A DNA stretch of 57,929 bases from a virus. Each line of letters begins with the position of its first letter. The stretch's first letter is position 1. Shown piece after piece: positions 1-57,929 of the stretch. The stretch covers positions 1 to 57,929 of the IMG/VR virus record IMGVR_UViG_3300021376_000064. One strand, written 5' to 3'. A model generated the notes under the pieces. That model saw only the letters and a program-made list of their open reading frames with translations, did no database searches and was not told the origin of the DNA. Both the position numbers and the translations under genes were made by a program.

Positions 1-109
1 TATGTTAGATACAATGACCAGAAGTAAATTATTAGAAGCAAAAAGATTAGAAACTGAAGCACTTGCAGCTAGTTTGAATGGAACTCCTTTATCAATTTAC
101 ATAGGATAA
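1..109 (+). CDS. 3' end of an unidentified gene (partial)
   Basis: An open frame enters from the left edge and ends at a TAA at 107-109; only the last 35 residues are visible. The tail is charged and Leu/Ala-rich (SKLLEAKRLETEALAA), so it is probably helical. An ATG at position 2 is in frame, but the gene probably starts further upstream. It ends 4 bases before the next ATG, so it is likely cotranscribed with the neck gene and would be a head or neck gene by position. Its function cannot be judged from this fragment. Confidence 0.5.
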   Translation, partial: MLDTMTRSKLLEAKRLETEALAASLNGTPLSIYIG

Positions 110-113
110 AATA

Positions 114-638
114 ATGCCATTATTTCACGGAACCAGAGATGCAGGACTTGTTCATAAGTTTAATATGGAACTTATTGCGGATATAATTGATACAGAAGTT
201 GCTGTTTACAAACTTTCATTGGAAAATACAAAAACAAACATATACAATGAGTCGGACAAAAAGATTTATCATAGTCCTATAAAAGTTCCGTCATTGATAG
301 ATTATCAAGCACAGGCATATGAAGGAACTGAATTTGGACAAGATTACCAACAGGCGGCAAACTTTGCATTTATACGAGAGTATTTGAAAGAGGTTGAAAT
401 TTTTATAGAAGTTGGTGATATTATTGAATATAATGGCGATTATTGGGAAGTTGATGCAATTCAAGAAAATCAATTCTTTGGTGGAAAAAATCCAGATTAT
501 TCATTTGCTACAGAAAAATGGGGACATAATGTTTCTATTGTAGCTAATACACACTTAACAAGAAGGTCAAGAATACATATAGAGGAATTTAGACCTCAAA
601 TAATAAACGATGGCAATGATTTGCCAGGTAACATATAA
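114..638 (+). CDS. probable neck / head-closure structural protein
   Basis: This 174-residue protein has no membrane segment. It opens with MPLFHGTRDAGLVHKFN and carries a central beta-rich stretch (EIFIEVGDIIEYNGDYWEVD) of the kind seen in small neck or head-completion proteins of myoviruses. From memory, proteins with this N-terminus and the GDII..N..YWEVD segment are common just before the sheath gene in large phages; this is family recollection, not a database match. The gene's last base overlaps the next ATG, so the two are translationally coupled. Together with the following gene and the sheath it forms the head-tail joining block. A role like T4 gp13/gp14 is inferred from position. Confidence 0.5.
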   Translation: MPLFHGTRDAGLVHKFNMELIADIIDTEVAVYKLSLENTKTNIYNESDKKIYHSPIKVPSLIDYQAQAYEGTEFGQDYQQAANFAFIREYLKEVEIFIEVGDIIEYNGDYWEVDAIQENQFFGGKNPDYSFATEKWGHNVSIVANTHLTRRSRIHIEEFRPQIINDGNDLPGNI

Positions 639-1618
639 TGCGTAATTCAATTAAATATAGAAAACCCCCAATCAGTAGAACACATGATAGTTTTATTGAT
701 AATAAAAATTTAAAGGCAAATCCAATATATGACATTGGAAGTAATAGACATCGTGAAGTTCGTAGAGATAAAGATAAAGTTCGCAGTTTTGGAATTACAT
801 TATATGACATTGATTATGCCATAAAAAATTTTATAGATAAAAAAATACAATTGAACGTTGAAGATAACGGTGAATTTATCACAGTTCCAACAATATATGC
901 TAATGCAGAAAAATGGGCATCAATACAAAAAGATGGTTTCTTAAAAGATAAAAAAGGAAAAACAATAGTCCCATTGATTACATTTAGACGGTCTGCTGTT
1001 ACAGTAAAAAATGAACTTCGTAGAAACAAAGTTGCGAATCAATATCATGTGTCTTATGCTATTAAACAAAAATACAATACACTCAATCCATATGATAAAT
1101 TTAGCAATTTGTATAGTGCAAATAAATCAAGTGAATATTTTTTAACCCCAATTCCAGACTATGTTGATGTAACTTATGATTTCATAATTTGGTGTGAATA
1201 TCAAAATCAATTAAACTATGTCATAGAAAATTTTATTTATTTTGGTGGTCAATCATTTGGTGATAAAAATTATTTTAAGTTTGCTACTCATGTTGATGGG
1301 TTTACGATAGAAGATAACAATACAACAGGACAAGATAGGACTGTTAGGGCATCTTTTCAACTGTTGGTGCATGGATATTTGCTTCCAAAAGAAGTTGCAA
1401 TGCAAACTACAACAAAGAGAATTGTTGGACCAAATCAAGTAAAGTTAGTTGATAGAACAGTAAGTAGTGATTTTTTTGATGATTACAACCGAATTGTATT
1501 TAGACCAATAGATGAAGATGTTACCGAAGAATCAAAAGAGAGGGATCGTAAAGAGAAAAAATTTACAGATATATCGTTAAATAATTCGCCAGGAGTATAT
1601 CCAGACGAAATTGATTGA
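638..1618 (+). CDS. probable tail-completion / tail-terminator protein
   Basis: This 326-residue soluble protein starts at an ATG that overlaps the preceding stop codon. Residues about 175-250 (DYVDVTYDFIIWCEYQNQLN, then FGDKNYFKF, then the Arg-containing VRASFQLLVHGYLLP) resemble a conserved domain found in tail-terminator or tail-completion proteins of large myoviruses (the T4 gp15 role). This is judged from pattern memory. The C-terminus is charged and acidic. It lies between the neck gene and the sheath, where a protein closing the distal end of tube and sheath is expected. The alternative is another connector component. The last codons run into a TATTTATA promoter-like motif that serves the next gene. 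Confidence 0.5.
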   Translation: MRNSIKYRKPPISRTHDSFIDNKNLKANPIYDIGSNRHREVRRDKDKVRSFGITLYDIDYAIKNFIDKKIQLNVEDNGEFITVPTIYANAEKWASIQKDGFLKDKKGKTIVPLITFRRSAVTVKNELRRNKVANQYHVSYAIKQKYNTLNPYDKFSNLYSANKSSEYFLTPIPDYVDVTYDFIIWCEYQNQLNYVIENFIYFGGQSFGDKNYFKFATHVDGFTIEDNNTTGQDRTVRASFQLLVHGYLLPKEVAMQTTTKRIVGPNQVKLVDRTVSSDFFDDYNRIVFRPIDEDVTEESKERDRKEKKFTDISLNNSPGVYPDEID

Positions 1619-1626
1619 TATTTATA
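1619..1626 (+). promoter_or_regulatory. late-promoter-like TATTTATA motif
   Basis: TATTTATA within GATATTTATATG. It abuts the stop codon of the tail-completion gene and lies 34 bases before the ATG at 1661. It is one of 13 such motifs in the window. Confidence 0.5.
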
Positions 1627-1660
1627 TGAGTAATTTAACAATAATTAATTGAGGTTTTTT

Positions 1661-2020
1661 ATGTCTAGTTTTAGTGAAAAGTCATCGGATGATTTAGTTT
1701 TGCCAAATGATTCAGTAACAGAAAATAATAAAAATTCTACGGATGAAAAAATATCGAAAGAATTTAATGATTCTGATATTGAAAGGGTAAAAGATTTACA
1801 GTCTGCTTACGCAATCACAACTGCTCAAATTGGTCAAATTGAAATTGAGTTACATCTACTTAATAAAAGATTGGATCAAGTAAAACAAATTAGAGAAGAT
1901 TTGTTTACAAAATATTCTAATTTACAAACCGAAGAAACGGATTTGGTTAAATCATTAAATGAAGAATATGGTGATGGTGTTTTAGATTTGGATTCTGGCA
2001 AATTTATATCAACTGAATGA
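1661..2020 (+). CDS. small acidic coiled-coil protein upstream of sheath
   Basis: The protein has 119 residues. The ATG at 1661 is chosen because a GAGG Shine-Dalgarno lies 6 bases upstream; a TTG 12 bases earlier keeps the frame open but is less likely. The N-terminal 35 residues are Ser/Asp/Asn-rich and probably disordered. Residues about 45-100 form a predicted coiled coil (IGQIEIELHLLNKRLDQVKQ). No enzyme motif is seen. It lies in its own promoter interval between tail-completion protein and sheath and is probably a minor virion or assembly protein. It is not recognised as a named family. Confidence 0.6.
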   Translation: MSSFSEKSSDDLVLPNDSVTENNKNSTDEKISKEFNDSDIERVKDLQSAYAITTAQIGQIEIELHLLNKRLDQVKQIREDLFTKYSNLQTEETDLVKSLNEEYGDGVLDLDSGKFISTE

Positions 2021-2041
2021 TAGTTTTGATTTTTTGCACGA

Positions 2042-2049
2042 TATTTATA
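2042..2049 (+). promoter_or_regulatory. late-promoter-like TATTTATA motif (sheath)
   Basis: GATATTTATATG lies 36 bases before the GTG start of the sheath gene. No consistent -35 element is visible, as in T4-type late promoters. Confidence 0.55.
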
Positions 2050-2085
2050 TGCAGATTTCATTCTATAATTTTACGGAGATAATAA

Positions 2086-4527
2086 GTGGCAACTGAAAGA
2101 ATAATAAGTCCTGGTGTGTTTACCAATGAAAAAGATTTATCCTTCCTCCAAACAGGAGTGGGAGCCATTGGTGCTGCACTTATAGGACCTACAATTAAGG
2201 GACCGGCCTTTGTACCGGTTGCAGTGAGCAGCTATCAAGATTTTGTTGCTCAGTTTGGTAGTTTGTATGAACAATCTTACCTTCCATACACTGCAAAAAG
2301 TTATTTAAATAATGCAGGTGGTGCTACCATTGTTAGAGTATTAGGATCTGGTGGATATATGCTTACTCATCCTCTTGCTCTCGTTGCAACAGGTTCATGG
2401 GGTAAAAAGTTAATATCATTTTTACATCCAACATTTGCTATTGGAAATGATGATGATGAAAGTATGTTTGCAAAATCCACATTAACATCAAATAATAGTG
2501 GTAGTTTTGTACTGACAATATCAGGTGGCATGGAAACAGACCAATCAACATTTACCAATGCTTTGGATCAAAATGGTGAAGCTTTTAGTTCATCAATAGA
2601 TCCAAATAATGCATCTTTTATAGGAAATCTTTTTGGATATAACCCTTACGGAACAAATGCAGTTTACAATTATGTTTGTTTCACACAACAGGCATCTGCA
2701 TCACTTGCTGCCGATGCTGCAACAACGTTAATAATTGAAAGTGGTTCTTTAAATTCACCACAATGGGATTTTACAGACGATTATTTGGCTGCACAAACAC
2801 CTTTTGTTACTTCACAAAAAGTTGGTGCAAATACAATAGACTTATTTAGGTTTGAAACTATTTCTCATGGTTGTCATTCCAATTATGAACTTAAAGTTGG
2901 TGTTTCTAACATTCGTCCTGCTGGAACAATTGCAGGTTCAGAATATGGTGACTTTGATATTGTTGTACGATATGTTGATCAATCTAAACTTCCTCAAACA
3001 CCATATGGATGGCAAGACGAAGATATAAGACCTGCAACAATTGAATCGTTCAAATGTACTCTTGATCCAAATTCTCCAAGATATATTGCTCGTGTAATTG
3101 GTGATAGATATGTAACAATTACCGATGAAGGTAAAGTTGTAGTAAATGGTGATTATTCAAATAAATCAAAATTTATTAGAGTTGAAGTAACAGAAGCTGT
3201 TAAGAATGGTGCAGTATCTCCTAATTTAGTACCATTTGGTTTCCGTTCTTTGACAACTCCAATTCCAAGTGGATTTACTCAACCTGCTGCTGCAACTTAT
3301 GTAAGTTCACAAACAATAGGATCTGCATACAATAAGAGAGTTTATTATGGATTTAGTTATGATTTCTCCAACACGGATAATTTTAATTATTTAAGACCAC
3401 TTCCTGTTGCTTCTAATCGTTCAACTGGATCTAATGTAGACTTCTATTTGGGTGATTACACACAACATGCTGCTGCTAATTTTCCAACTCCAACTAATCC
3501 GTATAGTGGATCAATTACTTTAACAAGTAATACTTCTATTGATACTCGTAAGTTTATGATTCCGTTTCAGGGAGGATTCGATGGTCACAAGCCAAATCTT
3601 CAAAAGAAAACAGGAACACATATGTTGGCTTCTAATACACAAGGATTTGACCTTTCAAATCAGGGAGCAAGTGGATATGCTGCTTACAAAAAGGCGCTAG
3701 ACACAATTTCAAATGCTGATGAATTTGATGTAAACATGGTTGTAACTCCTGGTGTTATACATTCTCTACACTCTGGTATTACATCTTATGCCTTTGAAAT
3801 GTGTGAAGCTCGTGGCGATGCTTTCTATGTAATGGATTCAGTTGGATATGATGATAATATAACAACTGCGGTTTCTGCAATGGAAGGTTTAGACACAAAC
3901 TATGCCGCAACATATTATCCTTGGGTTAAGATTGTTGATTTGGATAGAAACAAACCAGTATGGGTTCCCCCATCAGTTGTTCTTCCTGGTGTTATTGCGT
4001 TCAATGACCGTGTTGCAGCTGAATGGTTTGCGCCTGCTGGTTTGAATCGTGGTGGTTTGACAGAAGTAATTGAAGTAAAAACACGTTTGACACAAGCCGA
4101 AAGAGACCAATTATACGAAGGTAGAATAAATCCAATTGCAGTATTTCCTGCATCTGGTGTCTGCGTATGGGGACAAAAAACATTGCAAGGTCGCCCATCT
4201 GCTCTTGACCGTATCAATGTTCGCCGTCTCTTGATTGCTGCTAAGAAGTTTATTGCTTCCTCCACAAGATACCTTGTGTTTGAACAAAACACATCACAAA
4301 CAAGAACTCGCTTCTTGAACATTGTGAACCCATATCTTGAATCTATACAACAACGTCAAGGTTTGTACGCCTTCCGTGTTATCATGGATGAAAGTAATAA
4401 TACGCCAGATATTATTGACCGTAACATTCTTTACGGACAACTTTATCTACAACCTGCAAAGACTGCTGAATTTATCATTCTTGATTTCAACATTCAATCA
4501 ACAGGTGCGGCATTTCCAGGTGCTTAA
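2086..4527 (+). CDS. contractile tail sheath protein (gp18-like)
   Basis: This 813-residue protein is longer than T4 gp18 (659). It forms the contractile outer cylinder of the tail around the tube. The N-terminus ISPGVFTNEKDLSFL and the C-terminal block (NVRRLLIAAKKFIASSTRYL, then RTRFLNIVNPYL, then an ILYGQLYLQPAKTAEFI segment before FNIQSTGA) are the hallmarks of phage sheaths, the C-terminal block being the conserved core. The middle (about residues 100-450) is probably an added outer domain. The start is GTG with CGGAG 7 bases upstream. A strong terminator follows and the tube gene is next, the usual sheath-tube pairing. No sign of disruption. Confidence 0.95.
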   Translation: MATERIISPGVFTNEKDLSFLQTGVGAIGAALIGPTIKGPAFVPVAVSSYQDFVAQFGSLYEQSYLPYTAKSYLNNAGGATIVRVLGSGGYMLTHPLALVATGSWGKKLISFLHPTFAIGNDDDESMFAKSTLTSNNSGSFVLTISGGMETDQSTFTNALDQNGEAFSSSIDPNNASFIGNLFGYNPYGTNAVYNYVCFTQQASASLAADAATTLIIESGSLNSPQWDFTDDYLAAQTPFVTSQKVGANTIDLFRFETISHGCHSNYELKVGVSNIRPAGTIAGSEYGDFDIVVRYVDQSKLPQTPYGWQDEDIRPATIESFKCTLDPNSPRYIARVIGDRYVTITDEGKVVVNGDYSNKSKFIRVEVTEAVKNGAVSPNLVPFGFRSLTTPIPSGFTQPAAATYVSSQTIGSAYNKRVYYGFSYDFSNTDNFNYLRPLPVASNRSTGSNVDFYLGDYTQHAAANFPTPTNPYSGSITLTSNTSIDTRKFMIPFQGGFDGHKPNLQKKTGTHMLASNTQGFDLSNQGASGYAAYKKALDTISNADEFDVNMVVTPGVIHSLHSGITSYAFEMCEARGDAFYVMDSVGYDDNITTAVSAMEGLDTNYAATYYPWVKIVDLDRNKPVWVPPSVVLPGVIAFNDRVAAEWFAPAGLNRGGLTEVIEVKTRLTQAERDQLYEGRINPIAVFPASGVCVWGQKTLQGRPSALDRINVRRLLIAAKKFIASSTRYLVFEQNTSQTRTRFLNIVNPYLESIQQRQGLYAFRVIMDESNNTPDIIDRNILYGQLYLQPAKTAEFIILDFNIQSTGAAFPGA

Positions 4528-4539
4528 TTGATATAAAAA

Positions 4540-4570
4540 GGGGAGATGAAATACTCTCCCCATATTTTTT
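4540..4570 (+). terminator. intrinsic terminator after the sheath gene
   Basis: A perfect 7-bp stem (GGGGAGA/TCTCCCC, 4540-4546 with 4555-4561) with an 8-base loop is followed by ATATTTTTT. It lies 13 bases after the sheath stop and isolates the sheath from the tube promoter. Confidence 0.85.
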
Positions 4571-4581
4571 TGAAATTCGTA

Positions 4582-4589
4582 TATTTATA
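4582..4589 (+). promoter_or_regulatory. late-promoter-like TATTTATA motif (tail tube)
   Basis: GTATATTTATAG lies directly downstream of the sheath terminator and 30 bases before the tube ATG. Confidence 0.55.
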
Positions 4590-4619
4590 GTTAAAGGTAT
4601 TTTAAATTTGGAGAAATAA

Positions 4620-5108
4620 ATGGCTGAATTACTTGATCCCACGGAAGTGTTTTTTACCCCGTTTGAGCCAAAGTTACAAAATCGTTTTATTATGTACATT
4701 GAAGGTGTGCCCGCTTACCTGGTAAAAGGTTCAGGCCGCCCAAATATAACTTTTAATCCGATTACTTTGGATCACATTAACATCAAACGTAAAGTAAAAG
4801 GTAAAGGTGAGTGGCAAGATATTACAATCAAATTGTATGATCCGATTGTGCCATCCGCTGCACAGGCAACAATGGAATGGGTACGTCTATCACACGAATC
4901 TGTAACAGGTCGTGATGGTTATTCTGACTTCTACAAGAAAGATATTACCCTTCATATTCTCGGTCCTGTTGGTGATAAGGTTGAAGAATGGACACTCAAA
5001 GGTGCTTTCATTACTGCAACTACATTCGGTGAAATGGATTGGGCAAACGATGCGTTTGTTGAGATTTCTCTCACACTCGCCTACGATTATGCTATACTAC
5101 AATACTAA
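4620..5108 (+). CDS. tail tube protein (gp19-like)
   Basis: At 162 residues it is almost exactly the length of T4 gp19 (163). It polymerises into the inner tail tube under the sheath. Typical features are the N-terminal PFEPKLQNRFIMYIEGVPAY (virion tube N-arm and first strand), the FNPITLDHINIKRKVKGKG loop, WQDITIKLYDPIVPSAAQ, and the C-terminal LKGAFITATTFGEMDWANDA strand. GGAGA precedes the ATG by 5 bases. It is transcribed separately between two terminators with its own late motif, which fits the need for many copies. Confidence 0.95.
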   Translation: MAELLDPTEVFFTPFEPKLQNRFIMYIEGVPAYLVKGSGRPNITFNPITLDHINIKRKVKGKGEWQDITIKLYDPIVPSAAQATMEWVRLSHESVTGRDGYSDFYKKDITLHILGPVGDKVEEWTLKGAFITATTFGEMDWANDAFVEISLTLAYDYAILQY

Positions 5109-5149
5109 TACATTTTGTATTGTTATATTAAGGATGAAATTAAAAATAC

Positions 5150-5176
5150 GGGTATACTGATTTTTTCGGTATACCC
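5150..5176 (+). terminator. hairpin terminator after the tube gene
   Basis: GGGTATAC pairs with GTATACCC (8 bp, extendable to 10 with a T-G and a G-C pair) around a T-rich loop. No clean T-run follows; AT-rich sequence and the next TATTTATA motif follow at once. Confidence 0.7.
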
Positions 5177-5177
5177 A

Positions 5178-5185
5178 TATTTATA
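5178..5185 (+). promoter_or_regulatory. late-promoter-like TATTTATA motif (tail chaperone)
   Basis: CCATATTTATATT begins one base after the hairpin at 5150-5176 and lies 47 bases before the ATG at 5233. Confidence 0.5.
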
Positions 5186-5232
5186 TTAGTAAATTAAAAA
5201 GTTTTATTACAAACAATGTTATAGGATTAGTT

Positions 5233-6099
5233 ATGACAAAAATTCCAACAGGTTATGATGTACCGATCGATAACGGTACGTCTGATGCAGATTTAAAGGC
5301 ACGATTAGTAGCCGAACACAAACAGACTAATATTAAAAAATCAAACTTTCCAACAGAAATCGTGCCATTGCCATCAAAAGGATTGGTTTATTCAGAAGGA
5401 CATCCACTTGCAGATGGTTTTATTGAAATGAAATATATGACGGCAAGGGAAGAAGATATTTTAACTTCGCAGAATTTAATAAAACAAGGCGTAGTTTTAG
5501 ATAAATTATTTGAGTCTTTGATTGTTACTCCAATAAATTACGGTGACTTATATGTAGGTGATAAAAATGCAATTATGGTTGCAGCCAGAGTTTTGGGTTA
5601 TGGTAAAGAGTATACGGTAGAAATTGATGATCCATTCTCACCCGGCAACAAACAAAAACTAACAATAGATTTAACTCAAATTGAGCACAAGGAGGTCGAT
5701 TATTCGCCATTTGAGAGCAGAGCAACCGAATTTGATTACACACTTCCAATTTCAAATAGAACTGTTACATTCAGACTTTTAACACATGATATTGAAAAAC
5801 AAATCAAGAATGAATTGAAAACAATGAATAAAGCTCTTGTTAAAACTGGAATTGATAAGGAACTAACAACAAGACTCAAATATGTTATAGTTGCAGTTGA
5901 TGGAGAACGTGGAAGAGCAACCGTTGATAATTTTGTTGATAACGAATTATTTGCATCTGATTCACGAGCATTGAGACAATTTATTAAAGAGTTTTCACCA
6001 GATTTAGATATGACTTTCACATTTGTCTCTGACATAACAGGTGAGGTAAAGGAGATGGATATACCGCTTGAGGTGTCATTTTTTTGGCCTAACACCTGA
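5233..6099 (+). CDS. tail assembly chaperone / T4 gp26-like baseplate hub family protein
   Basis: This 288-residue protein has the signature of the T4_baseplate (gp26/gp51) family: LPSKGLVY at about residues 48-55, MTAREEDIL at 69-77, and a C-terminus ending in FFWP. These proteins act in hub and tail-tube initiation and sit, as tail-assembly chaperones do, just before the tape measure gene. The stop at 6097-6099 is preceded by a run of seven T (6079-6085). A +1 (or -2) slip there would extend the protein by 77 residues into the overlapping frame that ends at 6319. The unslipped product is a complete family member, so both forms may be made, as with G/GT chaperones of other phages. Confidence 0.8.
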   Translation: MTKIPTGYDVPIDNGTSDADLKARLVAEHKQTNIKKSNFPTEIVPLPSKGLVYSEGHPLADGFIEMKYMTAREEDILTSQNLIKQGVVLDKLFESLIVTPINYGDLYVGDKNAIMVAARVLGYGKEYTVEIDDPFSPGNKQKLTIDLTQIEHKEVDYSPFESRATEFDYTLPISNRTVTFRLLTHDIEKQIKNELKTMNKALVKTGIDKELTTRLKYVIVAVDGERGRATVDNFVDNELFASDSRALRQFIKEFSPDLDMTFTFVSDITGEVKEMDIPLEVSFFWPNT

Positions 6100-6319
6100 G
6101 TATAAAATAGGTTTACATGAAGAAATATTTTCTGTTTGTTATTATGGTAAAGGTGGTTTTACTTGGGGTGAAGTTTACGATTTACCAATACATTTAAGAA
6201 GATATTATCTTAAACAAATTCAAAAAGCGGTTGATGAAAAAAATAAAGCGGAACAAGCAGAAATTTCAAAGTCTCAATCAAAAGTTCCAAAATTTAGTAA
6301 ACCGCCGGCAAGAAGATAA
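6068..6319 (+). CDS. frameshift extension of the chaperone, or gp51-like small protein
   Basis: The overlapping frame encodes FFGLTPEYKIGLHEEIF, then FTWGEVYDLPIHLRRYYLKQ, then a Lys/Glu/Ser-rich tail. The GGF.W.EVYDLP..LRRYY segment matches the pattern of T4 gp51 and of the C-terminal halves of related hub/chaperone proteins. The frame has no ATG; the only initiator is a TTG at 6068 with a poorly spaced AAGGAG (13 bases), so expression as a frameshift product is more likely than independent initiation. A slip on the T7 run gives a 361-residue fusion reading VSFF-GLTPEY across the junction. The frame ends 61 bases before the tape measure start. Confidence 0.7.
   Translation: MRCHFFGLTPEYKIGLHEEIFSVCYYGKGGFTWGEVYDLPIHLRRYYLKQIQKAVDEKNKAEQAEISKSQSKVPKFSKPPARR
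6079..6085 (+). other. candidate programmed frameshift site (T7 run)
   Basis: In the zero frame the codons are TCA TTT TTT TGG. Moving +1 (or -2) on the seven-T run joins the chaperone to the downstream frame 12-15 bases before the zero-frame stop. Confidence 0.55.
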
Positions 6320-6324
6320 ATTTG

Positions 6325-6362
6325 TGGTCTACATATTTATAGTATGTAGACCATTTTGTTTT
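6325..6362 (+). terminator. hairpin terminator with a late-promoter motif in its loop
   Basis: A perfect 11-bp stem (6325-6335 with 6343-6353) and 7-base loop are followed by TTTTGTTTTT. TATTTATA spans the stem-loop boundary (6334-6341), so one element may both end the chaperone transcript and start the tape measure transcript. Confidence 0.85.
6334..6341 (+). promoter_or_regulatory. late-promoter-like TATTTATA motif (tape measure)
   Basis: ACATATTTATAGT sits inside the terminator hairpin and 39 bases before the ATG at 6381. Confidence 0.5.
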
Positions 6363-6380
6363 TAATTTATCCGGAAGGTC

Positions 6381-9300
6381 ATGGCATCGGAAAATGAAAA
6401 AAAATTAGAAGAACAGATACGCGTCATATCCGAAGAACGAAAAAAAATTGAAGCGGCTATTCTTGATTTAAAAAATAAGATTGAATCAACAGAACAAAAG
6501 TCTGTTGCTAATCTAGAAAAAATAATAAAACTGGAAACTTTGCGCCTTGATAGCGTAGAGAAAGAAGAAGAAATACGCAAAAAAATTGAAAAGATAGACA
6601 AAGATACTGAAAAAAGAACTGAATCTGCAAAAAAAGCACAAGATTATGCTACAAAGGGATTAGAGGGACAAGTAAATTTAGCAGATGATTACCTCCAAAA
6701 ATTGTCTACCGGTCAAACTATTATGGATGATTTTGGTAAAACATCTTTCAAAACACAAGCCATATTATCAACACTTCCGGAAGAAGCAAGAAAAAATGCC
6801 GAAAACATAGGTTTGACTGTAAATGTTGCAGAGAAAATGGTTAAAACTCTTGAACGAGGTGGAATTGGTACTCGTGATCTTTCAACATATGGTGCAGACT
6901 TTAAAGATGAACTTGCAGAAACAGTAGATATTGCTTCAGATGTAGAAAGACTCGAAACTGCAATGCTAAAATCATCGGCTGATGCATTAAAAGGTAAGGC
7001 AACTATTGTTGATACAGATAAAACAAGAGAGGCAATTCTTGTAAGAATGTATGAGATAGAACATGGAAACAATAACCTAACAAGTGAAGGAAAAAAATTA
7101 CAACTTGATTCACTTGCTATAATGTTAGATAAAGTTACTCAACTTGATGTTGCTAATGCAAAGATAAAAGAACAAAATGATAGTATGGCAACTTTGAATA
7201 CGGCAAGTAGTAAAGTTGGTGATACAATGGGGGGATGGGTAAAAAAACTTCCAGGTGGAGATGCTATAACAAATGCGTTGGGTATAGATAAAGCGGCAAA
7301 TAATGTAAACAAAAAAATGTCTACCGCATTTACTTCAGCATTAGGTGCTATAAAAGGTAAAAATAGTCCTGCCGAGGCATTTAAGGATGCAGGTTCCGCA
7401 TTGGGTAGTATGATTTCAATGGCACCAAAATTGATGGCTGGGTTGGGTATAGGATTATTAACCGGTGCAGTTAATTTCTTAATAGGTGCATTTAGTGCAG
7501 TGGATGAAGAAGTAGCTGATATAGGTAAAGATTTTGGGTACACCAGAAAAGAAGCAGCGGCCTTACGAGATACATCAGTAGATATAGCCGGTGAAATGAA
7601 AGTTGTTGGAGTAAATTCAAAAGAAGTTGTTAAAAATATTGGTATGGTTTCCGATATGATGGGTGGATTAGATATTGGTGCTCAACTTGCCAGTGGAAAT
7701 CCTGCAGCAAAACAACTTGTAAAAGATGCAACATTACTTACAGAAAAATTCCAAATGTCCAAAGAAGAAGTAGAATCTATGCACAGTCTTTCATCTATAA
7801 CTGGTAAAAGTATGGGTGAACTTGCAGGAACTGCTGCTAAAATGGGTGGTGGATTGATGACAAGCAAACAGGCCATGAAAGCACTTGCTAGTGTTCCAAA
7901 AGAAGTTGCAGTTGCATTCAAAGGTATACCGTCTGCACTTGCAGCTGCTGCTCAAAAGGCAAAATTACTTGGTCACGATTTGAAAAAAGTTCAAGATATT
8001 GGTGATGGTATGCTCGATATTGAACAATCACTTGAAAAAGAAATGGAAGCCCGTGTATTGACTGGTAAAAATCTTCAATTGGACAAAGCACGTGAACTTG
8101 CATTGAATGGTGATATTGCTGGATTACAAGATGAATTGTTAAAACAAGCAGGTGGTCTTGAAGATTTCACAAAGATGAATCGTATTCAACAAAAGGCAAT
8201 GGCAGATGCTATGGGTATGTCTGTTGAAGAAATGACTACTATGCTTACAAATGCAGATAAACTACAAAAATTGGGTGTGTCTCAACAAAGAATGGATGAA
8301 TTACAAGCCAAAAACGCTGAAGAACTGAAAAAAATTGCAGGTGAAACGGCAGACGGTGCATTAAAGGCCGAAATAGAAAAAATGGCAAAAGAAAAAGAAT
8401 CTGCTGCTATTAAAGAAAAAATGGCAAATATTGTTCAAAAACTACAAGAGAAACTATCAAAATTATTAACACCAATACTCGAAATGGTACACGGTATGTT
8501 GGATGCCGCTGATGCAGGTGGCGATTTTGATAATATAGTTGAATCTGTTTCTGGTGTAATAAAGGGTATTATTCCAATCGTTAAAACTCTTTTTGGTGCA
8601 TTATCAACATTAATAGGACCTGTATCATCAGTTTTAGGTTTTTTTGGTGGTGTAGAGGATAAAACACAAAATATAACCGGTGGTATAACGGAAGCCGGTA
8701 AAGCTGCAGAATCAAGTGAAGCCGGTTTCGGTGGTATATTAAAATCAGTTACCTTGCTTGGCGGATTATTTGCTGGTAAAGCTGCTATCGGTAAAGGTCT
8801 TGATATGCTAAAGGAAAAGGCATCAGACTTTGGAAATATAGTTAAAGAAAAAATAGAAGATAAAATAAAAGATGCAGCAGGTGACATGGGTAAAAAACTA
8901 TTAGGACTTGGTGGCAAAAAAGGTAAGGCACCAAAGACACCAAAAATGCCAGGTGGAAAAGCTGCTAAAGGTGGTGGTGGATTTTTAGACTCATTGGTAG
9001 AGGCATTTAATAAAATGGATGCTAAAAAAATGTTAATGGGTGCAGCTGCATTGTTGGTAGTCGCTGCAGCTCTTTGGGTAACTGCTAAAGCTGTTCAAGA
9101 ATTTATGAAAGTAGATTGGGCTGCCATGGCAAAAGCCGGTGTTGCATTATTAGGTTTGGCTGGTGTTGCTTACCTGATAGGTAAAGTAAAAGAAGATATG
9201 ATAAAAGGTGCAGCTGCTATGTTAATTCTTGGTGCCGCTCTTTATGTAATCGGTGCGGCATTACAATTATTTATGTCAATATCGTGGGAAGATATGGCAA

Positions 9301-10286
9301 AAGCCGGTGTTGCACTTTTAGCATTAGTTGGTGTTGCTGCTTTATTGGGTTCATTTGCTCCTGTATTTTTAGTTGGTGCGGGTGTATTGGCTGTTTTAGG
9401 ATTGGCATTGATAGTCTTTGCAGGTGCTATGTGGGTATTAGGGAAGGCAATGAAAGAGGTTGTTCCTTTAATGCAAGTTGCATTTGAAGGTATAAACTCT
9501 ATAATAACAACAATTGGTGATGCAATTGTTAAAATAATAGAAGCAGTTGCAGGTGGTATATCACAAGTTATTGATAAGTTGATGGGACTAACAACACTTG
9601 ATGGGGATAACTTATTAAAAATTGCCGGTGGTATAACTGCTTTAGGTCTCGCTCTCGCTGGTTTTGGTGGTGGTTCCGGTGCAGGTGCTATTGCAGACGG
9701 TATAGGAAATGCAATCGGTGGACTATTAGGTGGTGAAAGTCCATTAAGTCAATTACAAACTATAATGAAAGACATTCAGCCAGAAAAATTATCTGGTATA
9801 GCTAAGGCAATTGTAGAACTTTCTGCTGCCATGACAATGCTTTCAAACACACTCCAAAATGTAAACTTTGATAAATTAGAAGAAGTAATGTCTGCTGTTG
9901 ATAAAGCCAGTGGTGGAAGTAAAATAGGTTCGATTGTAAGTAGTATAGGTTCTTTGTTTGGTGGCGGTGGGGAAGAAAAGGGTGGCGCTTCCGCCTCTCC
10001 TGCAAAAGCCGGTGGAATATCAACAGTTGGACAAACAACCGAAGCAGTTGGAACAGCTGGTGCAGGTGGAGCAGCCGGTGCACCCGGTGCAGGTGGTGCA
10101 ACTGCTGGTGGCGGTGGTGGGTTGGAACAAAAAATGGATCAACTTATATCAATTATATCTTCAATGGCAAGTACACCAACTATAATTCAGATTGGTGACA
10201 AAACGGTAGAGGAAATAAATGGAAAGGGTGATTTTAAGAAAACATATCAAATTGGTACAGATAATACATATGGTCGTTCTATGTAA
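6381..10286 (+). CDS. tail tape measure protein
   Basis: This 1,301-residue protein sets tail length. The N-terminal 90 residues are a charged coiled coil (ENEKKLEEQIRVISEERKK). A hydrophobic stretch lies at about 343-375, then long helical regions with many Met/Lys/Ala. Residues about 885-1025 hold several hydrophobic helices, including two near-identical units (MAKAGVALLGLAGVA near 917 and MAKAGVALLALVGVA near 973). A Gly/Ala-rich linker (about 1180-1250) precedes the C-terminus. Length, helical and hydrophobic pattern, and position after the chaperone identify it. At about 1.5 angstrom per residue the tail would be near 195 nm. The GGAAGG Shine-Dalgarno lies 3 bases before the ATG. No lytic domain motif was recognised. 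Confidence 0.92.
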   Translation: MASENEKKLEEQIRVISEERKKIEAAILDLKNKIESTEQKSVANLEKIIKLETLRLDSVEKEEEIRKKIEKIDKDTEKRTESAKKAQDYATKGLEGQVNLADDYLQKLSTGQTIMDDFGKTSFKTQAILSTLPEEARKNAENIGLTVNVAEKMVKTLERGGIGTRDLSTYGADFKDELAETVDIASDVERLETAMLKSSADALKGKATIVDTDKTREAILVRMYEIEHGNNNLTSEGKKLQLDSLAIMLDKVTQLDVANAKIKEQNDSMATLNTASSKVGDTMGGWVKKLPGGDAITNALGIDKAANNVNKKMSTAFTSALGAIKGKNSPAEAFKDAGSALGSMISMAPKLMAGLGIGLLTGAVNFLIGAFSAVDEEVADIGKDFGYTRKEAAALRDTSVDIAGEMKVVGVNSKEVVKNIGMVSDMMGGLDIGAQLASGNPAAKQLVKDATLLTEKFQMSKEEVESMHSLSSITGKSMGELAGTAAKMGGGLMTSKQAMKALASVPKEVAVAFKGIPSALAAAAQKAKLLGHDLKKVQDIGDGMLDIEQSLEKEMEARVLTGKNLQLDKARELALNGDIAGLQDELLKQAGGLEDFTKMNRIQQKAMADAMGMSVEEMTTMLTNADKLQKLGVSQQRMDELQAKNAEELKKIAGETADGALKAEIEKMAKEKESAAIKEKMANIVQKLQEKLSKLLTPILEMVHGMLDAADAGGDFDNIVESVSGVIKGIIPIVKTLFGALSTLIGPVSSVLGFFGGVEDKTQNITGGITEAGKAAESSEAGFGGILKSVTLLGGLFAGKAAIGKGLDMLKEKASDFGNIVKEKIEDKIKDAAGDMGKKLLGLGGKKGKAPKTPKMPGGKAAKGGGGFLDSLVEAFNKMDAKKMLMGAAALLVVAAALWVTAKAVQEFMKVDWAAMAKAGVALLGLAGVAYLIGKVKEDMIKGAAAMLILGAALYVIGAALQLFMSISWEDMAKAGVALLALVGVAALLGSFAPVFLVGAGVLAVLGLALIVFAGAMWVLGKAMKEVVPLMQVAFEGINSIITTIGDAIVKIIEAVAGGISQVIDKLMGLTTLDGDNLLKIAGGITALGLALAGFGGGSGAGAIADGIGNAIGGLLGGESPLSQLQTIMKDIQPEKLSGIAKAIVELSAAMTMLSNTLQNVNFDKLEEVMSAVDKASGGSKIGSIVSSIGSLFGGGGEEKGGASASPAKAGGISTVGQTTEAVGTAGAGGAAGAPGAGGATAGGGGGLEQKMDQLISIISSMASTPTIIQIGDKTVEEINGKGDFKKTYQIGTDNTYGRSM

Positions 10287-10306
10287 TAACATTTTCAACT
10301 ATATCA

Positions 10307-10314
10307 TATTTATA
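10307..10314 (+). promoter_or_regulatory. late-promoter-like TATTTATA motif (giant repeat protein)
   Basis: TCATATTTATATG lies 19 bases before the ATG at 10334, the shortest leader of the set. Confidence 0.5.
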
Positions 10315-10333
10315 TGAAATAATAGGAAAACTA

Positions 10334-13300
10334 ATGTCTTTGTTAGATTTAAAGTCAGACTTATCAAAATATAGAGCTGAAACTTCCATAGAAGAAAAAG
10401 AAGGTCCACAAACATCCGTTGCAAAAAGTAGTAAAGGTTTTGCAACAAATCAACCTATTACCGATAGATTACTAACGTCTATACCAGAAATAAAAAAACC
10501 AAAGCAAACACCGATAGATGAAAGGCTAAAAAAATCAAAATTGGATGATATTGTACGCAAAGATTTTGATGACATGATGCTTAATTCCGTATCAGGATTA
10601 TCTCCAAAAAATATAGATGTAGATACATATTCACTTGGTAGATCTACAATAGAAAATGTTACTTCAAAATTTGGAGAAATAAAACAAGAAGAAATTGTAA
10701 ACAACTTAAATTCTTCAAATACATTGATAATAAAAACAGAAAGAGGAACGAATAACAATCAATCTGGTATAAATCCTGAAATATTTAAGCAAACAGTTGA
10801 TAGAATACAACAAACACCAAATATATTAACCGATAATAATGAAGAAACAAATAACATTATTATTCCAGAAATAAAAATAGATGGTAAACCACTTACAATA
10901 AACAGAGAAAAACAATCGGTAGTAATAAATAAAAATTTATTTTCACCGATAAATAATGTTGTTAATCCAAACATTGCTTTAAATACGGTATTTAAACCAT
11001 CAAATAAAGAAAATACAACACCGAATATAATAAAAGATACAATAAAGGAAGGTCTTGTTACTGATCCAAAAACAAAAGTATTCAGAATACAATCCGGAAC
11101 AAATCATTTTACCGATGAAAGTGAATTAAATCCAAAAGGAAAAACAATAGAGTTTGTTTCAAATTCTATGCTTGAAAGTAGAAGACCAATACAAGAACCG
11201 GATTTGTTGAGATATAGTCGTGAAACTATACAAGATAAAGATAACAGTATCTATAATGTAGATGATGTAATCAAGACCAATCCATCTGGTAGAAATGAAA
11301 ACCCAACAAAATCTTTATATTCATTCAATAACCCAACCGGTGTAAACAATTTTGATGATAGATTTTTTAGAGGATTTAGTATAAATCAAAAGTCTACGGA
11401 TTTAGTTAATAAATTTAGTTCAATTTTTGGTTGGCCGGGTATTAAAAAAACTGCACCGTCTGTTGATTTTATTATAGATGAACATGCAAAGGGTTTCAAA
11501 ACATTTGCACAACCAAGAGAAACTTTGTACAATACTGATACATCTGATTATTCATTTGTAACTGTCCGAAATGTAAACTTTTTTGATGTAACAAATCAAC
11601 ATACGAATGCTGGTTTTACTTTATTTGCAAGCGCATTGACATCAAATTACATTGATAATATATCACGATTTACATGGAAAGGCAAAAAACCTTTAGCACC
11701 TAATGTAAATTATTTTGATTTTAATAAAGAAAAAAGTAATGCAGGATTTCATACTTTTGCTCAAATATATGATACAAAATATATCAATCAATCTTCAATA
11801 TATGATTGGGATGGAAAGAGAACAAAATCTCCAGAAGTAAATTTCTTTGATATAAATTCCACATATACAAAAAAAGGATTTCATAAATTAGCTGACATAT
11901 ATGATAGCAAATATGTGAGGGGTGCATCCATATTCGATTGGGATGGTAAAAGAAAAAATGCACCTGCTGTAAATTATTTTGATGTTGATTTAAAAAATGC
12001 AACAACAGGTTTTCATGTATTTGCACAAAAATACGATAGTAAATTTGTTAAAGATTCGTCAGAATTTGATTGGGATGGTATTGGGGTAAATGCACCTGCT
12101 ATAAATTACTTTGACATAAATGGTCGATTTACTTCAACAGGTTTTCATACCTTTGCACAAATATATGATACAAAATATATTCCAGAAAGATCTAGATTTG
12201 ATTGGAATGGTGAACGCAGAAAAGCACCTGCTGTAAATTATTTTGATTTAAGTAAAGATTTTACAACAACAGGTTTTCATACATTTGCTAGAAAATATGA
12301 CTCAAAATATATTCCAGAAAGATCATTCTTTGATTGGGATGGAACACGTGATAAGGCACCTGCTGTAAATTATTTTGACTTGTATGCTGAAAATACAACA
12401 ACAGGTTTCCATACATTTGCACAGTTATATGATACTAAATTTATAGAAGAAACATCTAGATTTGATTGGGATGGAAATAGAATAGACGCACCAACTGTAA
12501 ATTATTTTGATGTTGCCGGAACAAATAGAACTACATCAGAATTTCCTAGCGGGTTTGTTCCAAAAACAACTGCTGGTTTTCATAAGTTTGCACAAATATA
12601 TGATACAAAATATGTTCGTGGTTCTTCGATATATGATTGGGACGGTGACAAACAAGTTGCTCCTGCTGTAAATTATTTTGATGTTGCTGGAACTAGTAGA
12701 ACTGCTACTGAACAAAATTCTTTGCTTGCTCAATTTAATGTCCCAAGATCATTTATTGCAAACACAATAGGCGGTTTTCACACATTCCCACAAAAGTATG
12801 ATACAAAATACATTACAGAATCATCAGAATACAATTGGGATGGTTCGAGAGATAAAGCGCCAGTTGTTAATTATTTTGATATTGCTCAAACAAATAGAAC
12901 TACATCAGAATTTACAAATGGGTTTATTTCATTTACCACCGCCGGTTTCCATAAGTTTGCTCAATTATATGATACAAAATATATTCGCAATTCTTCTCGA
13001 TATGATTGGGATGGAAAACCTGATAGAAAGAATTTTACAAATCCAATTCCAGTAGATTATTTTGATAACCCAAATGCTAATGCTAGAAGATTTGGGACTC
13101 AATTTATCATAAATACCCCAAATGATTATCGTGATGGTATAATGACGGTTGGTATAAAAGATAAATTTATTGCAAAAACATTTGGTGGTTTCCATATATT
13201 TGCTCAATTATATGATTCAAAATATATTCCTGAAAGTTCTCGTTTTGATTGGGATGGTACAAAATATAAAGCACCTGCTGTTGATTATTTTGATACGGCA

Positions 13301-16300
13301 AAAACAAATAGAACAACATCAGAGTTAAATTCTATATTAATAAATCCAAATATACCAAGACAGTTTTATGCAACTACAACTGCTGGTTTCCATATTTTTG
13401 CACAAAAGTACGATACAAAATATATTAAATATGCATCATTGTATGATTGGGATGGTGTTCCTGATAAAACTAATTTTAGGAATCCTATTCCAGTTGATTA
13501 CTTTGATACTCTTGAATCAAATAGAACAACATCAGAGGCAAACTCATTATTGGCTGCGTTCAATAGACCAAAAGATTTTATTGCAAAAACTACTGCAGGT
13601 TTTCATATATTTGCACAAAAGTATGATACCAAGTATATTAAAGATTCATCATTATATGATTGGGATGGTAGAGCAGATAGGACAAACTTTACAAATCCGA
13701 TAGGCGTAGATTTTTTTGATGCATTTAGATCAATAAATCGTTATCGTGCAAGATTTAATGTTGGTGATAATAACTTTTTGGATAATCCTGGAACAACACA
13801 AAATTATGAGGCATACAATTTAAGATCGCCAATAGGAGGATTTTCTTTCTTAAAAACTATTGGTACAAAAGACGCATACATTAAAAAAACTTTGTCTGGT
13901 TTTGATATATTTGCAGAGCATTATATTTCAAAATATATTCCAGGAGCATCAAGATTTGATTGGGATGGTACAAGAGATAAAGCACCTGCTGTTGATTATT
14001 TTGATAGTGCTAGAGGACGTGACGCATTTATTAGATTTAATCTTGGTGGTGGGGATTATTTACGTGGGATACAAGTTATGGCTTCAAAATATCCCGCATT
14101 TACAACTGTTGGGGGAGTACAAAGAAGATTTGATTTTAAAATTGAGGGCGTAACATATGCAGGATTTCATACTTTCGCTCAAAAGTATGATACTCAATAT
14201 ATTATGAATACTGATCAATATGGTTGGGTTGGAAACGTTGATAGATTGACATTTAAAAATCCATTACCAGTTAATTTCTTTGATAATCCTTCTATGAGAA
14301 TGGTTGAAGGATTAGGTTCATCATCGGATAATATAGATGGTAATTCAAAACCAGGAACAACAAATGCAACTCCTGTTGTTATCAATGGACAATTAAACAA
14401 TAATTCTTCTCAAATTAATCCTGGTAGTATATTACATCAATTGGGAATGGTTGGAAATAAAGATCCATACATTCACAAAACAACTGCAGGTTTTCATATA
14501 CTAGCAAAAATATATGACTCAAAATATGTTCCAGATTCATCTATATTTGATTATGATGGTACTAAATTAAATGCACCTGCTGTTAATTATTTTGATAAAA
14601 ATAATTTGTTTACAAGAAGTGGATTTCATACTTTTGCATTAGGATTGGATTCAAAATACATTGAAGATTCTTCCTATTTTGATTGGAATGGAATACGTAC
14701 AAATGCACCAGCAGTTACATTTTTTCCACAGATAGAACCAAAAACTGATCATGCTAGAAAGATTGTTTTATTTAGTATACAAAACTCACCAAATGTTCAG
14801 ATAGGTCGTGCTGGAGTTAATCCTCCTGAATTATTTAGAAAAGAAGGTCTTGATCCAGGATTTAGAACATTTTTCATAAACAAGACTCAAACTGCATATT
14901 CACCGTATCTTTCAGAACTGTCTGTCCTTGCAACTGCTGATCCATATACTGATTTCTTTCCTGCACCAAATGGTTTCTCATATCCAACGGACTTTGATAA
15001 ATCTGGAAGAGATCCTGGACGATTAGGAAATGCATCCGGTTTAGTTCAAGGTATAAGAGGGTTTGTGCCATTTTTGGGAACATTAAATAGACCTACATTT
15101 GATCAAAACGAGCAAAATTTACAAACTACAAGATTTTTACTTCGGTTAATGAATAGATTGGGCGTTGGTAATCAATACTATGATAGTACACTTGGATCAA
15201 AATACTCGTTTACAGATGCTAAACAAAAATATACAAGATTTTTTAGTTTCTTCTCTAATACTACAAAATCAATAAGACCAGGAAACACATACCCATTCAA
15301 ACAAAGTGATGGATTTTTACCGTTTATGACATTATTTTATGGAACAAAATATCCAATAATAATGCCAACCATAGAAAATTATAGTGAAATTTTAAGAGCT
15401 AATAATGTTAATTCTGACCAAAGATTTGTAAGAGAGGCATTGGTATCACAAGTGGTTTATTCCGTTGCCCACGGACATAAGCAAGGAACATTGAGTACAT
15501 TAGATAATGGATCTGAACAAGAATTTTTAAATACGTATTTACCAGATTCTTTGGGAAAACGTCCTTGGTCTAGTAAAATGGGTAATTTACTTTTTGCTAC
15601 AATGGCAAATCAATACCCTCAATATACTTCTGATAAAACCAATAGATTTTATGGATATAGAAGACCAACTACTTATTTTACTGATTTGCAGGGTGATAAT
15701 GCAAATTCACAAAAGTTTATAGGTGGTCCATATGAACAACAATTAAAAAATGGTTGGTGGGCACAACCGATTGATAATGATGAAGCTGCGTTAAAAAATA
15801 TAACCAATGATGGTAGCGGTGGCCGATATGAAAATATTACAAATCAAATAGGTTTTTCAGTTCAAGATGATTCAAGTGCAAATCTTGTAAGAAGATATGG
15901 ATTTCTTGGAAGATGGGCAATAAAATCTGGTGCTCTTGAAAAAGAATACAATAAATTTGATTTGCGTAAAGATTCTTACAATCCAGATTTAATATGGGAT
16001 CAACCTTATTACACATCGAATATAGGTGCCAATTGGGGATGGGGTGTATTATCATGTGGTAGAAATAGTCCATCTACACTATTAGATAGAAGTCTTGCCG
16101 ATTTACAGAGAATTGGTAAATGGATGACATCCGGTAAAGGTTTGTTGTGGATTGTAAAACAATTTGGTCTACAATTTATGAATCCATATATGGATTCATG
16201 GAATGAACCGTTTGATGTTTTTCAAACCCGTTCATCAACCGATAGTGGTCCAAATAGACAAACATATACTTTAGGAAATTCAGTATTGCCTGGATTTGGT

Positions 16301-19273
16301 GATGGATCTTCCAATCCGGATCAAGTAAGAAGTACCGATCCAAATATATTCATGCCTTCACCAACTATGTTGTATAATCCATTTTCTACTATAATAAGTG
16401 CAGTTGGTAAAGGAATAGGTCTTCATTGGCAAAGACATTGGGGATCAACTGGATTTGGTTTCAATGGTGTAATGCAACAACCTCCGAATTATAGAGAATT
16501 ATTATTTACAACACAATATTCTGTTGCTGCAGGCCAAGGTGATCCGGTAAGTACAACTGATGCAAACAATAATCTTGCATATAGACCAACTTTGGGAAAT
16601 ATAACCGGTAATCCAAATCAAAGACAAAATGTTCCACAAGATTTAAATAGGGGATATGAGGCACAAACAACATATAGGAATAAAACTGGATTTATAGATC
16701 AAAATATTGCTGGTATAAATTATCTAAAAAGGTCTTTTCATAGAAGATTAAATGGCGATTGGATGATTCCTGCAGAAGAAAATCCAAATTGGAATGCTGT
16801 GCGTGCTGATCACGATTTAGATATGGATTCCTCCATATCTGGAAGACAAAGCGCGGGTAATCAACTCTCACAAGGAACTGCTGAGGCGCTTGATTATTTT
16901 GAAGAACCAACTAGACGAAATGCAATAACGCGTCAAAGAAGATACAATCGTTTAATTGGTTTGATGAAAGAATTATTGCCACAATCATTTGCACCTATTT
17001 TATTAAGAGCACCAAATGTTGAGACACAAGGATTTGATAATTCAATGGAATACGATGTTGCAGGTGGTGGATTTGATTTTAGTGACATCAGCACACAGTA
17101 TTCTGGTCCAGCTCAATCTGCAAATACAACGGCAACATATACTAATCCTGGCAATCCAGTAACAGTACCACAGTCAGTTGATCCAATATCAGAATTGCGA
17201 GTAAAAAGTAGTAATTCACTGAAGTCCACACATAGACAGAGATTGACTGACGGAGAAATTATACGAATTTCATCTACTTTTGGAGGAGCTTCATCGTTTC
17301 TTGGGATTGGTGGAACTGTAATAAGTAAATCTCGTCATAAATTAATTGGTACTTATTCAACGCATGGTCCAGAATTAACACAAGATGGTATACTTGAAGG
17401 AAAACAAAGAGAAACATTTTTTGCAATAGATTTTTATTCAACATACAAAGATAGATTATTAAAAGTTCAAAATGCATTGAGATCAACGAGTACAGTTCCA
17501 CAAAATGAATTGGGTGGCGATTTGTATGCAATTACAACTGGTTTAGCAACAAAGAATAAAGATAGATTAAACGGTATATTTGATGTGCATGGCATTTATG
17601 AGCCAAATGATCCCCAACATCCATTTCGGGGTGAAAATGTAACAATACAACCGATAACAACTAGAAAAATAAATGCAATGGATACATTTAATTTTCCTTA
17701 TGAATCTTCTCAAAATAGATTAAGGAATACAACGGTTCAAGAAATAACATCAGGTAGAGGCAGTGCTAATACCACCATGGACACAATAAATGCGAATATA
17801 AATAATATAGCAATTGATAATGTTAAACATTTTAAAACATCTCCTTGGTATAGTAAAAATAGATTTGGATCAACAAGTCCTGCATCTTCAAGACCACCCA
17901 TTCCCGCTACTAGAATTAATCCTGGTGTAAATTATTTCAATCCAAGTTGGACTCCAAATAGAAGTGAGAAATGGAACGATTTTAGATGGGATATTGATGA
18001 CTTTGATGCAACAAATGTTGGTGCTGCATCACCAAGAAATACTACTGTATGGCCAACTGTTATGGCTTTTAAGTTTTCAACTCATCCTGCGGTAGTGGAT
18101 TATGATCAAAATAACTTGGAGACAAAATTTGGTTTAGGAAAACACGGAGATCCTGGTTCAGACAGAGGAAATCCAAGAGTAACAAATATAATATATGAAA
18201 AAGTACAAACGGCTATAATGGGCCCATTGTTTACTCCTGCACTTGTTGCGGGCGCAACTGGTAGAGGAGTCGCTTTTAGAACATTTCCTGTTCCGATAGT
18301 GAAAGCCGCAGCTGCAGGTGCTCCACCATATCAATTTAGAGGCGATAGAATAAATATAATTGATTACAAGAGAGCTAATGTTGCTTTAAATCACGAACTT
18401 GTTTATGAAAAAGGGGCGTTTGATAATATAAACAATCCGGGTAAGGATGATTTGATAGAATTTTATTTTTCAAGTATTGTTTTAGATGGTCATAATTACT
18501 GTCCTGCAGAAGTAATTGTATTTCGAGCTATATTCGATAGTATAACTGACAATCACAAACCATCATGGTCTGCTGTAAAATATATGGGTAGAGGAGATCC
18601 ACTCTATACTTACGATGGATATGAGAGAGATGTTAGTTTTAATTTCACCGTACATATTGGATCGCGCGATGAAGCGAAGGCATCTTGGCGTAAATTGAAT
18701 TATTTAGCAGGATGGACAGCACCTGAATATACAAGTGCAGGTTTCATTCGTGCACCACTTTGCAGATTAAACATCGGTAATCTATTTAGAAAAATGCCAG
18801 GATACATCAGTAATTTGAGTTATACATTTGACAATGCGAATGGTACATGGGAAACCGCTCATTTGGAAGGAGATAGATATAATGTTGCAACTGATGCAAG
18901 TATTGTAGCTGAATCGGCTCCAGGTGCGCTTCAGTTACCAAAAACTATACAAGTTTCTGTTGGATTTGTACCAATTGGTGTATATCGTCCTGAAAGATAT
19001 GGTGTATTCTATCCATTATATGATGATAGAATGGGTGGTGGATCTATCGAAACCGGTCTTATTCCAGATGCATCTATGGGCACTCCTAGAGTCAATTGGT
19101 TTAATCCATTTGATAATATAGCGATGCCAGGTCCTGCAGCAAATCCAACTGCAACAGCCACAAGTACTACAATTGCTGGTGGTGATCAAGATGCTATAGA
19201 ATATATGGCAGTTGCTCCGGGCGAAGAAGGAGCTATTCCAGCTGCTGCTTTGACAGCAACGGGTGCACCATAA
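10334..19273 (+). CDS. giant repeat-containing baseplate/tail protein
   Basis: A 2,979-residue protein, the largest in the window. Residues 1-385 are polar and low in complexity. Residues about 386-1465 contain 18 copies of a unit of about 37 residues with consensus GFHTFAQ-YDTKYI--SS-FDWDG---APAVNYFD, some spaced by inserts of 15-60 residues. Residues about 1470-2700 are unique, rich in Asn, Gly, Tyr and Trp. The C-terminal region (about 2705-2890) with VFRAIFDSITDNHKPSW, KYMGRGDPLYTYDGYERD and KLNYLAGWTAPEY resembles, from memory, the conserved domain of baseplate or tube-initiator proteins in large myoviruses. Position between tape measure and LysM/hub genes supports a baseplate or central tail role. 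It is intact over 8.9 kb. The function of the repeats is unknown. Confidence 0.85.
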   Translation: MSLLDLKSDLSKYRAETSIEEKEGPQTSVAKSSKGFATNQPITDRLLTSIPEIKKPKQTPIDERLKKSKLDDIVRKDFDDMMLNSVSGLSPKNIDVDTYSLGRSTIENVTSKFGEIKQEEIVNNLNSSNTLIIKTERGTNNNQSGINPEIFKQTVDRIQQTPNILTDNNEETNNIIIPEIKIDGKPLTINREKQSVVINKNLFSPINNVVNPNIALNTVFKPSNKENTTPNIIKDTIKEGLVTDPKTKVFRIQSGTNHFTDESELNPKGKTIEFVSNSMLESRRPIQEPDLLRYSRETIQDKDNSIYNVDDVIKTNPSGRNENPTKSLYSFNNPTGVNNFDDRFFRGFSINQKSTDLVNKFSSIFGWPGIKKTAPSVDFIIDEHAKGFKTFAQPRETLYNTDTSDYSFVTVRNVNFFDVTNQHTNAGFTLFASALTSNYIDNISRFTWKGKKPLAPNVNYFDFNKEKSNAGFHTFAQIYDTKYINQSSIYDWDGKRTKSPEVNFFDINSTYTKKGFHKLADIYDSKYVRGASIFDWDGKRKNAPAVNYFDVDLKNATTGFHVFAQKYDSKFVKDSSEFDWDGIGVNAPAINYFDINGRFTSTGFHTFAQIYDTKYIPERSRFDWNGERRKAPAVNYFDLSKDFTTTGFHTFARKYDSKYIPERSFFDWDGTRDKAPAVNYFDLYAENTTTGFHTFAQLYDTKFIEETSRFDWDGNRIDAPTVNYFDVAGTNRTTSEFPSGFVPKTTAGFHKFAQIYDTKYVRGSSIYDWDGDKQVAPAVNYFDVAGTSRTATEQNSLLAQFNVPRSFIANTIGGFHTFPQKYDTKYITESSEYNWDGSRDKAPVVNYFDIAQTNRTTSEFTNGFISFTTAGFHKFAQLYDTKYIRNSSRYDWDGKPDRKNFTNPIPVDYFDNPNANARRFGTQFIINTPNDYRDGIMTVGIKDKFIAKTFGGFHIFAQLYDSKYIPESSRFDWDGTKYKAPAVDYFDTAKTNRTTSELNSILINPNIPRQFYATTTAGFHIFAQKYDTKYIKYASLYDWDGVPDKTNFRNPIPVDYFDTLESNRTTSEANSLLAAFNRPKDFIAKTTAGFHIFAQKYDTKYIKDSSLYDWDGRADRTNFTNPIGVDFFDAFRSINRYRARFNVGDNNFLDNPGTTQNYEAYNLRSPIGGFSFLKTIGTKDAYIKKTLSGFDIFAEHYISKYIPGASRFDWDGTRDKAPAVDYFDSARGRDAFIRFNLGGGDYLRGIQVMASKYPAFTTVGGVQRRFDFKIEGVTYAGFHTFAQKYDTQYIMNTDQYGWVGNVDRLTFKNPLPVNFFDNPSMRMVEGLGSSSDNIDGNSKPGTTNATPVVINGQLNNNSSQINPGSILHQLGMVGNKDPYIHKTTAGFHILAKIYDSKYVPDSSIFDYDGTKLNAPAVNYFDKNNLFTRSGFHTFALGLDSKYIEDSSYFDWNGIRTNAPAVTFFPQIEPKTDHARKIVLFSIQNSPNVQIGRAGVNPPELFRKEGLDPGFRTFFINKTQTAYSPYLSELSVLATADPYTDFFPAPNGFSYPTDFDKSGRDPGRLGNASGLVQGIRGFVPFLGTLNRPTFDQNEQNLQTTRFLLRLMNRLGVGNQYYDSTLGSKYSFTDAKQKYTRFFSFFSNTTKSIRPGNTYPFKQSDGFLPFMTLFYGTKYPIIMPTIENYSEILRANNVNSDQRFVREALVSQVVYSVAHGHKQGTLSTLDNGSEQEFLNTYLPDSLGKRPWSSKMGNLLFATMANQYPQYTSDKTNRFYGYRRPTTYFTDLQGDNANSQKFIGGPYEQQLKNGWWAQPIDNDEAALKNITNDGSGGRYENITNQIGFSVQDDSSANLVRRYGFLGRWAIKSGALEKEYNKFDLRKDSYNPDLIWDQPYYTSNIGANWGWGVLSCGRNSPSTLLDRSLADLQRIGKWMTSGKGLLWIVKQFGLQFMNPYMDSWNEPFDVFQTRSSTDSGPNRQTYTLGNSVLPGFGDGSSNPDQVRSTDPNIFMPSPTMLYNPFSTIISAVGKGIGLHWQRHWGSTGFGFNGVMQQPPNYRELLFTTQYSVAAGQGDPVSTTDANNNLAYRPTLGNITGNPNQRQNVPQDLNRGYEAQTTYRNKTGFIDQNIAGINYLKRSFHRRLNGDWMIPAEENPNWNAVRADHDLDMDSSISGRQSAGNQLSQGTAEALDYFEEPTRRNAITRQRRYNRLIGLMKELLPQSFAPILLRAPNVETQGFDNSMEYDVAGGGFDFSDISTQYSGPAQSANTTATYTNPGNPVTVPQSVDPISELRVKSSNSLKSTHRQRLTDGEIIRISSTFGGASSFLGIGGTVISKSRHKLIGTYSTHGPELTQDGILEGKQRETFFAIDFYSTYKDRLLKVQNALRSTSTVPQNELGGDLYAITTGLATKNKDRLNGIFDVHGIYEPNDPQHPFRGENVTIQPITTRKINAMDTFNFPYESSQNRLRNTTVQEITSGRGSANTTMDTINANINNIAIDNVKHFKTSPWYSKNRFGSTSPASSRPPIPATRINPGVNYFNPSWTPNRSEKWNDFRWDIDDFDATNVGAASPRNTTVWPTVMAFKFSTHPAVVDYDQNNLETKFGLGKHGDPGSDRGNPRVTNIIYEKVQTAIMGPLFTPALVAGATGRGVAFRTFPVPIVKAAAAGAPPYQFRGDRINIIDYKRANVALNHELVYEKGAFDNINNPGKDDLIEFYFSSIVLDGHNYCPAEVIVFRAIFDSITDNHKPSWSAVKYMGRGDPLYTYDGYERDVSFNFTVHIGSRDEAKASWRKLNYLAGWTAPEYTSAGFIRAPLCRLNIGNLFRKMPGYISNLSYTFDNANGTWETAHLEGDRYNVATDASIVAESAPGALQLPKTIQVSVGFVPIGVYRPERYGVFYPLYDDRMGGGSIETGLIPDASMGTPRVNWFNPFDNIAMPGPAANPTATATSTTIAGGDQDAIEYMAVAPGEEGAIPAAALTATGAP
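11489..14728 (+). repeat. 18 degenerate protein-coding repeats (FDWDG/NYFD unit)
   Basis: The repeats are in the coding frame of the giant protein. The first (KGFKTFAQ) and second are the most divergent; later units share GFH-FAQ-YD-KYI, F/YDWDG and PAVNYFD. Four units (11, 13, 14 and 16) carry a longer linker of the F-NPIPVDYFD type in place of APAVNYFD. DNA identity is moderate, so the array is old and selected at the protein level. Confidence 0.9.
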
Positions 19274-19288
19274 ATTTTACCTTTTTTA

Positions 19289-19296
19289 TATTTATA
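19289..19296 (+). promoter_or_regulatory. late-promoter-like TATTTATA motif (LysM/hub genes)
   Basis: TTATATTTATAGATAG lies 38 bases before the ATG at 19335. A CTTTTTT run just upstream has no clear hairpin. Confidence 0.5.
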
Positions 19297-19334
19297 GATA
19301 GTTAATTATTGTTGTATCAATAGATGGATTTTAA

Positions 19335-19670
19335 ATGGAAAATAGATATAGTATTTGCACTATTGTTACTGGATCTAAAAAAATAGATTCAAAGGGTGAC
19401 ACTCATAAAGTTAGCAGATTATCTTCAACATTTTATCCACTATTGGACACCGCAGGTGATAGTATCATATTATCACAACCGGGAGACAGACTTGATTTGT
19501 TAGCAAAAGAATACTACGGTGATGAAACTTTTTGGCATGTTATAGCAATTTCAAATAATTTAGGTAGAGGTACATTGAATATACCTGCTGGTATGATAAT
19601 ACGAATACCTAGATATGCAGAATATTCTGGTATCAGTGCATTGATTAGAGTATTTAACGAGGAGAGATAA
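19335..19670 (+). CDS. LysM-like baseplate protein (gp53-like role)
   Basis: This 111-residue protein has a LysM-type pattern in its second half: QPGDRLDLLAKEYYGDETFW, then HVIAISNNLG, then LNIPAGMIIRIP. In phages, small LysM proteins between tape measure and hub stabilise the baseplate (T4 gp53 and P2 gpX type); binding to cell wall is the alternative. No signal peptide is seen, so a virion role is preferred. The gene ends 3 bases before the next ATG, which suggests translational coupling with the hub protein. The start has only a weak GGA-type ribosome site. Confidence 0.75.
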   Translation: MENRYSICTIVTGSKKIDSKGDTHKVSRLSSTFYPLLDTAGDSIILSQPGDRLDLLAKEYYGDETFWHVIAISNNLGRGTLNIPAGMIIRIPRYAEYSGISALIRVFNEER

Positions 19671-19673
19671 AAA

Positions 19674-21818
19674 ATGCCAGTATCAGGTGCAAGAGGTGGA
19701 TATGAAAGCCCGTTTTATAGACAAGTTGATGGATATGTTAGTGCAGAATTAAACACAAGAGGTTTATTTCATGGTCAAAGAGTTAGAGGAGCCAGGGCAC
19801 CTGCTCGTGGTACTGGAGGTGGTGATGCCGCTAGAAACTTAAATTGGTCATATGGAAAAAAACCTTGGTGTAGAATAGCATCAACTAGAACTACCATAGT
19901 TTTAGGAACAGCTGGATCTACTGTCATGAGCGATAGGGGTGGTAATCTTACTATGTACAGTGCTGCTAGAAATGTTCCAAATATGCCATTGTTACAAAGT
20001 TTGGATATAAGCAATGAAGGTACTATGGGATCGTTATTGAAGGGCAAGTTTACGTTTACAATATATCCAAGAATAACCACAAACGGTTTTCAAATAGATG
20101 CAATTGAAAACGCATTTTTTACACCCGGTGCTGAAGTAAATATTGCTTGGGGATGGAGTGTACATGCAAGTAATTCTAGAGCATGTAGGGGAAAGTTTAC
20201 CGGAATAATATACAACTTTAATTGGAGTGTAAATCCAGATTTGTCAATAACCGCAGAATGTTCTGTTGTATCTGCCGCTACTATTGCATCTGGTATGTCT
20301 GGTGATGTAAACACAGGAATAGATCCTGCTGCACCAGATGTTACTGTTGGAACTAATCCTTTGCCGGGTCCAAATATTGCAACTGTTATAGATAAAGACA
20401 TGGCAGATCCTGCTAGTGGTTTTGCTGCAACATTTACACAGGCACAAATGACGGCTGCATATATTGGCTATGCAGTCACAAATATGAAAATGTTAGAATA
20501 TTGGGCGATAGGATTGCCATTTCAAGAGATAGAGCCGGAAGCTACTGGTAATACTGATCCTGTTGTTAAAACACAAGGATCTGCTCAAATTGTTTCGGCT
20601 GCTCCACCTACACAACCAATTCCAAAACCATTTTATTATGTAAAGTATCAATCAATTGTTGGGTTTATCAATAAAGCAATAAATCAATTAGAAACTGGTG
20701 CAGCTGGAACGCCTGCTGGTACAGCTCATACAATGGGTAGATTATTTACTGTACAAGTTTTTGGTAATTTTACTGCATGGAGTGATCAAATTAAATCTGC
20801 ATTTCCCTTGGATATATTTTTTCCAGATGATATTATGGGACAATACGGTGGATCTTCACCTTTTACAGCTGGAACAGCTCCGTTGAGATGGTCTACTGGA
20901 CCGGCAACAATTGCTCCACCAGGAGTATTGGGTGGAAATAATATAGCTATTGGGGAAATATTAATTGGAACAGATTTTATTAAAAAAACATATAAAGAAT
21001 TTGTTGCAGAAAATGCTGCAAATATAAGTCATAAAAACTTAACGAGTTTTTTTGAAACAATATCAAAAAGAATAAATTATGCATCTGGTGACGTATATCA
21101 AATAACACCTGTTTTATATGAAGATGAAGATTTATCGAATGCCGGCGCAGCTGGTGGAGGAACAGCAGCACCTGTTCGTGCTATATTGAGTATAGAAGAT
21201 ACTAATTTGCCAAGAGAAATAATAAACGCTATTGCGCCTTTTGATTTTAGACCAGATATTTACCGTGCTATAATACGAAATGCATCTATAACATGTAAAC
21301 CACCAGCAGCATCTGCAGCGGCAGCTTACACTGCTGCTCGTGGACAAAGCAGAGGAGCAAATCAAGCAACTAACTCTGATGTCAAAATGACACCAACAAC
21401 TGGTGGAACAGGAAATGCGCCACAAATGATTGCGAATGCAAACAAAGCATTATTAGATTTACAGGCAAAATATGCAGCGGCATTAACAGATGGTTTTAAT
21501 AATGCGTGGGGTGAGCAAGTTCGTGGGTTGATAACGGCATGGAAAAAAACTTTAGCGGCATCAACAGGAATGGGTGGTGCAAACGGAAATGGTCATTGGA
21601 TGAATAAAGCCGTATATCCAATAGATTTGTCATTAACAATAGATGGTGTTATGGGATTTAAGTTCGGTGATACAATAAGATGTTTTGCAATACCATCGAG
21701 ATATAATCTAGCTCCTTGGAATGTTACATTCACCGTTACAAAAGTTAGTCACAAAATAGATGCAGGTGCTTGGACAACAACACTAAATACAAAAGCAAGA
21801 GTAAGTATGGGTGGATAA
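19674..21818 (+). CDS. probable baseplate hub protein
   Basis: A 714-residue protein, Ala/Gly/Pro-rich in linkers. Residues about 80-200 (DRGGNLTMYSAARNVPNMPLL, then GKFTFTIYPRITT, then GAEVNIAWGW) and the C-terminal block (LSLTIDGVMGFKFGDTIRC, then WNVTFTVTKVSHKID) look like the beta-barrel tube-like domains of gp27/gpD-type hubs. The C-terminal VTKVSHKI..G.W.T.L..K pattern is typical of that family in my recollection. It follows the LysM protein, the expected place for the hub that adapts the tube to the spike. The start is an ATG with GAGGAGA 9 bases upstream. The stop is directly adjacent to the next ATG. Confidence 0.7.
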   Translation: MPVSGARGGYESPFYRQVDGYVSAELNTRGLFHGQRVRGARAPARGTGGGDAARNLNWSYGKKPWCRIASTRTTIVLGTAGSTVMSDRGGNLTMYSAARNVPNMPLLQSLDISNEGTMGSLLKGKFTFTIYPRITTNGFQIDAIENAFFTPGAEVNIAWGWSVHASNSRACRGKFTGIIYNFNWSVNPDLSITAECSVVSAATIASGMSGDVNTGIDPAAPDVTVGTNPLPGPNIATVIDKDMADPASGFAATFTQAQMTAAYIGYAVTNMKMLEYWAIGLPFQEIEPEATGNTDPVVKTQGSAQIVSAAPPTQPIPKPFYYVKYQSIVGFINKAINQLETGAAGTPAGTAHTMGRLFTVQVFGNFTAWSDQIKSAFPLDIFFPDDIMGQYGGSSPFTAGTAPLRWSTGPATIAPPGVLGGNNIAIGEILIGTDFIKKTYKEFVAENAANISHKNLTSFFETISKRINYASGDVYQITPVLYEDEDLSNAGAAGGGTAAPVRAILSIEDTNLPREIINAIAPFDFRPDIYRAIIRNASITCKPPAASAAAAYTAARGQSRGANQATNSDVKMTPTTGGTGNAPQMIANANKALLDLQAKYAAALTDGFNNAWGEQVRGLITAWKKTLAASTGMGGANGNGHWMNKAVYPIDLSLTIDGVMGFKFGDTIRCFAIPSRYNLAPWNVTFTVTKVSHKIDAGAWTTTLNTKARVSMGG

Positions 21819-22493
21819 ATGGCATTTAGATCAAGAACATATTATCACCCAAGTCAAGTAGAAAATAATCTTTTCACAAATGGAAAAGAGTGGATGTCTA
21901 TTGATAATTGGAAAGAGTATATTGGACCATATCATAAATATGTTACCGGAGAAACTTATTCGGAGTCTGAATGGGATCCAAGAAAATCATTTAGACTTGT
22001 TAAATATAAGGATCGTGGACCATCATACTTCAAATATGTTGAACAAAAACAATATACAAAAAATCCAGATGGAACAAGAAAGATTAAAGTAAATCCTTTC
22101 GCTAAATTTGAATTATACACAAAGCCAATACCCATTATTAGAATACCAACGGAAAGTGAATTAAATGACGGTAAAATGATAAGACATTTTGCTTACAAAA
22201 GAAATGAACCACAAATTTTTTTCGTTGAAATATCCCCAAATCAAACAATAGATTATTATAGAGATCATGCTGGTATAAATAAATACTTGTATGAATTGAT
22301 AGATGTTCCTTGGAAGATAAACGGTCCGGAATATGATGTATTGGATGCCAACGGTTATTTGGTAAATCCAGGCGTTGTTGATACAAATAATAGAATTATT
22401 TTGCGCATTACAAAAAAAGTTAGTATATTTGATAGTATAATAAAAGATCCAAGACAATTTACAATTTATGATACTACACTAAAATTAGTCTAA
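21819..22493 (+). CDS. probable virion/baseplate protein of unknown family
   Basis: This 224-residue soluble protein, rich in Tyr, Lys and Pro, begins immediately after the hub stop codon and is therefore probably coupled to it. It contains FFVEISPNQTIDYYRDHAG and repeated aromatic-plus-basic segments, with no catalytic motif. The tight link to the hub gene points to a baseplate component, for example a wedge or hub-binding protein. It is not recognised as a named family. It is the last clear tail gene before the PolA-like gene. Confidence 0.55.
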   Translation: MAFRSRTYYHPSQVENNLFTNGKEWMSIDNWKEYIGPYHKYVTGETYSESEWDPRKSFRLVKYKDRGPSYFKYVEQKQYTKNPDGTRKIKVNPFAKFELYTKPIPIIRIPTESELNDGKMIRHFAYKRNEPQIFFVEISPNQTIDYYRDHAGINKYLYELIDVPWKINGPEYDVLDANGYLVNPGVVDTNNRIILRITKKVSIFDSIIKDPRQFTIYDTTLKLV

Positions 22494-22496
22494 CTT

Positions 22497-23708
22497 ATGT
22501 TCCAAGAAAAACCTTCGGTTTGCATTCCAATCATAAGCAATGCAAACAAACACCAATCTGCAGTTGGCATTATCGGTATGTATTTTTTATTTACCGATGG
22601 TGAAGAACATTACATAAACTTTACACATCCAGATGAAGTAGATACAGACATTCATTTGAATGAAATAAAATTGCATCCAAAAACACTTGTATTGAATAAG
22701 AAGGCATTAGTCTATAACGGTTTTAATGATGGTATCGATCTAAATTCATATCTACATTATTATACATCAGACAGTATCAATCCAAAAGAATTTTATCCGA
22801 AGGGTATGGAAACGCTTGTCAATAAATTTTACAAAATAGAAGATTTAGGCCATGTAATACCACTTTCAAAACAATTAGAATGGGCAAGAAAGATTGCAAA
22901 ATATGTTATGAAGATTTATGAAGATAATCCAATTGAACAGAAATGTATAGATTACTGCAATGACTTTATCACAGTATTGCATGAAATAGAGAGAAATGAT
23001 ATTCTTGTTGGTGATGAATGGAAGAAACAAAACTATATGTGGTATACTGCAACTGGTAGACCAAGTAACGCTTGGGATGGTTTTAATTTCTCCGCAATGA
23101 ATAAGAAAAACGGTAGTAGAGATAAAATCCGTTCAAGGTTTGACGATGGCAAAATAGTTCAGTTTGATTATGATGCATTTCATATTAAACTACTTGCTAA
23201 GATATTGGATTATCAATTCCAAAGTCATCCGTATGAACAAATAAAAGATGAATTAGGAATTGACATGGACTATGAACAATTCAAAGGAAAAGTTTTTCAG
23301 AACATATATGGAACTATAACTCCAGAGTTTATAGAACATCCTTTCTTTACAACTGTTCAAGCAATGATTGATGAACTGTATTCGGTATATGAAACCGATG
23401 GTATAGTTAAGTCTTGGTTTTACGAAAAGAATTTCAGAGATATTCAAGATGCAACTCCCAATAAAGTATTCAATTATGTTCTTCAATCATTGGAAACCGA
23501 ATACAATGTTCGTAAGATAAAAAGTATTTTACCGCATATACAAAATAAGAAGTCGGTGTTTATGATGTATCTGTATGATGCTTTTGTTTTTGATATTCAT
23601 CCAGATGAAATGGATTTAATTGATGTTTTACAGTCTGCATTTGAGACAGATAATATGTCAGTAAAAATTTACACGGGAGACAATTTTGGTAGTATTCTAC
23701 AAATTTAA
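22497..23708 (+). CDS. small family A DNA polymerase-like protein
   Basis: In this 403-residue protein the C-terminal 220 residues carry the order of PolA palm motifs: TGR (186-188); motif A with Asp224 in QFDYDAFHIKLLA (compare DYSQIELR); an O-helix motif B with the K-x3-F-x3-YG spacing (K263, F267, Y271, G272); the N-x3-LQS segment at about 326-331; and motif C with Asp361 in MYLYDAFVFD (compare VHDE). Both metal-binding Asp are kept. The Glu after motif A is His, the motif B Arg is Tyr, and the motif C His and Glu are Tyr and Ala. Residues 1-150 show no intact 3'-5' exonuclease motifs. It starts 3 bases after the preceding tail gene. Polymerase activity is plausible but unproven. Confidence 0.8.
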   Translation: MFQEKPSVCIPIISNANKHQSAVGIIGMYFLFTDGEEHYINFTHPDEVDTDIHLNEIKLHPKTLVLNKKALVYNGFNDGIDLNSYLHYYTSDSINPKEFYPKGMETLVNKFYKIEDLGHVIPLSKQLEWARKIAKYVMKIYEDNPIEQKCIDYCNDFITVLHEIERNDILVGDEWKKQNYMWYTATGRPSNAWDGFNFSAMNKKNGSRDKIRSRFDDGKIVQFDYDAFHIKLLAKILDYQFQSHPYEQIKDELGIDMDYEQFKGKVFQNIYGTITPEFIEHPFFTTVQAMIDELYSVYETDGIVKSWFYEKNFRDIQDATPNKVFNYVLQSLETEYNVRKIKSILPHIQNKKSVFMMYLYDAFVFDIHPDEMDLIDVLQSAFETDNMSVKIYTGDNFGSILQI

Positions 23709-23713
23709 GATGA

Positions 23714-23721
23714 TATTTATA
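23714..23721 (+). promoter_or_regulatory. late-promoter-like TATTTATA motif
   Basis: TGATATTTATATTG lies 5 bases after the PolA-like stop and 34 bases before the TTG start at 23756. Confidence 0.5.
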
Positions 23722-23755
23722 TTGAGTAGATATTTGAAAATATGAGAGAGAAATA

Positions 23756-24145
23756 TTGAAGACACAATTAGTATGTACATTTACGAGAAAACATAGCGTA
23801 GAAGAAACGATAGATACAATTAAAGAAAATTTTTCTATATTGAATAATAAAGTATTTTTATTTAAGTCTTTGGAAACAAGAGAAGATTCTTTATTGTCAT
23901 ACAATGTCATAATGGACAGTTACAAAAAATTCCTTCCAAATTCAATAATGGTTCACCAAAAACGTGAAACTAATACCATATACACTATAAATGCATTAAA
24001 TGAACTAATTATGAACCTGAACAACGGTATATTGGATAAAACATATCCGATAGAATGGGAAAGGTATCGTAATTGCGCACTATTAAAAAACAAAGATGGA
24101 TTTCGTGTAGTAAAGATATTTTTGGTAAAAGTCTATAATTGGTGA
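23756..24145 (+). CDS. conserved-type phage hypothetical protein
   Basis: The protein has 129 residues and a TTG start preceded by GAGAGAG; no better ATG lies in frame near the start. The opening (KTQLVCTFTRKHSVEETIDTIKENF) and the block TNTIYTINALNELIMNLNNG with a C-terminal WERYRNCALL look like a small protein seen in T4-like phages, where its role is unknown. It is soluble, without membrane or metal motifs. It lies between two late motifs and is probably its own late transcript. Confidence 0.6.
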   Translation: MKTQLVCTFTRKHSVEETIDTIKENFSILNNKVFLFKSLETREDSLLSYNVIMDSYKKFLPNSIMVHQKRETNTIYTINALNELIMNLNNGILDKTYPIEWERYRNCALLKNKDGFRVVKIFLVKVYNW

Positions 24146-24153
24146 TATTTATA
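24146..24153 (+). promoter_or_regulatory. late-promoter-like TATTTATA motif
   Basis: TGATATTTATATG begins at the base after the preceding TGA stop and lies 36 bases before the ATG at 24190. Confidence 0.5.
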
Positions 24154-24189
24154 TGTATATTTTTATGTGTAATAATTTAAGTTAATTCA

Positions 24190-24504
24190 ATGAAACTAAA
24201 AACACTAATAGACGAAATAACAAACAGAGTTATTGAAGAATTAAAAGTAAAATCTATTTCCGAAGGAAGTGGGTTTGATACTATCTATGATGAATTAAAA
24301 AAAATATTAGAAAAGATAAGCATACTTCCAGACAATGCCATTGATGCAAGTATGTACAAAGAACATGAAATAGTTGATGCTTTGAAAAAAATTGGTTTTG
24401 AATATAAAAAACCAATCTCTGGAAAGTTACATTTTTTTAATAAAAAGACAAGTGTTAGTTTGTATCTTATACAAAACAGATTGAATATAACATTAATGCC
24501 ATAG
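24190..24504 (+). CDS. small protein with a capsid-targeting-like N-terminus
   Basis: The protein has 104 residues. It begins MKLKTLIDE, fitting the M-K-x-x-x-(L/I)-x-E pattern of T4 capsid-targeting sequences that the prohead protease cleaves after Glu. The rest is an alpha-beta domain with IGFEYKKPISGKLHFFNKKT. No enzyme motif is seen. It shares the N-terminal pattern with four to five other proteins in the window and is followed 9 bases later by another of them. Packaging into the head as an internal protein is an inference. Confidence 0.55.
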   Translation: MKLKTLIDEITNRVIEELKVKSISEGSGFDTIYDELKKILEKISILPDNAIDASMYKEHEIVDALKKIGFEYKKPISGKLHFFNKKTSVSLYLIQNRLNITLMP

Positions 24505-24513
24505 GTAAATAAA

Positions 24514-25101
24514 ATGAAATCAAAAAAAGTAGTAAATGAATCAATAACAGTATCAGCAATTAGTCCAATGAGTTTCATTGTTCTAATAGATGTTGCTAAT
24601 ATAATACAAAGAAATAAAAATCTATTACAATTTATTTTTCCAAATGAGAATACAAATACTATTCGTTCTTGGTTTAATAAGTTTGCAGATTCACAAGAAT
24701 ATAAAGACACTTCTGAAAAATTACAATCAATCGGATCTAGATTTTCAGGAATTCCAACATTAAAGGTGTTGTACAAATCTCTTGATACATTAAAATCTGC
24801 TGCGTATACTGAAAGTGAAAAGGATGCACATGAAGCTGATATACGAAAGATAATAGAAAAAATTGGATTATTTATTAAAAAAAGATTGACAGATGAAGAT
24901 TTTGAAGTGTTAGAGATTGTTTTATCCAAATTAAATTCTGTTGCTGAAAATTTATCTAAAAAAATAGATACGCAAATAGAATCAATGATGAGCAAAGAAC
25001 AAAAAACGGAAATAAAAGTAAGTGAAAGATTAAAAAATAAACTTCGTAAGAAGATAAAAGAAATAGTAAGAACTCATTTGCTATCAAATAATGTAAGATA
25101 A
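24514..25101 (+). CDS. helical protein with a capsid-targeting-like N-terminus
   Basis: This 195-residue protein is almost entirely helical and very rich in Lys, Ser and Glu. It starts MKSKKVVNES, which could be cut after the Glu of VNE. Residues about 95-195 form amphipathic helices with a basic end (SERLKNKLRKKIKEIVR) that could bind DNA. It lies in a three-gene group with similar N-termini (24190, 24514, 25129). The function is unknown; an internal head protein is the best guess. Confidence 0.5.
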   Translation: MKSKKVVNESITVSAISPMSFIVLIDVANIIQRNKNLLQFIFPNENTNTIRSWFNKFADSQEYKDTSEKLQSIGSRFSGIPTLKVLYKSLDTLKSAAYTESEKDAHEADIRKIIEKIGLFIKKRLTDEDFEVLEIVLSKLNSVAENLSKKIDTQIESMMSKEQKTEIKVSERLKNKLRKKIKEIVRTHLLSNNVR

Positions 25102-25128
25102 AAATGTTTAAATAATTTGAGATTTATT

Positions 25129-25965
25129 ATGAAAAGTTTATTAAAAGGTTTAGTCAAAGAGGTTAAGACAAAACTAAATGAAGATGAGGCACAAGAAGAA
25201 TTGAAAAAAATTCTAAAAAAGGATTATGTATCATTTGTAAAAGAATTGGGAGATAACATAAAGGATCCTAAATTTGTTGATGCCATAAAATCTTTATCGT
25301 CAGATGCTCCAGTTAAAACATCCGGATTATCACCTGCGTGCACGGATCTACAGCCAACACAAAATGAAGTTGTTATGGATAAATCATTGAGTTTTCCATT
25401 GAAGGATCCTGCAAGTGCAGAGGCCTACTTGAAAGGTGGTGTAGTTGCACCTGCTGGGAAATCAATTGTAACAGGTGGCGGTGGTAAATTTGTTATTGAC
25501 GGACATCATCGTTGGTCACAAGTATTCTGTCTTAATCCTGATGCAAAGATAAAGGCAGTTGATTTAACGGATATTAAAAAACCACTCGAAGCACTTAAAG
25601 CCACTCAAATTGGTATTGCTGCTCAAACTGGAACAGTTCCAACTGCAGCCGGTGGTGGTGTAAATCTGTTTCAAGTTGGTGAGAGTGAATTGAAAAAATA
25701 TGTTATTGATAATATAAAAGAGCCAGTAGTTGAAGTATTTAAGAAATATGGTAAAGGCGATACACCAGAAGCGATTGCGGACTATATTTGGGGTAATGTA
25801 CAGACATTAAAAACAAAAAGTCCACCAGTTGCAGGTGCTCCAAAGCGTGATGTTATGCCTCAAACAGATGATGCACCAGCTTGGGTTGATAACACATTCA
25901 ATGTGGAAAAAATACCAGAAACGGTTGTTCGTAGATTAAAGGAACTTATGAAATACAATAAATGA
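25129..25965 (+). CDS. ParB-like nuclease-fold protein, possible internal head protein
   Basis: The protein has 278 residues from the ATG at 25129; an upstream TTG at 25117 is in frame but less likely. It begins MKSLLKGLVKE. Residues about 95-135 hold a ParB/Srx-type segment ending in VIDGHHRWSQ, with the GHHR motif that binds nucleotide in ParB-fold proteins. A preceding Pro-containing block (SFPLKDPASAEAYLKGG) and a Pro/Ala-rich linker follow the pattern of phage ParB-like proteins. No ParA-like gene is present, so plasmid-style partition is unlikely. DNA binding or nicking during head filling or after ejection is possible. A terminator follows 6 bases after the stop. Confidence 0.65.
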   Translation: MKSLLKGLVKEVKTKLNEDEAQEELKKILKKDYVSFVKELGDNIKDPKFVDAIKSLSSDAPVKTSGLSPACTDLQPTQNEVVMDKSLSFPLKDPASAEAYLKGGVVAPAGKSIVTGGGGKFVIDGHHRWSQVFCLNPDAKIKAVDLTDIKKPLEALKATQIGIAAQTGTVPTAAGGGVNLFQVGESELKKYVIDNIKEPVVEVFKKYGKGDTPEAIADYIWGNVQTLKTKSPPVAGAPKRDVMPQTDDAPAWVDNTFNVEKIPETVVRRLKELMKYNK

Positions 25966-25970
25966 TAAAA

Positions 25971-25992
25971 TGGGAAATCTTCGGATTTCCCA
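25971..25992 (+). terminator. UUCG-loop hairpin terminator before SSB
   Basis: A perfect 9-bp stem TGGGAAATC/GATTTCCCA is closed by the very stable C(TTCG)G tetraloop. TATTTATTTATAG follows instead of a pure T-run. Confidence 0.8.
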
Positions 25993-25996
25993 TATT

Positions 25997-26004
25997 TATT
26001 TATA
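25997..26004 (+). promoter_or_regulatory. late-promoter-like TATTTATA motif (distal SSB promoter)
   Basis: TTTATTTATAG lies directly after the terminator at 25971-25992. It is 121 bases from the SSB start, so SSB may have both a late-type and a sigma70-type promoter. Confidence 0.35.
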
Positions 26005-26022
26005 GAATAAAATAAAAATTGC

Positions 26023-26053
26023 TTGCTTATTAAACATTAAATTCATATATTAG
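26023..26053 (+). promoter_or_regulatory. sigma70-type promoter for SSB
   Basis: TTGCTT, a 17-base spacer, then TATATT followed by AG (TATATTAG at 26046-26053). The thioredoxin promoter shares the TTGCTTGCTT and ATTCATATATT blocks almost base for base. Confidence 0.6.
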
Positions 26054-26125
26054 TATTGTTCTATTAGACATAACATTCTTTTAGTAACGATTAAACATTA
26101 TTTATTACACATTTGGAGAAACATC

Positions 26126-26881
26126 ATGGCTATTAACCTAGATGCAATCAAGAGTCGTTTGAACTCTCTAAAAAACACAAACAATCGCACATCTAACATT
26201 TGGAAACCCGATCCGGGTGAAACCCAAATCAGAATTGTTCCCTACATTCACAACAGAGAAAATCCGTTTATCGAATTGTATTTCCATTACAATTTGGGTA
26301 AGAGGTCTATTCTTTCTCCTGCATCATTTGGTCGTCCTGATCCAGTGGTTGAGTTTGCAGAAAAACTTAAACAAACTGGTGACAAGGAAGATTGGGTAAT
26401 GGGTAGAAAATTGGAACCTAAAATGCGTATCTATGTTCCTGTTATTGTTCGTGGTCAAGAAAATGAAGGTGTGAAGTTTTGGGGATTTGGTAAACAAATC
26501 TATGAAGAACTGCTTGCTTTCTTTGTTGATCCTGATTACGGTGATTTGTCTGATCCAAAATCTGGTCGTGACATTGTTGTTACCGTTAAGTCACCAGAAG
26601 AAGCTGGTAAAACTTATGCAGAAACAAGTATTCGTGTTAAACCAAAAGAAACACCCATTACAGAAAGTGCAGACGTTCTTGAAAAGATTAAGTCACAACC
26701 ACAAATTACAGAATTGTATCCAGAACCATCTTATGATGATTTGAAGATTCAATTGCAAACTTGGATGGGTGCTTCTTCACAAGAAGAAGAATCAAAGGAC
26801 CTTAATTACAAACAAGAAAAGAGTGAGAAGCCATCTACATCTGCTGAAGATGTCGGTGTTACATTTGATGATTTATTTTAA
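26126..26881 (+). CDS. single-stranded DNA-binding protein (gp32-like)
   Basis: At 251 residues it is shorter than T4 gp32 (301). It coats single-stranded DNA in replication and recombination. The basic N-terminus (INLDAIKSRLNSLKN), the OB-fold opening NIWKPDPGETQIRIVPYIHN, the FIELYFHYNLGKRSILSPASFG strand pair, YVPVIVRG and KFWGFGKQIYEELL are diagnostic of gp32 homologues in large phages. The C-terminus is Ser/Glu-rich and ends in an acidic VGVTFDDLF tail, the protein-interaction tail of this family. The Cys zinc ligands of T4 gp32 are absent. GGAGA lies 7 bases upstream and UvsX follows by 12 bases. Confidence 0.92.
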   Translation: MAINLDAIKSRLNSLKNTNNRTSNIWKPDPGETQIRIVPYIHNRENPFIELYFHYNLGKRSILSPASFGRPDPVVEFAEKLKQTGDKEDWVMGRKLEPKMRIYVPVIVRGQENEGVKFWGFGKQIYEELLAFFVDPDYGDLSDPKSGRDIVVTVKSPEEAGKTYAETSIRVKPKETPITESADVLEKIKSQPQITELYPEPSYDDLKIQLQTWMGASSQEEESKDLNYKQEKSEKPSTSAEDVGVTFDDLF

Positions 26882-26893
26882 TAAGGGTGAGTT

Positions 26894-28042
26894 ATGGCAA
26901 AATCAAAGAGTGATCTTTCCGATGAACTCGGTGGGCTCATTGCCGAAACTATAAACAAACAATTCAAAACTCAAAACATTAAGACCGCTTACTTTCTTGA
27001 AGGTGATAGTGATGCACCTACGATAGTAAAAGAATGGGTAGGAACTGGCTCAACCATGTTGGATTTGGCCATTTCCAATCGTAAGTATGGTGGTTTTCCT
27101 GTTGGTCGTGTATCTGAAATAACAGGTCTCGAACAATCTGGTAAATCTCTATTGGCAGCCCATGCACTTCTTAACACACAAAAGAAAGGTGGTCTTGCTG
27201 TTTATATTGATACCGAGAATGCAATATCAACTGAATATCTAACCGCAATCGGTTTGAACTTAAAAGATATGTTATACATTCCATTGGAAACAGTAGAAGA
27301 TATTTTTGAAACAGTTGATGTTATCATTGATAAGGTTCGTTCATCCGATAAAGATAGATTGGTAACGATAGTAGTTGATTCGATAGCCGGTGCATCCACT
27401 AAAACAGAAATGGCTGCAGACTTTGATAAGGATGGTTATGCTACGGCAAAGGCACTTATCATTTCAAAGGCAATGAGAAAGATTACAAATCTTATTGGTA
27501 GAGAGCGTATTTGTTTGATTATTACAAATCAACTTCGTCAGAAATTAAATGCCCCAGCATTTTCTGATCCTTGGACAACACCGGGTGGTAAAGGTATTCC
27601 TTTCCATGCTTCTGTTCGTCTTCGTCTTTCTTCAATCGGTGCCATAAAAGCAAAGAGAGAAGGTCGTGATGAAATTGTTGGTTCAAGAATTAAGGCGAAA
27701 TTGGTAAAGAACAGAGTAGGTCCTCCGCTGCGTGAATGTGAATATGAAGTTTATTTTGATAGTGGTATAGATGATTATTCATCATGGCTAACTGTGATGA
27801 AAGAACACAATCTTGTTTCTCAATCTGGTGCATGGTATTCATGGACAGACAAAAGAACCGGAGAAGTCATTAAGTTTCAATCAAAGGAATTTGTTGAAAA
27901 GATTATGAGTAATCCCCAATTGTATGATATAGTTTATGATGAAATCGCTGAGAAAGTAATTATGAAATATAAGAAACTGGATGAGGCACGCATAGATGAC
28001 GTAACACTTTCCGATGAACCATTATTACAAGATGAAGTATGA
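26894..28042 (+). CDS. uvsX: UvsX/RecA-like recombinase
   Basis: At 382 residues it is close to T4 UvsX (391). It catalyses strand exchange for recombination-dependent replication. Walker A is GLEQSGKS (78-85) and Walker B lies in VTIVVDSIAGAS at about 155-165. RICLIITNQLRQK is the L2-proximal core strand, and TTPGGKGIPFHASVRLRL is typical of RecA/UvsX. The C-terminus is acidic. It forms a unit with SSB upstream and the 5' nuclease downstream (ATGA overlap at its stop), matching the need for SSB-UvsX cooperation. No UvsY candidate was identified. Confidence 0.95.
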   Translation: MAKSKSDLSDELGGLIAETINKQFKTQNIKTAYFLEGDSDAPTIVKEWVGTGSTMLDLAISNRKYGGFPVGRVSEITGLEQSGKSLLAAHALLNTQKKGGLAVYIDTENAISTEYLTAIGLNLKDMLYIPLETVEDIFETVDVIIDKVRSSDKDRLVTIVVDSIAGASTKTEMAADFDKDGYATAKALIISKAMRKITNLIGRERICLIITNQLRQKLNAPAFSDPWTTPGGKGIPFHASVRLRLSSIGAIKAKREGRDEIVGSRIKAKLVKNRVGPPLRECEYEVYFDSGIDDYSSWLTVMKEHNLVSQSGAWYSWTDKRTGEVIKFQSKEFVEKIMSNPQLYDIVYDEIAEKVIMKYKKLDEARIDDVTLSDEPLLQDEV

Positions 28043-29085
28043 ACCGTAAATATCAAAGACTTTTACAAGAAATAGAAACAGAAAAACAAGAACAAGAAAA
28101 CCTACATCGTGATAGTAAGGTTTTGATTGTAGATGGGATGAACCTTTTTATACGCACATTTTCTGCCATCCCAACCCTAAACGAAGATGGCATTCATGTT
28201 GGTGGATTATCTGGTTTCTTGAAGTCTCTTGGAGCAACAATCCGTATGGTTAATCCCACGCGGGTTGTTGTAGTCTTTGATGGTAAGGGTGGTTCACAAA
28301 GAAGAAAAGAAATTTATTCAAACTATAAGGAAGGTAGGGCAATCAAGTCACGGTTAAACCGTGTAGTTGGGTTTGAAGATATTGAAGATGAACAATCCTC
28401 AATTAAGTATCAACTGTTTCGTGTTTTTTCATACCTACAAAATTTGCCACTAACAATAATCTCCATTGATAAAATAGAAGCAGATGATGTGATTGCCTAC
28501 CTTTCTTCTTATTTCAAAGAAAAATGTGTAATACTTTCCAATGACCGAGACTTTTTACAATTGGTTTCGGACAGAGTTAGTGTTTATCTGCCAACCAAAA
28601 AGAAGATGTATACACCTCAAAATTTATTGGAAGAAACTGGTATATGGTGTGAGAATTATATCATATACAAATCTTTACTTGGCGATAAGAGTGATAATGT
28701 AGTTGGCATTCGTGGTCTCGGTGACAAAACGATATTAAAATTATTTCCAGAATTATCAGAAAAAAGAAAAATAAATTTGGAAATGTTCGTAGAAATTTGT
28801 AAATTACATGATAATAAATCCAAAGCAATTCAAGAATTAAAGAACAACCTAAATGTATTGCAAACCAATCATAGAATAATGCAATTAAGTGATGTTGAAA
28901 TTTCACAAAGCACCAAATCAACATTAAGACATTTAGTTGATGGTGAAATTGACGGTATAAATAAAGTTGAACTGAATAAACTATTTGTAGAAGATAAACT
29001 ACAAAATGTTTTATTGAATTGGGATGTATGGGTTCAAAATAATTTTACAACATTAAATTCCATTAGGAACAAATATGCAGGATAA
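28039..29085 (+). CDS. 5'-3' exonuclease / RNase H (FEN family)
   Basis: At 348 residues it is slightly longer than T4 RNase H (305). It removes RNA primers and flaps on the lagging strand. The PIN-like N-terminus VLIVDGMNLFIRTF holds the first metal Asp. VVVVFDGKGGSQRRKEIYSNYK matches the family core, and KIEADDVIAYLS with ILSNDRDFLQL give further metal ligands. SLLGDKSDNVVGIRGLGDKT is the helix-hairpin-helix/H3TH DNA-binding region with its own Asp residues. It starts inside the UvsX stop (ATGA) and its end overlaps the helicase start by 11 bases, so the three genes are tightly coupled. Confidence 0.93.
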   Translation: MNRKYQRLLQEIETEKQEQENLHRDSKVLIVDGMNLFIRTFSAIPTLNEDGIHVGGLSGFLKSLGATIRMVNPTRVVVVFDGKGGSQRRKEIYSNYKEGRAIKSRLNRVVGFEDIEDEQSSIKYQLFRVFSYLQNLPLTIISIDKIEADDVIAYLSSYFKEKCVILSNDRDFLQLVSDRVSVYLPTKKKMYTPQNLLEETGIWCENYIIYKSLLGDKSDNVVGIRGLGDKTILKLFPELSEKRKINLEMFVEICKLHDNKSKAIQELKNNLNVLQTNHRIMQLSDVEISQSTKSTLRHLVDGEIDGINKVELNKLFVEDKLQNVLLNWDVWVQNNFTTLNSIRNKYAG

Positions 29086-30427
29086 TTTATCCCAATATGG
29101 TCATACCTTTCAGACAAAAGTAGTCACTTCATTATTAAACGATAGAGCATTTTTACAACAAGTTTCAGATATTATCGAACCAAATTATTTTGAGTCTCAA
29201 GCAAATAGTTGGGTTGTTGAAAAGATAATGTCCTATTATGAGAAGTATAAAACTGCACCAACTGCTGAAGTTTTCAAGTCTGAATTGATTACCGTTGAAG
29301 ATAAAGTTTTGAAGAGCACTATTGCAGATGCTCTGAAAGAAAGTGCAAAGTATAAAGATAGTTCTGATGCAGAATATGTTAAATCAACTACTCTTGAATT
29401 TTGTAAAAATCAAAAGATGAAAGTTGCAATTATTGAGTCGGTTGATTTGCTTAAGAGTGGTAAGTATGACCTTATCAAAAAGAAAGTTGATAATGCACTC
29501 AAAGCCGGAACTGACAAAGATATTGGACATGAATATCTTGTAGATATTATTGCTCGTTATGAAGAAGGTGCAAGAAGTTGTGTATCTACTGGTTGGAATG
29601 TAGTTGATGATATTACAAACGGTGGATTGGCTGCTGGTGAGTTGGGTGTTATCATTGCTCCTGCCGGTGGCGGTAAGTCTTGGGGATTGGTAAGTATCGC
29701 CGCTCAAGCAGTTAAGGCCGGTAAGAGAGTTGTTTATTATACACTTGAACTCAATCAGTTTTATGTTGCAAGAAGATTTGATGCTTACTTTACAAAGATT
29801 GCATTTCAAAATCTTAACGAAGAATATGCACAAGAGAAAATCCGTGATACAATGGAAACTATCAAAGGTGACTTGATTGTAAAGTATTATCCAACCAAAA
29901 CTGCAAGTATCACAACAATTACATCACACATTGAGAAGTGTATAAGTCAAGGCAAACCACCAGATTTGGTTATCGTTGATTATGCAGACTTGATAAGACC
30001 ATCAAAAGCCGGTGATAAGAGATTGGAACTAAATGATATTTATGAAGACTTGCGTGGTGTTGGTGGAACTTATGGAATACCTATTTGGACTGCATCACAA
30101 GCAAATCGTTCTGCTCTCGAAGATGATGTGATTGAAGGCGGTAAGGTTTCAGAATCATATAACAAAATTATGATTGCAGATTTTATTATGTCACTATCGA
30201 GAAAACTAAATGATAAAGTCGGTGGAACAGGCAGATGGCACATTATTAAAAATCGTTTTGGTCCAGATGGTATGACATTCCCAAGTAAAATAAATACAAT
30301 GACTGGCCACATTGAAATATACGAACCAAGTTCTGACATGGGACAGAGTGTTCAAACATCAATGAAAGGTGATGTTAATGTTAAGAAAGCTCTTTCACAA
30401 AAGTTCAAAGAATTAGAAGGTTTTTAA
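29075..30427 (+). CDS. replicative DNA helicase (DnaB/gp41-like)
   Basis: At 450 residues it is close to T4 gp41 (475). It unwinds DNA 5'-3' at the fork as a hexamer. An N-terminal DnaB-like helical domain spans about 1-150. The RecA-type ATPase core opens at GWNVVDDITNGGLAAGELGV. Walker A (APAGGGKS, about 195-202), VVYYTLEL (motif 1a), Walker B LVIVDYADLIRP (about 297-308), the WTASQANR sensor and the KNRFG arginine-finger-like motif complete it. The start overlaps the end of the nuclease gene. No primase was recognised in the window. Confidence 0.93.
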   Translation: MQDNLSQYGHTFQTKVVTSLLNDRAFLQQVSDIIEPNYFESQANSWVVEKIMSYYEKYKTAPTAEVFKSELITVEDKVLKSTIADALKESAKYKDSSDAEYVKSTTLEFCKNQKMKVAIIESVDLLKSGKYDLIKKKVDNALKAGTDKDIGHEYLVDIIARYEEGARSCVSTGWNVVDDITNGGLAAGELGVIIAPAGGGKSWGLVSIAAQAVKAGKRVVYYTLELNQFYVARRFDAYFTKIAFQNLNEEYAQEKIRDTMETIKGDLIVKYYPTKTASITTITSHIEKCISQGKPPDLVIVDYADLIRPSKAGDKRLELNDIYEDLRGVGGTYGIPIWTASQANRSALEDDVIEGGKVSESYNKIMIADFIMSLSRKLNDKVGGTGRWHIIKNRFGPDGMTFPSKINTMTGHIEIYEPSSDMGQSVQTSMKGDVNVKKALSQKFKELEGF

Positions 30428-30428
30428 T

Positions 30429-31157
30429 ATGGCATATTTAAACTCGGCGGTACCAGTTATTGAGGCATATGTTAGAGGGAATTTTCTTCGTGACCAAAAA
30501 GACTCATTTGATAAAAAATTTCCATGTTTTATATTTGGTGTTGCAACTATTCCAGGACAAGCACCACTATTTCATTTTGTTATGGAAGATGGTGGTATCT
30601 GGTGGAGAATGCCTATCCATGCATTCTGTTGGAAAGAAGATGCACCGGAACAAGAATTAGATGAATTAGTTTTGTGGGACTCGTTTTCGTATCATGTTTC
30701 TGTAACACAATTTCCTTATTTAAAAAATAAAGTAATGAAATTTGTTTCTCGCCGTAGAAAAGAATATAGTGGTAGATATTTATTTACACTTGATTGGGCT
30801 GCAAGTACAGACTCAGGTGACACGGATTATCTTTTTTCTGAATATCCTTCACAACATAAATGTGGTCATTTAATAATGATGGATAATGGTAATTTTGGAA
30901 TACAACCAAACAACAGATTGAGATTACATGATCCTTCATTTACCGTAAAGAAAGATATTGTAATTGAAAGAATGTATAATAGGACACTTTGGACTGCAGA
31001 GAGAAATGCTAGGTGGGTAACACCCGATACAGAAAACATGAATTATGACCATACCGATTTGGATGCCGGTGAATCAAATGAAGAACGTTCAAAAATATAC
31101 AATGAGAAATTGAATGAAGATCCGATACAGTCACCAAAACGGAATGTTCATAGATGA
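30429..31157 (+). CDS. hypothetical protein following the helicase
   Basis: This 242-residue soluble protein starts 1 base after the helicase stop. It is rich in Trp, Phe and His in the first 130 residues (GGIWWRMPIHAFCWKED). The C-terminal 40 residues are polar. No catalytic signature was recognised; the pattern of scattered Trp and Cys suggests a compact alpha-beta domain. Its position next to the helicase suggests an accessory replication role, which is inference only. The next gene starts within its last 44 bases. Confidence 0.6.
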   Translation: MAYLNSAVPVIEAYVRGNFLRDQKDSFDKKFPCFIFGVATIPGQAPLFHFVMEDGGIWWRMPIHAFCWKEDAPEQELDELVLWDSFSYHVSVTQFPYLKNKVMKFVSRRRKEYSGRYLFTLDWAASTDSGDTDYLFSEYPSQHKCGHLIMMDNGNFGIQPNNRLRLHDPSFTVKKDIVIERMYNRTLWTAERNARWVTPDTENMNYDHTDLDAGESNEERSKIYNEKLNEDPIQSPKRNVHR

Positions 31158-31695
31158 TGAAAAGTCTGTTTCATTTTTATGTGAAGTGTTTGCTAAACCG
31201 ATAAATGAAACTGAAAGCTATATGTTTGAACATGGTTGGATTCCAACGATAAACAATGAATGGTATCAAAGCAAATCATCGCGTGTAAAAATTTTACCAA
31301 TATCAACTCGTAAAAAAAATAAACTGAATAAAATGCAAATATCAAAAAAAGGCGATTATAGAAAGATATTTGAAAATACCAAACACTATTATTCAGATAG
31401 TTGTCAATTTTATTTACAAACAGTTTTATCATTTGATTATGAAATATATTATTTCAATTCGGAAGTATTTTGTGTTTTGAATTGGTTTGGCAATATACCA
31501 TTTTTTTCTGCAGTTTTTGGTGGTAAGCTGAAGAGAAATGGTATAACACCTATTACTTGTTATTATTTTATAGATAAATTATTAAACAGTTCTTATCCTT
31601 ATTTGTATATCGGAGAATGGTATAAACAATTCGATTACAAAATAAATTATCCAAATTTTGAATGGTGGGATGGGGAAAACTGGATTAAAAAATAA
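31114..31695 (+). CDS. hypothetical protein, weak acyl/aminoacyl-transferase-like C-terminus
   Basis: The protein has 193 residues from the ATG at 31114; a second in-frame ATG at 31144 would give 183. It is rich in Tyr, Phe and Lys. The C-terminal stretch YPYLYIGEWYKQFDYKINYP, with a Trp-rich end, vaguely recalls the C-terminal part of arginyl-tRNA-protein transferases or GNAT-fold proteins (YLYLGYW type). The similarity is too weak for a call. The gene overlaps the previous one in another frame and is followed by a hairpin. Confidence 0.55.
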   Translation: MKIRYSHQNGMFIDDEKSVSFLCEVFAKPINETESYMFEHGWIPTINNEWYQSKSSRVKILPISTRKKNKLNKMQISKKGDYRKIFENTKHYYSDSCQFYLQTVLSFDYEIYYFNSEVFCVLNWFGNIPFFSAVFGGKLKRNGITPITCYYFIDKLLNSSYPYLYIGEWYKQFDYKINYPNFEWWDGENWIKK

Positions 31696-31724
31696 TTTAG
31701 AAAAACCCACTTTTTTTATCCAAA

Positions 31725-31748
31725 ACCATATACTTATTCGTGTATGGT
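31725..31748 (+). terminator. hairpin upstream of the ribonucleotide reductase gene
   Basis: ACCATATAC pairs with GTGTATGGT (9 bp with one T-G wobble) around a 6-base loop, 29 bases after the previous stop. It has no T-run. It can be replaced by an alternative GGTAT/ATACC hairpin that shares its 3' arm, so it may be regulatory rather than a simple terminator. Confidence 0.4.
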
Positions 31749-31803
31749 ATTGATTTATACCTAAAAAATACCGTTTTCAATAAAAAAATCAATGGAGAAA
31801 TAA

Positions 31804-33657
31804 ATGGACATCAGCAATCGCATCTTGTCTGAGATCACAGTTTACATGAAGTATGCTCGTTTCATTCCCGAAAAAAATCGTAGGGAAACTTGGGAAGAAT
31901 TGGTGACACGAAATAAAAAAATGCACCAAAGAAAATATCCAAAATTAAAAGATGAAATTGAAAATGTCTATAAAATGGTATATGATAAGAAAGTATTACC
32001 ATCAATGCGTTCATTGCAATTCGGTGGTAAACCAATTGAAATTTCTCCTAATAGAGTTTACAACTGTGCATATCTTCCAATAGATGACTGGCGTGCATTT
32101 GGTGAAATAATGTTTCTTCTTCTTGGTGGAACAGGTGTTGGTTATTCCGTTCAGAAGCATCATGTAGAAAGTTTGCCACCAATTCACAGACCTAAATCAA
32201 AAGAAAGAAGATTTCTTATTGGTGACTCGATTGAAGGATGGGCAGATGCAATTAAAGCCGTAATAAAGTCTTATTTCACCGGTGGTTCATCTATTCGTTT
32301 TGATTATTCCGATATTCGTCATAAGGGTGCTCGTCTTATTACAAGTGGTGGTAAGGCACCCGGTCCAGAACCACTTCGCATTTGTATTGAAAAGATTAGG
32401 GCAATACTTGAACTTAAAAATGACGGTGAACAATTATCACCCATTGAAGTTCACGATATTGTTTGTCATATTGCAGATGCAGTTCTTGCGGGTGGTATTC
32501 GCCGTGCTGCTCTTATTTCTCTTTTTTCTGCAGATGATGACGATATGATTTCATGTAAGTTTGGAAATTGGTGGGAACTTAATCCACAAAGAGGCAGAGC
32601 TAATAATTCGGCAGTTCTTCTTCGTAGTAAGGTAACAGAAGAATTTTTCAAATCACTTTGGAAGAAAATAGAATTATCAAATGCAGGTGAGCCGGGTATT
32701 TATCTTTCCAACGATAAAGATTGGGGAACAAATCCTTGTTGTGAGATTGCACTTCGCCCATTCCAATTTTGTAACTTGTGTGAAGTAAATGTTTCCGATG
32801 TTGAAAGTCAAGAGGATTTGGAGGATAGAGTTCGTGCCGCTTCTTTCATCGGAACATTGCAGGCAGGTTATACGGATTTTCATTATCTTCGCCCAATATG
32901 GCAAAGAACAACTGAAAAGGATGCACTTCTCGGTGTTGGTATGACAGGTATCGGTTCTGGTAAAGTTCAAAAGTTGGATTTGAAAGCTGCTGCTAAGGCA
33001 TCAAGAGAAGAAAACGAAAGAGTTGCGGAACTTATCGGTATCAATAAATCCGCAAGAACAACAACGATTAAACCTGCTGGAACATCATCATTGACATTGG
33101 GTTGTTCATCAGGCATTCATGCATGGCATAATGACTATTATCTACGCCGTGTTCGTGTTGGTAAGAATGAGGCAATTTATACTTATCTCACAATCAATCA
33201 TCCCGAATTGGTAGAAGATGAATACTTCCGCCCACATGATACTGCTGTAATTGGTGTTCCACAAAAGTCACCAGAGGGTTCAATACTTCGTAGTGAAAGT
33301 CCATTACAATTATTGGAAAGAGTAAAATGGTTCAATCAGAATTGGATTAAGCCAGGTCATAGAACAGGTATGAACACACATAATATATCTGCAACAGTAT
33401 CTATCCGCGAACACGAATGGGATGCCGTTGGTAATTGGATGTGGGAAAATAAAGAACACTTCAATGGTCTTTCAGTATTGCCTTATGACGGTGGAACATA
33501 CATACAGGCACCTTTTGAAGATATTGATGAAGAAAAGTATAATAAGTTAATGGAAACTCTGCACGATGTTGATTTAAGTAATGTTGTTGAGTTGGAAGAC
33601 AATACAGATTTGACTGGCGAATTGGCTTGTGCTGGTGGTGCCTGTGAAATAAAATAA
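31804..33657 (+). CDS. nrdJ: adenosylcobalamin-dependent (class II) ribonucleotide reductase
   Basis: This 617-residue enzyme reduces ribonucleotides to deoxyribonucleotides using a radical generated from vitamin B12, with no oxygen requirement and no second subunit. The MRSLQFGG and YNCAYLP segments (first redox Cys), GGTGVGYSVQ, NPCCE (N310, C312, E314: the radical Cys motif of class II enzymes, usually NPCGE), GVGMTGIG and KPAGTSSLTLG are all present. The C-terminus ends in CAGGAC, the shuttle Cys pair re-reduced by thioredoxin. A thioredoxin gene lies at 41592. It is a single intact subunit of the compact monomeric type. GGAGA precedes the ATG. Confidence 0.92.
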   Translation: MDISNRILSEITVYMKYARFIPEKNRRETWEELVTRNKKMHQRKYPKLKDEIENVYKMVYDKKVLPSMRSLQFGGKPIEISPNRVYNCAYLPIDDWRAFGEIMFLLLGGTGVGYSVQKHHVESLPPIHRPKSKERRFLIGDSIEGWADAIKAVIKSYFTGGSSIRFDYSDIRHKGARLITSGGKAPGPEPLRICIEKIRAILELKNDGEQLSPIEVHDIVCHIADAVLAGGIRRAALISLFSADDDDMISCKFGNWWELNPQRGRANNSAVLLRSKVTEEFFKSLWKKIELSNAGEPGIYLSNDKDWGTNPCCEIALRPFQFCNLCEVNVSDVESQEDLEDRVRAASFIGTLQAGYTDFHYLRPIWQRTTEKDALLGVGMTGIGSGKVQKLDLKAAAKASREENERVAELIGINKSARTTTIKPAGTSSLTLGCSSGIHAWHNDYYLRRVRVGKNEAIYTYLTINHPELVEDEYFRPHDTAVIGVPQKSPEGSILRSESPLQLLERVKWFNQNWIKPGHRTGMNTHNISATVSIREHEWDAVGNWMWENKEHFNGLSVLPYDGGTYIQAPFEDIDEEKYNKLMETLHDVDLSNVVELEDNTDLTGELACAGGACEIK

Positions 33658-33697
33658 ATAATAATGTTATAGTTCTTTGGGAATAAGGAGAAAAGTT

Positions 33698-34036
33698 ATG
33701 GATATAACTTCATTTTGGTTGGGTGTATGTGCAGTTACAGTCTTAACGGCAGTTACGGTTGTAGTTGTGGGTATGTTCAAAATTAGTAGATTAAACAAAG
33801 AACTAAATAATTTAGAGAGGTTAGTTGATACAGTAGTTAATCAATTGGATCAACGAATTACATCAACAGATGATTATTTTAGACGAATGATTGATTCCAG
33901 AGTTGATAGCTTGAGTTCGGTTATTGAAAAAGAACATCGGTTCATCCACGAAAGAATTGATAAATCACAACAAGAAGTTGTTGGTGAAATAAAATTCGTG
34001 CATGAAAGAATTGATGGTTTGGGTAAAGTAAAATAA
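33698..34036 (+). CDS. membrane-anchored coiled-coil protein
   Basis: The protein has 112 residues from the ATG at 33698, preceded by AAGGAG at 33685-33690; an upstream TTG in frame lacks a ribosome site. One transmembrane helix (FWLGVCAVTVLTAVTVVVVG, residues 6-25) is followed by a long polar helix with repeated RFIHERIDKS and KFVHERIDGL units that will form a coiled coil. Topology is probably N-out with the coil in the cytoplasm. The function is unknown. It could be a lysis accessory (spanin-like or holin regulator) or a superinfection protein; no lysis gene lies next to it. Confidence 0.6.
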   Translation: MDITSFWLGVCAVTVLTAVTVVVVGMFKISRLNKELNNLERLVDTVVNQLDQRITSTDDYFRRMIDSRVDSLSSVIEKEHRFIHERIDKSQQEVVGEIKFVHERIDGLGKVK

Positions 34037-34101
34037 AAATAAAGTATAATTATTATTAAACACATTATCCAAAGAACTATAACACATATTTTTGATATAA
34101 C

Positions 34102-34977
34102 ATGATTAAATTAAAGAAATTATTGACAGAGGGTGGGAATATGTTTCCCGATGCCGTGGCGATTAAACAAAATGAAGTGGCGGCAACTGTCTCAAAAATT
34201 GAGACAGTTGTTTTGAAACCACTCGGTCTTATCGGTTTTGGAACAGATTGTTTCATACTCGGTAGTGCAGGAAAGAAACCTGATGTTCAATTATCAGGTG
34301 ACTTGGACATTGGTATTTCAATGGATCAATTGGCATCCGCCAATGGTTTGAAATTAAGTGATGTATTGGATTGGTTGATAAAGGAATTGGAAAAGATGGG
34401 TTATGATGCAAAGCCACTTCGTGGGTTCTCACAAGTTTCTATTCCGTTTCCAATAGTCGGCAGAGTTACGGAAGAACCTGTGCAAGTTGATTTCATGTTA
34501 TCAAATAATGTTAATTGGACACAATTTGTTTATTCATCACCGGATTATTCAAAGGGTGAGTCAAAATATAAACAAGCATATAGAAACTTTTTATTGGCTG
34601 CAGTTGTTTCTGCGGTTGATTACAAAGTATTAAAGAAAACCGATAAGGATGTTCCGATTGAAGTTGAGAAGTATGTTATGAGACATGACAAAGGAATTTA
34701 TAGATTAGCAAAAAGTTATGCCGGTAAAGGTGGTAGTATTATCAAAGCCGGTAAAACTATTGCAGGTAGTGAAAGTTTTGTAACACAAACACCGGAAGAA
34801 ATGATACATTTCTTTTTGGGAGATCAGTATACTATCGCTGATGCTGCATCATTTGAAAAATTATATGATGTTGTATTTAACAAACAAAGTAAAGTTTCAG
34901 GAATGCGAGACACAATTCGCAAGTTTTTTATACAAAGTATAACCAATGCAAAATTACCGATACCGGAGATAATGTAG
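34102..34977 (+). CDS. nucleotidyltransferase-fold protein with a capsid-targeting-like N-terminus
   Basis: In this 291-residue protein, residues about 50-75 carry the DNA polymerase beta-type nucleotidyltransferase signature: FILGSAGK and GDLDIGI (G-S ... D-x-D), with the third acidic residue in PVQVDFML at about 130. The rest is helical with a KYVMRHDKGIYRLAK block. Such proteins transfer nucleotides to RNA, proteins or small molecules; the substrate cannot be deduced. The start MIKLKKLLTEGG resembles capsid-targeting sequences cut after Glu. If so, the enzyme would be packaged and delivered with the DNA, as T4 Alt is. TANNTTTG-like TATTTTTG lies too close to the ATG to be its promoter. Confidence 0.7.
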   Translation: MIKLKKLLTEGGNMFPDAVAIKQNEVAATVSKIETVVLKPLGLIGFGTDCFILGSAGKKPDVQLSGDLDIGISMDQLASANGLKLSDVLDWLIKELEKMGYDAKPLRGFSQVSIPFPIVGRVTEEPVQVDFMLSNNVNWTQFVYSSPDYSKGESKYKQAYRNFLLAAVVSAVDYKVLKKTDKDVPIEVEKYVMRHDKGIYRLAKSYAGKGGSIIKAGKTIAGSESFVTQTPEEMIHFFLGDQYTIADAASFEKLYDVVFNKQSKVSGMRDTIRKFFIQSITNAKLPIPEIM

Positions 34978-35001
34978 GTTATATTATACACAGGAGGTTT
35001 T

Positions 35002-35187
35002 ATGGCCAAGCAAGAAATCTATGCCCAACTAACAAACTTATTCAATGAGTTTACAGTTGCACATAATTCAACAAAAAAGAAAGATGCTGCTATTGCTCGT
35101 AAGGCGGCAAGTGCAATTAAGAAATTGATTACACCGTATAATCAAGCATCTGTTGCCGAAGCAAAAGCTGCTAAATTATCTAATTAA
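35002..35187 (+). CDS. small histone H1-like (Hc1-type) protein
   Basis: This 61-residue protein is helical, Ala/Lys-rich and basic, with RKAASAIKKLITPYNQASVAEAK. The pattern of a helical N-terminus followed by a basic R-K-A-x-x-x-I-K-K-L helix matches short histone H1/Hc1-like proteins known in Bacteroidota, Chlamydiae and many phages. A perfect AGGAGG Shine-Dalgarno 4 bases upstream suggests strong expression. It could compact DNA or alter host chromatin. It stands just before Hsp20. Short length limits certainty. Confidence 0.6.
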   Translation: MAKQEIYAQLTNLFNEFTVAHNSTKKKDAAIARKAASAIKKLITPYNQASVAEAKAAKLSN

Positions 35188-35217
35188 CTTTTTTATTTTT
35201 AATTTTTCGAGGTTATT

Positions 35218-35613
35218 ATGGTAACGATAAATTCTATTCTTCGTAGAGACAATTTATGGGATGACGTTGTAAATCAGTTGTCCAAAACACATCTTGATTT
35301 ACCTCGTTTTAATACTCGAACATTAGTTCAAGACGCGGATGGAGTTCGTAACATTTATGCAGAAGTTCCTGGTTGTGCAAAAGAGGATATTAACATTACG
35401 GTAAAAAACAATATCCTTAATGTAACAGGTCACAGAAAGGTTACAAACATCTTCGGTGAAAAAACAATTGAATTGAGATTTGAATTACCAAACGGTAAAA
35501 TCAAATATGATTTGAAAGGAGTTACTGCTAGTGTTGAGAATGGTATTCTTCATATTTCAGTTCCGTATGAAAAACCAACGGAACCCGAAGAAATAACAAT
35601 CAAAGTAAAATAA
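35218..35613 (+). CDS. Hsp20 / small heat-shock chaperone
   Basis: This 131-residue protein has an alpha-crystallin domain covering about 35-120: VRNIYAEVPGCAKEDINITV, ILNVTGHRK, IELRFELP, then VENGILHISVPYEKP with the A-x-x-x-N-G-(I/V)-L signature. These ATP-independent chaperones hold unfolded proteins and are frequent in T4-like marine phages. The C-terminus ITIKVK supplies an I-x-I/V anchoring motif. GAGG lies upstream, and a terminator 18 bases downstream closes the unit. Confidence 0.93.
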   Translation: MVTINSILRRDNLWDDVVNQLSKTHLDLPRFNTRTLVQDADGVRNIYAEVPGCAKEDINITVKNNILNVTGHRKVTNIFGEKTIELRFELPNGKIKYDLKGVTASVENGILHISVPYEKPTEPEEITIKVK

Positions 35614-35631
35614 GATTAGATGTTAAGTTTA

Positions 35632-35657
35632 GGGTGGTGGAAACATCACCCTTTTTT
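35632..35657 (+). terminator. intrinsic terminator after Hsp20
   Basis: GGGTGGTG pairs with CATCACCC (8 bp with one G-T) around a GAAA tetraloop, followed by six T. Confidence 0.9.
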
Positions 35658-35667
35658 ATTTATCTCA

Positions 35668-35675
35668 TATTTATA
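35668..35675 (+). promoter_or_regulatory. late-promoter-like TATTTATA motif
   Basis: TCATATTTATAGTTAC follows the Hsp20 terminator and lies 48 bases before the ATG at 35724. Confidence 0.5.
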
Positions 35676-35723
35676 GTTACAGAAGTATTTTTTCACACAA
35701 AGGCAACTACATGGGATGGCGTA

Positions 35724-35927
35724 ATGTCAAAAAGAAACTCAAAACAATTAAAAGATGTGTTGGCAAAAATATGTTTAGTGCTTGGGACATTTTTCAATCC
35801 TCTTGGGTTCGATGCGGCCTTTGCTTTAGTAACAAAACTTACCGGGAGTTACATCGTTACCGATATTATATTTTATTCGGTAGCGCTGTTATTTTTTGGA
35901 CTTTATTTTTTATTATCTCGTAAATAA
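35724..35927 (+). CDS. small membrane protein with two transmembrane helices
   Basis: The protein has 67 residues: a basic N-terminus (MSKRNSKQLKD), a first hydrophobic segment (KICLVLGTFFNPLGFDAAFA), a polar turn (KLTGSY), a second helix (IIFYSVALLFFGLYFLL) and a basic end. A GTG at 35634 keeps the frame open but lies inside the Hsp20 terminator, so it is rejected. A GGGATGG sequence lies about 8 bases before the ATG. Small double-TM proteins with FNPLG..D are familiar from T4-like phages but of unknown role; a holin is possible. A competing frame at 35711 lacks these features. Confidence 0.6.
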   Translation: MSKRNSKQLKDVLAKICLVLGTFFNPLGFDAAFALVTKLTGSYIVTDIIFYSVALLFFGLYFLLSRK

Positions 35928-35942
35928 ACATTGGAGTTTGTA

Positions 35943-36266
35943 ATGAAATCTTTGAAATTAAAAAGTCTTTTATTGAAAGAAGAAGATGAAGGACTTGGAC
36001 AAAAAGTAAAAACTGCTATAAAGAAAATTGAAAAGGCGGTTGAAGAAAAGGATGATGATACACAGGCACTCATTGAACTTGCAAAATTAGTTGGTGAAAA
36101 GAAATGTGTTACAAAATTAGAAGCAATAAAAGATATTGAAAAGGCAGAAGAAGGAACTCCATACTTTATTGAACAATATAAAAAAGAAGTTGAGAAGGGG
36201 TTGATGGATATGGTAAGAGAAAAATTTGAAGCAAAAGAATATGGTGCAGTTATTGCATCAATTTAA
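35943..36266 (+). CDS. acidic helical protein with a capsid-targeting-like N-terminus
   Basis: The protein has 107 residues from the ATG at 35943, with TTGGAG 6 bases upstream. It opens MKSLKLKSLLLKE and is then helical and strongly charged (KTAIKKIEKAVEEKDDDTQ, then KEVEKGLMDMVREKFEAKEY). It probably has no enzymatic function. The opening matches the (L/I)-x-E cleavage pattern of prohead-protease substrates, so an internal head protein is a reasonable inference. Confidence 0.55.
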   Translation: MKSLKLKSLLLKEEDEGLGQKVKTAIKKIEKAVEEKDDDTQALIELAKLVGEKKCVTKLEAIKDIEKAEEGTPYFIEQYKKEVEKGLMDMVREKFEAKEYGAVIASI

Positions 36267-36300
36267 CAAATAATAATTGTTACATAAATAAGTTATTATC

Positions 36301-39300
36301 ATGGCAGATCAATACATAGCACCGCAAATCGGTGACAGTCCGTTTACATATACACCAGTTCCAGATTCATTACAAGAAGTAGATACCCGGATATTACCTT
36401 TTTACATTCTTAAACCAAATGTTGCAGTTAGTAATTTTGGTGATAGTGGAACGCAAGGTGCAAAATTAAATATAATTCCAAAAAATAATAATTACTTAAA
36501 AAAAACAATGCCGATATATTTGGCATCAACATTTTCGGAAGAAGTAAAAATAGTAGGAAAAACAAAACAATGGCATAGATCTGGTACAGAAGTAAAATCC
36601 GCAGATGCATATTTTATAGATAACGGTGCTTTGCCCGAATATGAATATGAAGGTGGTGAATTTAGTGAAATAACTTATGCATTTGATAGAGTAAGACTAG
36701 TTCCTGCAGTTGATTCAACTGGTGCAAGACAGAGAACTAGAATTGGGGAAAGAATAATAAATGGTGGATGGAATTTAGTAGCAGATTTACATGGAAAATT
36801 CACTCGTTATATTCAATTTCCAGAACAACCACTTGTTTCGGATGCAACTCTAGATTCAACTAGTCCTTTCTATAATGAAGACATTGCAAATGATGTTTAT
36901 AGACCGTTTCAACAGATACTAACTGGAATAGTTCAAAAAAATGTTGTTCTTGCAACTTCAAAACTTGTTTATAGAACAAGAAAATGTCCTCAAACTGCAG
37001 GAAAGCCAGACGGTATTGATTATGAATGGTACTTTGAAGTAGATGATATTGAACTATTGACAAACTTAACAATAAAACAACAATCATCAAGATCTGGCAC
37101 AGTTCCTATACTTGATGAATTTGGTGACGAAGTTGGTAAAGAAGGTGTTTTAGTTTCACTTGCGGATAGAATACGAAATACAGTTTCATTGGGAGATGAC
37201 ACATCAAGAGTTGTATTTACACCAGATGGTAAAATAGAGTCACACAAAAGACCTATAGCACAACACGTTATTTGGGCAAATCATAGCAGAAAAATTGCTT
37301 ATATTGGTGAAGAACAATCAGTAAAAAAAGATGGAACACCATCACCGAATACAACATTTTTCTTGGAACCACCACTTGGGTTTTATGGACAAGATAATGA
37401 CTTTAGCGTTGAAACGGATGCTGAAGCTAATATGTTTAGATTTGCTAGCGTTACGCTGGATAAACTATACATATATTACGGGTTATCAAAACCGCCGGCA
37501 AGAGGAAATGATAACATACTAGTTGCTAGAACGGTGGCACTTGATGAAAATTCTAGTGATGAAAAATTAGATATGAATTGGTTAAATTTTAACAATCCAC
37601 CCGCAGGCCGAGAAAATTTTCAAAAAAACGATAAGGGCTTTCTTGATTTTTTTGGAATGTATGTAAAATTCATAGACTGGGAATGGATACCCGAATGGGG
37701 AAGTCCAAGTTTTGCATATCAAGCTGAAAAATATTGGGTAGATAATCCAGATGGTACTAGATCTGGACCATTTTATAGAACATCCAGATACCAAGATGAA
37801 ATTTTTAAATCGGGAAACATTTCACTTGTAAATTCAGGTAATATCACTTCAACAACAAATCTTGCTGGTCTAACAAATGCATCATCCGCAGCCGTTATTC
37901 CACCAGCAAATGCATTTTATAGGCCAACCGAATACGTTAAGCCACTTGATGCTACACAAGTGGCAAAAGGAATGGTTCTATGGTACGGTGGTCAATGGGA
38001 TCAAAATAAATTTGGTCAAATACCACCAGGAGTTGAAATTGGCCGTGAAGGATTTTATCGTAGTCCTTGGATATGTTTAAGAAATGTTCCAAATACATTC
38101 AATGGTTTATATCCTGGAAGAGCAACACTTTTTGTAAATCCATACACAATTTTGCAAAATGACGCAGGATACCCACCAAATTATACCGGACCAAAAAATT
38201 TACCAATTGGAACTCAATTAGATAAAGATGGTAATATATTAAAACCTATACCTGATTATTTTTTAGGAAACAGGAGATCTTTAAGTTTTGTTACCGATAA
38301 AGCATTGCTCATGGGTTCATCCGGATGTCCTCCATTATCATTTGATGCGAAAGATATGTGGATAGAGACATCAAAAGGATTGATTCTTGCACCAACATTT
38401 AGATTCGGAACAACTGGATATGCAAATGATGTTTATGCCAGTACACGTTCTTATTTGGAAATAGAAAATGAAAGAGCACGAAATACTTTGAGTGGAAATA
38501 CTATTGATGGTTTTCATTCTTTGAATCCGGCATACATAATTCCTGTTGATAATTACGAAGATGATAGAAAGTATTATGTTCCAAACGGACCAAATCCACA
38601 ATTTGCAAATTACTTTTTTAGAGATATACGATTTGTTCCAACATACGATATTGAAAGAGATTCACGTGGTAGAGTAAAAAAGAGAACCCGAACTATTGCG
38701 GAAGTAAATAATAGAGTAATTCCAGGAGTTTTCAATCTAATTGCAGATTTGTATATGTATATTCCAACTTACAGAGATATACAAAATCCATCATTTGGCA
38801 CAGTACGTATGTTTGTTGGTATTCTTTATCCAGATTATATTTTAGCAAGAGGTCAATTAGTAACTAGCATAAATCAAGATTGTGAAGATTTATTTGATTG
38901 GAACTCTGTTAAATATGAATACAGATTTAGTGTTAGTCAAATTAATTCGTTATTTCCATTAAGTCAAGGGTATAATCACCATGCAAATAATATAAGATCC
39001 GCTCTAACTGGTGCAGATAGAAATAGAAAATACAAAATGGGTTTACCGGGATTAAAACCTGGAGATCCAGTCACGTTAGATAGAATGAAAGATTATGAAC
39101 TTTCTTTTATTAACGGAGAAACAAGAATAACTCTCTTGAATCATATATTGAAACAAAATGCATATGAGGAGATGAATAATAGACATTGGCAACCATATCT
39201 TCAAGAAAATGAAAAATATTACAGTTATTCGTTTGGTAATCTTCCTATATTGATTGATCAAGAACCTAAAGGAGTTTTTGGTAAATTGGTATTAAAAGAT

Positions 39301-41190
39301 GCGGTTGATAAATATGTTATTCCTTATGACATAACTCGTTTCAAAAATAAAGTAATAGGTGAAACTCCTTGCACTCAAAGTTCATATAGATGGGATTTTA
39401 GAGACGAATATCCAAAGGCACCCGGTTCGGATCTTGCAGCCGATGTTAAACCAGAATATGTAAATTGTGAAGATGCCGTGTGGATTCCATACAGTAGTAA
39501 TCCATTTTTAGAAGCAAAAGAATTTGTAGATCCTTCGTTTCAATTCGTAGTAGGAATAGATGAAGTTCCTGAAGAAAAATTACCAAAAATAATTGGTTTT
39601 GTTCCTAAAATAACAAAAATAAGAAATGAGGAATTAACAGAAACTATAAAAACAAGAGATCCTCAATCTCCATGTTATCAGGGATATAAAACGGTATACG
39701 ATATTACAGAATACTATGAAGTGACTCATAGTAAAGATTGCTGGACAGATGCATCGCCGTTGAATGAGGGAGAAGAAAATGTTATATTCGATGGTTTTGC
39801 TTGGAAGCGTTACAATGGATTTTTTAGCGGAAGTATAGAGTATATCACAACTACACAAACAGTTTGGGAAAAACCCGAAAAAATAATGTGTGATTGTATA
39901 GAAATAAAAGTTGCTGGAACACCAGTTATTGATCCCGATGATCCATGTGGATGCAGAGAAATATACATAGATAATGTTTATGAAATTTGTTTGGATGATG
40001 GTCTTTATTATTATGATAATCAAATAATTCCACCAAACAAATTACCAAAGAAAACAGAAACTAGATATTCGGTTAGCATTGATTGTGGTAAAGTTGATGT
40101 TAAAGTTCATCATAAGATAAATCCTGAAACGGATATTTTATATGCAAAAGAAATAATAGAAAATTATCCGATGTTCAATAATTCAGATAGTCCTGATTGT
40201 TATTTCACTTCTTCTATGCAAAGAAGTTCCTCATATGAATATCATAGAGACGTTGTAGGTTGTCATCAATGTGAAACATACTCTCCATATTTTGCAGTTA
40301 GTTATGGTAACTTTAATGGTTCAGGATCAGTTCAGAGTTCATTTGAGTCAAATGATTCACCATCACGCGCTGTTTATTCGAGATACAGATTGATAACACA
40401 AGAATCACCAACAACTAAATTTAGTTTCTACACAAATGGCGTGATTGACCAAAATGTTGATGAAATTTATACTATTAACTTTTATAGTGAATATGCAAAA
40501 GATGGTATAGATCCTGGAAACTTTGAATTAAGTTTGGCAGAATTAAATGGTGGTACTTATGCCAACAATGTATTTACTGGTAGTAATGTTCAAGTCAGTT
40601 CATCGAAAAAAATAATAACTTTGATAGATACTTCAAATGATTTAAGAAATGAAGAATTTTGTTCAACATCACCGTATACATCATTTGATATTGTTAGTGG
40701 TAGTTTAGTAAACGGATACTATAATACAAGTTCATTGCATACTTATGGAACAATATATCCTTTATTAAATTTAGTTGTATTGGATGGAAAAAAATTGCGT
40801 AATGAATTGAGCTTTAATACCGTAACCGGCAGTAATATAAATGGTGATAATTCCAGTAAAATATTTACATCAATAAGTGGTGCCGCTTCTTTGAATAATC
40901 CTATTAGAGCTAGAAAAGCCCATAAGAAAATAAGAACAGAATACCTTTTAAAGATAAAACACATGGAAGCAAATTATAGTAATAATCCCACATTTGTTGT
41001 TTCTGACAATGCACTATCACAGAAAGGAAAAATAAAGAATGAGTGTTTTGATAATGAACCGATTACATATATTACAGCAATAGGATTTTACAGTGATCAA
41101 AATGAATTGGTTGCTATAGCTAAACCAAGTAAACCAATTATTAAAACACCAAATGATGAAGTATATTTAAAAATTGCAATATCAACATAG
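36301..41190 (+). CDS. giant virion structural protein (tail fiber/baseplate-associated candidate)
   Basis: The protein has 1,629 residues and no membrane segment. It is rich in Tyr, Asn, Ser and Pro with long beta-type stretches. About 19 Cys lie along it, clustered between about 1080 and 1330 (MCDCIEIK, DPCGCREI, GCHQCETY). The C-terminal 80 residues (NPTFVVSDNALSQKGKI, ITAIGFYSDQNELVAIAKPS) look like a conserved end of large-phage structural proteins, from memory. The middle has FNLIADLYMYIPTYRD and KLVLKDAVDKYVIPYDI. It is more likely a fiber or baseplate attachment protein than an enzyme. It stands apart from the main tail cluster, with no TATTTATA motif in front. It is intact over 4.9 kb. 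Confidence 0.75.
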   Translation: MADQYIAPQIGDSPFTYTPVPDSLQEVDTRILPFYILKPNVAVSNFGDSGTQGAKLNIIPKNNNYLKKTMPIYLASTFSEEVKIVGKTKQWHRSGTEVKSADAYFIDNGALPEYEYEGGEFSEITYAFDRVRLVPAVDSTGARQRTRIGERIINGGWNLVADLHGKFTRYIQFPEQPLVSDATLDSTSPFYNEDIANDVYRPFQQILTGIVQKNVVLATSKLVYRTRKCPQTAGKPDGIDYEWYFEVDDIELLTNLTIKQQSSRSGTVPILDEFGDEVGKEGVLVSLADRIRNTVSLGDDTSRVVFTPDGKIESHKRPIAQHVIWANHSRKIAYIGEEQSVKKDGTPSPNTTFFLEPPLGFYGQDNDFSVETDAEANMFRFASVTLDKLYIYYGLSKPPARGNDNILVARTVALDENSSDEKLDMNWLNFNNPPAGRENFQKNDKGFLDFFGMYVKFIDWEWIPEWGSPSFAYQAEKYWVDNPDGTRSGPFYRTSRYQDEIFKSGNISLVNSGNITSTTNLAGLTNASSAAVIPPANAFYRPTEYVKPLDATQVAKGMVLWYGGQWDQNKFGQIPPGVEIGREGFYRSPWICLRNVPNTFNGLYPGRATLFVNPYTILQNDAGYPPNYTGPKNLPIGTQLDKDGNILKPIPDYFLGNRRSLSFVTDKALLMGSSGCPPLSFDAKDMWIETSKGLILAPTFRFGTTGYANDVYASTRSYLEIENERARNTLSGNTIDGFHSLNPAYIIPVDNYEDDRKYYVPNGPNPQFANYFFRDIRFVPTYDIERDSRGRVKKRTRTIAEVNNRVIPGVFNLIADLYMYIPTYRDIQNPSFGTVRMFVGILYPDYILARGQLVTSINQDCEDLFDWNSVKYEYRFSVSQINSLFPLSQGYNHHANNIRSALTGADRNRKYKMGLPGLKPGDPVTLDRMKDYELSFINGETRITLLNHILKQNAYEEMNNRHWQPYLQENEKYYSYSFGNLPILIDQEPKGVFGKLVLKDAVDKYVIPYDITRFKNKVIGETPCTQSSYRWDFRDEYPKAPGSDLAADVKPEYVNCEDAVWIPYSSNPFLEAKEFVDPSFQFVVGIDEVPEEKLPKIIGFVPKITKIRNEELTETIKTRDPQSPCYQGYKTVYDITEYYEVTHSKDCWTDASPLNEGEENVIFDGFAWKRYNGFFSGSIEYITTTQTVWEKPEKIMCDCIEIKVAGTPVIDPDDPCGCREIYIDNVYEICLDDGLYYYDNQIIPPNKLPKKTETRYSVSIDCGKVDVKVHHKINPETDILYAKEIIENYPMFNNSDSPDCYFTSSMQRSSSYEYHRDVVGCHQCETYSPYFAVSYGNFNGSGSVQSSFESNDSPSRAVYSRYRLITQESPTTKFSFYTNGVIDQNVDEIYTINFYSEYAKDGIDPGNFELSLAELNGGTYANNVFTGSNVQVSSSKKIITLIDTSNDLRNEEFCSTSPYTSFDIVSGSLVNGYYNTSSLHTYGTIYPLLNLVVLDGKKLRNELSFNTVTGSNINGDNSSKIFTSISGAASLNNPIRARKAHKKIRTEYLLKIKHMEANYSNNPTFVVSDNALSQKGKIKNECFDNEPITYITAIGFYSDQNELVAIAKPSKPIIKTPNDEVYLKIAIST

Positions 41191-41205
41191 AATTGGAGGT
41201 TTTTT

Positions 41206-41517
41206 ATGAAAAATTTACATGTCTATAAAAAAGGTATCATACTTGAAACTGCACCATATTACAACTTTGATACCGAAGATTTTACAGATATGTCTCATAT
41301 AGTAGAGTATGACAATAAAATATACCAAATATTATGTAATTCTTTCGGTGAATTGAATGAACCAGACGAAGAAGCAATTCCTCTGGAAGAAACAGATGAT
41401 AGAGAAAATATGCCTGACACTAACTTTTTTGCTGGGATGGACTCAAATAGTGGGTTTTCTTTATCATCCATATTCTCAAGTATAAAAGACATACAAATAG
41501 AAGGTGATGAATTTTAA
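41206..41517 (+). CDS. small acidic hypothetical protein
   Basis: This 103-residue protein starts at an ATG with an excellent GGAGG site at 41195-41199. The N-terminal half is a compact alpha-beta sequence (KNLHVYKKGIILETAPYYN); the C-terminal half is acidic and Ser-rich (ESEE-type, NSGFSLSSIFSSIKD) and probably disordered. No motif was recognised. It follows the giant virion protein by 15 bases and may be its small partner or chaperone. A promoter for thioredoxin lies directly after it. Confidence 0.55.
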   Translation: MKNLHVYKKGIILETAPYYNFDTEDFTDMSHIVEYDNKIYQILCNSFGELNEPDEEAIPLEETDDRENMPDTNFFAGMDSNSGFSLSSIFSSIKDIQIEGDEF

Positions 41518-41529
41518 TAAAGTATTTGC

Positions 41530-41560
41530 TTGCTTTTTATTTCAAAAATTCATATATTTG
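41530..41560 (+). promoter_or_regulatory. sigma70-type promoter for thioredoxin/dUTPase genes
   Basis: TTGCTT, a 17-base spacer, then TATATT followed by TG (TATATTTG at 41553-41560). It is nearly identical in design to the SSB promoter and lies 31 bases before the ATG at 41592. Confidence 0.6.
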
Positions 41561-41591
41561 ATTATACATTTTTAACAATATGTAATATATT

Positions 41592-41849
41592 ATGATTACA
41601 ATAAAACATTTCACAGCAGCATGGTGCCAACCGTGTAAACAATTAACGCCAATCATACAAAAAATAGTTGGGGAATATCCAATGATTGGCTATCAAAAAA
41701 TAGATATTGATCAAAATTCAGAAATAGCACAACAATATGGTGTTCGTGCAGTTCCAACTGTTTTGTTTGAAAAACATGGTAAAGTAGTTCAGCAAGTTGT
41801 TGGATTAAAACCAATGTCATATTACGAACAAATTATCAATAGTCTTTAA
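41592..41849 (+). CDS. thioredoxin
   Basis: At 85 residues it is a short thioredoxin fold. The active site is WCQPCK (WCxPC with Gln) at about residues 11-16, followed by IGYQKIDIDQN, the cis-Pro loop VRAVPTVLFEKHGK, and VVGLKP. It is probably the electron donor for the class II ribonucleotide reductase encoded at 31804, as phage thioredoxins and glutaredoxins are for their reductases. It starts a small nucleotide-metabolism group (PLP enzyme, dUTPase) and has its own early-type promoter. Confidence 0.93.
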   Translation: MITIKHFTAAWCQPCKQLTPIIQKIVGEYPMIGYQKIDIDQNSEIAQQYGVRAVPTVLFEKHGKVVQQVVGLKPMSYYEQIINSL

Positions 41850-41857
41850 GGTGACAC

Positions 41858-42607
41858 ATGACAGACTTCTTTCAATATCCCACGAAAGATGTCACTATAA
41901 CTTTACCTGAAATTGTTATCGAAAAACACGAAAACATTTGGGTAGTCCGTGATGATTTGCTTCCGGGTGGAACAAAAAGACGTTTCCTTTATCGTTATCT
42001 TCAATCACAATCCCATGTTCGTGAATGGGTATATGCGTCTCCAAGAGTTGGCTATGCTCAAGTAGCACTTGCTTATGCTTGTAAAGATTTAGGATTGAAG
42101 GCAACCGTTGTTATTCCAAAAGGAAAACACTTACCACTAACCGAAGAAGCAATATCTATTGGTGCAAACATCATAGAAGTTCCTATGGGGTTTCTAACAC
42201 ACATCCAAAGTGTTGCTAAAAAGTATGCCCTTGAAACACCCGATACACAATTGTTGCCATTCGGTCTTGATCATCCTGTTGTTATTGATGAAGTTGCCAG
42301 AATTGCTAGTCAGTTGCCAATCAAACCAAAAGAAGTTTGGTCTTGTATAAGTTCGGGAGTTCTTTCAAGAGGATTACAGAGGGCATGGCCAGATGCAAAA
42401 GTCTATGGTGTTAGGGTTGGCCATAATACAACAGACAGAGAGAGGGGTAGGGCAGAAGTATTCATATCGAAATATAAATTTGAACAAAAATGTAAACCGG
42501 CAGAGAAGCCACCATTTCCTTCTTCGGATTACTATGACTCAAAAGTTTGGTCATTTATTAAAGAACACGCATCGGAAGATGCATTATTTTGGAATGTAGG
42601 AGGTTAA
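41858..42607 (+). CDS. PLP-dependent enzyme of the cysteine synthase/ACC deaminase fold
   Basis: In this 249-residue protein, VVRDDLLPGGTKRRFL (about 29-44) matches the PLP-lysine loop of the ACC deaminase/D-cysteine desulfhydrase branch (R-D-D ... G-G-N-K-x-R), with Lys40 the expected Schiff-base residue. YASPRVGYAQVALAYACKDL with ATVVIPKG follows the family pattern for substrate and cofactor loops, and ISSGVLSRGL corresponds to the phosphate-binding SGGT/SG loop. It is about 80 residues shorter than usual and lacks part of the C-terminal region. The reaction is unknown; a beta-elimination or replacement on an amino acid is expected. It lies between thioredoxin and dUTPase in one unit. Confidence 0.75.
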   Translation: MTDFFQYPTKDVTITLPEIVIEKHENIWVVRDDLLPGGTKRRFLYRYLQSQSHVREWVYASPRVGYAQVALAYACKDLGLKATVVIPKGKHLPLTEEAISIGANIIEVPMGFLTHIQSVAKKYALETPDTQLLPFGLDHPVVIDEVARIASQLPIKPKEVWSCISSGVLSRGLQRAWPDAKVYGVRVGHNTTDRERGRAEVFISKYKFEQKCKPAEKPPFPSSDYYDSKVWSFIKEHASEDALFWNVGG

Positions 42608-42608
42608 A

Positions 42609-43103
42609 ATGGGTTGGCATACATCGAATCCTAATGTTACGGTAGAATATAAAAATGATTTTGATCTAACCGTAAAATTTCGTAAATTAGTTTCAGAAGC
42701 AGTAACACCACAATATGCTCAAGATGGTGATGCTGGTATGGATTTGACAGCAACATCATTTAGAGTATCAGATACCTTTATGGAATTTGGAACTGGTATT
42801 GCTGTAGAAATTCCACATGGCCATGTTGGACTTCTATTTCCAAGAAGTTCAATTACAAAATCGGCACCAGGTGTCTCACTTAAAAATTCAGTAGGTGTTA
42901 TTGATTCAAATTATCGTGGTGAAATTCTTGTAAGATTTGAGTTACCATATTCAGGCGTAAACGAAGGAATAATTCCAGTTATTGGTGACAAAGTTGCTCA
43001 ATTGGTAATCATACCATATCCAAAAGTTCACTTGGAAGAAGTAAAAGAATTGTCCGATAGTAATAGAGGTGATGGTGGTTTTGGTTCAACAGATAAGAAA
43101 TAA
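42609..43103 (+). CDS. dut: dUTP pyrophosphatase
   Basis: This 164-residue trimeric dUTPase hydrolyses dUTP to dUMP, keeping uracil out of phage DNA and supplying dUMP. All five motifs are present: DAGMDLTA (I), PRSSITK (II), GVIDSNYRGE (III), GDKVAQLVI (IV) and the C-terminal RGDGGFGSTD (V) that closes over the active site. It starts 1 base after the PLP gene stop, with GTAGGAGG-type ribosome sequence inside that gene's end. No fusion or truncation. Confidence 0.96.
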   Translation: MGWHTSNPNVTVEYKNDFDLTVKFRKLVSEAVTPQYAQDGDAGMDLTATSFRVSDTFMEFGTGIAVEIPHGHVGLLFPRSSITKSAPGVSLKNSVGVIDSNYRGEILVRFELPYSGVNEGIIPVIGDKVAQLVIIPYPKVHLEEVKELSDSNRGDGGFGSTDKK

Positions 43104-43109
43104 TTTTGA

Positions 43110-43117
43110 TATTTATT
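43110..43117 (+). promoter_or_regulatory. late-promoter-like motif, variant TATTTATT
   Basis: TGATATTTATTG differs from the consensus in its last base and lies 29 bases before the ATG at 43147. Confidence 0.4.
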
Positions 43118-43146
43118 GTAAACAGTTTACATAACAGAGAGAAACA

Positions 43147-43794
43147 ATGGCAAAGTTAAAACATTTATTACCAGATAAACAATTAAACGAGAGTGGGCTT
43201 GCTCGATTGTCAAAACATATGGAAGAACATGATTGTGGCACAATAACTGCATTTCGTTCCAAAGAAGGTTGTGCTACAGCTGAAGATAAACCATATTCAA
43301 AAGGTGACAATCAAAAAAGAAACAGACAATTATATGCCAATCTTCAAATGATGGGTTACGGTGTTACTGCAGTTCAAGGTGCTTATATTGAAAACTACGG
43401 AACACCTGATGCAAAAGAAGTTAAAGAAAATGTTTACTTTGTTGTTGATTTGAAAGACAAAGGAAAATTGCGAGAAGACTTGATAAATCTTGGCGGTAAG
43501 TATCAACAGGATTCTATTCTCTATATTCCAAAAGACGGCGATGGTTCTACACTAATTGGAACAAGTGATTGTGAAAGTTCGTATCCTGGTTTTGGTAAAG
43601 AAGTTAAGTTCAAAGATAGAAAGATGGGGCAAGGTGGTGAGTTTATGACAAAGGTTAGTGGTAGACCATTCATGTTTGAAACCACATTACTTGAAACGAT
43701 AATAGAAGATAACTACTACAAACACGCAAACATAATGGGTAAATGGGCAACAAAAACTATTGCAAATGGTGATTGGAAAGATATTGACATTTAA
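43147..43794 (+). CDS. DUF3293-like hypothetical protein, possible internal head protein
   Basis: The protein has 215 residues. After an N-terminus MAKLKHLLPDKQLNES, which could be a capsid-targeting sequence cut after NE, it has TAFRSK, NQKRNRQLYANLQMMGYG, AVQGAYIEN, VYFVVDL and GGKYQQDSILYIP, then LIGTSD. This series resembles small DUF3293-type domains found in T4-like phages directly after MK..LxE leaders; this is recollection and needs a profile search. The role is unknown. It has its own late-like motif. The Cys residues (DCG, GCAT, DCES) are not arranged as a zinc site. Confidence 0.5.
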   Translation: MAKLKHLLPDKQLNESGLARLSKHMEEHDCGTITAFRSKEGCATAEDKPYSKGDNQKRNRQLYANLQMMGYGVTAVQGAYIENYGTPDAKEVKENVYFVVDLKDKGKLREDLINLGGKYQQDSILYIPKDGDGSTLIGTSDCESSYPGFGKEVKFKDRKMGQGGEFMTKVSGRPFMFETTLLETIIEDNYYKHANIMGKWATKTIANGDWKDIDI

Positions 43795-43814
43795 TTTTTA
43801 TTAAAGGTATTATT

Positions 43815-44099
43815 ATGAGCCGTTCATATAGAAAAAATCCTATAATAGGCAATGCTGGAATTTCTGAAAAATATGATAAAGTCCATGCACATCGTAAGAG
43901 TAGAAAACAAATTAAAGATCACATCACCGCAACTCATGGTGATTTGGAATTATTGGAAGAAATAATGATGCCGGAGGAAGATGAAATTTCTGATCCTTGG
44001 ACATCATCAAAAGACGGAAAGACTTATATTGATCCGGTAATACGCGATAATGATACAGAATTTATGAAAGAAGTTAAAACAAAAATTATGAGGAAATAA
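43815..44099 (+). CDS. small hypothetical protein (MSRSYRKNP-type)
   Basis: The protein has 94 residues with a very basic first half (SRSYRKNPIIGN, then HAHRKSRKQIKDHI) and an acidic second half (MMPEEDEISDPW). The charge split suggests nucleic acid binding at the N-terminus. Small phage proteins opening with SRSY-KNP exist but are uncharacterised. AAAGG lies 7 bases upstream. It is part of a run of small genes leading to the methyltransferase-polymerase block. Confidence 0.55.
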   Translation: MSRSYRKNPIIGNAGISEKYDKVHAHRKSRKQIKDHITATHGDLELLEEIMMPEEDEISDPWTSSKDGKTYIDPVIRDNDTEFMKEVKTKIMRK

Positions 44100-44104
44100 T
44101 TGTT

Positions 44105-44401
44105 ATGGATTTTGTTATGGTCGAACCAAAACGCAGTAAATTCGGTGCCTATCATTTTAATGGTAGCGAACAATCTGCAAAAGAAGCATCTGAAAAATGG
44201 GAATGTATTATAGGTAGGAATGAAAACTTTGAAAACAAATATGTAATTACATTCGGTGATGGTCAAAAATGTTTTCCAAATTCTTATATTGTAGTTGAAG
44301 AAAATAAACCTATTGTGTATTCACAAGAGGAATTTATTAGAAAATATCAAATAGTATATGACCTTCGTGACCGTATAGGTGCTTTTTATTCAATAGATTA
44401 A
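44105..44401 (+). CDS. small hypothetical protein
   Basis: This 98-residue soluble alpha-beta protein (MDFVMVEPKRSKFGAYHFNG, then CFPNSYIVVEENKPIVY) starts 5 bases after the preceding stop and ends 13 bases before the methyltransferase. No motif was recognised. Codon use and spacing match its neighbours, so it is probably real and cotranscribed. Confidence 0.5.
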   Translation: MDFVMVEPKRSKFGAYHFNGSEQSAKEASEKWECIIGRNENFENKYVITFGDGQKCFPNSYIVVEENKPIVYSQEEFIRKYQIVYDLRDRIGAFYSID

Positions 44402-44414
44402 CAAAAGGTGTTTT

Positions 44415-45641
44415 GTGGAAGAAGATTATTTCCAACAATTTTACGGAATGAATCCGTATCTATCCATAACTGCTGAACAAATAACATACATAAAAGAAAA
44501 CTTTGATAAAGAATATGTCAAAGACCGTCTGGCTGAAATAGCAATGACATATCCACTACCGTATGCGGATATTACAATCGAAAGTGCTCAAAGCGAGTTT
44601 CTAAAATTGAAAGGTATTCGTTGGAATGAAATTCTAAAAGAAGGTGAGTGGTTTCCAAGAAAAGCATCCGAACCAAAATATGCTTTGACTTATGGTGGAA
44701 AACAGTTATATTTCAGTCGTCTTAATACTGGTAACGATGCATCAAACTATTTCCAACAAAAGAACCGTTGGGAAGTTGATGCATCCGTATCACCAGGTCC
44801 TGCTAGAACATGGCAAAACCATAAGTTTATGAAGTCACTTATGGGTTCTATGTATTCTCTTAAAATGGAAACAATCGGTAAATCAGAATTGAGAACAATG
44901 TTAGGATTGCGTAAATACATTTGTTCACAGTTCAAACCTAATGTTGCAAAGTGTATGTACGAAATGTTAGGTGCAAAAAATGTATTAGACTTTTCTATGG
45001 GATGGGGTGACAGACTTGCGGGATTTTACGCTGCCTCTTGCACCGAACATTATGTTGGATTGGATCCAAGAGTAGAAAACCATCCGATATATGATGAACA
45101 AGTCCAGTTCTATGAAAAGAATTTAGGTTTCTTTGAAGGTAAGAAGAAAACAAATTTCTATCAATCACCAGCAGAAGATTTTGATTTCTCACAATATCCA
45201 GAACATTTTGATTTGGTGTTTACATCACCACCGTATTTCAATGTTGAGAAGTATTCACAATCAGATACACAGAGTTGGGTTCGATATAAAGGAATTGATA
45301 TGTGGAATAAAGATTTTCTACAAAAGACACTAGGAAATATTATACCATCATTGCGAGTTGGTGGTGTCATGGCAATAAACATTGCAGATGTTTACACAAA
45401 TTCCGCATGGTCTACGGGTAGACAATGGTTAGAGATAACAAACCCGATGAATGATTTTCTTGTAGAGAGTGGAATGGAATACTTGGGATGTATCGGAATG
45501 GAAATGTCCAAAAGACCTAACTCTGCCGGTGCAGGAACAGCTACAAGAGACGGACACTTTCTTGATGATAGTGTTCAGTTTGCTCAAGAGAATAAAGATA
45601 AAAAGTTTTGTGAACCAATATGGATGTTCAAAAAGGTATAA
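44415..45641 (+). CDS. DNA methyltransferase-like protein, paralogue 1
   Basis: This 408-residue protein has a GTG start after AAAGG. SAM-binding motif I is VLDFSMGWGDRLAGF (about 190-204), the following acidic strand is YVGLDPRVEN, and catalytic motif IV is FTSPPYF (269-275), an amino-methyltransferase S-P-P-Y box. A SQSDTQSW segment follows at about 281-288. The N-terminal 185 residues are a unique domain that may recognise the target. The short I-to-IV spacing fits a gamma-like arrangement acting on adenine N6 or cytosine N4. The same core recurs at 48940 and 50564. It ends 1 base before the polymerase gene. Confidence 0.8.
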   Translation: MEEDYFQQFYGMNPYLSITAEQITYIKENFDKEYVKDRLAEIAMTYPLPYADITIESAQSEFLKLKGIRWNEILKEGEWFPRKASEPKYALTYGGKQLYFSRLNTGNDASNYFQQKNRWEVDASVSPGPARTWQNHKFMKSLMGSMYSLKMETIGKSELRTMLGLRKYICSQFKPNVAKCMYEMLGAKNVLDFSMGWGDRLAGFYAASCTEHYVGLDPRVENHPIYDEQVQFYEKNLGFFEGKKKTNFYQSPAEDFDFSQYPEHFDLVFTSPPYFNVEKYSQSDTQSWVRYKGIDMWNKDFLQKTLGNIIPSLRVGGVMAINIADVYTNSAWSTGRQWLEITNPMNDFLVESGMEYLGCIGMEMSKRPNSAGAGTATRDGHFLDDSVQFAQENKDKKFCEPIWMFKKV

Positions 45642-45642
45642 T

Positions 45643-48159
45643 ATGTATCAAAACATTTTTGTTAAAACAAATACAAAAGAAGCATGGGTGTGGGATGATG
45701 CCAAAGGTTTGATGCATTTTGAATACACGCCTTATGCTTACAAGAAAGATCCTAACGGTAAATATATTTCTCTATACGGTGATAAACTTTCAAAGGTTAC
45801 AAACTTTGTAAAGAATGATCCTGACCTATTTGAATCGGATATTGCAGAGACAACTCGTATTCTTGTTGATATGTATAGTGATTCCGATATGCCCTCGAAA
45901 GGAATTGTTACAATGACATTTGATATTGAGGTTGAAATGATTACCGGTATTCCTGATCCAACACAAGGTAATAACGAAGTTACATCTATTGCTTACCATG
46001 ATTCCGCAACAAACCAATATACAATTCTTGTATTGGACAAGAAAAGAAAATTGGAAAATAAAACTACGGAAAACAAAAAAGTAATTCCTTGTCCAGATGA
46101 AAAAACTTTGTTGCTTAAATTCATAGATGCTATTCAAGAAATCCAACCCCATATTATGACTGGATGGAATTGTGATGCATTCGATATTCCATATTTGTAT
46201 AATCGTATCAAAAGAGTTCTTGGTAAAAAACAAGCAAATAGTCTTTCAGTAATTGGTGAAATGTTTTATTCACCATATCGTAATCGTTATACAATCGGTG
46301 GAACATCCGTGTTAGATTATATGACCGTGTATAAAAAATTCTCATATAAAGAATTACCATCTTATGCTCTAAACGCAGTTTGTATGACCGAACTTGGTCG
46401 TGGTAAGGTTGAGTATGAAGGCAACCTTGATGACTTGATGGAAAATGATATTGATACATTTATAGAATACAACATTACTGACGTTGAGTTGGTTATCGAA
46501 TTGGACAAGAAGTTACAGTATATTGATTTAGTTCGTGGTATCGCTCATGTTGGCCATGTTCCTTATGAAGACTTTGTATATTCATCAAAGTATTTGGAAG
46601 GTGCTATGCTTACTTATCTTAAACATATTGGCGGTGTTGTTGCTCCGAACAAACCTGCTGATAGACAAGAAAAGATGCAAGAATTGAAAGAGAGCGGTGA
46701 GAAAGGATTTATCGGTGCATTTGTTAAGGATCCTGTTCCGGGTAGATATGATTGGATGTATGACTTGGATTTGACATCACTATATCCGTCAATCATTATG
46801 ACACTAAACATTTCTCCAGAAACAAAGATTGCTAAGATTGAAGATTGGAATGCTGAGGATTTTCTTCGTGGAAAAAAAGATGAATATATTGTTGGCAATG
46901 ACCGTATATCAAAAGAAAAATTAAAAGCATTTCTTGATAAATACAAGTATACAGTTTCATCAAATGGTGTCATGTATAGTTCAGATAAAACAGGACTTAT
47001 TCCAGCAATTCTTTCAGATTGGTTTGATAAACGGGTGGAATATAAAAATGAAATGAAGAAGTGGGGTAAAGCTGGAAATACAGAAAAGTATGAGTTTTAC
47101 AAGAAAAGACAACTTGTTCAGAAAATTCTTTTGAATAGTATGTATGGTATCTTGGGATTACCTGCATTTCGTTTTTATGATATTGACAATGCAGAAGCAG
47201 TTACACTTTCTGGTCAAACGGTTATCAAGAAAACAGAAGCTGCTATCAATATGAAATACAATAAAGAATTGAAAACCGATGATATTGATTATGTGCAGTA
47301 TGTTGATACTGACTCTGTGTTTGTTTCGTGTTTACCTTTGGTGAATAATAGATTTCCGGATATTGATACAAACGATATTGAAACAATGACGCCGAAGATT
47401 TATGAGATTGCAACGGAAGTTCAAGATTATGTCAATCAATTTTATGATGTTTTTGCCAAAAAGATATTCAATACTGACAAACATCGTTTGGAAATCAAAC
47501 AAGAAATGATTGGTAGAACAGGATTCTGGCAAAAGAAAAAGAGATATGCACTTTGGATTATTTCTGATAACGGTGTTCCAATGGATAAGTTGGAAGTTAA
47601 AGGTTTGGATATTGTTCGTTCATCTTTTCCCAAATCATTTCAAAAATGTATGAAGGATGTGATGATTGATATTCTCAAAGGTAAAGATAAAAATGAAATT
47701 GATGAATACATATTGACTTTCAAAAAGAATTTGAATGATGTTTTGATAAACGAGGTTGCAAAAACTTCTTCAATAAAAGATATTAAAAAGTATGCTACTC
47801 CCGTTAAAGATGATGTTCTCGGTAAGTATGCAAAGGGAACGCCATCACATATCAAGGCGGCTATAAACTATAATAAGTTATTGACTATATTTGGTTGTCC
47901 TCCTAAATATCCGCCAATTAAAAATGGTGATAAGGTTAAGATTGCTTATTTGAAATCAAACAAATACGGATTGGAAGAGTTGGCATTTCGTGGTGATTCG
48001 GATCCAGAAGAAATTATACAATTTGTCAAGGATTATTTTGATGCCAATGAATTATTTGTTTCGGAATTGGATGGCAAGTTAAAAAATTTCTATGAGGCAA
48101 TGCAGTGGGATTTCCCAACCGAGAATAAAAAAGTTGCACAAAAGTTTTTTTCGTTTTGA
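45643..48159 (+). CDS. family B DNA polymerase (gp43-like)
   Basis: The protein has 838 residues from the ATG at 45643, preceded by AAAGG; the frame runs upstream only as overlap with the methyltransferase. It is the main replicative polymerase. Proofreading motifs are FDIEVE (Exo I, about 93-98), GWNCDAFDIPYL (Exo II) and YNITDVELV (Exo III). Polymerase motifs are DLTSLYPSI (A, about 375), KILLNSMYGILG (B, about 495) and YVDTDSVF (C, about 553). The C-terminus ends KVAQKFFSF, suitable as a clamp-binding peptide. The length is somewhat below T4 gp43 (898). The clamp gene is next. Confidence 0.96.
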   Translation: MYQNIFVKTNTKEAWVWDDAKGLMHFEYTPYAYKKDPNGKYISLYGDKLSKVTNFVKNDPDLFESDIAETTRILVDMYSDSDMPSKGIVTMTFDIEVEMITGIPDPTQGNNEVTSIAYHDSATNQYTILVLDKKRKLENKTTENKKVIPCPDEKTLLLKFIDAIQEIQPHIMTGWNCDAFDIPYLYNRIKRVLGKKQANSLSVIGEMFYSPYRNRYTIGGTSVLDYMTVYKKFSYKELPSYALNAVCMTELGRGKVEYEGNLDDLMENDIDTFIEYNITDVELVIELDKKLQYIDLVRGIAHVGHVPYEDFVYSSKYLEGAMLTYLKHIGGVVAPNKPADRQEKMQELKESGEKGFIGAFVKDPVPGRYDWMYDLDLTSLYPSIIMTLNISPETKIAKIEDWNAEDFLRGKKDEYIVGNDRISKEKLKAFLDKYKYTVSSNGVMYSSDKTGLIPAILSDWFDKRVEYKNEMKKWGKAGNTEKYEFYKKRQLVQKILLNSMYGILGLPAFRFYDIDNAEAVTLSGQTVIKKTEAAINMKYNKELKTDDIDYVQYVDTDSVFVSCLPLVNNRFPDIDTNDIETMTPKIYEIATEVQDYVNQFYDVFAKKIFNTDKHRLEIKQEMIGRTGFWQKKKRYALWIISDNGVPMDKLEVKGLDIVRSSFPKSFQKCMKDVMIDILKGKDKNEIDEYILTFKKNLNDVLINEVAKTSSIKDIKKYATPVKDDVLGKYAKGTPSHIKAAINYNKLLTIFGCPPKYPPIKNGDKVKIAYLKSNKYGLEELAFRGDSDPEEIIQFVKDYFDANELFVSELDGKLKNFYEAMQWDFPTENKKVAQKFFSF

Positions 48160-48185
48160 AATTACGCAAAAATTTCATATATTAG
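48155..48185 (+). promoter_or_regulatory. sigma70-type promoter for the sliding clamp
   Basis: TTTGAA (overlapping the polymerase stop), a 17-base spacer, then TATATT followed by AG at 48178-48185, 35 bases before the ATG. Confidence 0.6.
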
Positions 48186-48220
48186 CATAAATTATTTACT
48201 ATTCATTAAGGATTGTTGTT

Positions 48221-48940
48221 ATGGAAAAATCAAAGTTGTTGAACTTTATCAGTAAGTATCATTTGGGTAAGCTGATACAGTCTGTTGCTTGGAATGCAAA
48301 TGGTGGGCTTTCCACTCGTTTTATTTCTGATGATAAATGTGTAGTTGGCGAAGTTAAGTTGAAAAGTTTTCAAGGTGATGATTGGAAGTTTGGTGTGTAT
48401 AACACAGACTTGCTTGTAAGTCTTCTTGGTGTTCTTGGTAACACAGTAAACTTTCAAGTGAATGGTGCTGGTGATAAGGCATTCTCATTGACTATTGATG
48501 ATAAATCAACTACTGTAAATTATATGTTGGCTGACCTTGCAGTTATTCCACCTGCACCAGACTTGAAAGAATTGCCAAAGTTTGAGTTGGATATTACAAT
48601 TACAAAAGAATTTATTGATAAATTCATCAAGGCAAAGTCTGCTCTATCGGATATTGAAAAGTTTACGGTATTAAAAAATGATAAACTGAATAAGTATCAA
48701 ATTGTTCTCGGTTATTCAAATACAAATTCAAATCGTATCTCAATTGATATTGATTGTAATGCTAGTGATGATATTGAACCAATTAGTTTCTCTGCTAAAT
48801 ACTTCAATGGTATTCTTGCTGCTAATAAAGATTTGAATGGTGGAACACTCAAAGTTTCATCAGAAGGTTTGGCAAAAGTTGAATTTGATATTGATGACTA
48901 TGATGCAAAATATTATTTAGTAAAATTGGATAACAATTGA
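48221..48940 (+). CDS. sliding clamp (gp45-like)
   Basis: The protein has 239 residues (T4 gp45 228). The trimeric ring tethers the polymerase and, in T4, activates late transcription. The N-terminal KLLNFISKYHLGKLIQSVAW, FGVYNTDLLVSLLGVLG and the C-terminal ISFSAKYFNGILAANKDLNG, VEFDIDDYDAKYYLVKL follow the gp45 pattern, with two clamp-fold repeats. The start has AGG weakly upstream. The promoter of the SSB type lies 35 bases before it. The stop TGATG overlaps the next start. Confidence 0.9.
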   Translation: MEKSKLLNFISKYHLGKLIQSVAWNANGGLSTRFISDDKCVVGEVKLKSFQGDDWKFGVYNTDLLVSLLGVLGNTVNFQVNGAGDKAFSLTIDDKSTTVNYMLADLAVIPPAPDLKELPKFELDITITKEFIDKFIKAKSALSDIEKFTVLKNDKLNKYQIVLGYSNTNSNRISIDIDCNASDDIEPISFSAKYFNGILAANKDLNGGTLKVSSEGLAKVEFDIDDYDAKYYLVKLDNN

Positions 48941-50562
48941 TGAAAAAATATTTTTATGAAAAGGGTAATGTTCTATCTTGGCCGTGTAATATTACATACG
49001 GTGAATTGGTAACTTATGATGATAAAAAGTTTTCCGAATGGGTAGAAGATTTACGAATGAGGTTTTTGAAAGATTGGGATGAAAACGGTAAACCACCACT
49101 CGTTGGCAGATCCGAAGAGGAGATTGTTCAATCGTTTTCAAAGCTCCGTCAATTCAATTCATCAAAAGTTTTTCATAATCCAGATAAAGGCAATGACAAA
49201 GATATAATCGGCGTCATTGCCAATTTCTCTAAAAATGGTTCTGCTGCTAATCAATTCTTTCCAACGATGCTGAAAACAAAGATTGCGAGTGGAACAAGTG
49301 GTGAGACATCTAGATCAATCTATGATTTCTTTACCGATGAAATGAAAGATACTTTTCATCATGTTATGCGTAGAACTCTTTACAATGACTCGATGTATCT
49401 TTATAGTAAATCTATTTCATCAAATCAAATCAAGAACCCTTATTTCCGAGAAGGTGAAACTCTACGCGATTTCTTTCTTGCATTTAAGAATGGTGATGGT
49501 AGATTTGATGGACAAGGTTTGCGTATATCAAAAATATCTTGCACACTTGAAACCTACAATAAAAAATATACAAAGTATTTGACTATAAAGGCAGACCAAA
49601 TCCGTGAGTTTGTTAAGGATGGAATACTTGATGTGAGTATGATATTTTATTTAGGTGATATAGAAGAACTGTCTGATAATTTTATGATAAAAAAAGACGG
49701 TGAAGAACCAAGAGTAAATGTTTTCTTGGTAAGAGTATATGAAAAGAGTGCAAAATTATTTCCACAAGCATTTCAGATATTCCGTATTTCTTTCTCACAA
49801 CCTGCTGTAAACTTTCCACCAATGACTGCAAAGTTTTTGTATGAACATTTTACAAAACATATTCCAGCAAGTGAAATGGTTACGGTATATGATCCAAGTG
49901 CCGGTTGGGGTGGAAGAATTTTAGGAGCAATGTCGGTGAGTAGGCCGATACATTATGTTGGAACGGATCCAAACACAGACAATTCAATTCCTGATTTGGG
50001 AATTACTCGTTATGAATATCTTGCAGACTTTTATTTGAAGTCTATTGGTGAGAAAGGTAGTTCACTTTCATCGAAGTTCTTTGATGTAAGAGAAGACCAT
50101 ACATACGAAGTTTTCCAAGATGGTTCTGAAACAATACAATTCAATCCTGATTTTCAAAAGTATAAAGGTAAATTGGATTTTGTTTTCACATCACCGCCGT
50201 ATTTCAATCGTGAAATGTATTCTGATGATGATACACAATCATATAAGGCACACGGAGAATACGCAGATTGGCGTGATAACTTTTTGAAACCAACATTGGA
50301 AACTGCTGTTGCTTATTTGAAAAATGATAGATATATTTGTTGGAACATTGCAAATATCAAAGTATCTGCAACCAAAACAATAAATCTTGAACAAGATTCT
50401 ATTGATATATTAAAATCTTTGGGAATGGAATACAAAGGTAAAATGTGTATGCTTATGACAAAGATGATTGGTAATTCCGATCCAGAACGATTAGCAAATA
50501 AAGTTTTATACAATGGTGAATGGTTTAAGCACGAACCAATTTTTGTTTTCTATAAACCCTAA
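48940..50562 (+). CDS. DNA methyltransferase-like protein, paralogue 2
   Basis: This 540-residue protein is the largest of the three paralogues. It starts at the ATG overlapping the clamp stop. Motif I is VYDPSAGWGGRILGAM at about 318-333, then HYVGTDPNTDN; motif IV is FTSPPYF at about 416-422, followed by SDDDTQSYK as in the sibling proteins. The N-terminal 300 residues form a large extra domain with VIANFSKNGSAANQFFPTM, and a KMMIG-type C-terminal block ends in PIFVFYKP. It probably methylates an exocyclic amino group of a DNA base. Its start codon depends on clamp translation. It ends 1 base before the third paralogue. Confidence 0.78.
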   Translation: MKKYFYEKGNVLSWPCNITYGELVTYDDKKFSEWVEDLRMRFLKDWDENGKPPLVGRSEEEIVQSFSKLRQFNSSKVFHNPDKGNDKDIIGVIANFSKNGSAANQFFPTMLKTKIASGTSGETSRSIYDFFTDEMKDTFHHVMRRTLYNDSMYLYSKSISSNQIKNPYFREGETLRDFFLAFKNGDGRFDGQGLRISKISCTLETYNKKYTKYLTIKADQIREFVKDGILDVSMIFYLGDIEELSDNFMIKKDGEEPRVNVFLVRVYEKSAKLFPQAFQIFRISFSQPAVNFPPMTAKFLYEHFTKHIPASEMVTVYDPSAGWGGRILGAMSVSRPIHYVGTDPNTDNSIPDLGITRYEYLADFYLKSIGEKGSSLSSKFFDVREDHTYEVFQDGSETIQFNPDFQKYKGKLDFVFTSPPYFNREMYSDDDTQSYKAHGEYADWRDNFLKPTLETAVAYLKNDRYICWNIANIKVSATKTINLEQDSIDILKSLGMEYKGKMCMLMTKMIGNSDPERLANKVLYNGEWFKHEPIFVFYKP

Positions 50563-50563
50563 C

Positions 50564-51634
50564 ATGAAACCTAACGGCGATAGTTTAAGTAAATTCTTTG
50601 ATGTTGATCCGCTAGAAGTTCGTTTGTGGAAAGAGACCGGTGAATTTTTTGCAGGTAAAAGAGAATTGGATGATACAATAGATTGTATCTTTCAGTATTA
50701 CCGCAAACACGGTTATCCATATATGAAAATTACTGAACACGAAAAACATGAACACATGAGAAAACTACAACAGTTTGATTATGATAGTATTTTCAAAGAC
50801 GGTGATATAATTCAAACCATGAACGGACTTCGGTTAGCGTGGTCATACTTTCCGCACGCGATGGAAGTTAAATGCGGAAACTCAAAGATGTCTCCAATCG
50901 ATAATTTTTTGAATGACCAAACATTCAAAATGACAATACGCAAATGTTTGAAGTGGTTGTCAAAACATTGGGGTAGTTCCTTTCAAGAGAACCGTCTTCG
51001 TCAATCACTTAAAATATATTCTGGTGTTCAAGGTGTTTCCAATTTTAGACCAACTGCTGCTGGTGTTATCTATAAAAAGTATGGTGGTGACGGTGTGATG
51101 TGGGATATGTCTTGTGGTTGGGGTGGAAGATTGGTTGGTGCTCTTGCTTCCCCTCATATTAAAACTTATATTGGAACAGAACCATCAACGAAAACATTTG
51201 AAGGTCTGTGTAAATTACGCGATGATTTTGATTATCTCGGTAAAGATATTCAATTGAATATGATGGGTTCGGAAGATTATCTTCCCGAAAAAGATAGTTT
51301 AGATTTATGTTTTACATCGCCACCATATTTCGATACTGAAAAATATGCAGATGAAGAAACTCAATCGTATAATAAATTTCCAACCCGTGAAACTTGGGGT
51401 TCTGGTTTTCTTCAATCAACTTTCCGTAATTGTTATCACGGATTGAAAATGGGTGGCTATATGCTAATAAACATAGCCAACACACCAAAGTATAAAGATT
51501 TGGAAGAAATGACTATAAAGTATGCCAACCTAGTTGGTTTCGATCACACCGATACTCTACAACTGATACTGTCCGCTGTTATGGGGGCTGGCTATAAAAG
51601 AGAGCCAATCTTCGTATTTCAAAAAAATCGCTAG
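50564..51634 (+). CDS. DNA methyltransferase-like protein, paralogue 3
   Basis: The protein has 356 residues from the ATG at 50564; the frame open from 50513 overlaps paralogue 2 and is unlikely to be used. Motif I is WDMSCGWGGRLVGAL at about 180-194, then YIGTEPSTKT (Glu in place of the Asp of paralogues 1 and 2); motif IV is FTSPPYF at about 249-255, followed by DEETQSYNKFP. The order and spacing match paralogues 1 and 2. The N-terminal 175 residues are the shortest of the three. The C-terminus GYKREPIFVFQK is shared in form with paralogue 2 (EPIFVF). Target base and sequence are unknown. Confidence 0.78.
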   Translation: MKPNGDSLSKFFDVDPLEVRLWKETGEFFAGKRELDDTIDCIFQYYRKHGYPYMKITEHEKHEHMRKLQQFDYDSIFKDGDIIQTMNGLRLAWSYFPHAMEVKCGNSKMSPIDNFLNDQTFKMTIRKCLKWLSKHWGSSFQENRLRQSLKIYSGVQGVSNFRPTAAGVIYKKYGGDGVMWDMSCGWGGRLVGALASPHIKTYIGTEPSTKTFEGLCKLRDDFDYLGKDIQLNMMGSEDYLPEKDSLDLCFTSPPYFDTEKYADEETQSYNKFPTRETWGSGFLQSTFRNCYHGLKMGGYMLINIANTPKYKDLEEMTIKYANLVGFDHTDTLQLILSAVMGAGYKREPIFVFQKNR

Positions 51635-51662
51635 GATATTAGGCGAAAATTACATATATTAG
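51632..51662 (+). promoter_or_regulatory. degenerate sigma70-type promoter for the clamp loader
   Basis: TATATTAG at 51655-51662 in the context ATTACATATATTAGTAG, 31 bases before the gp44 ATG. The -35 (TAGGAT) is poor, but the -10 context matches the SSB and clamp promoters. Confidence 0.45.
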
Positions 51663-51693
51663 TAGATGAATTTATTAACCAATAAGGTATGTT

Positions 51694-52635
51694 ATGTTTA
51701 ACGCTTCACACACAATTTGGAATGAAAAGTATCGTCCACAGACACTTGACACTTATGTTGGCAATGAAACTGTAAAGGCAACATTCCAACAGTATATTGA
51801 TACAAGTGATGTTCCACATCTTCTTTTGTATGGCGATGCCGGTAGTGGTAAAACTACCCTTGCTAAGATTGTTGCAAATACTATTGCAAAAGATAATTAT
51901 ATTTACATCAATGCTTCAGATGAAAATTCAGTAGATACTGTTCGTGATAAAATCAAACAGTTTGCTTCTTCGATTGGTTTTGGTGGATTGAAACTAATTA
52001 TATTGGATGAATGTGATTACATGACGCCAAATGCTCAGGCGGCACTTCGTAATGTAATTGAAACATTCAGTAAGACAACTCGTTTTATTTTGACTTGTAA
52101 CTATGTAGATAAGATTATTGATCCAATTCAATCTCGTTGTCAAATCTTTAACATAGTTCCACCGTCAAAAAAAGAAGTTGCACAACATCTTGTAAAAATT
52201 CTTGATGGTGAGAATATAAAGTATGAAAAGGATAATCTTGCAACGATTATCAATCAATCATATCCAGATATTCGCCGTGTAATTAACACAACTCAACGAT
52301 GTGTTATTGGTGGTGTTTTGAAATTAGATGAAACAACTTTGGTAGAACACAATTATCTTTCTTCAATTGTTGATATTCTCAAATCAAATAAAAACAAAAA
52401 AGAAAAGTTTGATGGTATTCGTCAGTTACTTGCTGACAATCATGTTCGTGACTTCAATCAAATGTTCAGACATCTTTACGATACTGTTGATACATTCGCT
52501 AATGGTTTCGTATCAACTATTATTTTGATTATTGCTGAAGCACAATACAAAGATAGTTTTGTTGTAGACCATGAAATAAATGCCATGGCTATGTTTATTC
52601 AAATTATTATGGAAATTGACCAAAGGAGAAAATGA
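51694..52635 (+). CDS. clamp loader large subunit (gp44-like AAA+ ATPase)
   Basis: At 313 residues it is about the length of T4 gp44 (319). It uses ATP to open the clamp and load it on primed DNA. The N-terminus WNEKYRPQTLDTYVGN is typical of clamp loaders. Walker A is GDAGSGKTT (about 46-54), Walker B LIILDECDYM, sensor 1 ILTCNY and the SRC arginine finger in QSRCQIF. The C-terminal helical collar follows. It is placed after its own early-type promoter and before the zinc-ribbon and gp62 genes. Confidence 0.95.
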   Translation: MFNASHTIWNEKYRPQTLDTYVGNETVKATFQQYIDTSDVPHLLLYGDAGSGKTTLAKIVANTIAKDNYIYINASDENSVDTVRDKIKQFASSIGFGGLKLIILDECDYMTPNAQAALRNVIETFSKTTRFILTCNYVDKIIDPIQSRCQIFNIVPPSKKEVAQHLVKILDGENIKYEKDNLATIINQSYPDIRRVINTTQRCVIGGVLKLDETTLVEHNYLSSIVDILKSNKNKKEKFDGIRQLLADNHVRDFNQMFRHLYDTVDTFANGFVSTIILIIAEAQYKDSFVVDHEINAMAMFIQIIMEIDQRRK

Positions 52636-52901
52636 TGGGTATTTATGACATCAATGGTGGTGGACAACCACCACAAGATCAACAAAGAATTAGTTTTGAT
52701 CTAAACCAAGCATCAGATATTGCATGTGCAAAATGTGGACACAAATTTTTTCACGAAGTAACTTTCTTCAAAAAGATTTCGGCATTGATTTCGCCAAACG
52801 GACAGGAAGGTATTGTTCCAATTCCAACTTATGCTTGTTTGCAATGTGGTCATATCAATGACGAATTTATGCCAACAAAAAGACAACAACTAAACGATTA
52901 A
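52635..52901 (+). CDS. small zinc-ribbon protein between clamp loader genes
   Basis: The protein has 88 residues. The second of two adjacent ATGs (52632, 52635) is preferred because GGAG lies 6 bases upstream of it. Two CxxC knuckles, CAKCGHKFF and CLQCGHIND, separated by about 35 residues, form a zinc ribbon. The N-terminal 30 residues (GGGQPPQDQQRI) are flexible. It may bind nucleic acid or act as an adaptor of the replisome or late transcription. In T4 the clamp loader genes 44 and 62 are adjacent, so this gene is an insertion here. The function is unknown. Confidence 0.75.
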   Translation: MGIYDINGGGQPPQDQQRISFDLNQASDIACAKCGHKFFHEVTFFKKISALISPNGQEGIVPIPTYACLQCGHINDEFMPTKRQQLND

Positions 52902-52909
52902 GGATTATC

Positions 52910-53362
52910 ATGGCAAAAAGTTTATTTGATCATATTAAAGGAGTTACTTTCCGTAAAACAAAATGGGAAGAACTTTCAGAAGAAGATACAAAATCATGGA
53001 GCAATTATATGATTGCTCGTTTCTTTTCAATGGAGCCGGAATTTGTTGAAGTCATAAATGAGTTTCAAACATATTCAAATGGAATACTATCTTCAAAGGA
53101 TTACTATAAACTTTTGCTAGATATTCTCCCAAAGAAATCCATTTTCCTGAAATACATAAAGTCTAAACACAAAATGGAAATAGAACCAGAAATTCTATCT
53201 ACACTTTGTAACCACTTTGAGTTGGGAAAAAATGAAGTATATGCATACATCAGATTTCTGAAAGAGAATAACCAAGATGAACTTATTGATATATTGAAAC
53301 AATATGGAACGCCGGAAGCAGATATTACTAAATTTGAAAAACAATTAAAGAATATAAAATGA
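52910..53362 (+). CDS. clamp loader small subunit (gp62-like)
   Basis: At 150 residues it is shorter than T4 gp62 (187). SLFDHIKGVTFRKTKWEELS, YMIARFFSMEPEFVEVINEFQ, DILPKKSIFLKYIKSKHK and a helical end match the gp62 pattern known in T4-like phages (W..L....K.W..YMI.R..SM). It has no ATPase motif, as expected; gp62 completes the gp44 ring. The neighbouring gp44 gene, one small gene away, supports the call. The stop overlaps the ATG at 53359. Confidence 0.85.
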   Translation: MAKSLFDHIKGVTFRKTKWEELSEEDTKSWSNYMIARFFSMEPEFVEVINEFQTYSNGILSSKDYYKLLLDILPKKSIFLKYIKSKHKMEIEPEILSTLCNHFELGKNEVYAYIRFLKENNQDELIDILKQYGTPEADITKFEKQLKNIK

Positions 53363-53373
53363 GGAATAATAAA

Positions 53374-53745
53374 ATGTCAATAAAAGAAATTGATTTGGGT
53401 AGGAAACAGCCCGATGTTGTTACTGAAATGGAAAAGAAATTTCCGGTGATGACTGCCGAGTTTAAGAGAATACAACAGGCACAATATGAATTATTTTGTG
53501 CAAAACAGTCTAATTATGGTCCTGATAATATCTCTATGGGATCATCATTGGAAAGAGAAGAAGACCGTAAACTTTCTTTACAGGGTCTTTTCTTTCGTAT
53601 AAATGATAAAGTAAATCGTTACAAACAAATGATTATGTTTGGTTCAAAAGATGCAGTCGGTGAATGTTTGGATGATACATTCAAAGATATTTCGGTATAT
53701 GGTATCATTGCACAACTTGTTCAGTCAGGTAAGTGGGGTAAATAA
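53374..53745 (+). CDS. DUF1599 / nucleotide-modification-associated (Nmad1-like) protein
   Basis: The protein has 123 residues from the ATG at 53374, with GAGG 9 bases upstream; an ATG at 53359 is an alternative. It is helical with AQYELFCAKQSNYGPDNISM, LFFRINDKVNRYKQM and GECLDDTFKDISVYGIIAQL, then GKW. The K-x-x-x-Y-G, R-x-x-D-K and D-D-T-x-x-D-I series follows the DUF1599/Nmad1 family, all-alpha proteins associated with DNA base modification genes in phages. The series of acidic residues could bind a metal and nucleotide. It sits between clamp loader and nuclease genes. Assignment is from pattern memory. Confidence 0.6.
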   Translation: MSIKEIDLGRKQPDVVTEMEKKFPVMTAEFKRIQQAQYELFCAKQSNYGPDNISMGSSLEREEDRKLSLQGLFFRINDKVNRYKQMIMFGSKDAVGECLDDTFKDISVYGIIAQLVQSGKWGK

Positions 53746-54656
53746 TGCCTAACAAAAAGGTATCTTTTTCACAATATCAAATATGGAAAGGTTGTCCTCA
53801 TAGATGGAAACTCGCATACATAGATAAACTCGCAACTTATCAACCATCAACTGCTGCTCTATTCGGAACAGTAATGCATGAAGTGTTGCAAGAGTATGTT
53901 AAGACCATCTATGAGAAATCAATTGTTGAGGCAAATAAACTTGATCTCAATGAAATGTTACAGAGTGGTATTCGTGATGAATATAAAAAATTACTCACCG
54001 AAAATAAAGATGTTCACTTTTCAAGTGATAAAGAACTTAAAGAATACTATTCAGACGGTGTTCAAATTCTTCATTGGTTTAAGGCACATAGAGCAGATTT
54101 CTTTCAAAAGAAAGATTATGAATTGGTTGGTATTGAAATGCCTATAAACATTGTTCCACTCGAAACACATCCAACAGTTAAACTTGTTGGATTTTTGGAT
54201 TTGGTTATTAAGAATACAAAGACTGGTGAGATATACATATATGATTTCAAAACCAGCACAAACGGTTGGAACAAATATGCAAAGGCAGATAAGGTAAAGA
54301 CATCACAACTTGTTCTATACAAAACATATTATGCAAAACAATATGGTGTTAGTCCAGAAGAAATAAATGTTGAGTATTTAATTCTGCGTAGAAAGATTAT
54401 TGAAGATGCAGAATACGAAGCAATGAAACAAAGAGTTCAAAGATTTGAACCATCGAACGGCAAAGTTTCTCAAAACAATATAAAGAAAGAAATTGCTGAA
54501 TTTATTACAACTGTATTTACCGAAGACGGTGAATATAAATTGGATGTAATATATCCTGCCGAAGGCGGTAACAATTATTCAAACTGTAAGTATTGTGAAT
54601 TTAATACTAACGAAGAACTTTGTCCGAAAGAAAAAAGAAACATAATGCCATTCTAA
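53745..54656 (+). CDS. PD-(D/E)XK nuclease with Cys cluster (RecB/Cas4-like)
   Basis: This 303-residue protein has FSQYQIWKGCPHRWKLAYID at the N-terminus, GTVMHEVLQEY (motif with His), GFLDLVI (active-site Asp), IYIYDFKTST (D-x-K) and SQLVLYKTYYAKQYG (QxxxY), giving the full RecB-type nuclease set. One Cys near residue 16 and CKYCEF...C at the end make a likely four-Cys iron-sulfur site as in Cas4/AddB. No Cas genes are present, so a role in recombination or host DNA degradation is likely. It overlaps the preceding stop by 1 base. Length and motifs are intact. Confidence 0.85.
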   Translation: MPNKKVSFSQYQIWKGCPHRWKLAYIDKLATYQPSTAALFGTVMHEVLQEYVKTIYEKSIVEANKLDLNEMLQSGIRDEYKKLLTENKDVHFSSDKELKEYYSDGVQILHWFKAHRADFFQKKDYELVGIEMPINIVPLETHPTVKLVGFLDLVIKNTKTGEIYIYDFKTSTNGWNKYAKADKVKTSQLVLYKTYYAKQYGVSPEEINVEYLILRRKIIEDAEYEAMKQRVQRFEPSNGKVSQNNIKKEIAEFITTVFTEDGEYKLDVIYPAEGGNNYSNCKYCEFNTNEELCPKEKRNIMPF

Positions 54657-54683
54657 AATTTAATGTTTTGTAAAAATACTAGA

Positions 54684-54691
54684 TATTTATA
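54684..54691 (+). promoter_or_regulatory. late-promoter-like TATTTATA motif (glycosyltransferase run)
   Basis: AGATATTTATAGTAAAC lies 25 bases before the GTG start at 54717. Confidence 0.5.
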
Positions 54692-54716
54692 GTAAACTAA
54701 TATCATTAGGTGTTTC

Positions 54717-56102
54717 GTGAAAATAGCTCAATTAGCAATTATTGACCTTTCGGTTTATAGGGGCATACATACCTTTACAAAAAATATATCATCACTGGAT
54801 AGTGTTGATACCTTTTACTTTAATCCTAGCGAAACAAATAATTTCAAATCTGAATATCAGAACTGTGTAGATATTTCCGAAATGGAAATGACAGAACTGA
54901 AAAACAAATTGGAAGGTTATGATATTGTTGTTTTGAACCTCAACAAATTTATCTATGATGTTGATGGTATAGAAAAAAGAAAACCAGAACACAAACAAAA
55001 ATTGATTGACTTGGCAAAGATGTATTGTAAGTTGAATACTATAACTGCATTCTTTGACCATGAGATATACCCGTATGAGGGCATGCACTTCAATACTATT
55101 TGTGTTCCTGCTTTCATAAAATATAGTGATTATTATTTAACATACACACCGTTTTTTGTGGATGCACTCAAAGAGTATATTGGAATGAGAGGAACTTCTG
55201 CATATACTTTTCAAGTCGGTGGTTACATTGACATGAGTATCTATGACAAGTGGATTGAAAAATCATGGATAGATAAAAAAGAATTACCATATATTTCAGA
55301 ATGTGCATACTATGCTAAATTCAAAGGTCATGGGAACTTCAAACCGATAGTAGAAACAATGGGCAATTTAGGATTGAAAGACCTTTCAGGTAAGAAATTG
55401 GTTCACATCGGAAACACTTACTCGCCCGAAAATTATTTCAATCATGTAAAGATATTAGCAGAACACGCAAATGTTTCTCGTAAAACTTTTAGTGATACAT
55501 TTCTACCAGACTTTGATTTGGATCCAACTGTGTTCAAAGTTTTTGATAACGATAAACCAATGATACTCGCCGGAACATACACGATGGAAAGTATGATGAA
55601 CTTTTTAACTGGTTGTAGATTTAGTATATCAACAACAAACACCAAAGTGCCTTTCTTCGGAATGTTCATCACACCAAGATTTGAATATGCTCAGATAGAA
55701 AAGAACTTGATGACTATTCCAATTTATGATAAAACATATATTGACTTGTTCAAAGGAACAGAATTTGCTGAATTAGTTTTGTCTTATGATATAAATGATT
55801 TGGAAAATTCGTTAAAAAGTCTTATATTGGAGATACAAAGATTAGAACAAGATGAAGAAGAATATAACAGAAGAAGATTGAGATTGATAAGATTGACCAG
55901 AGACATGAATAAACTTGATAACTTTATTCGTGATATGCAAACGATAGTTTCAAATGGTAAACGAAATAAAGATAATTATTCGGAAGATTGGTTTAATTCT
56001 TCATTGGAACAGATGGGTTACAAATTCAAACCGTATCGTAAGATGTTATTGAATATGCAAACCGTTTCCACAAACACAACACAGAAGTTTTTTAACATAT
56101 AA
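54717..56102 (+). CDS. glycosyltransferase-like protein (GT-B type candidate)
   Basis: This 461-residue protein has a GTG start. The N-terminus KIAQLAIIDLSVYRGIHTFT looks like a GT-B first strand and Gly-loop region, then FFDHEIYPYEG, LVHIGNTYSPENYFNH and a C-terminal coiled helix (LILEIQRLEQDEEEYNRRRLRL). The order and style resemble T4 alpha-glucosyltransferase-type proteins, but the donor-binding E-x7-E motif was not seen, so the assignment is tentative. It is followed 9 bases later by a clear family 4 glycosyltransferase. Possible substrates are DNA bases, virion protein or cell envelope. Confidence 0.5.
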   Translation: MKIAQLAIIDLSVYRGIHTFTKNISSLDSVDTFYFNPSETNNFKSEYQNCVDISEMEMTELKNKLEGYDIVVLNLNKFIYDVDGIEKRKPEHKQKLIDLAKMYCKLNTITAFFDHEIYPYEGMHFNTICVPAFIKYSDYYLTYTPFFVDALKEYIGMRGTSAYTFQVGGYIDMSIYDKWIEKSWIDKKELPYISECAYYAKFKGHGNFKPIVETMGNLGLKDLSGKKLVHIGNTYSPENYFNHVKILAEHANVSRKTFSDTFLPDFDLDPTVFKVFDNDKPMILAGTYTMESMMNFLTGCRFSISTTNTKVPFFGMFITPRFEYAQIEKNLMTIPIYDKTYIDLFKGTEFAELVLSYDINDLENSLKSLILEIQRLEQDEEEYNRRRLRLIRLTRDMNKLDNFIRDMQTIVSNGKRNKDNYSEDWFNSSLEQMGYKFKPYRKMLLNMQTVSTNTTQKFFNI

Positions 56103-56111
56103 AGGTTTCAC

Positions 56112-57536
56112 ATGGCAAAGAAAAAGATATTATTGTTGTCAGATGATTTGAGACTAACATCCGGCATTGCAACTGTATCAAGAGATATAGTAATTGGAAC
56201 TGCAAGAGAATTTGATTGGGTTCAAGTTGGTGCGGCTATAAATCATCCAGATAAAGGTAAGGTTATGGATTTATGTGAAGATACTAAAAACATGACTGGA
56301 GTAAAAGATGCGTATGTAAAAGTATATTGTAATGATGGGTATGGTGATTCATTTTTATTGAGGAGACTTATTGAAATTGAAAAACCAGATGCAATTCTTC
56401 ACTTTACAGATCCAAGATTTTGGGGATGGTTGTATAATATGGAACATGAAATACGCCAAAAGATACCACTAATGTATTTGAACATTTGGGATGGTGCTGG
56501 TTTGATTGGAGATACCGCAACGGATCCAATGTGGAACAAAGAAGCTTATGCGAGTTGTGATTTATTGATGGCAATTTCAAAACAAACATATGGCATAAAT
56601 AAAAGAATATTCTCTAGAATAAATGAACCGGCGCCAAGTTATAGAATAACTTATGTTCCACACGGAATTGATACTGGAATATTTTTTCCAATAAATGAAG
56701 GACATCCTGATTTTCAAAAAATGGAAGATGAAAGTAAAAAAATTCGAGGAAACAATCCAGATAAATTTGTAGTAATGTGGAATAACAGAAATATTCATCG
56801 TAAACATCCCGGTGATGTTGTTCTTGCTTACAAACATATGTGTCAGTTAATTGATAAGAATGGCGGTGATGCTAAAAACAATTGTGTGTTATTCATGCAC
56901 ACGCAACCTATCGATCCAAATGGAACTGATTTGGTTGCTTTAGTTGGAGAATTATGTAATGAATATTCCGTATTGTTTGATGAAAAAGTAATTTCTGGAA
57001 ATCAATTGAATATACTTTACAACAATGCAGATGTTGTTGTTAATATGGCATCAAATGAAGGATTTGGATTGGGAACAGCAGAAGCTGTTTCTGCCGGAAC
57101 TCCTATTGTTGTTAATGTAACAGGTGGTATGCAAGACCAATGTGGTTTTATCAATCCAGAAACAAATGATTATTTTACTGCTGATGACTATATTGAAATA
57201 CACACTTTACATAGAAAAGATGAATGGGGACATTTGAAACATGGTGAATGGGTTAAGCCAGTTTGGCCATCAAATATATCATTACAAGGTTCAGTCCCAA
57301 CACCATATATTTTTGATGACCGTGCCGATTTCAGAGATATTGGTAATGCTTTATATGAATGGTATAAGACACCAAAACAAGAAAGAACTTCTGCTGGTTT
57401 AAAGGGTAGAGAGTTTCTGATGAATGAGGCAGTTGGAATGTCAAGAGACAATATGGCTAATAGAATCATTGTTGATATAAATGCCGTGTTGGAAAACTTT
57501 AAACCAAAAAATCGTTTTGAATTATACTTAACATGA
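56112..57536 (+). CDS. family 4-type glycosyltransferase
   Basis: This 474-residue protein begins KILLLSDDLRLTSGIATVSR, the Gly-containing acceptor loop of GT-B enzymes. The C-terminal domain has ADVVVNMASNEGFGLGTAEA followed by VSAGTPIVV, the conserved E-x7-E donor site of GT4 family proteins (E of NEGFG and E of AEA). YVPHGID is the typical linker strand and NRNIHRKHP the nucleotide-sugar phosphate contact. It transfers a sugar from a nucleotide donor; the acceptor is unknown. It lies in a run of three GT-like genes, suggesting joint glycan or base modification. Confidence 0.85.
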   Translation: MAKKKILLLSDDLRLTSGIATVSRDIVIGTAREFDWVQVGAAINHPDKGKVMDLCEDTKNMTGVKDAYVKVYCNDGYGDSFLLRRLIEIEKPDAILHFTDPRFWGWLYNMEHEIRQKIPLMYLNIWDGAGLIGDTATDPMWNKEAYASCDLLMAISKQTYGINKRIFSRINEPAPSYRITYVPHGIDTGIFFPINEGHPDFQKMEDESKKIRGNNPDKFVVMWNNRNIHRKHPGDVVLAYKHMCQLIDKNGGDAKNNCVLFMHTQPIDPNGTDLVALVGELCNEYSVLFDEKVISGNQLNILYNNADVVVNMASNEGFGLGTAEAVSAGTPIVVNVTGGMQDQCGFINPETNDYFTADDYIEIHTLHRKDEWGHLKHGEWVKPVWPSNISLQGSVPTPYIFDDRADFRDIGNALYEWYKTPKQERTSAGLKGREFLMNEAVGMSRDNMANRIIVDINAVLENFKPKNRFELYLT

Positions 57537-57543
57537 GGATGAT

Positions 57544-57929
57544 ATGAATTATAGACCACAATTAGCTTTTTGTGCTCCGGTTACTACTGTTAGTGGATAT
57601 GGCGCACATGCAAGAGATATACTTTTATCTTTAATAAAAATGGATAAGTTTGATATAAAAGTTATGTCTATAAATTGGGGGGAAACTCCAATGAATGCTT
57701 TGGATGAAAATAATCCAGAACACAAACTTATATTGGATTTAATACATAATGGATCACTCACATCACAACCAGATATTTGGATGCAATGTACTATACCAAA
57801 TGAATTTCAAAAAGTTGGTAAATATAATATCGGAATAACAGCAGGTGTAGAAACTGACATATGTTCTCACGAATGGATTGAAGGTTGTAATAGAATGGAT
57901 TTAGTAATTGTTCCATCAAAACATGCAAA
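57544..57929 (+). CDS. glycosyltransferase-like protein (partial, cut by the window end)
   Basis: The first 128 residues are visible. MNYRPQLAFCAPVTTVSGYGAHARDILLS is the GT-B N-terminal loop pattern with SGYG in place of SGIA, followed by WMQCTIPNEF, GITAGVETD and LVIVPSKHA, typical of GT4 sequences (the VPS strand). The start is an ATG with GAGGA 5 bases upstream. It continues beyond the window. It is probably cotranscribed with the GT at 56112. Confidence 0.75.
   Translation, partial: MNYRPQLAFCAPVTTVSGYGAHARDILLSLIKMDKFDIKVMSINWGETPMNALDENNPEHKLILDLIHNGSLTSQPDIWMQCTIPNEFQKVGKYNIGITAGVETDICSHEWIEGCNRMDLVIVPSKHA

Follow-up and report, generated by a model that had tools for sequence, protein, structure and literature searches.

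The closest described relatives of the gene analyzed here are the divPolA1 proteins, named by Yutin et al. in 2024 (Virol J 21:200, PMC11348598) in 14 phages of 155 to 190 kb, including three immuto phages, which infect Flavobacterium. According to the passages of that paper on this family, divPolA1 is found in genomes that encode a regular PolA, PolB, or PolC alongside it. It has catalytic palm residues, a truncated thumb, and an inactivated exonuclease, with conserved replication genes downstream, and it was judged most likely to retain polymerase activity and to be involved in replication. Related passages of the same paper describe barbaviruses that carry a regular PolB together with divPolA2. 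In the literature the name divPolA1 was found only in this paper and its preprint, and a search for activity data on any divPolA1 protein returned none.

The window analyzed here is the whole 57,929-nucleotide stretch of IMG/VR virus record IMGVR_UViG_3300021376_000064. A sequence-only reading had singled out one open reading frame in it as an orphan homologue of family A DNA polymerases. We confirm that this frame is a real gene. Its product, a reduced protein related to bacterial DNA polymerase I (Pol I), belongs to the divPolA1 family of Yutin et al. (PMC11348598).

22497..23708, + strand: divPolA1 gene, encoding a predicted thumb-less family A polymerase homologue of 403 aa (open reading frame, model, and homology)

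The window encodes a member of the divPolA1 family

The open reading frame was borne out in position, strand, and length, and all of the motif residues listed for it (T186-G-R188, D224, H229, Y259, K263-x3-F267-x3-Y271-G272, N326, Q330-S331, and Y360-D361-A362) were found in the protein. A segment with Asn and Leu-Gln-Ser is present as described, but its spacing is N-x2-LQS (N-x3-Q) rather than N-x3-LQS.

On its own, the window protein did not match Pfam DNA_pol_A (PF00476), even at an E value of 10, and gave only a weak match to a PHROG polymerase family (0.0021). DNA_pol_A was matched at an E value of 0.01 or better by 67 of 101 aligned relatives (best, 1.8e-12). A profile of 101 relatives returned E. 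coli Klenow as its top PDB sequence match (E value, 5.6e-5), and motifs A, B, and C coincided in that alignment; a profile from 25 sequences, mostly of the close clade, gave 0 PDB matches. Since the predicted structure also matched Klenow in Foldseek (see below), the motif matches are not due to chance. The PolA motifs, on whose presence in homologues the sequence-only reading depended, were found in the aligned relatives.

Eight records were matched by tblastn among 50,697 phage records (E value up to 1). Microcystis phage Mel-JY01, for which no literature was found, encodes a protein 49% identical to the window protein; four immuto records, in which the gene is annotated as DNA polymerase family A, gave 30% identity, and the uncultured 484-kb record LR756508 gave 31%. 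Matches to two Roseobacter phage polymerases were at noise level (E values, 0.004 and 0.03). The immuto member could be aligned along its length (30.1% identity, 92% covered, E value 4e-27). Besides this homology, the window protein has in common with it the divPolA1 traits of kept palm residues, a dead exonuclease, a cut thumb, a separate regular DNA polymerase, and replication genes downstream; it differs in that the thumb remnant between the conserved Glu and Arg is 23 residues in the window and 41 in immuto. The window record is a 57.9-kb fragment, a contig with an identical protein is 123.5 kb, and Mel-JY01 is 190 kb.

The word orphan does not hold for this gene. Pattern scans of IMG/VR returned 48, 292, at least 565, and at least 576 matching stretches, the last figure from one scan; a scan with the LR756508 protein alone was unproductive. 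The 266 full-length hits yielded 203 unique proteins, and 18 partial or broken hits, including one locus (L044) split into two frames, were left out. Values of dN/dS from 0.074 to 0.189 in 10 informative pairs of 13 computed indicate purifying selection; two of the other 3 pairs were identical and one was nearly so (2.11, a meaningless value). A host-encoded version was set aside: only 3 loci were found among 84,980 genomes scanned, and as all three lie in metagenome-assembled genomes, they are perhaps phage contigs.

The predicted fold is that of a family A polymerase with little of its thumb

AlphaFold2 modeling on a 101-sequence alignment gave a pLDDT of 95.0 and a pTM of 0.91; with the single sequence, pLDDT was only 34.9. 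Klenow and KlenTaq headed the PDB matches of the model. Foldseek returned Klenow at an E value of 6.3e-15, and VIA-align 2 aligned model residues 1 to 402 with residues 300 to 832 of KlenTaq (4n56; Z 27.6, rmsd 3.6 Å, 338 residues aligned). The PolA palm is thus found in the predicted fold, and the palm and fingers scaffold first suggested from the motifs is borne out. In the model, a vestigial exonuclease domain comes first, followed by the palm and fingers.

22497..22862, + strand: vestigial 3′-5′ exonuclease domain, approximately residues 1 to 122 (VIA-align 2 alignment from residue 1, KlenTaq residue 300; end approximate)
22992..23057, + strand: thumb remnant, residues 166 to 187, two 3-residue strands in the model (DSSP and E165-R188 spacing)

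Inspection by eye found no DxE motif in residues 1 to 122, in agreement with the earlier statement that the exonuclease motifs are lost; the region itself is still present as a predicted fold. A feature missed by that reading is the thumb, which in the model is almost wholly deleted. Only two 3-residue strands remain at residues 166 to 189, so the thumb helices appear to be gone, a conclusion that does not rely on how E165 is paired. With E165 paired to Klenow E541, on an IERNG stretch that HMMER marks as insignificant, the distance from E165 of the IERN segment to R188 of TGR is 23 residues in the window protein versus 127 in Klenow. Over the 203 unique proteins this spacing ranges from 23 to 41. 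The fingers also look shortened. D224 and Y259 are 35 residues apart in the window protein, and Y271 and N326 are 55 apart; in Klenow numbering the same two intervals are 49 and 79.

The window protein therefore resembles Klenow, KlenTaq, and Bst in fold, in exonuclease-palm-fingers order, and in motifs A, B, and C. Unlike them, it is without about 104 thumb-region residues and without exonuclease motifs, its fingers are shortened, and the residues at the Glu710, Arg754, His881, and Glu883 positions are replaced. A literature search for a "thumbless" polymerase found nothing.

Active-site substitutions are shared by the whole family

23052..23060, + strand: T-G-R (186-188), counterpart of Klenow T666-R668 (Klenow alignment and 203-protein count)
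23166..23189, + strand: motif A, D224-Y-D-A-F-H229-I-K, with the catalytic Asp kept, His for the steric-gate Glu, and an extra Asp at 226
23271..23312, + strand: motif B, Y259-x3-K263-x3-F267-x3-Y271-G272, with Tyr for the O-helix Arg (203-protein count)
23472..23489, + strand: N326-x3-Q330-S331, matching Klenow N845 and Q849 (203-protein count)
23574..23582, + strand: motif C, Y360-D361-A362, HDE in Pol I (203-protein count)

No variation was seen among the unique full-length proteins (203/203) at E165, T186, R188, D224, H229, K263, F267, Y271, G272, Y360, and D361; D226, N326, and Q330 are kept in 202 and Y259 in 201, and position 362 alternates between Ala (137 proteins) and Ser (66 proteins). 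These counts are partly selected at D224, D226, and Y360-D361-A362, which the patterns of the three larger IMG/VR scans covered, and at Y259 and K263, which one of the six patterns in the smallest scan (48 stretches) covered; in all of these scans, matching any one pattern sufficed. H229, F267, Y271, N326, Q330, R188, and E165 lay outside every pattern yielding counted loci.

By alignment with Pol I, the Glu710 position is taken by His, the Arg754 position by Tyr, and the His-Asp-Glu of motif C by Tyr-Asp-Ala/Ser; the substitutions recorded in the sequence-only reading (His after motif A, Tyr for the motif B Arg, YDA for HDE) are shared across the family, with Ser as the alternative to Ala at position 362. 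According to passages of two papers, Glu710/Glu615 at the steric gate excludes ribonucleotides (PMC9324360, PMC9738464). Searches of the literature, with few subscription papers covered, found no characterized family A polymerase with a divPolA1-type site and no steric-gate Glu-to-His change by name (E710H, E615H, or E480H).

The regular PolAs of immuto and of nine IMG/VR contigs are also family A proteins and share their genomes with divPolA1. They differ from it in size (774 to 803 aa), in having exonuclease motifs and a thumb region, and in the active site, where Glu, Arg, and His-Asp are kept in 10/10 and motif C reads His-Asp-Gln. The changed residues are therefore specific to divPolA1. 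A divPolA1 profile matched these ten proteins weakly (E value 0.024, probability 2%, few diverse sequences), with motifs B and C in register.

Like divPolA1, divPolA2 (for example AUR84708 of Vibrio phage 1.063.O, whose model Yutin et al. depict) is a second, small polymerase of PolA type that has no normal thumb. Unlike divPolA1, AUR84708 has D-F-K-A-F-E as its motif A and F-D-E as its motif C (placed by eye); divPolA2 thus keeps the steric-gate Glu, and the two families differ at this position. The organism tally of 266 records matched by AUR84708 in tblastn held no Flavobacterium, Microcystis, or uncultured phage, so no divPolA1 record was among these matches.

A separate replicase is encoded in most divPolA1 records searched

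45469..48159, + strand: complete PolB, presumed replicase (PF00136, 5.2e-40; PF03104, 4.9e-25)

These two Pfam matches establish that the window comes from a PolB phage, as had been stated. Three open reading frames around PolB (44415-45641, 48937-50562, and 50513-51634) matched N6/N4 DNA methylase domains at E values from 2.4e-4 to 4.4e-6, one of them over the Pfam cut-off. The distance from divPolA1 to PolB is 21.8 kb in the window and 21.6 kb in Mel-JY01.

When 26 divPolA1 records were searched with PF00136, PF00476, and PF07733, 10 had a full PolA, 13 had PolB, and 3 had none of the three families; no record had full PolA and PolB together. One of the 13, LR756508, has a weaker PolB split over two open reading frames as well as a PolC match; besides its divPolA1 locus, the regions of interest in this record are 47415-48068 and 260623-266900. 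The 3 records without PolA or PolB have 3 to 17 kb left downstream of divPolA1, and the contig ends before the PolB position. The PolB search itself covered 37 records, with 15 matches; 11 mostly short records, 2 of them with PolB, were left out of the PolA/PolC search. Since PolB or a normal PolA accompanies divPolA1 in 23/26 records, divPolA1 is not the replicase, and the earlier suggestion of a specialized rather than replicative polymerase is upheld. Two of the special roles listed in that reading, terminal addition and a capsid-borne polymerase, gained no support from these sequence and structure comparisons.

A FastTree tree of 25 divPolA1 proteins (15 from PolB records and 10 from PolA records) placed those of the PolA phages in one clade. 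Together with the distribution of PolA and PolB, this indicates that divPolA1 was kept across a change of replicase.

divPolA1 lies between a baseplate unit and replication and recombination genes

19335..19670, + strand: gp53-like baseplate wedge gene, which opens the unit (phrog_7145, 3.7e-10)
19674..21818, + strand: conserved 714-aa gene of the unit (no PHROG match at 0.01)
21819..22493, + strand: 224-aa gene, direct upstream neighbor, 3 bp upstream of divPolA1 (no family match found)
23756..24145, + strand: gene for a 129-aa protein, close companion of divPolA1
26126..26881, + strand: gp32-like single-strand DNA-binding protein (SSB; PF08804, 1.7e-12; phrog_1192, 5.4e-17)
26894..28042, + strand: RecA/UvsX-like recombinase (PF00154, 4.8e-50)
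28039..29085, + strand: 5′-3′ exonuclease, the kind of nuclease carried in-chain by bacterial Pol I (PF02739, 8.7e-34)
29075..30427, + strand: DnaB-like replicative helicase (PF03796, 1.9e-16)

The genes starting at 19335, 19674, 21819, and 22497 are separated by 3, 0, and 3 bp, and divPolA1 therefore closes a unit opened by the baseplate wedge gene. Upstream order was followed in 132 unique loci with 3.5 kb of sequence, which contained the gp53-like gene in 125, the 714-aa gene in 121, and the 224-aa gene in 64. Downstream, 81 unique loci with 6 kb had the 129-aa gene in 80, SSB in 79, RecA in 79, the 5′-3′ exonuclease in 78, and the helicase in 72. The sequence-only reading placed the gene beside a tail gene and coupled to it. 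The baseplate unit agrees with this, but divPolA1 also heads a conserved replication and recombination cluster, so the setting is not tail-only.

The 129-aa gene follows divPolA1 in 149/151 loci with 3 kb of room. In the phage collection it occurs in six records, the same six that encode divPolA1 (Mel-JY01, four immuto records from three isolates, and LR756508), and its best PHROG match is phrog_5996 (E value, 0.0075). Viewed from the 129-aa gene, divPolA1 was present in 58 of the best 80 of 584 relatives, while 13 loci with at least 1 kb upstream and 9 with less were without it. In the same best 80 of 584, the fraction with divPolA1 nearby was 57/70 with 1 kb of upstream room, 52/53 with 2 kb, 51/52 with 2.5 kb, and 45/45 with 3 kb. 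Such co-location does not prove co-function. The 129-aa protein was set aside as an operon partner: in many loci a promoter-like box lies between the two genes, and cotranscription is therefore not supported.

A promoter-like box follows rather than precedes divPolA1

19289..19296, + strand: TATTTATA box, candidate promoter for the baseplate unit closed by divPolA1 (46 bp upstream of the gp53-like gene)
23714..23721, + strand: TATTTATA box directly after divPolA1

On both strands of the window, TATTTATA occurs 15 times versus 9.3 expected, a number reached in 4/100 shuffles and only mildly above chance; it is the placing of the box, rather than its count, that stands out. Plus-strand copies are present in 10/10 gaps of at least 25 bp between 1618 and 25965 and in 1/9 later gaps (Fisher test, p 1.2e-4, post hoc after the pattern had been seen), and a further copy at 35668 lies inside a doubtful open reading frame. 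Both SSB and the 129-aa gene have their own box in the window. In the gaps of the structural region (1618-25965), the box stands 27 to 55 bp before start codons; before SSB the distance is 129 bp. A copy is also noted at 54684. A terminator-like hairpin of 10 pairs at 25970-25993 directly precedes the box upstream of SSB.

Within 120 bp before divPolA1, the box was found in 1/57, 0/71, and 0/60 loci of the three clades. Within 120 bp after the gene, it was found in 40/57, 73/75, and 14/62, against a background of 2.7%, and in the third clade it lies inside divPolA1 in 48/65 loci. Before gp53 it was present in 14/39 loci of the window clade and in 0/48 and 1/37 of the other clades. TATTTATA is thus a candidate phage promoter class, which was not found in the related literature searched, and we infer tentatively that it may act as a late promoter. 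Late expression, suggested earlier from the coupling to a tail gene, gains indirect support from the position of divPolA1 at the end of the baseplate unit and from a box after rather than before it, but the box is a putative promoter. Against such a role stand its scarcity before gp53 outside the window clade, its copies inside divPolA1 in the third clade, the mild excess in total count, and the separate boxes of SSB and the 129-aa gene.

Three other gaps (41517-41592, 48159-48221, and 51634-51694) have a common CATATATTAG / CATATATTTG element, seen by eye. The Bacteroidetes -7 box is TAnnTTTG. The element resembles it and may represent an early class of promoter and point to the host.

Discussion

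We propose that divPolA1 is made late and acts as a distributive polymerase that fills gaps during recombination-dependent replication or repair. It would work on recombination intermediates together with SSB, RecA, and the 5′-3′ exonuclease, with its grip on DNA supplied by a partner, and we give this reading an even chance of being correct. The proposal is supported by the predicted fold, the conserved residues, purifying selection, the separate replicase, and a near-fixed gene order; the activity, partner, timing, and role of divPolA1 are what we infer. The protein would carry out two-metal chemistry on a primer-template, as Pol I does. Without a thumb, it would release after a few nucleotides unless held by SSB or the 129-aa protein. 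Produced late, together with the baseplate proteins, divPolA1 and the 5′-3′ exonuclease would fill short gaps from recombination-dependent replication before packaging, and the job of Pol I would be divided among several phage genes. Against this reading, the replacements at R754 (Tyr) and E883 (Ala/Ser) take away chemical groups present in Pol I, so catalysis may be weak or different, and an enzyme that has lost its thumb might not synthesize DNA to any useful extent. More doubtful is a fuller version of the proposal, in which a thumb-less class with a rebuilt pocket depends on SSB or the 129-aa protein as its clamp, can use ribonucleotides or unusual 3′ ends, and is made late to complete recombined genomes ahead of packaging.

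If the His gate admits ribonucleotides, divPolA1 could be a nucleotidyl transferase with changed sugar choice that makes RNA or mixed RNA-DNA, such as primers, patches, or short transcripts. The near-invariance of the substitutions (His at the steric gate in 203/203 and Tyr at the R754 position in 201/203) is consistent with such a change, as is the retention of Glu, Arg, and His-Asp by the regular PolAs of ten phages in the group. Passages of the cited work point the same way, in that a Glu at the steric gate blocks ribonucleotides (PMC9324360, PMC9738464) and PolA was co-opted as RNA polymerase in T7-like phages, an option weighed there for divPolA2 (PMC11348598). His is bulky too, however, and may still exclude the 2′-OH, and the best structural matches among those listed are DNA polymerases. 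F267 is likewise a DNA-polymerase residue; T7 RNA polymerase has Met at the matching position. We consider a changed sugar choice unlikely. DnaG-like primase candidates were found in 8/19 records, including Mel-JY01 and immuto (mostly weak, 4/19 over the cut-off), so primers may have another source; this weakens the idea of divPolA1 as a primer maker for want of a primase.

The absence of proofreading motifs and of a thumb, in a gene near RecA and SSB, would also suit a polymerase for translesion synthesis or template switching, with a cleft open enough to accommodate damaged or mismatched ends, and Pol theta and Pol nu are among the top Foldseek rows. They do not rank above ordinary Pol I, however, and the 50 VIA rows listed are Pol I. 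Pol theta and nu bypass lesions using insertions, for which a 403-aa protein has no room, and we regard this role as distinctly unlikely.

In the window, divPolA1 shares its unit with a baseplate gene, and several catalytic-site residues are substituted. These features could instead indicate a scaffold that keeps the polymerase fold but has no catalytic activity, serving for instance in the baseplate or virion or as an SSB/RecA adaptor. Such a scaffold would have no need of the catalytic Asp pair, K263, F267, and Y271, which are invariant in 203 proteins (D224 and D361 lay inside the search patterns, F267 and Y271 outside them), and this explanation is improbable. That divPolA1 replicates the genome, or is a decaying remnant of an enzyme that did, as its conserved replication neighbors might suggest, is already contradicted by the full PolA or PolB alongside it in 23/26 records, by purifying selection, and by the lack of exonuclease motifs and a thumb, and is hardly credible.

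The divPolA1 kind is already known, having been named in 2024. Beyond the passages of Yutin et al. on the family, the present analysis adds its size in IMG/VR, the invariant His/Tyr/Tyr-Asp-Ala/Ser site, the predicted near-complete loss of the thumb in the window clade, the 129-aa companion, the link to a baseplate unit, and the promoter-like box. The family is large, and its invariant substitutions fall on residues known for sugar choice and incoming-nucleotide contact. They raise the question of whether a thumb is dispensable for a family A polymerase and whether such an enzyme tolerates His at the steric gate. A polymerase that is kept with different replicases, PolA in one clade and PolB in others, probably does something that the replicase does not.
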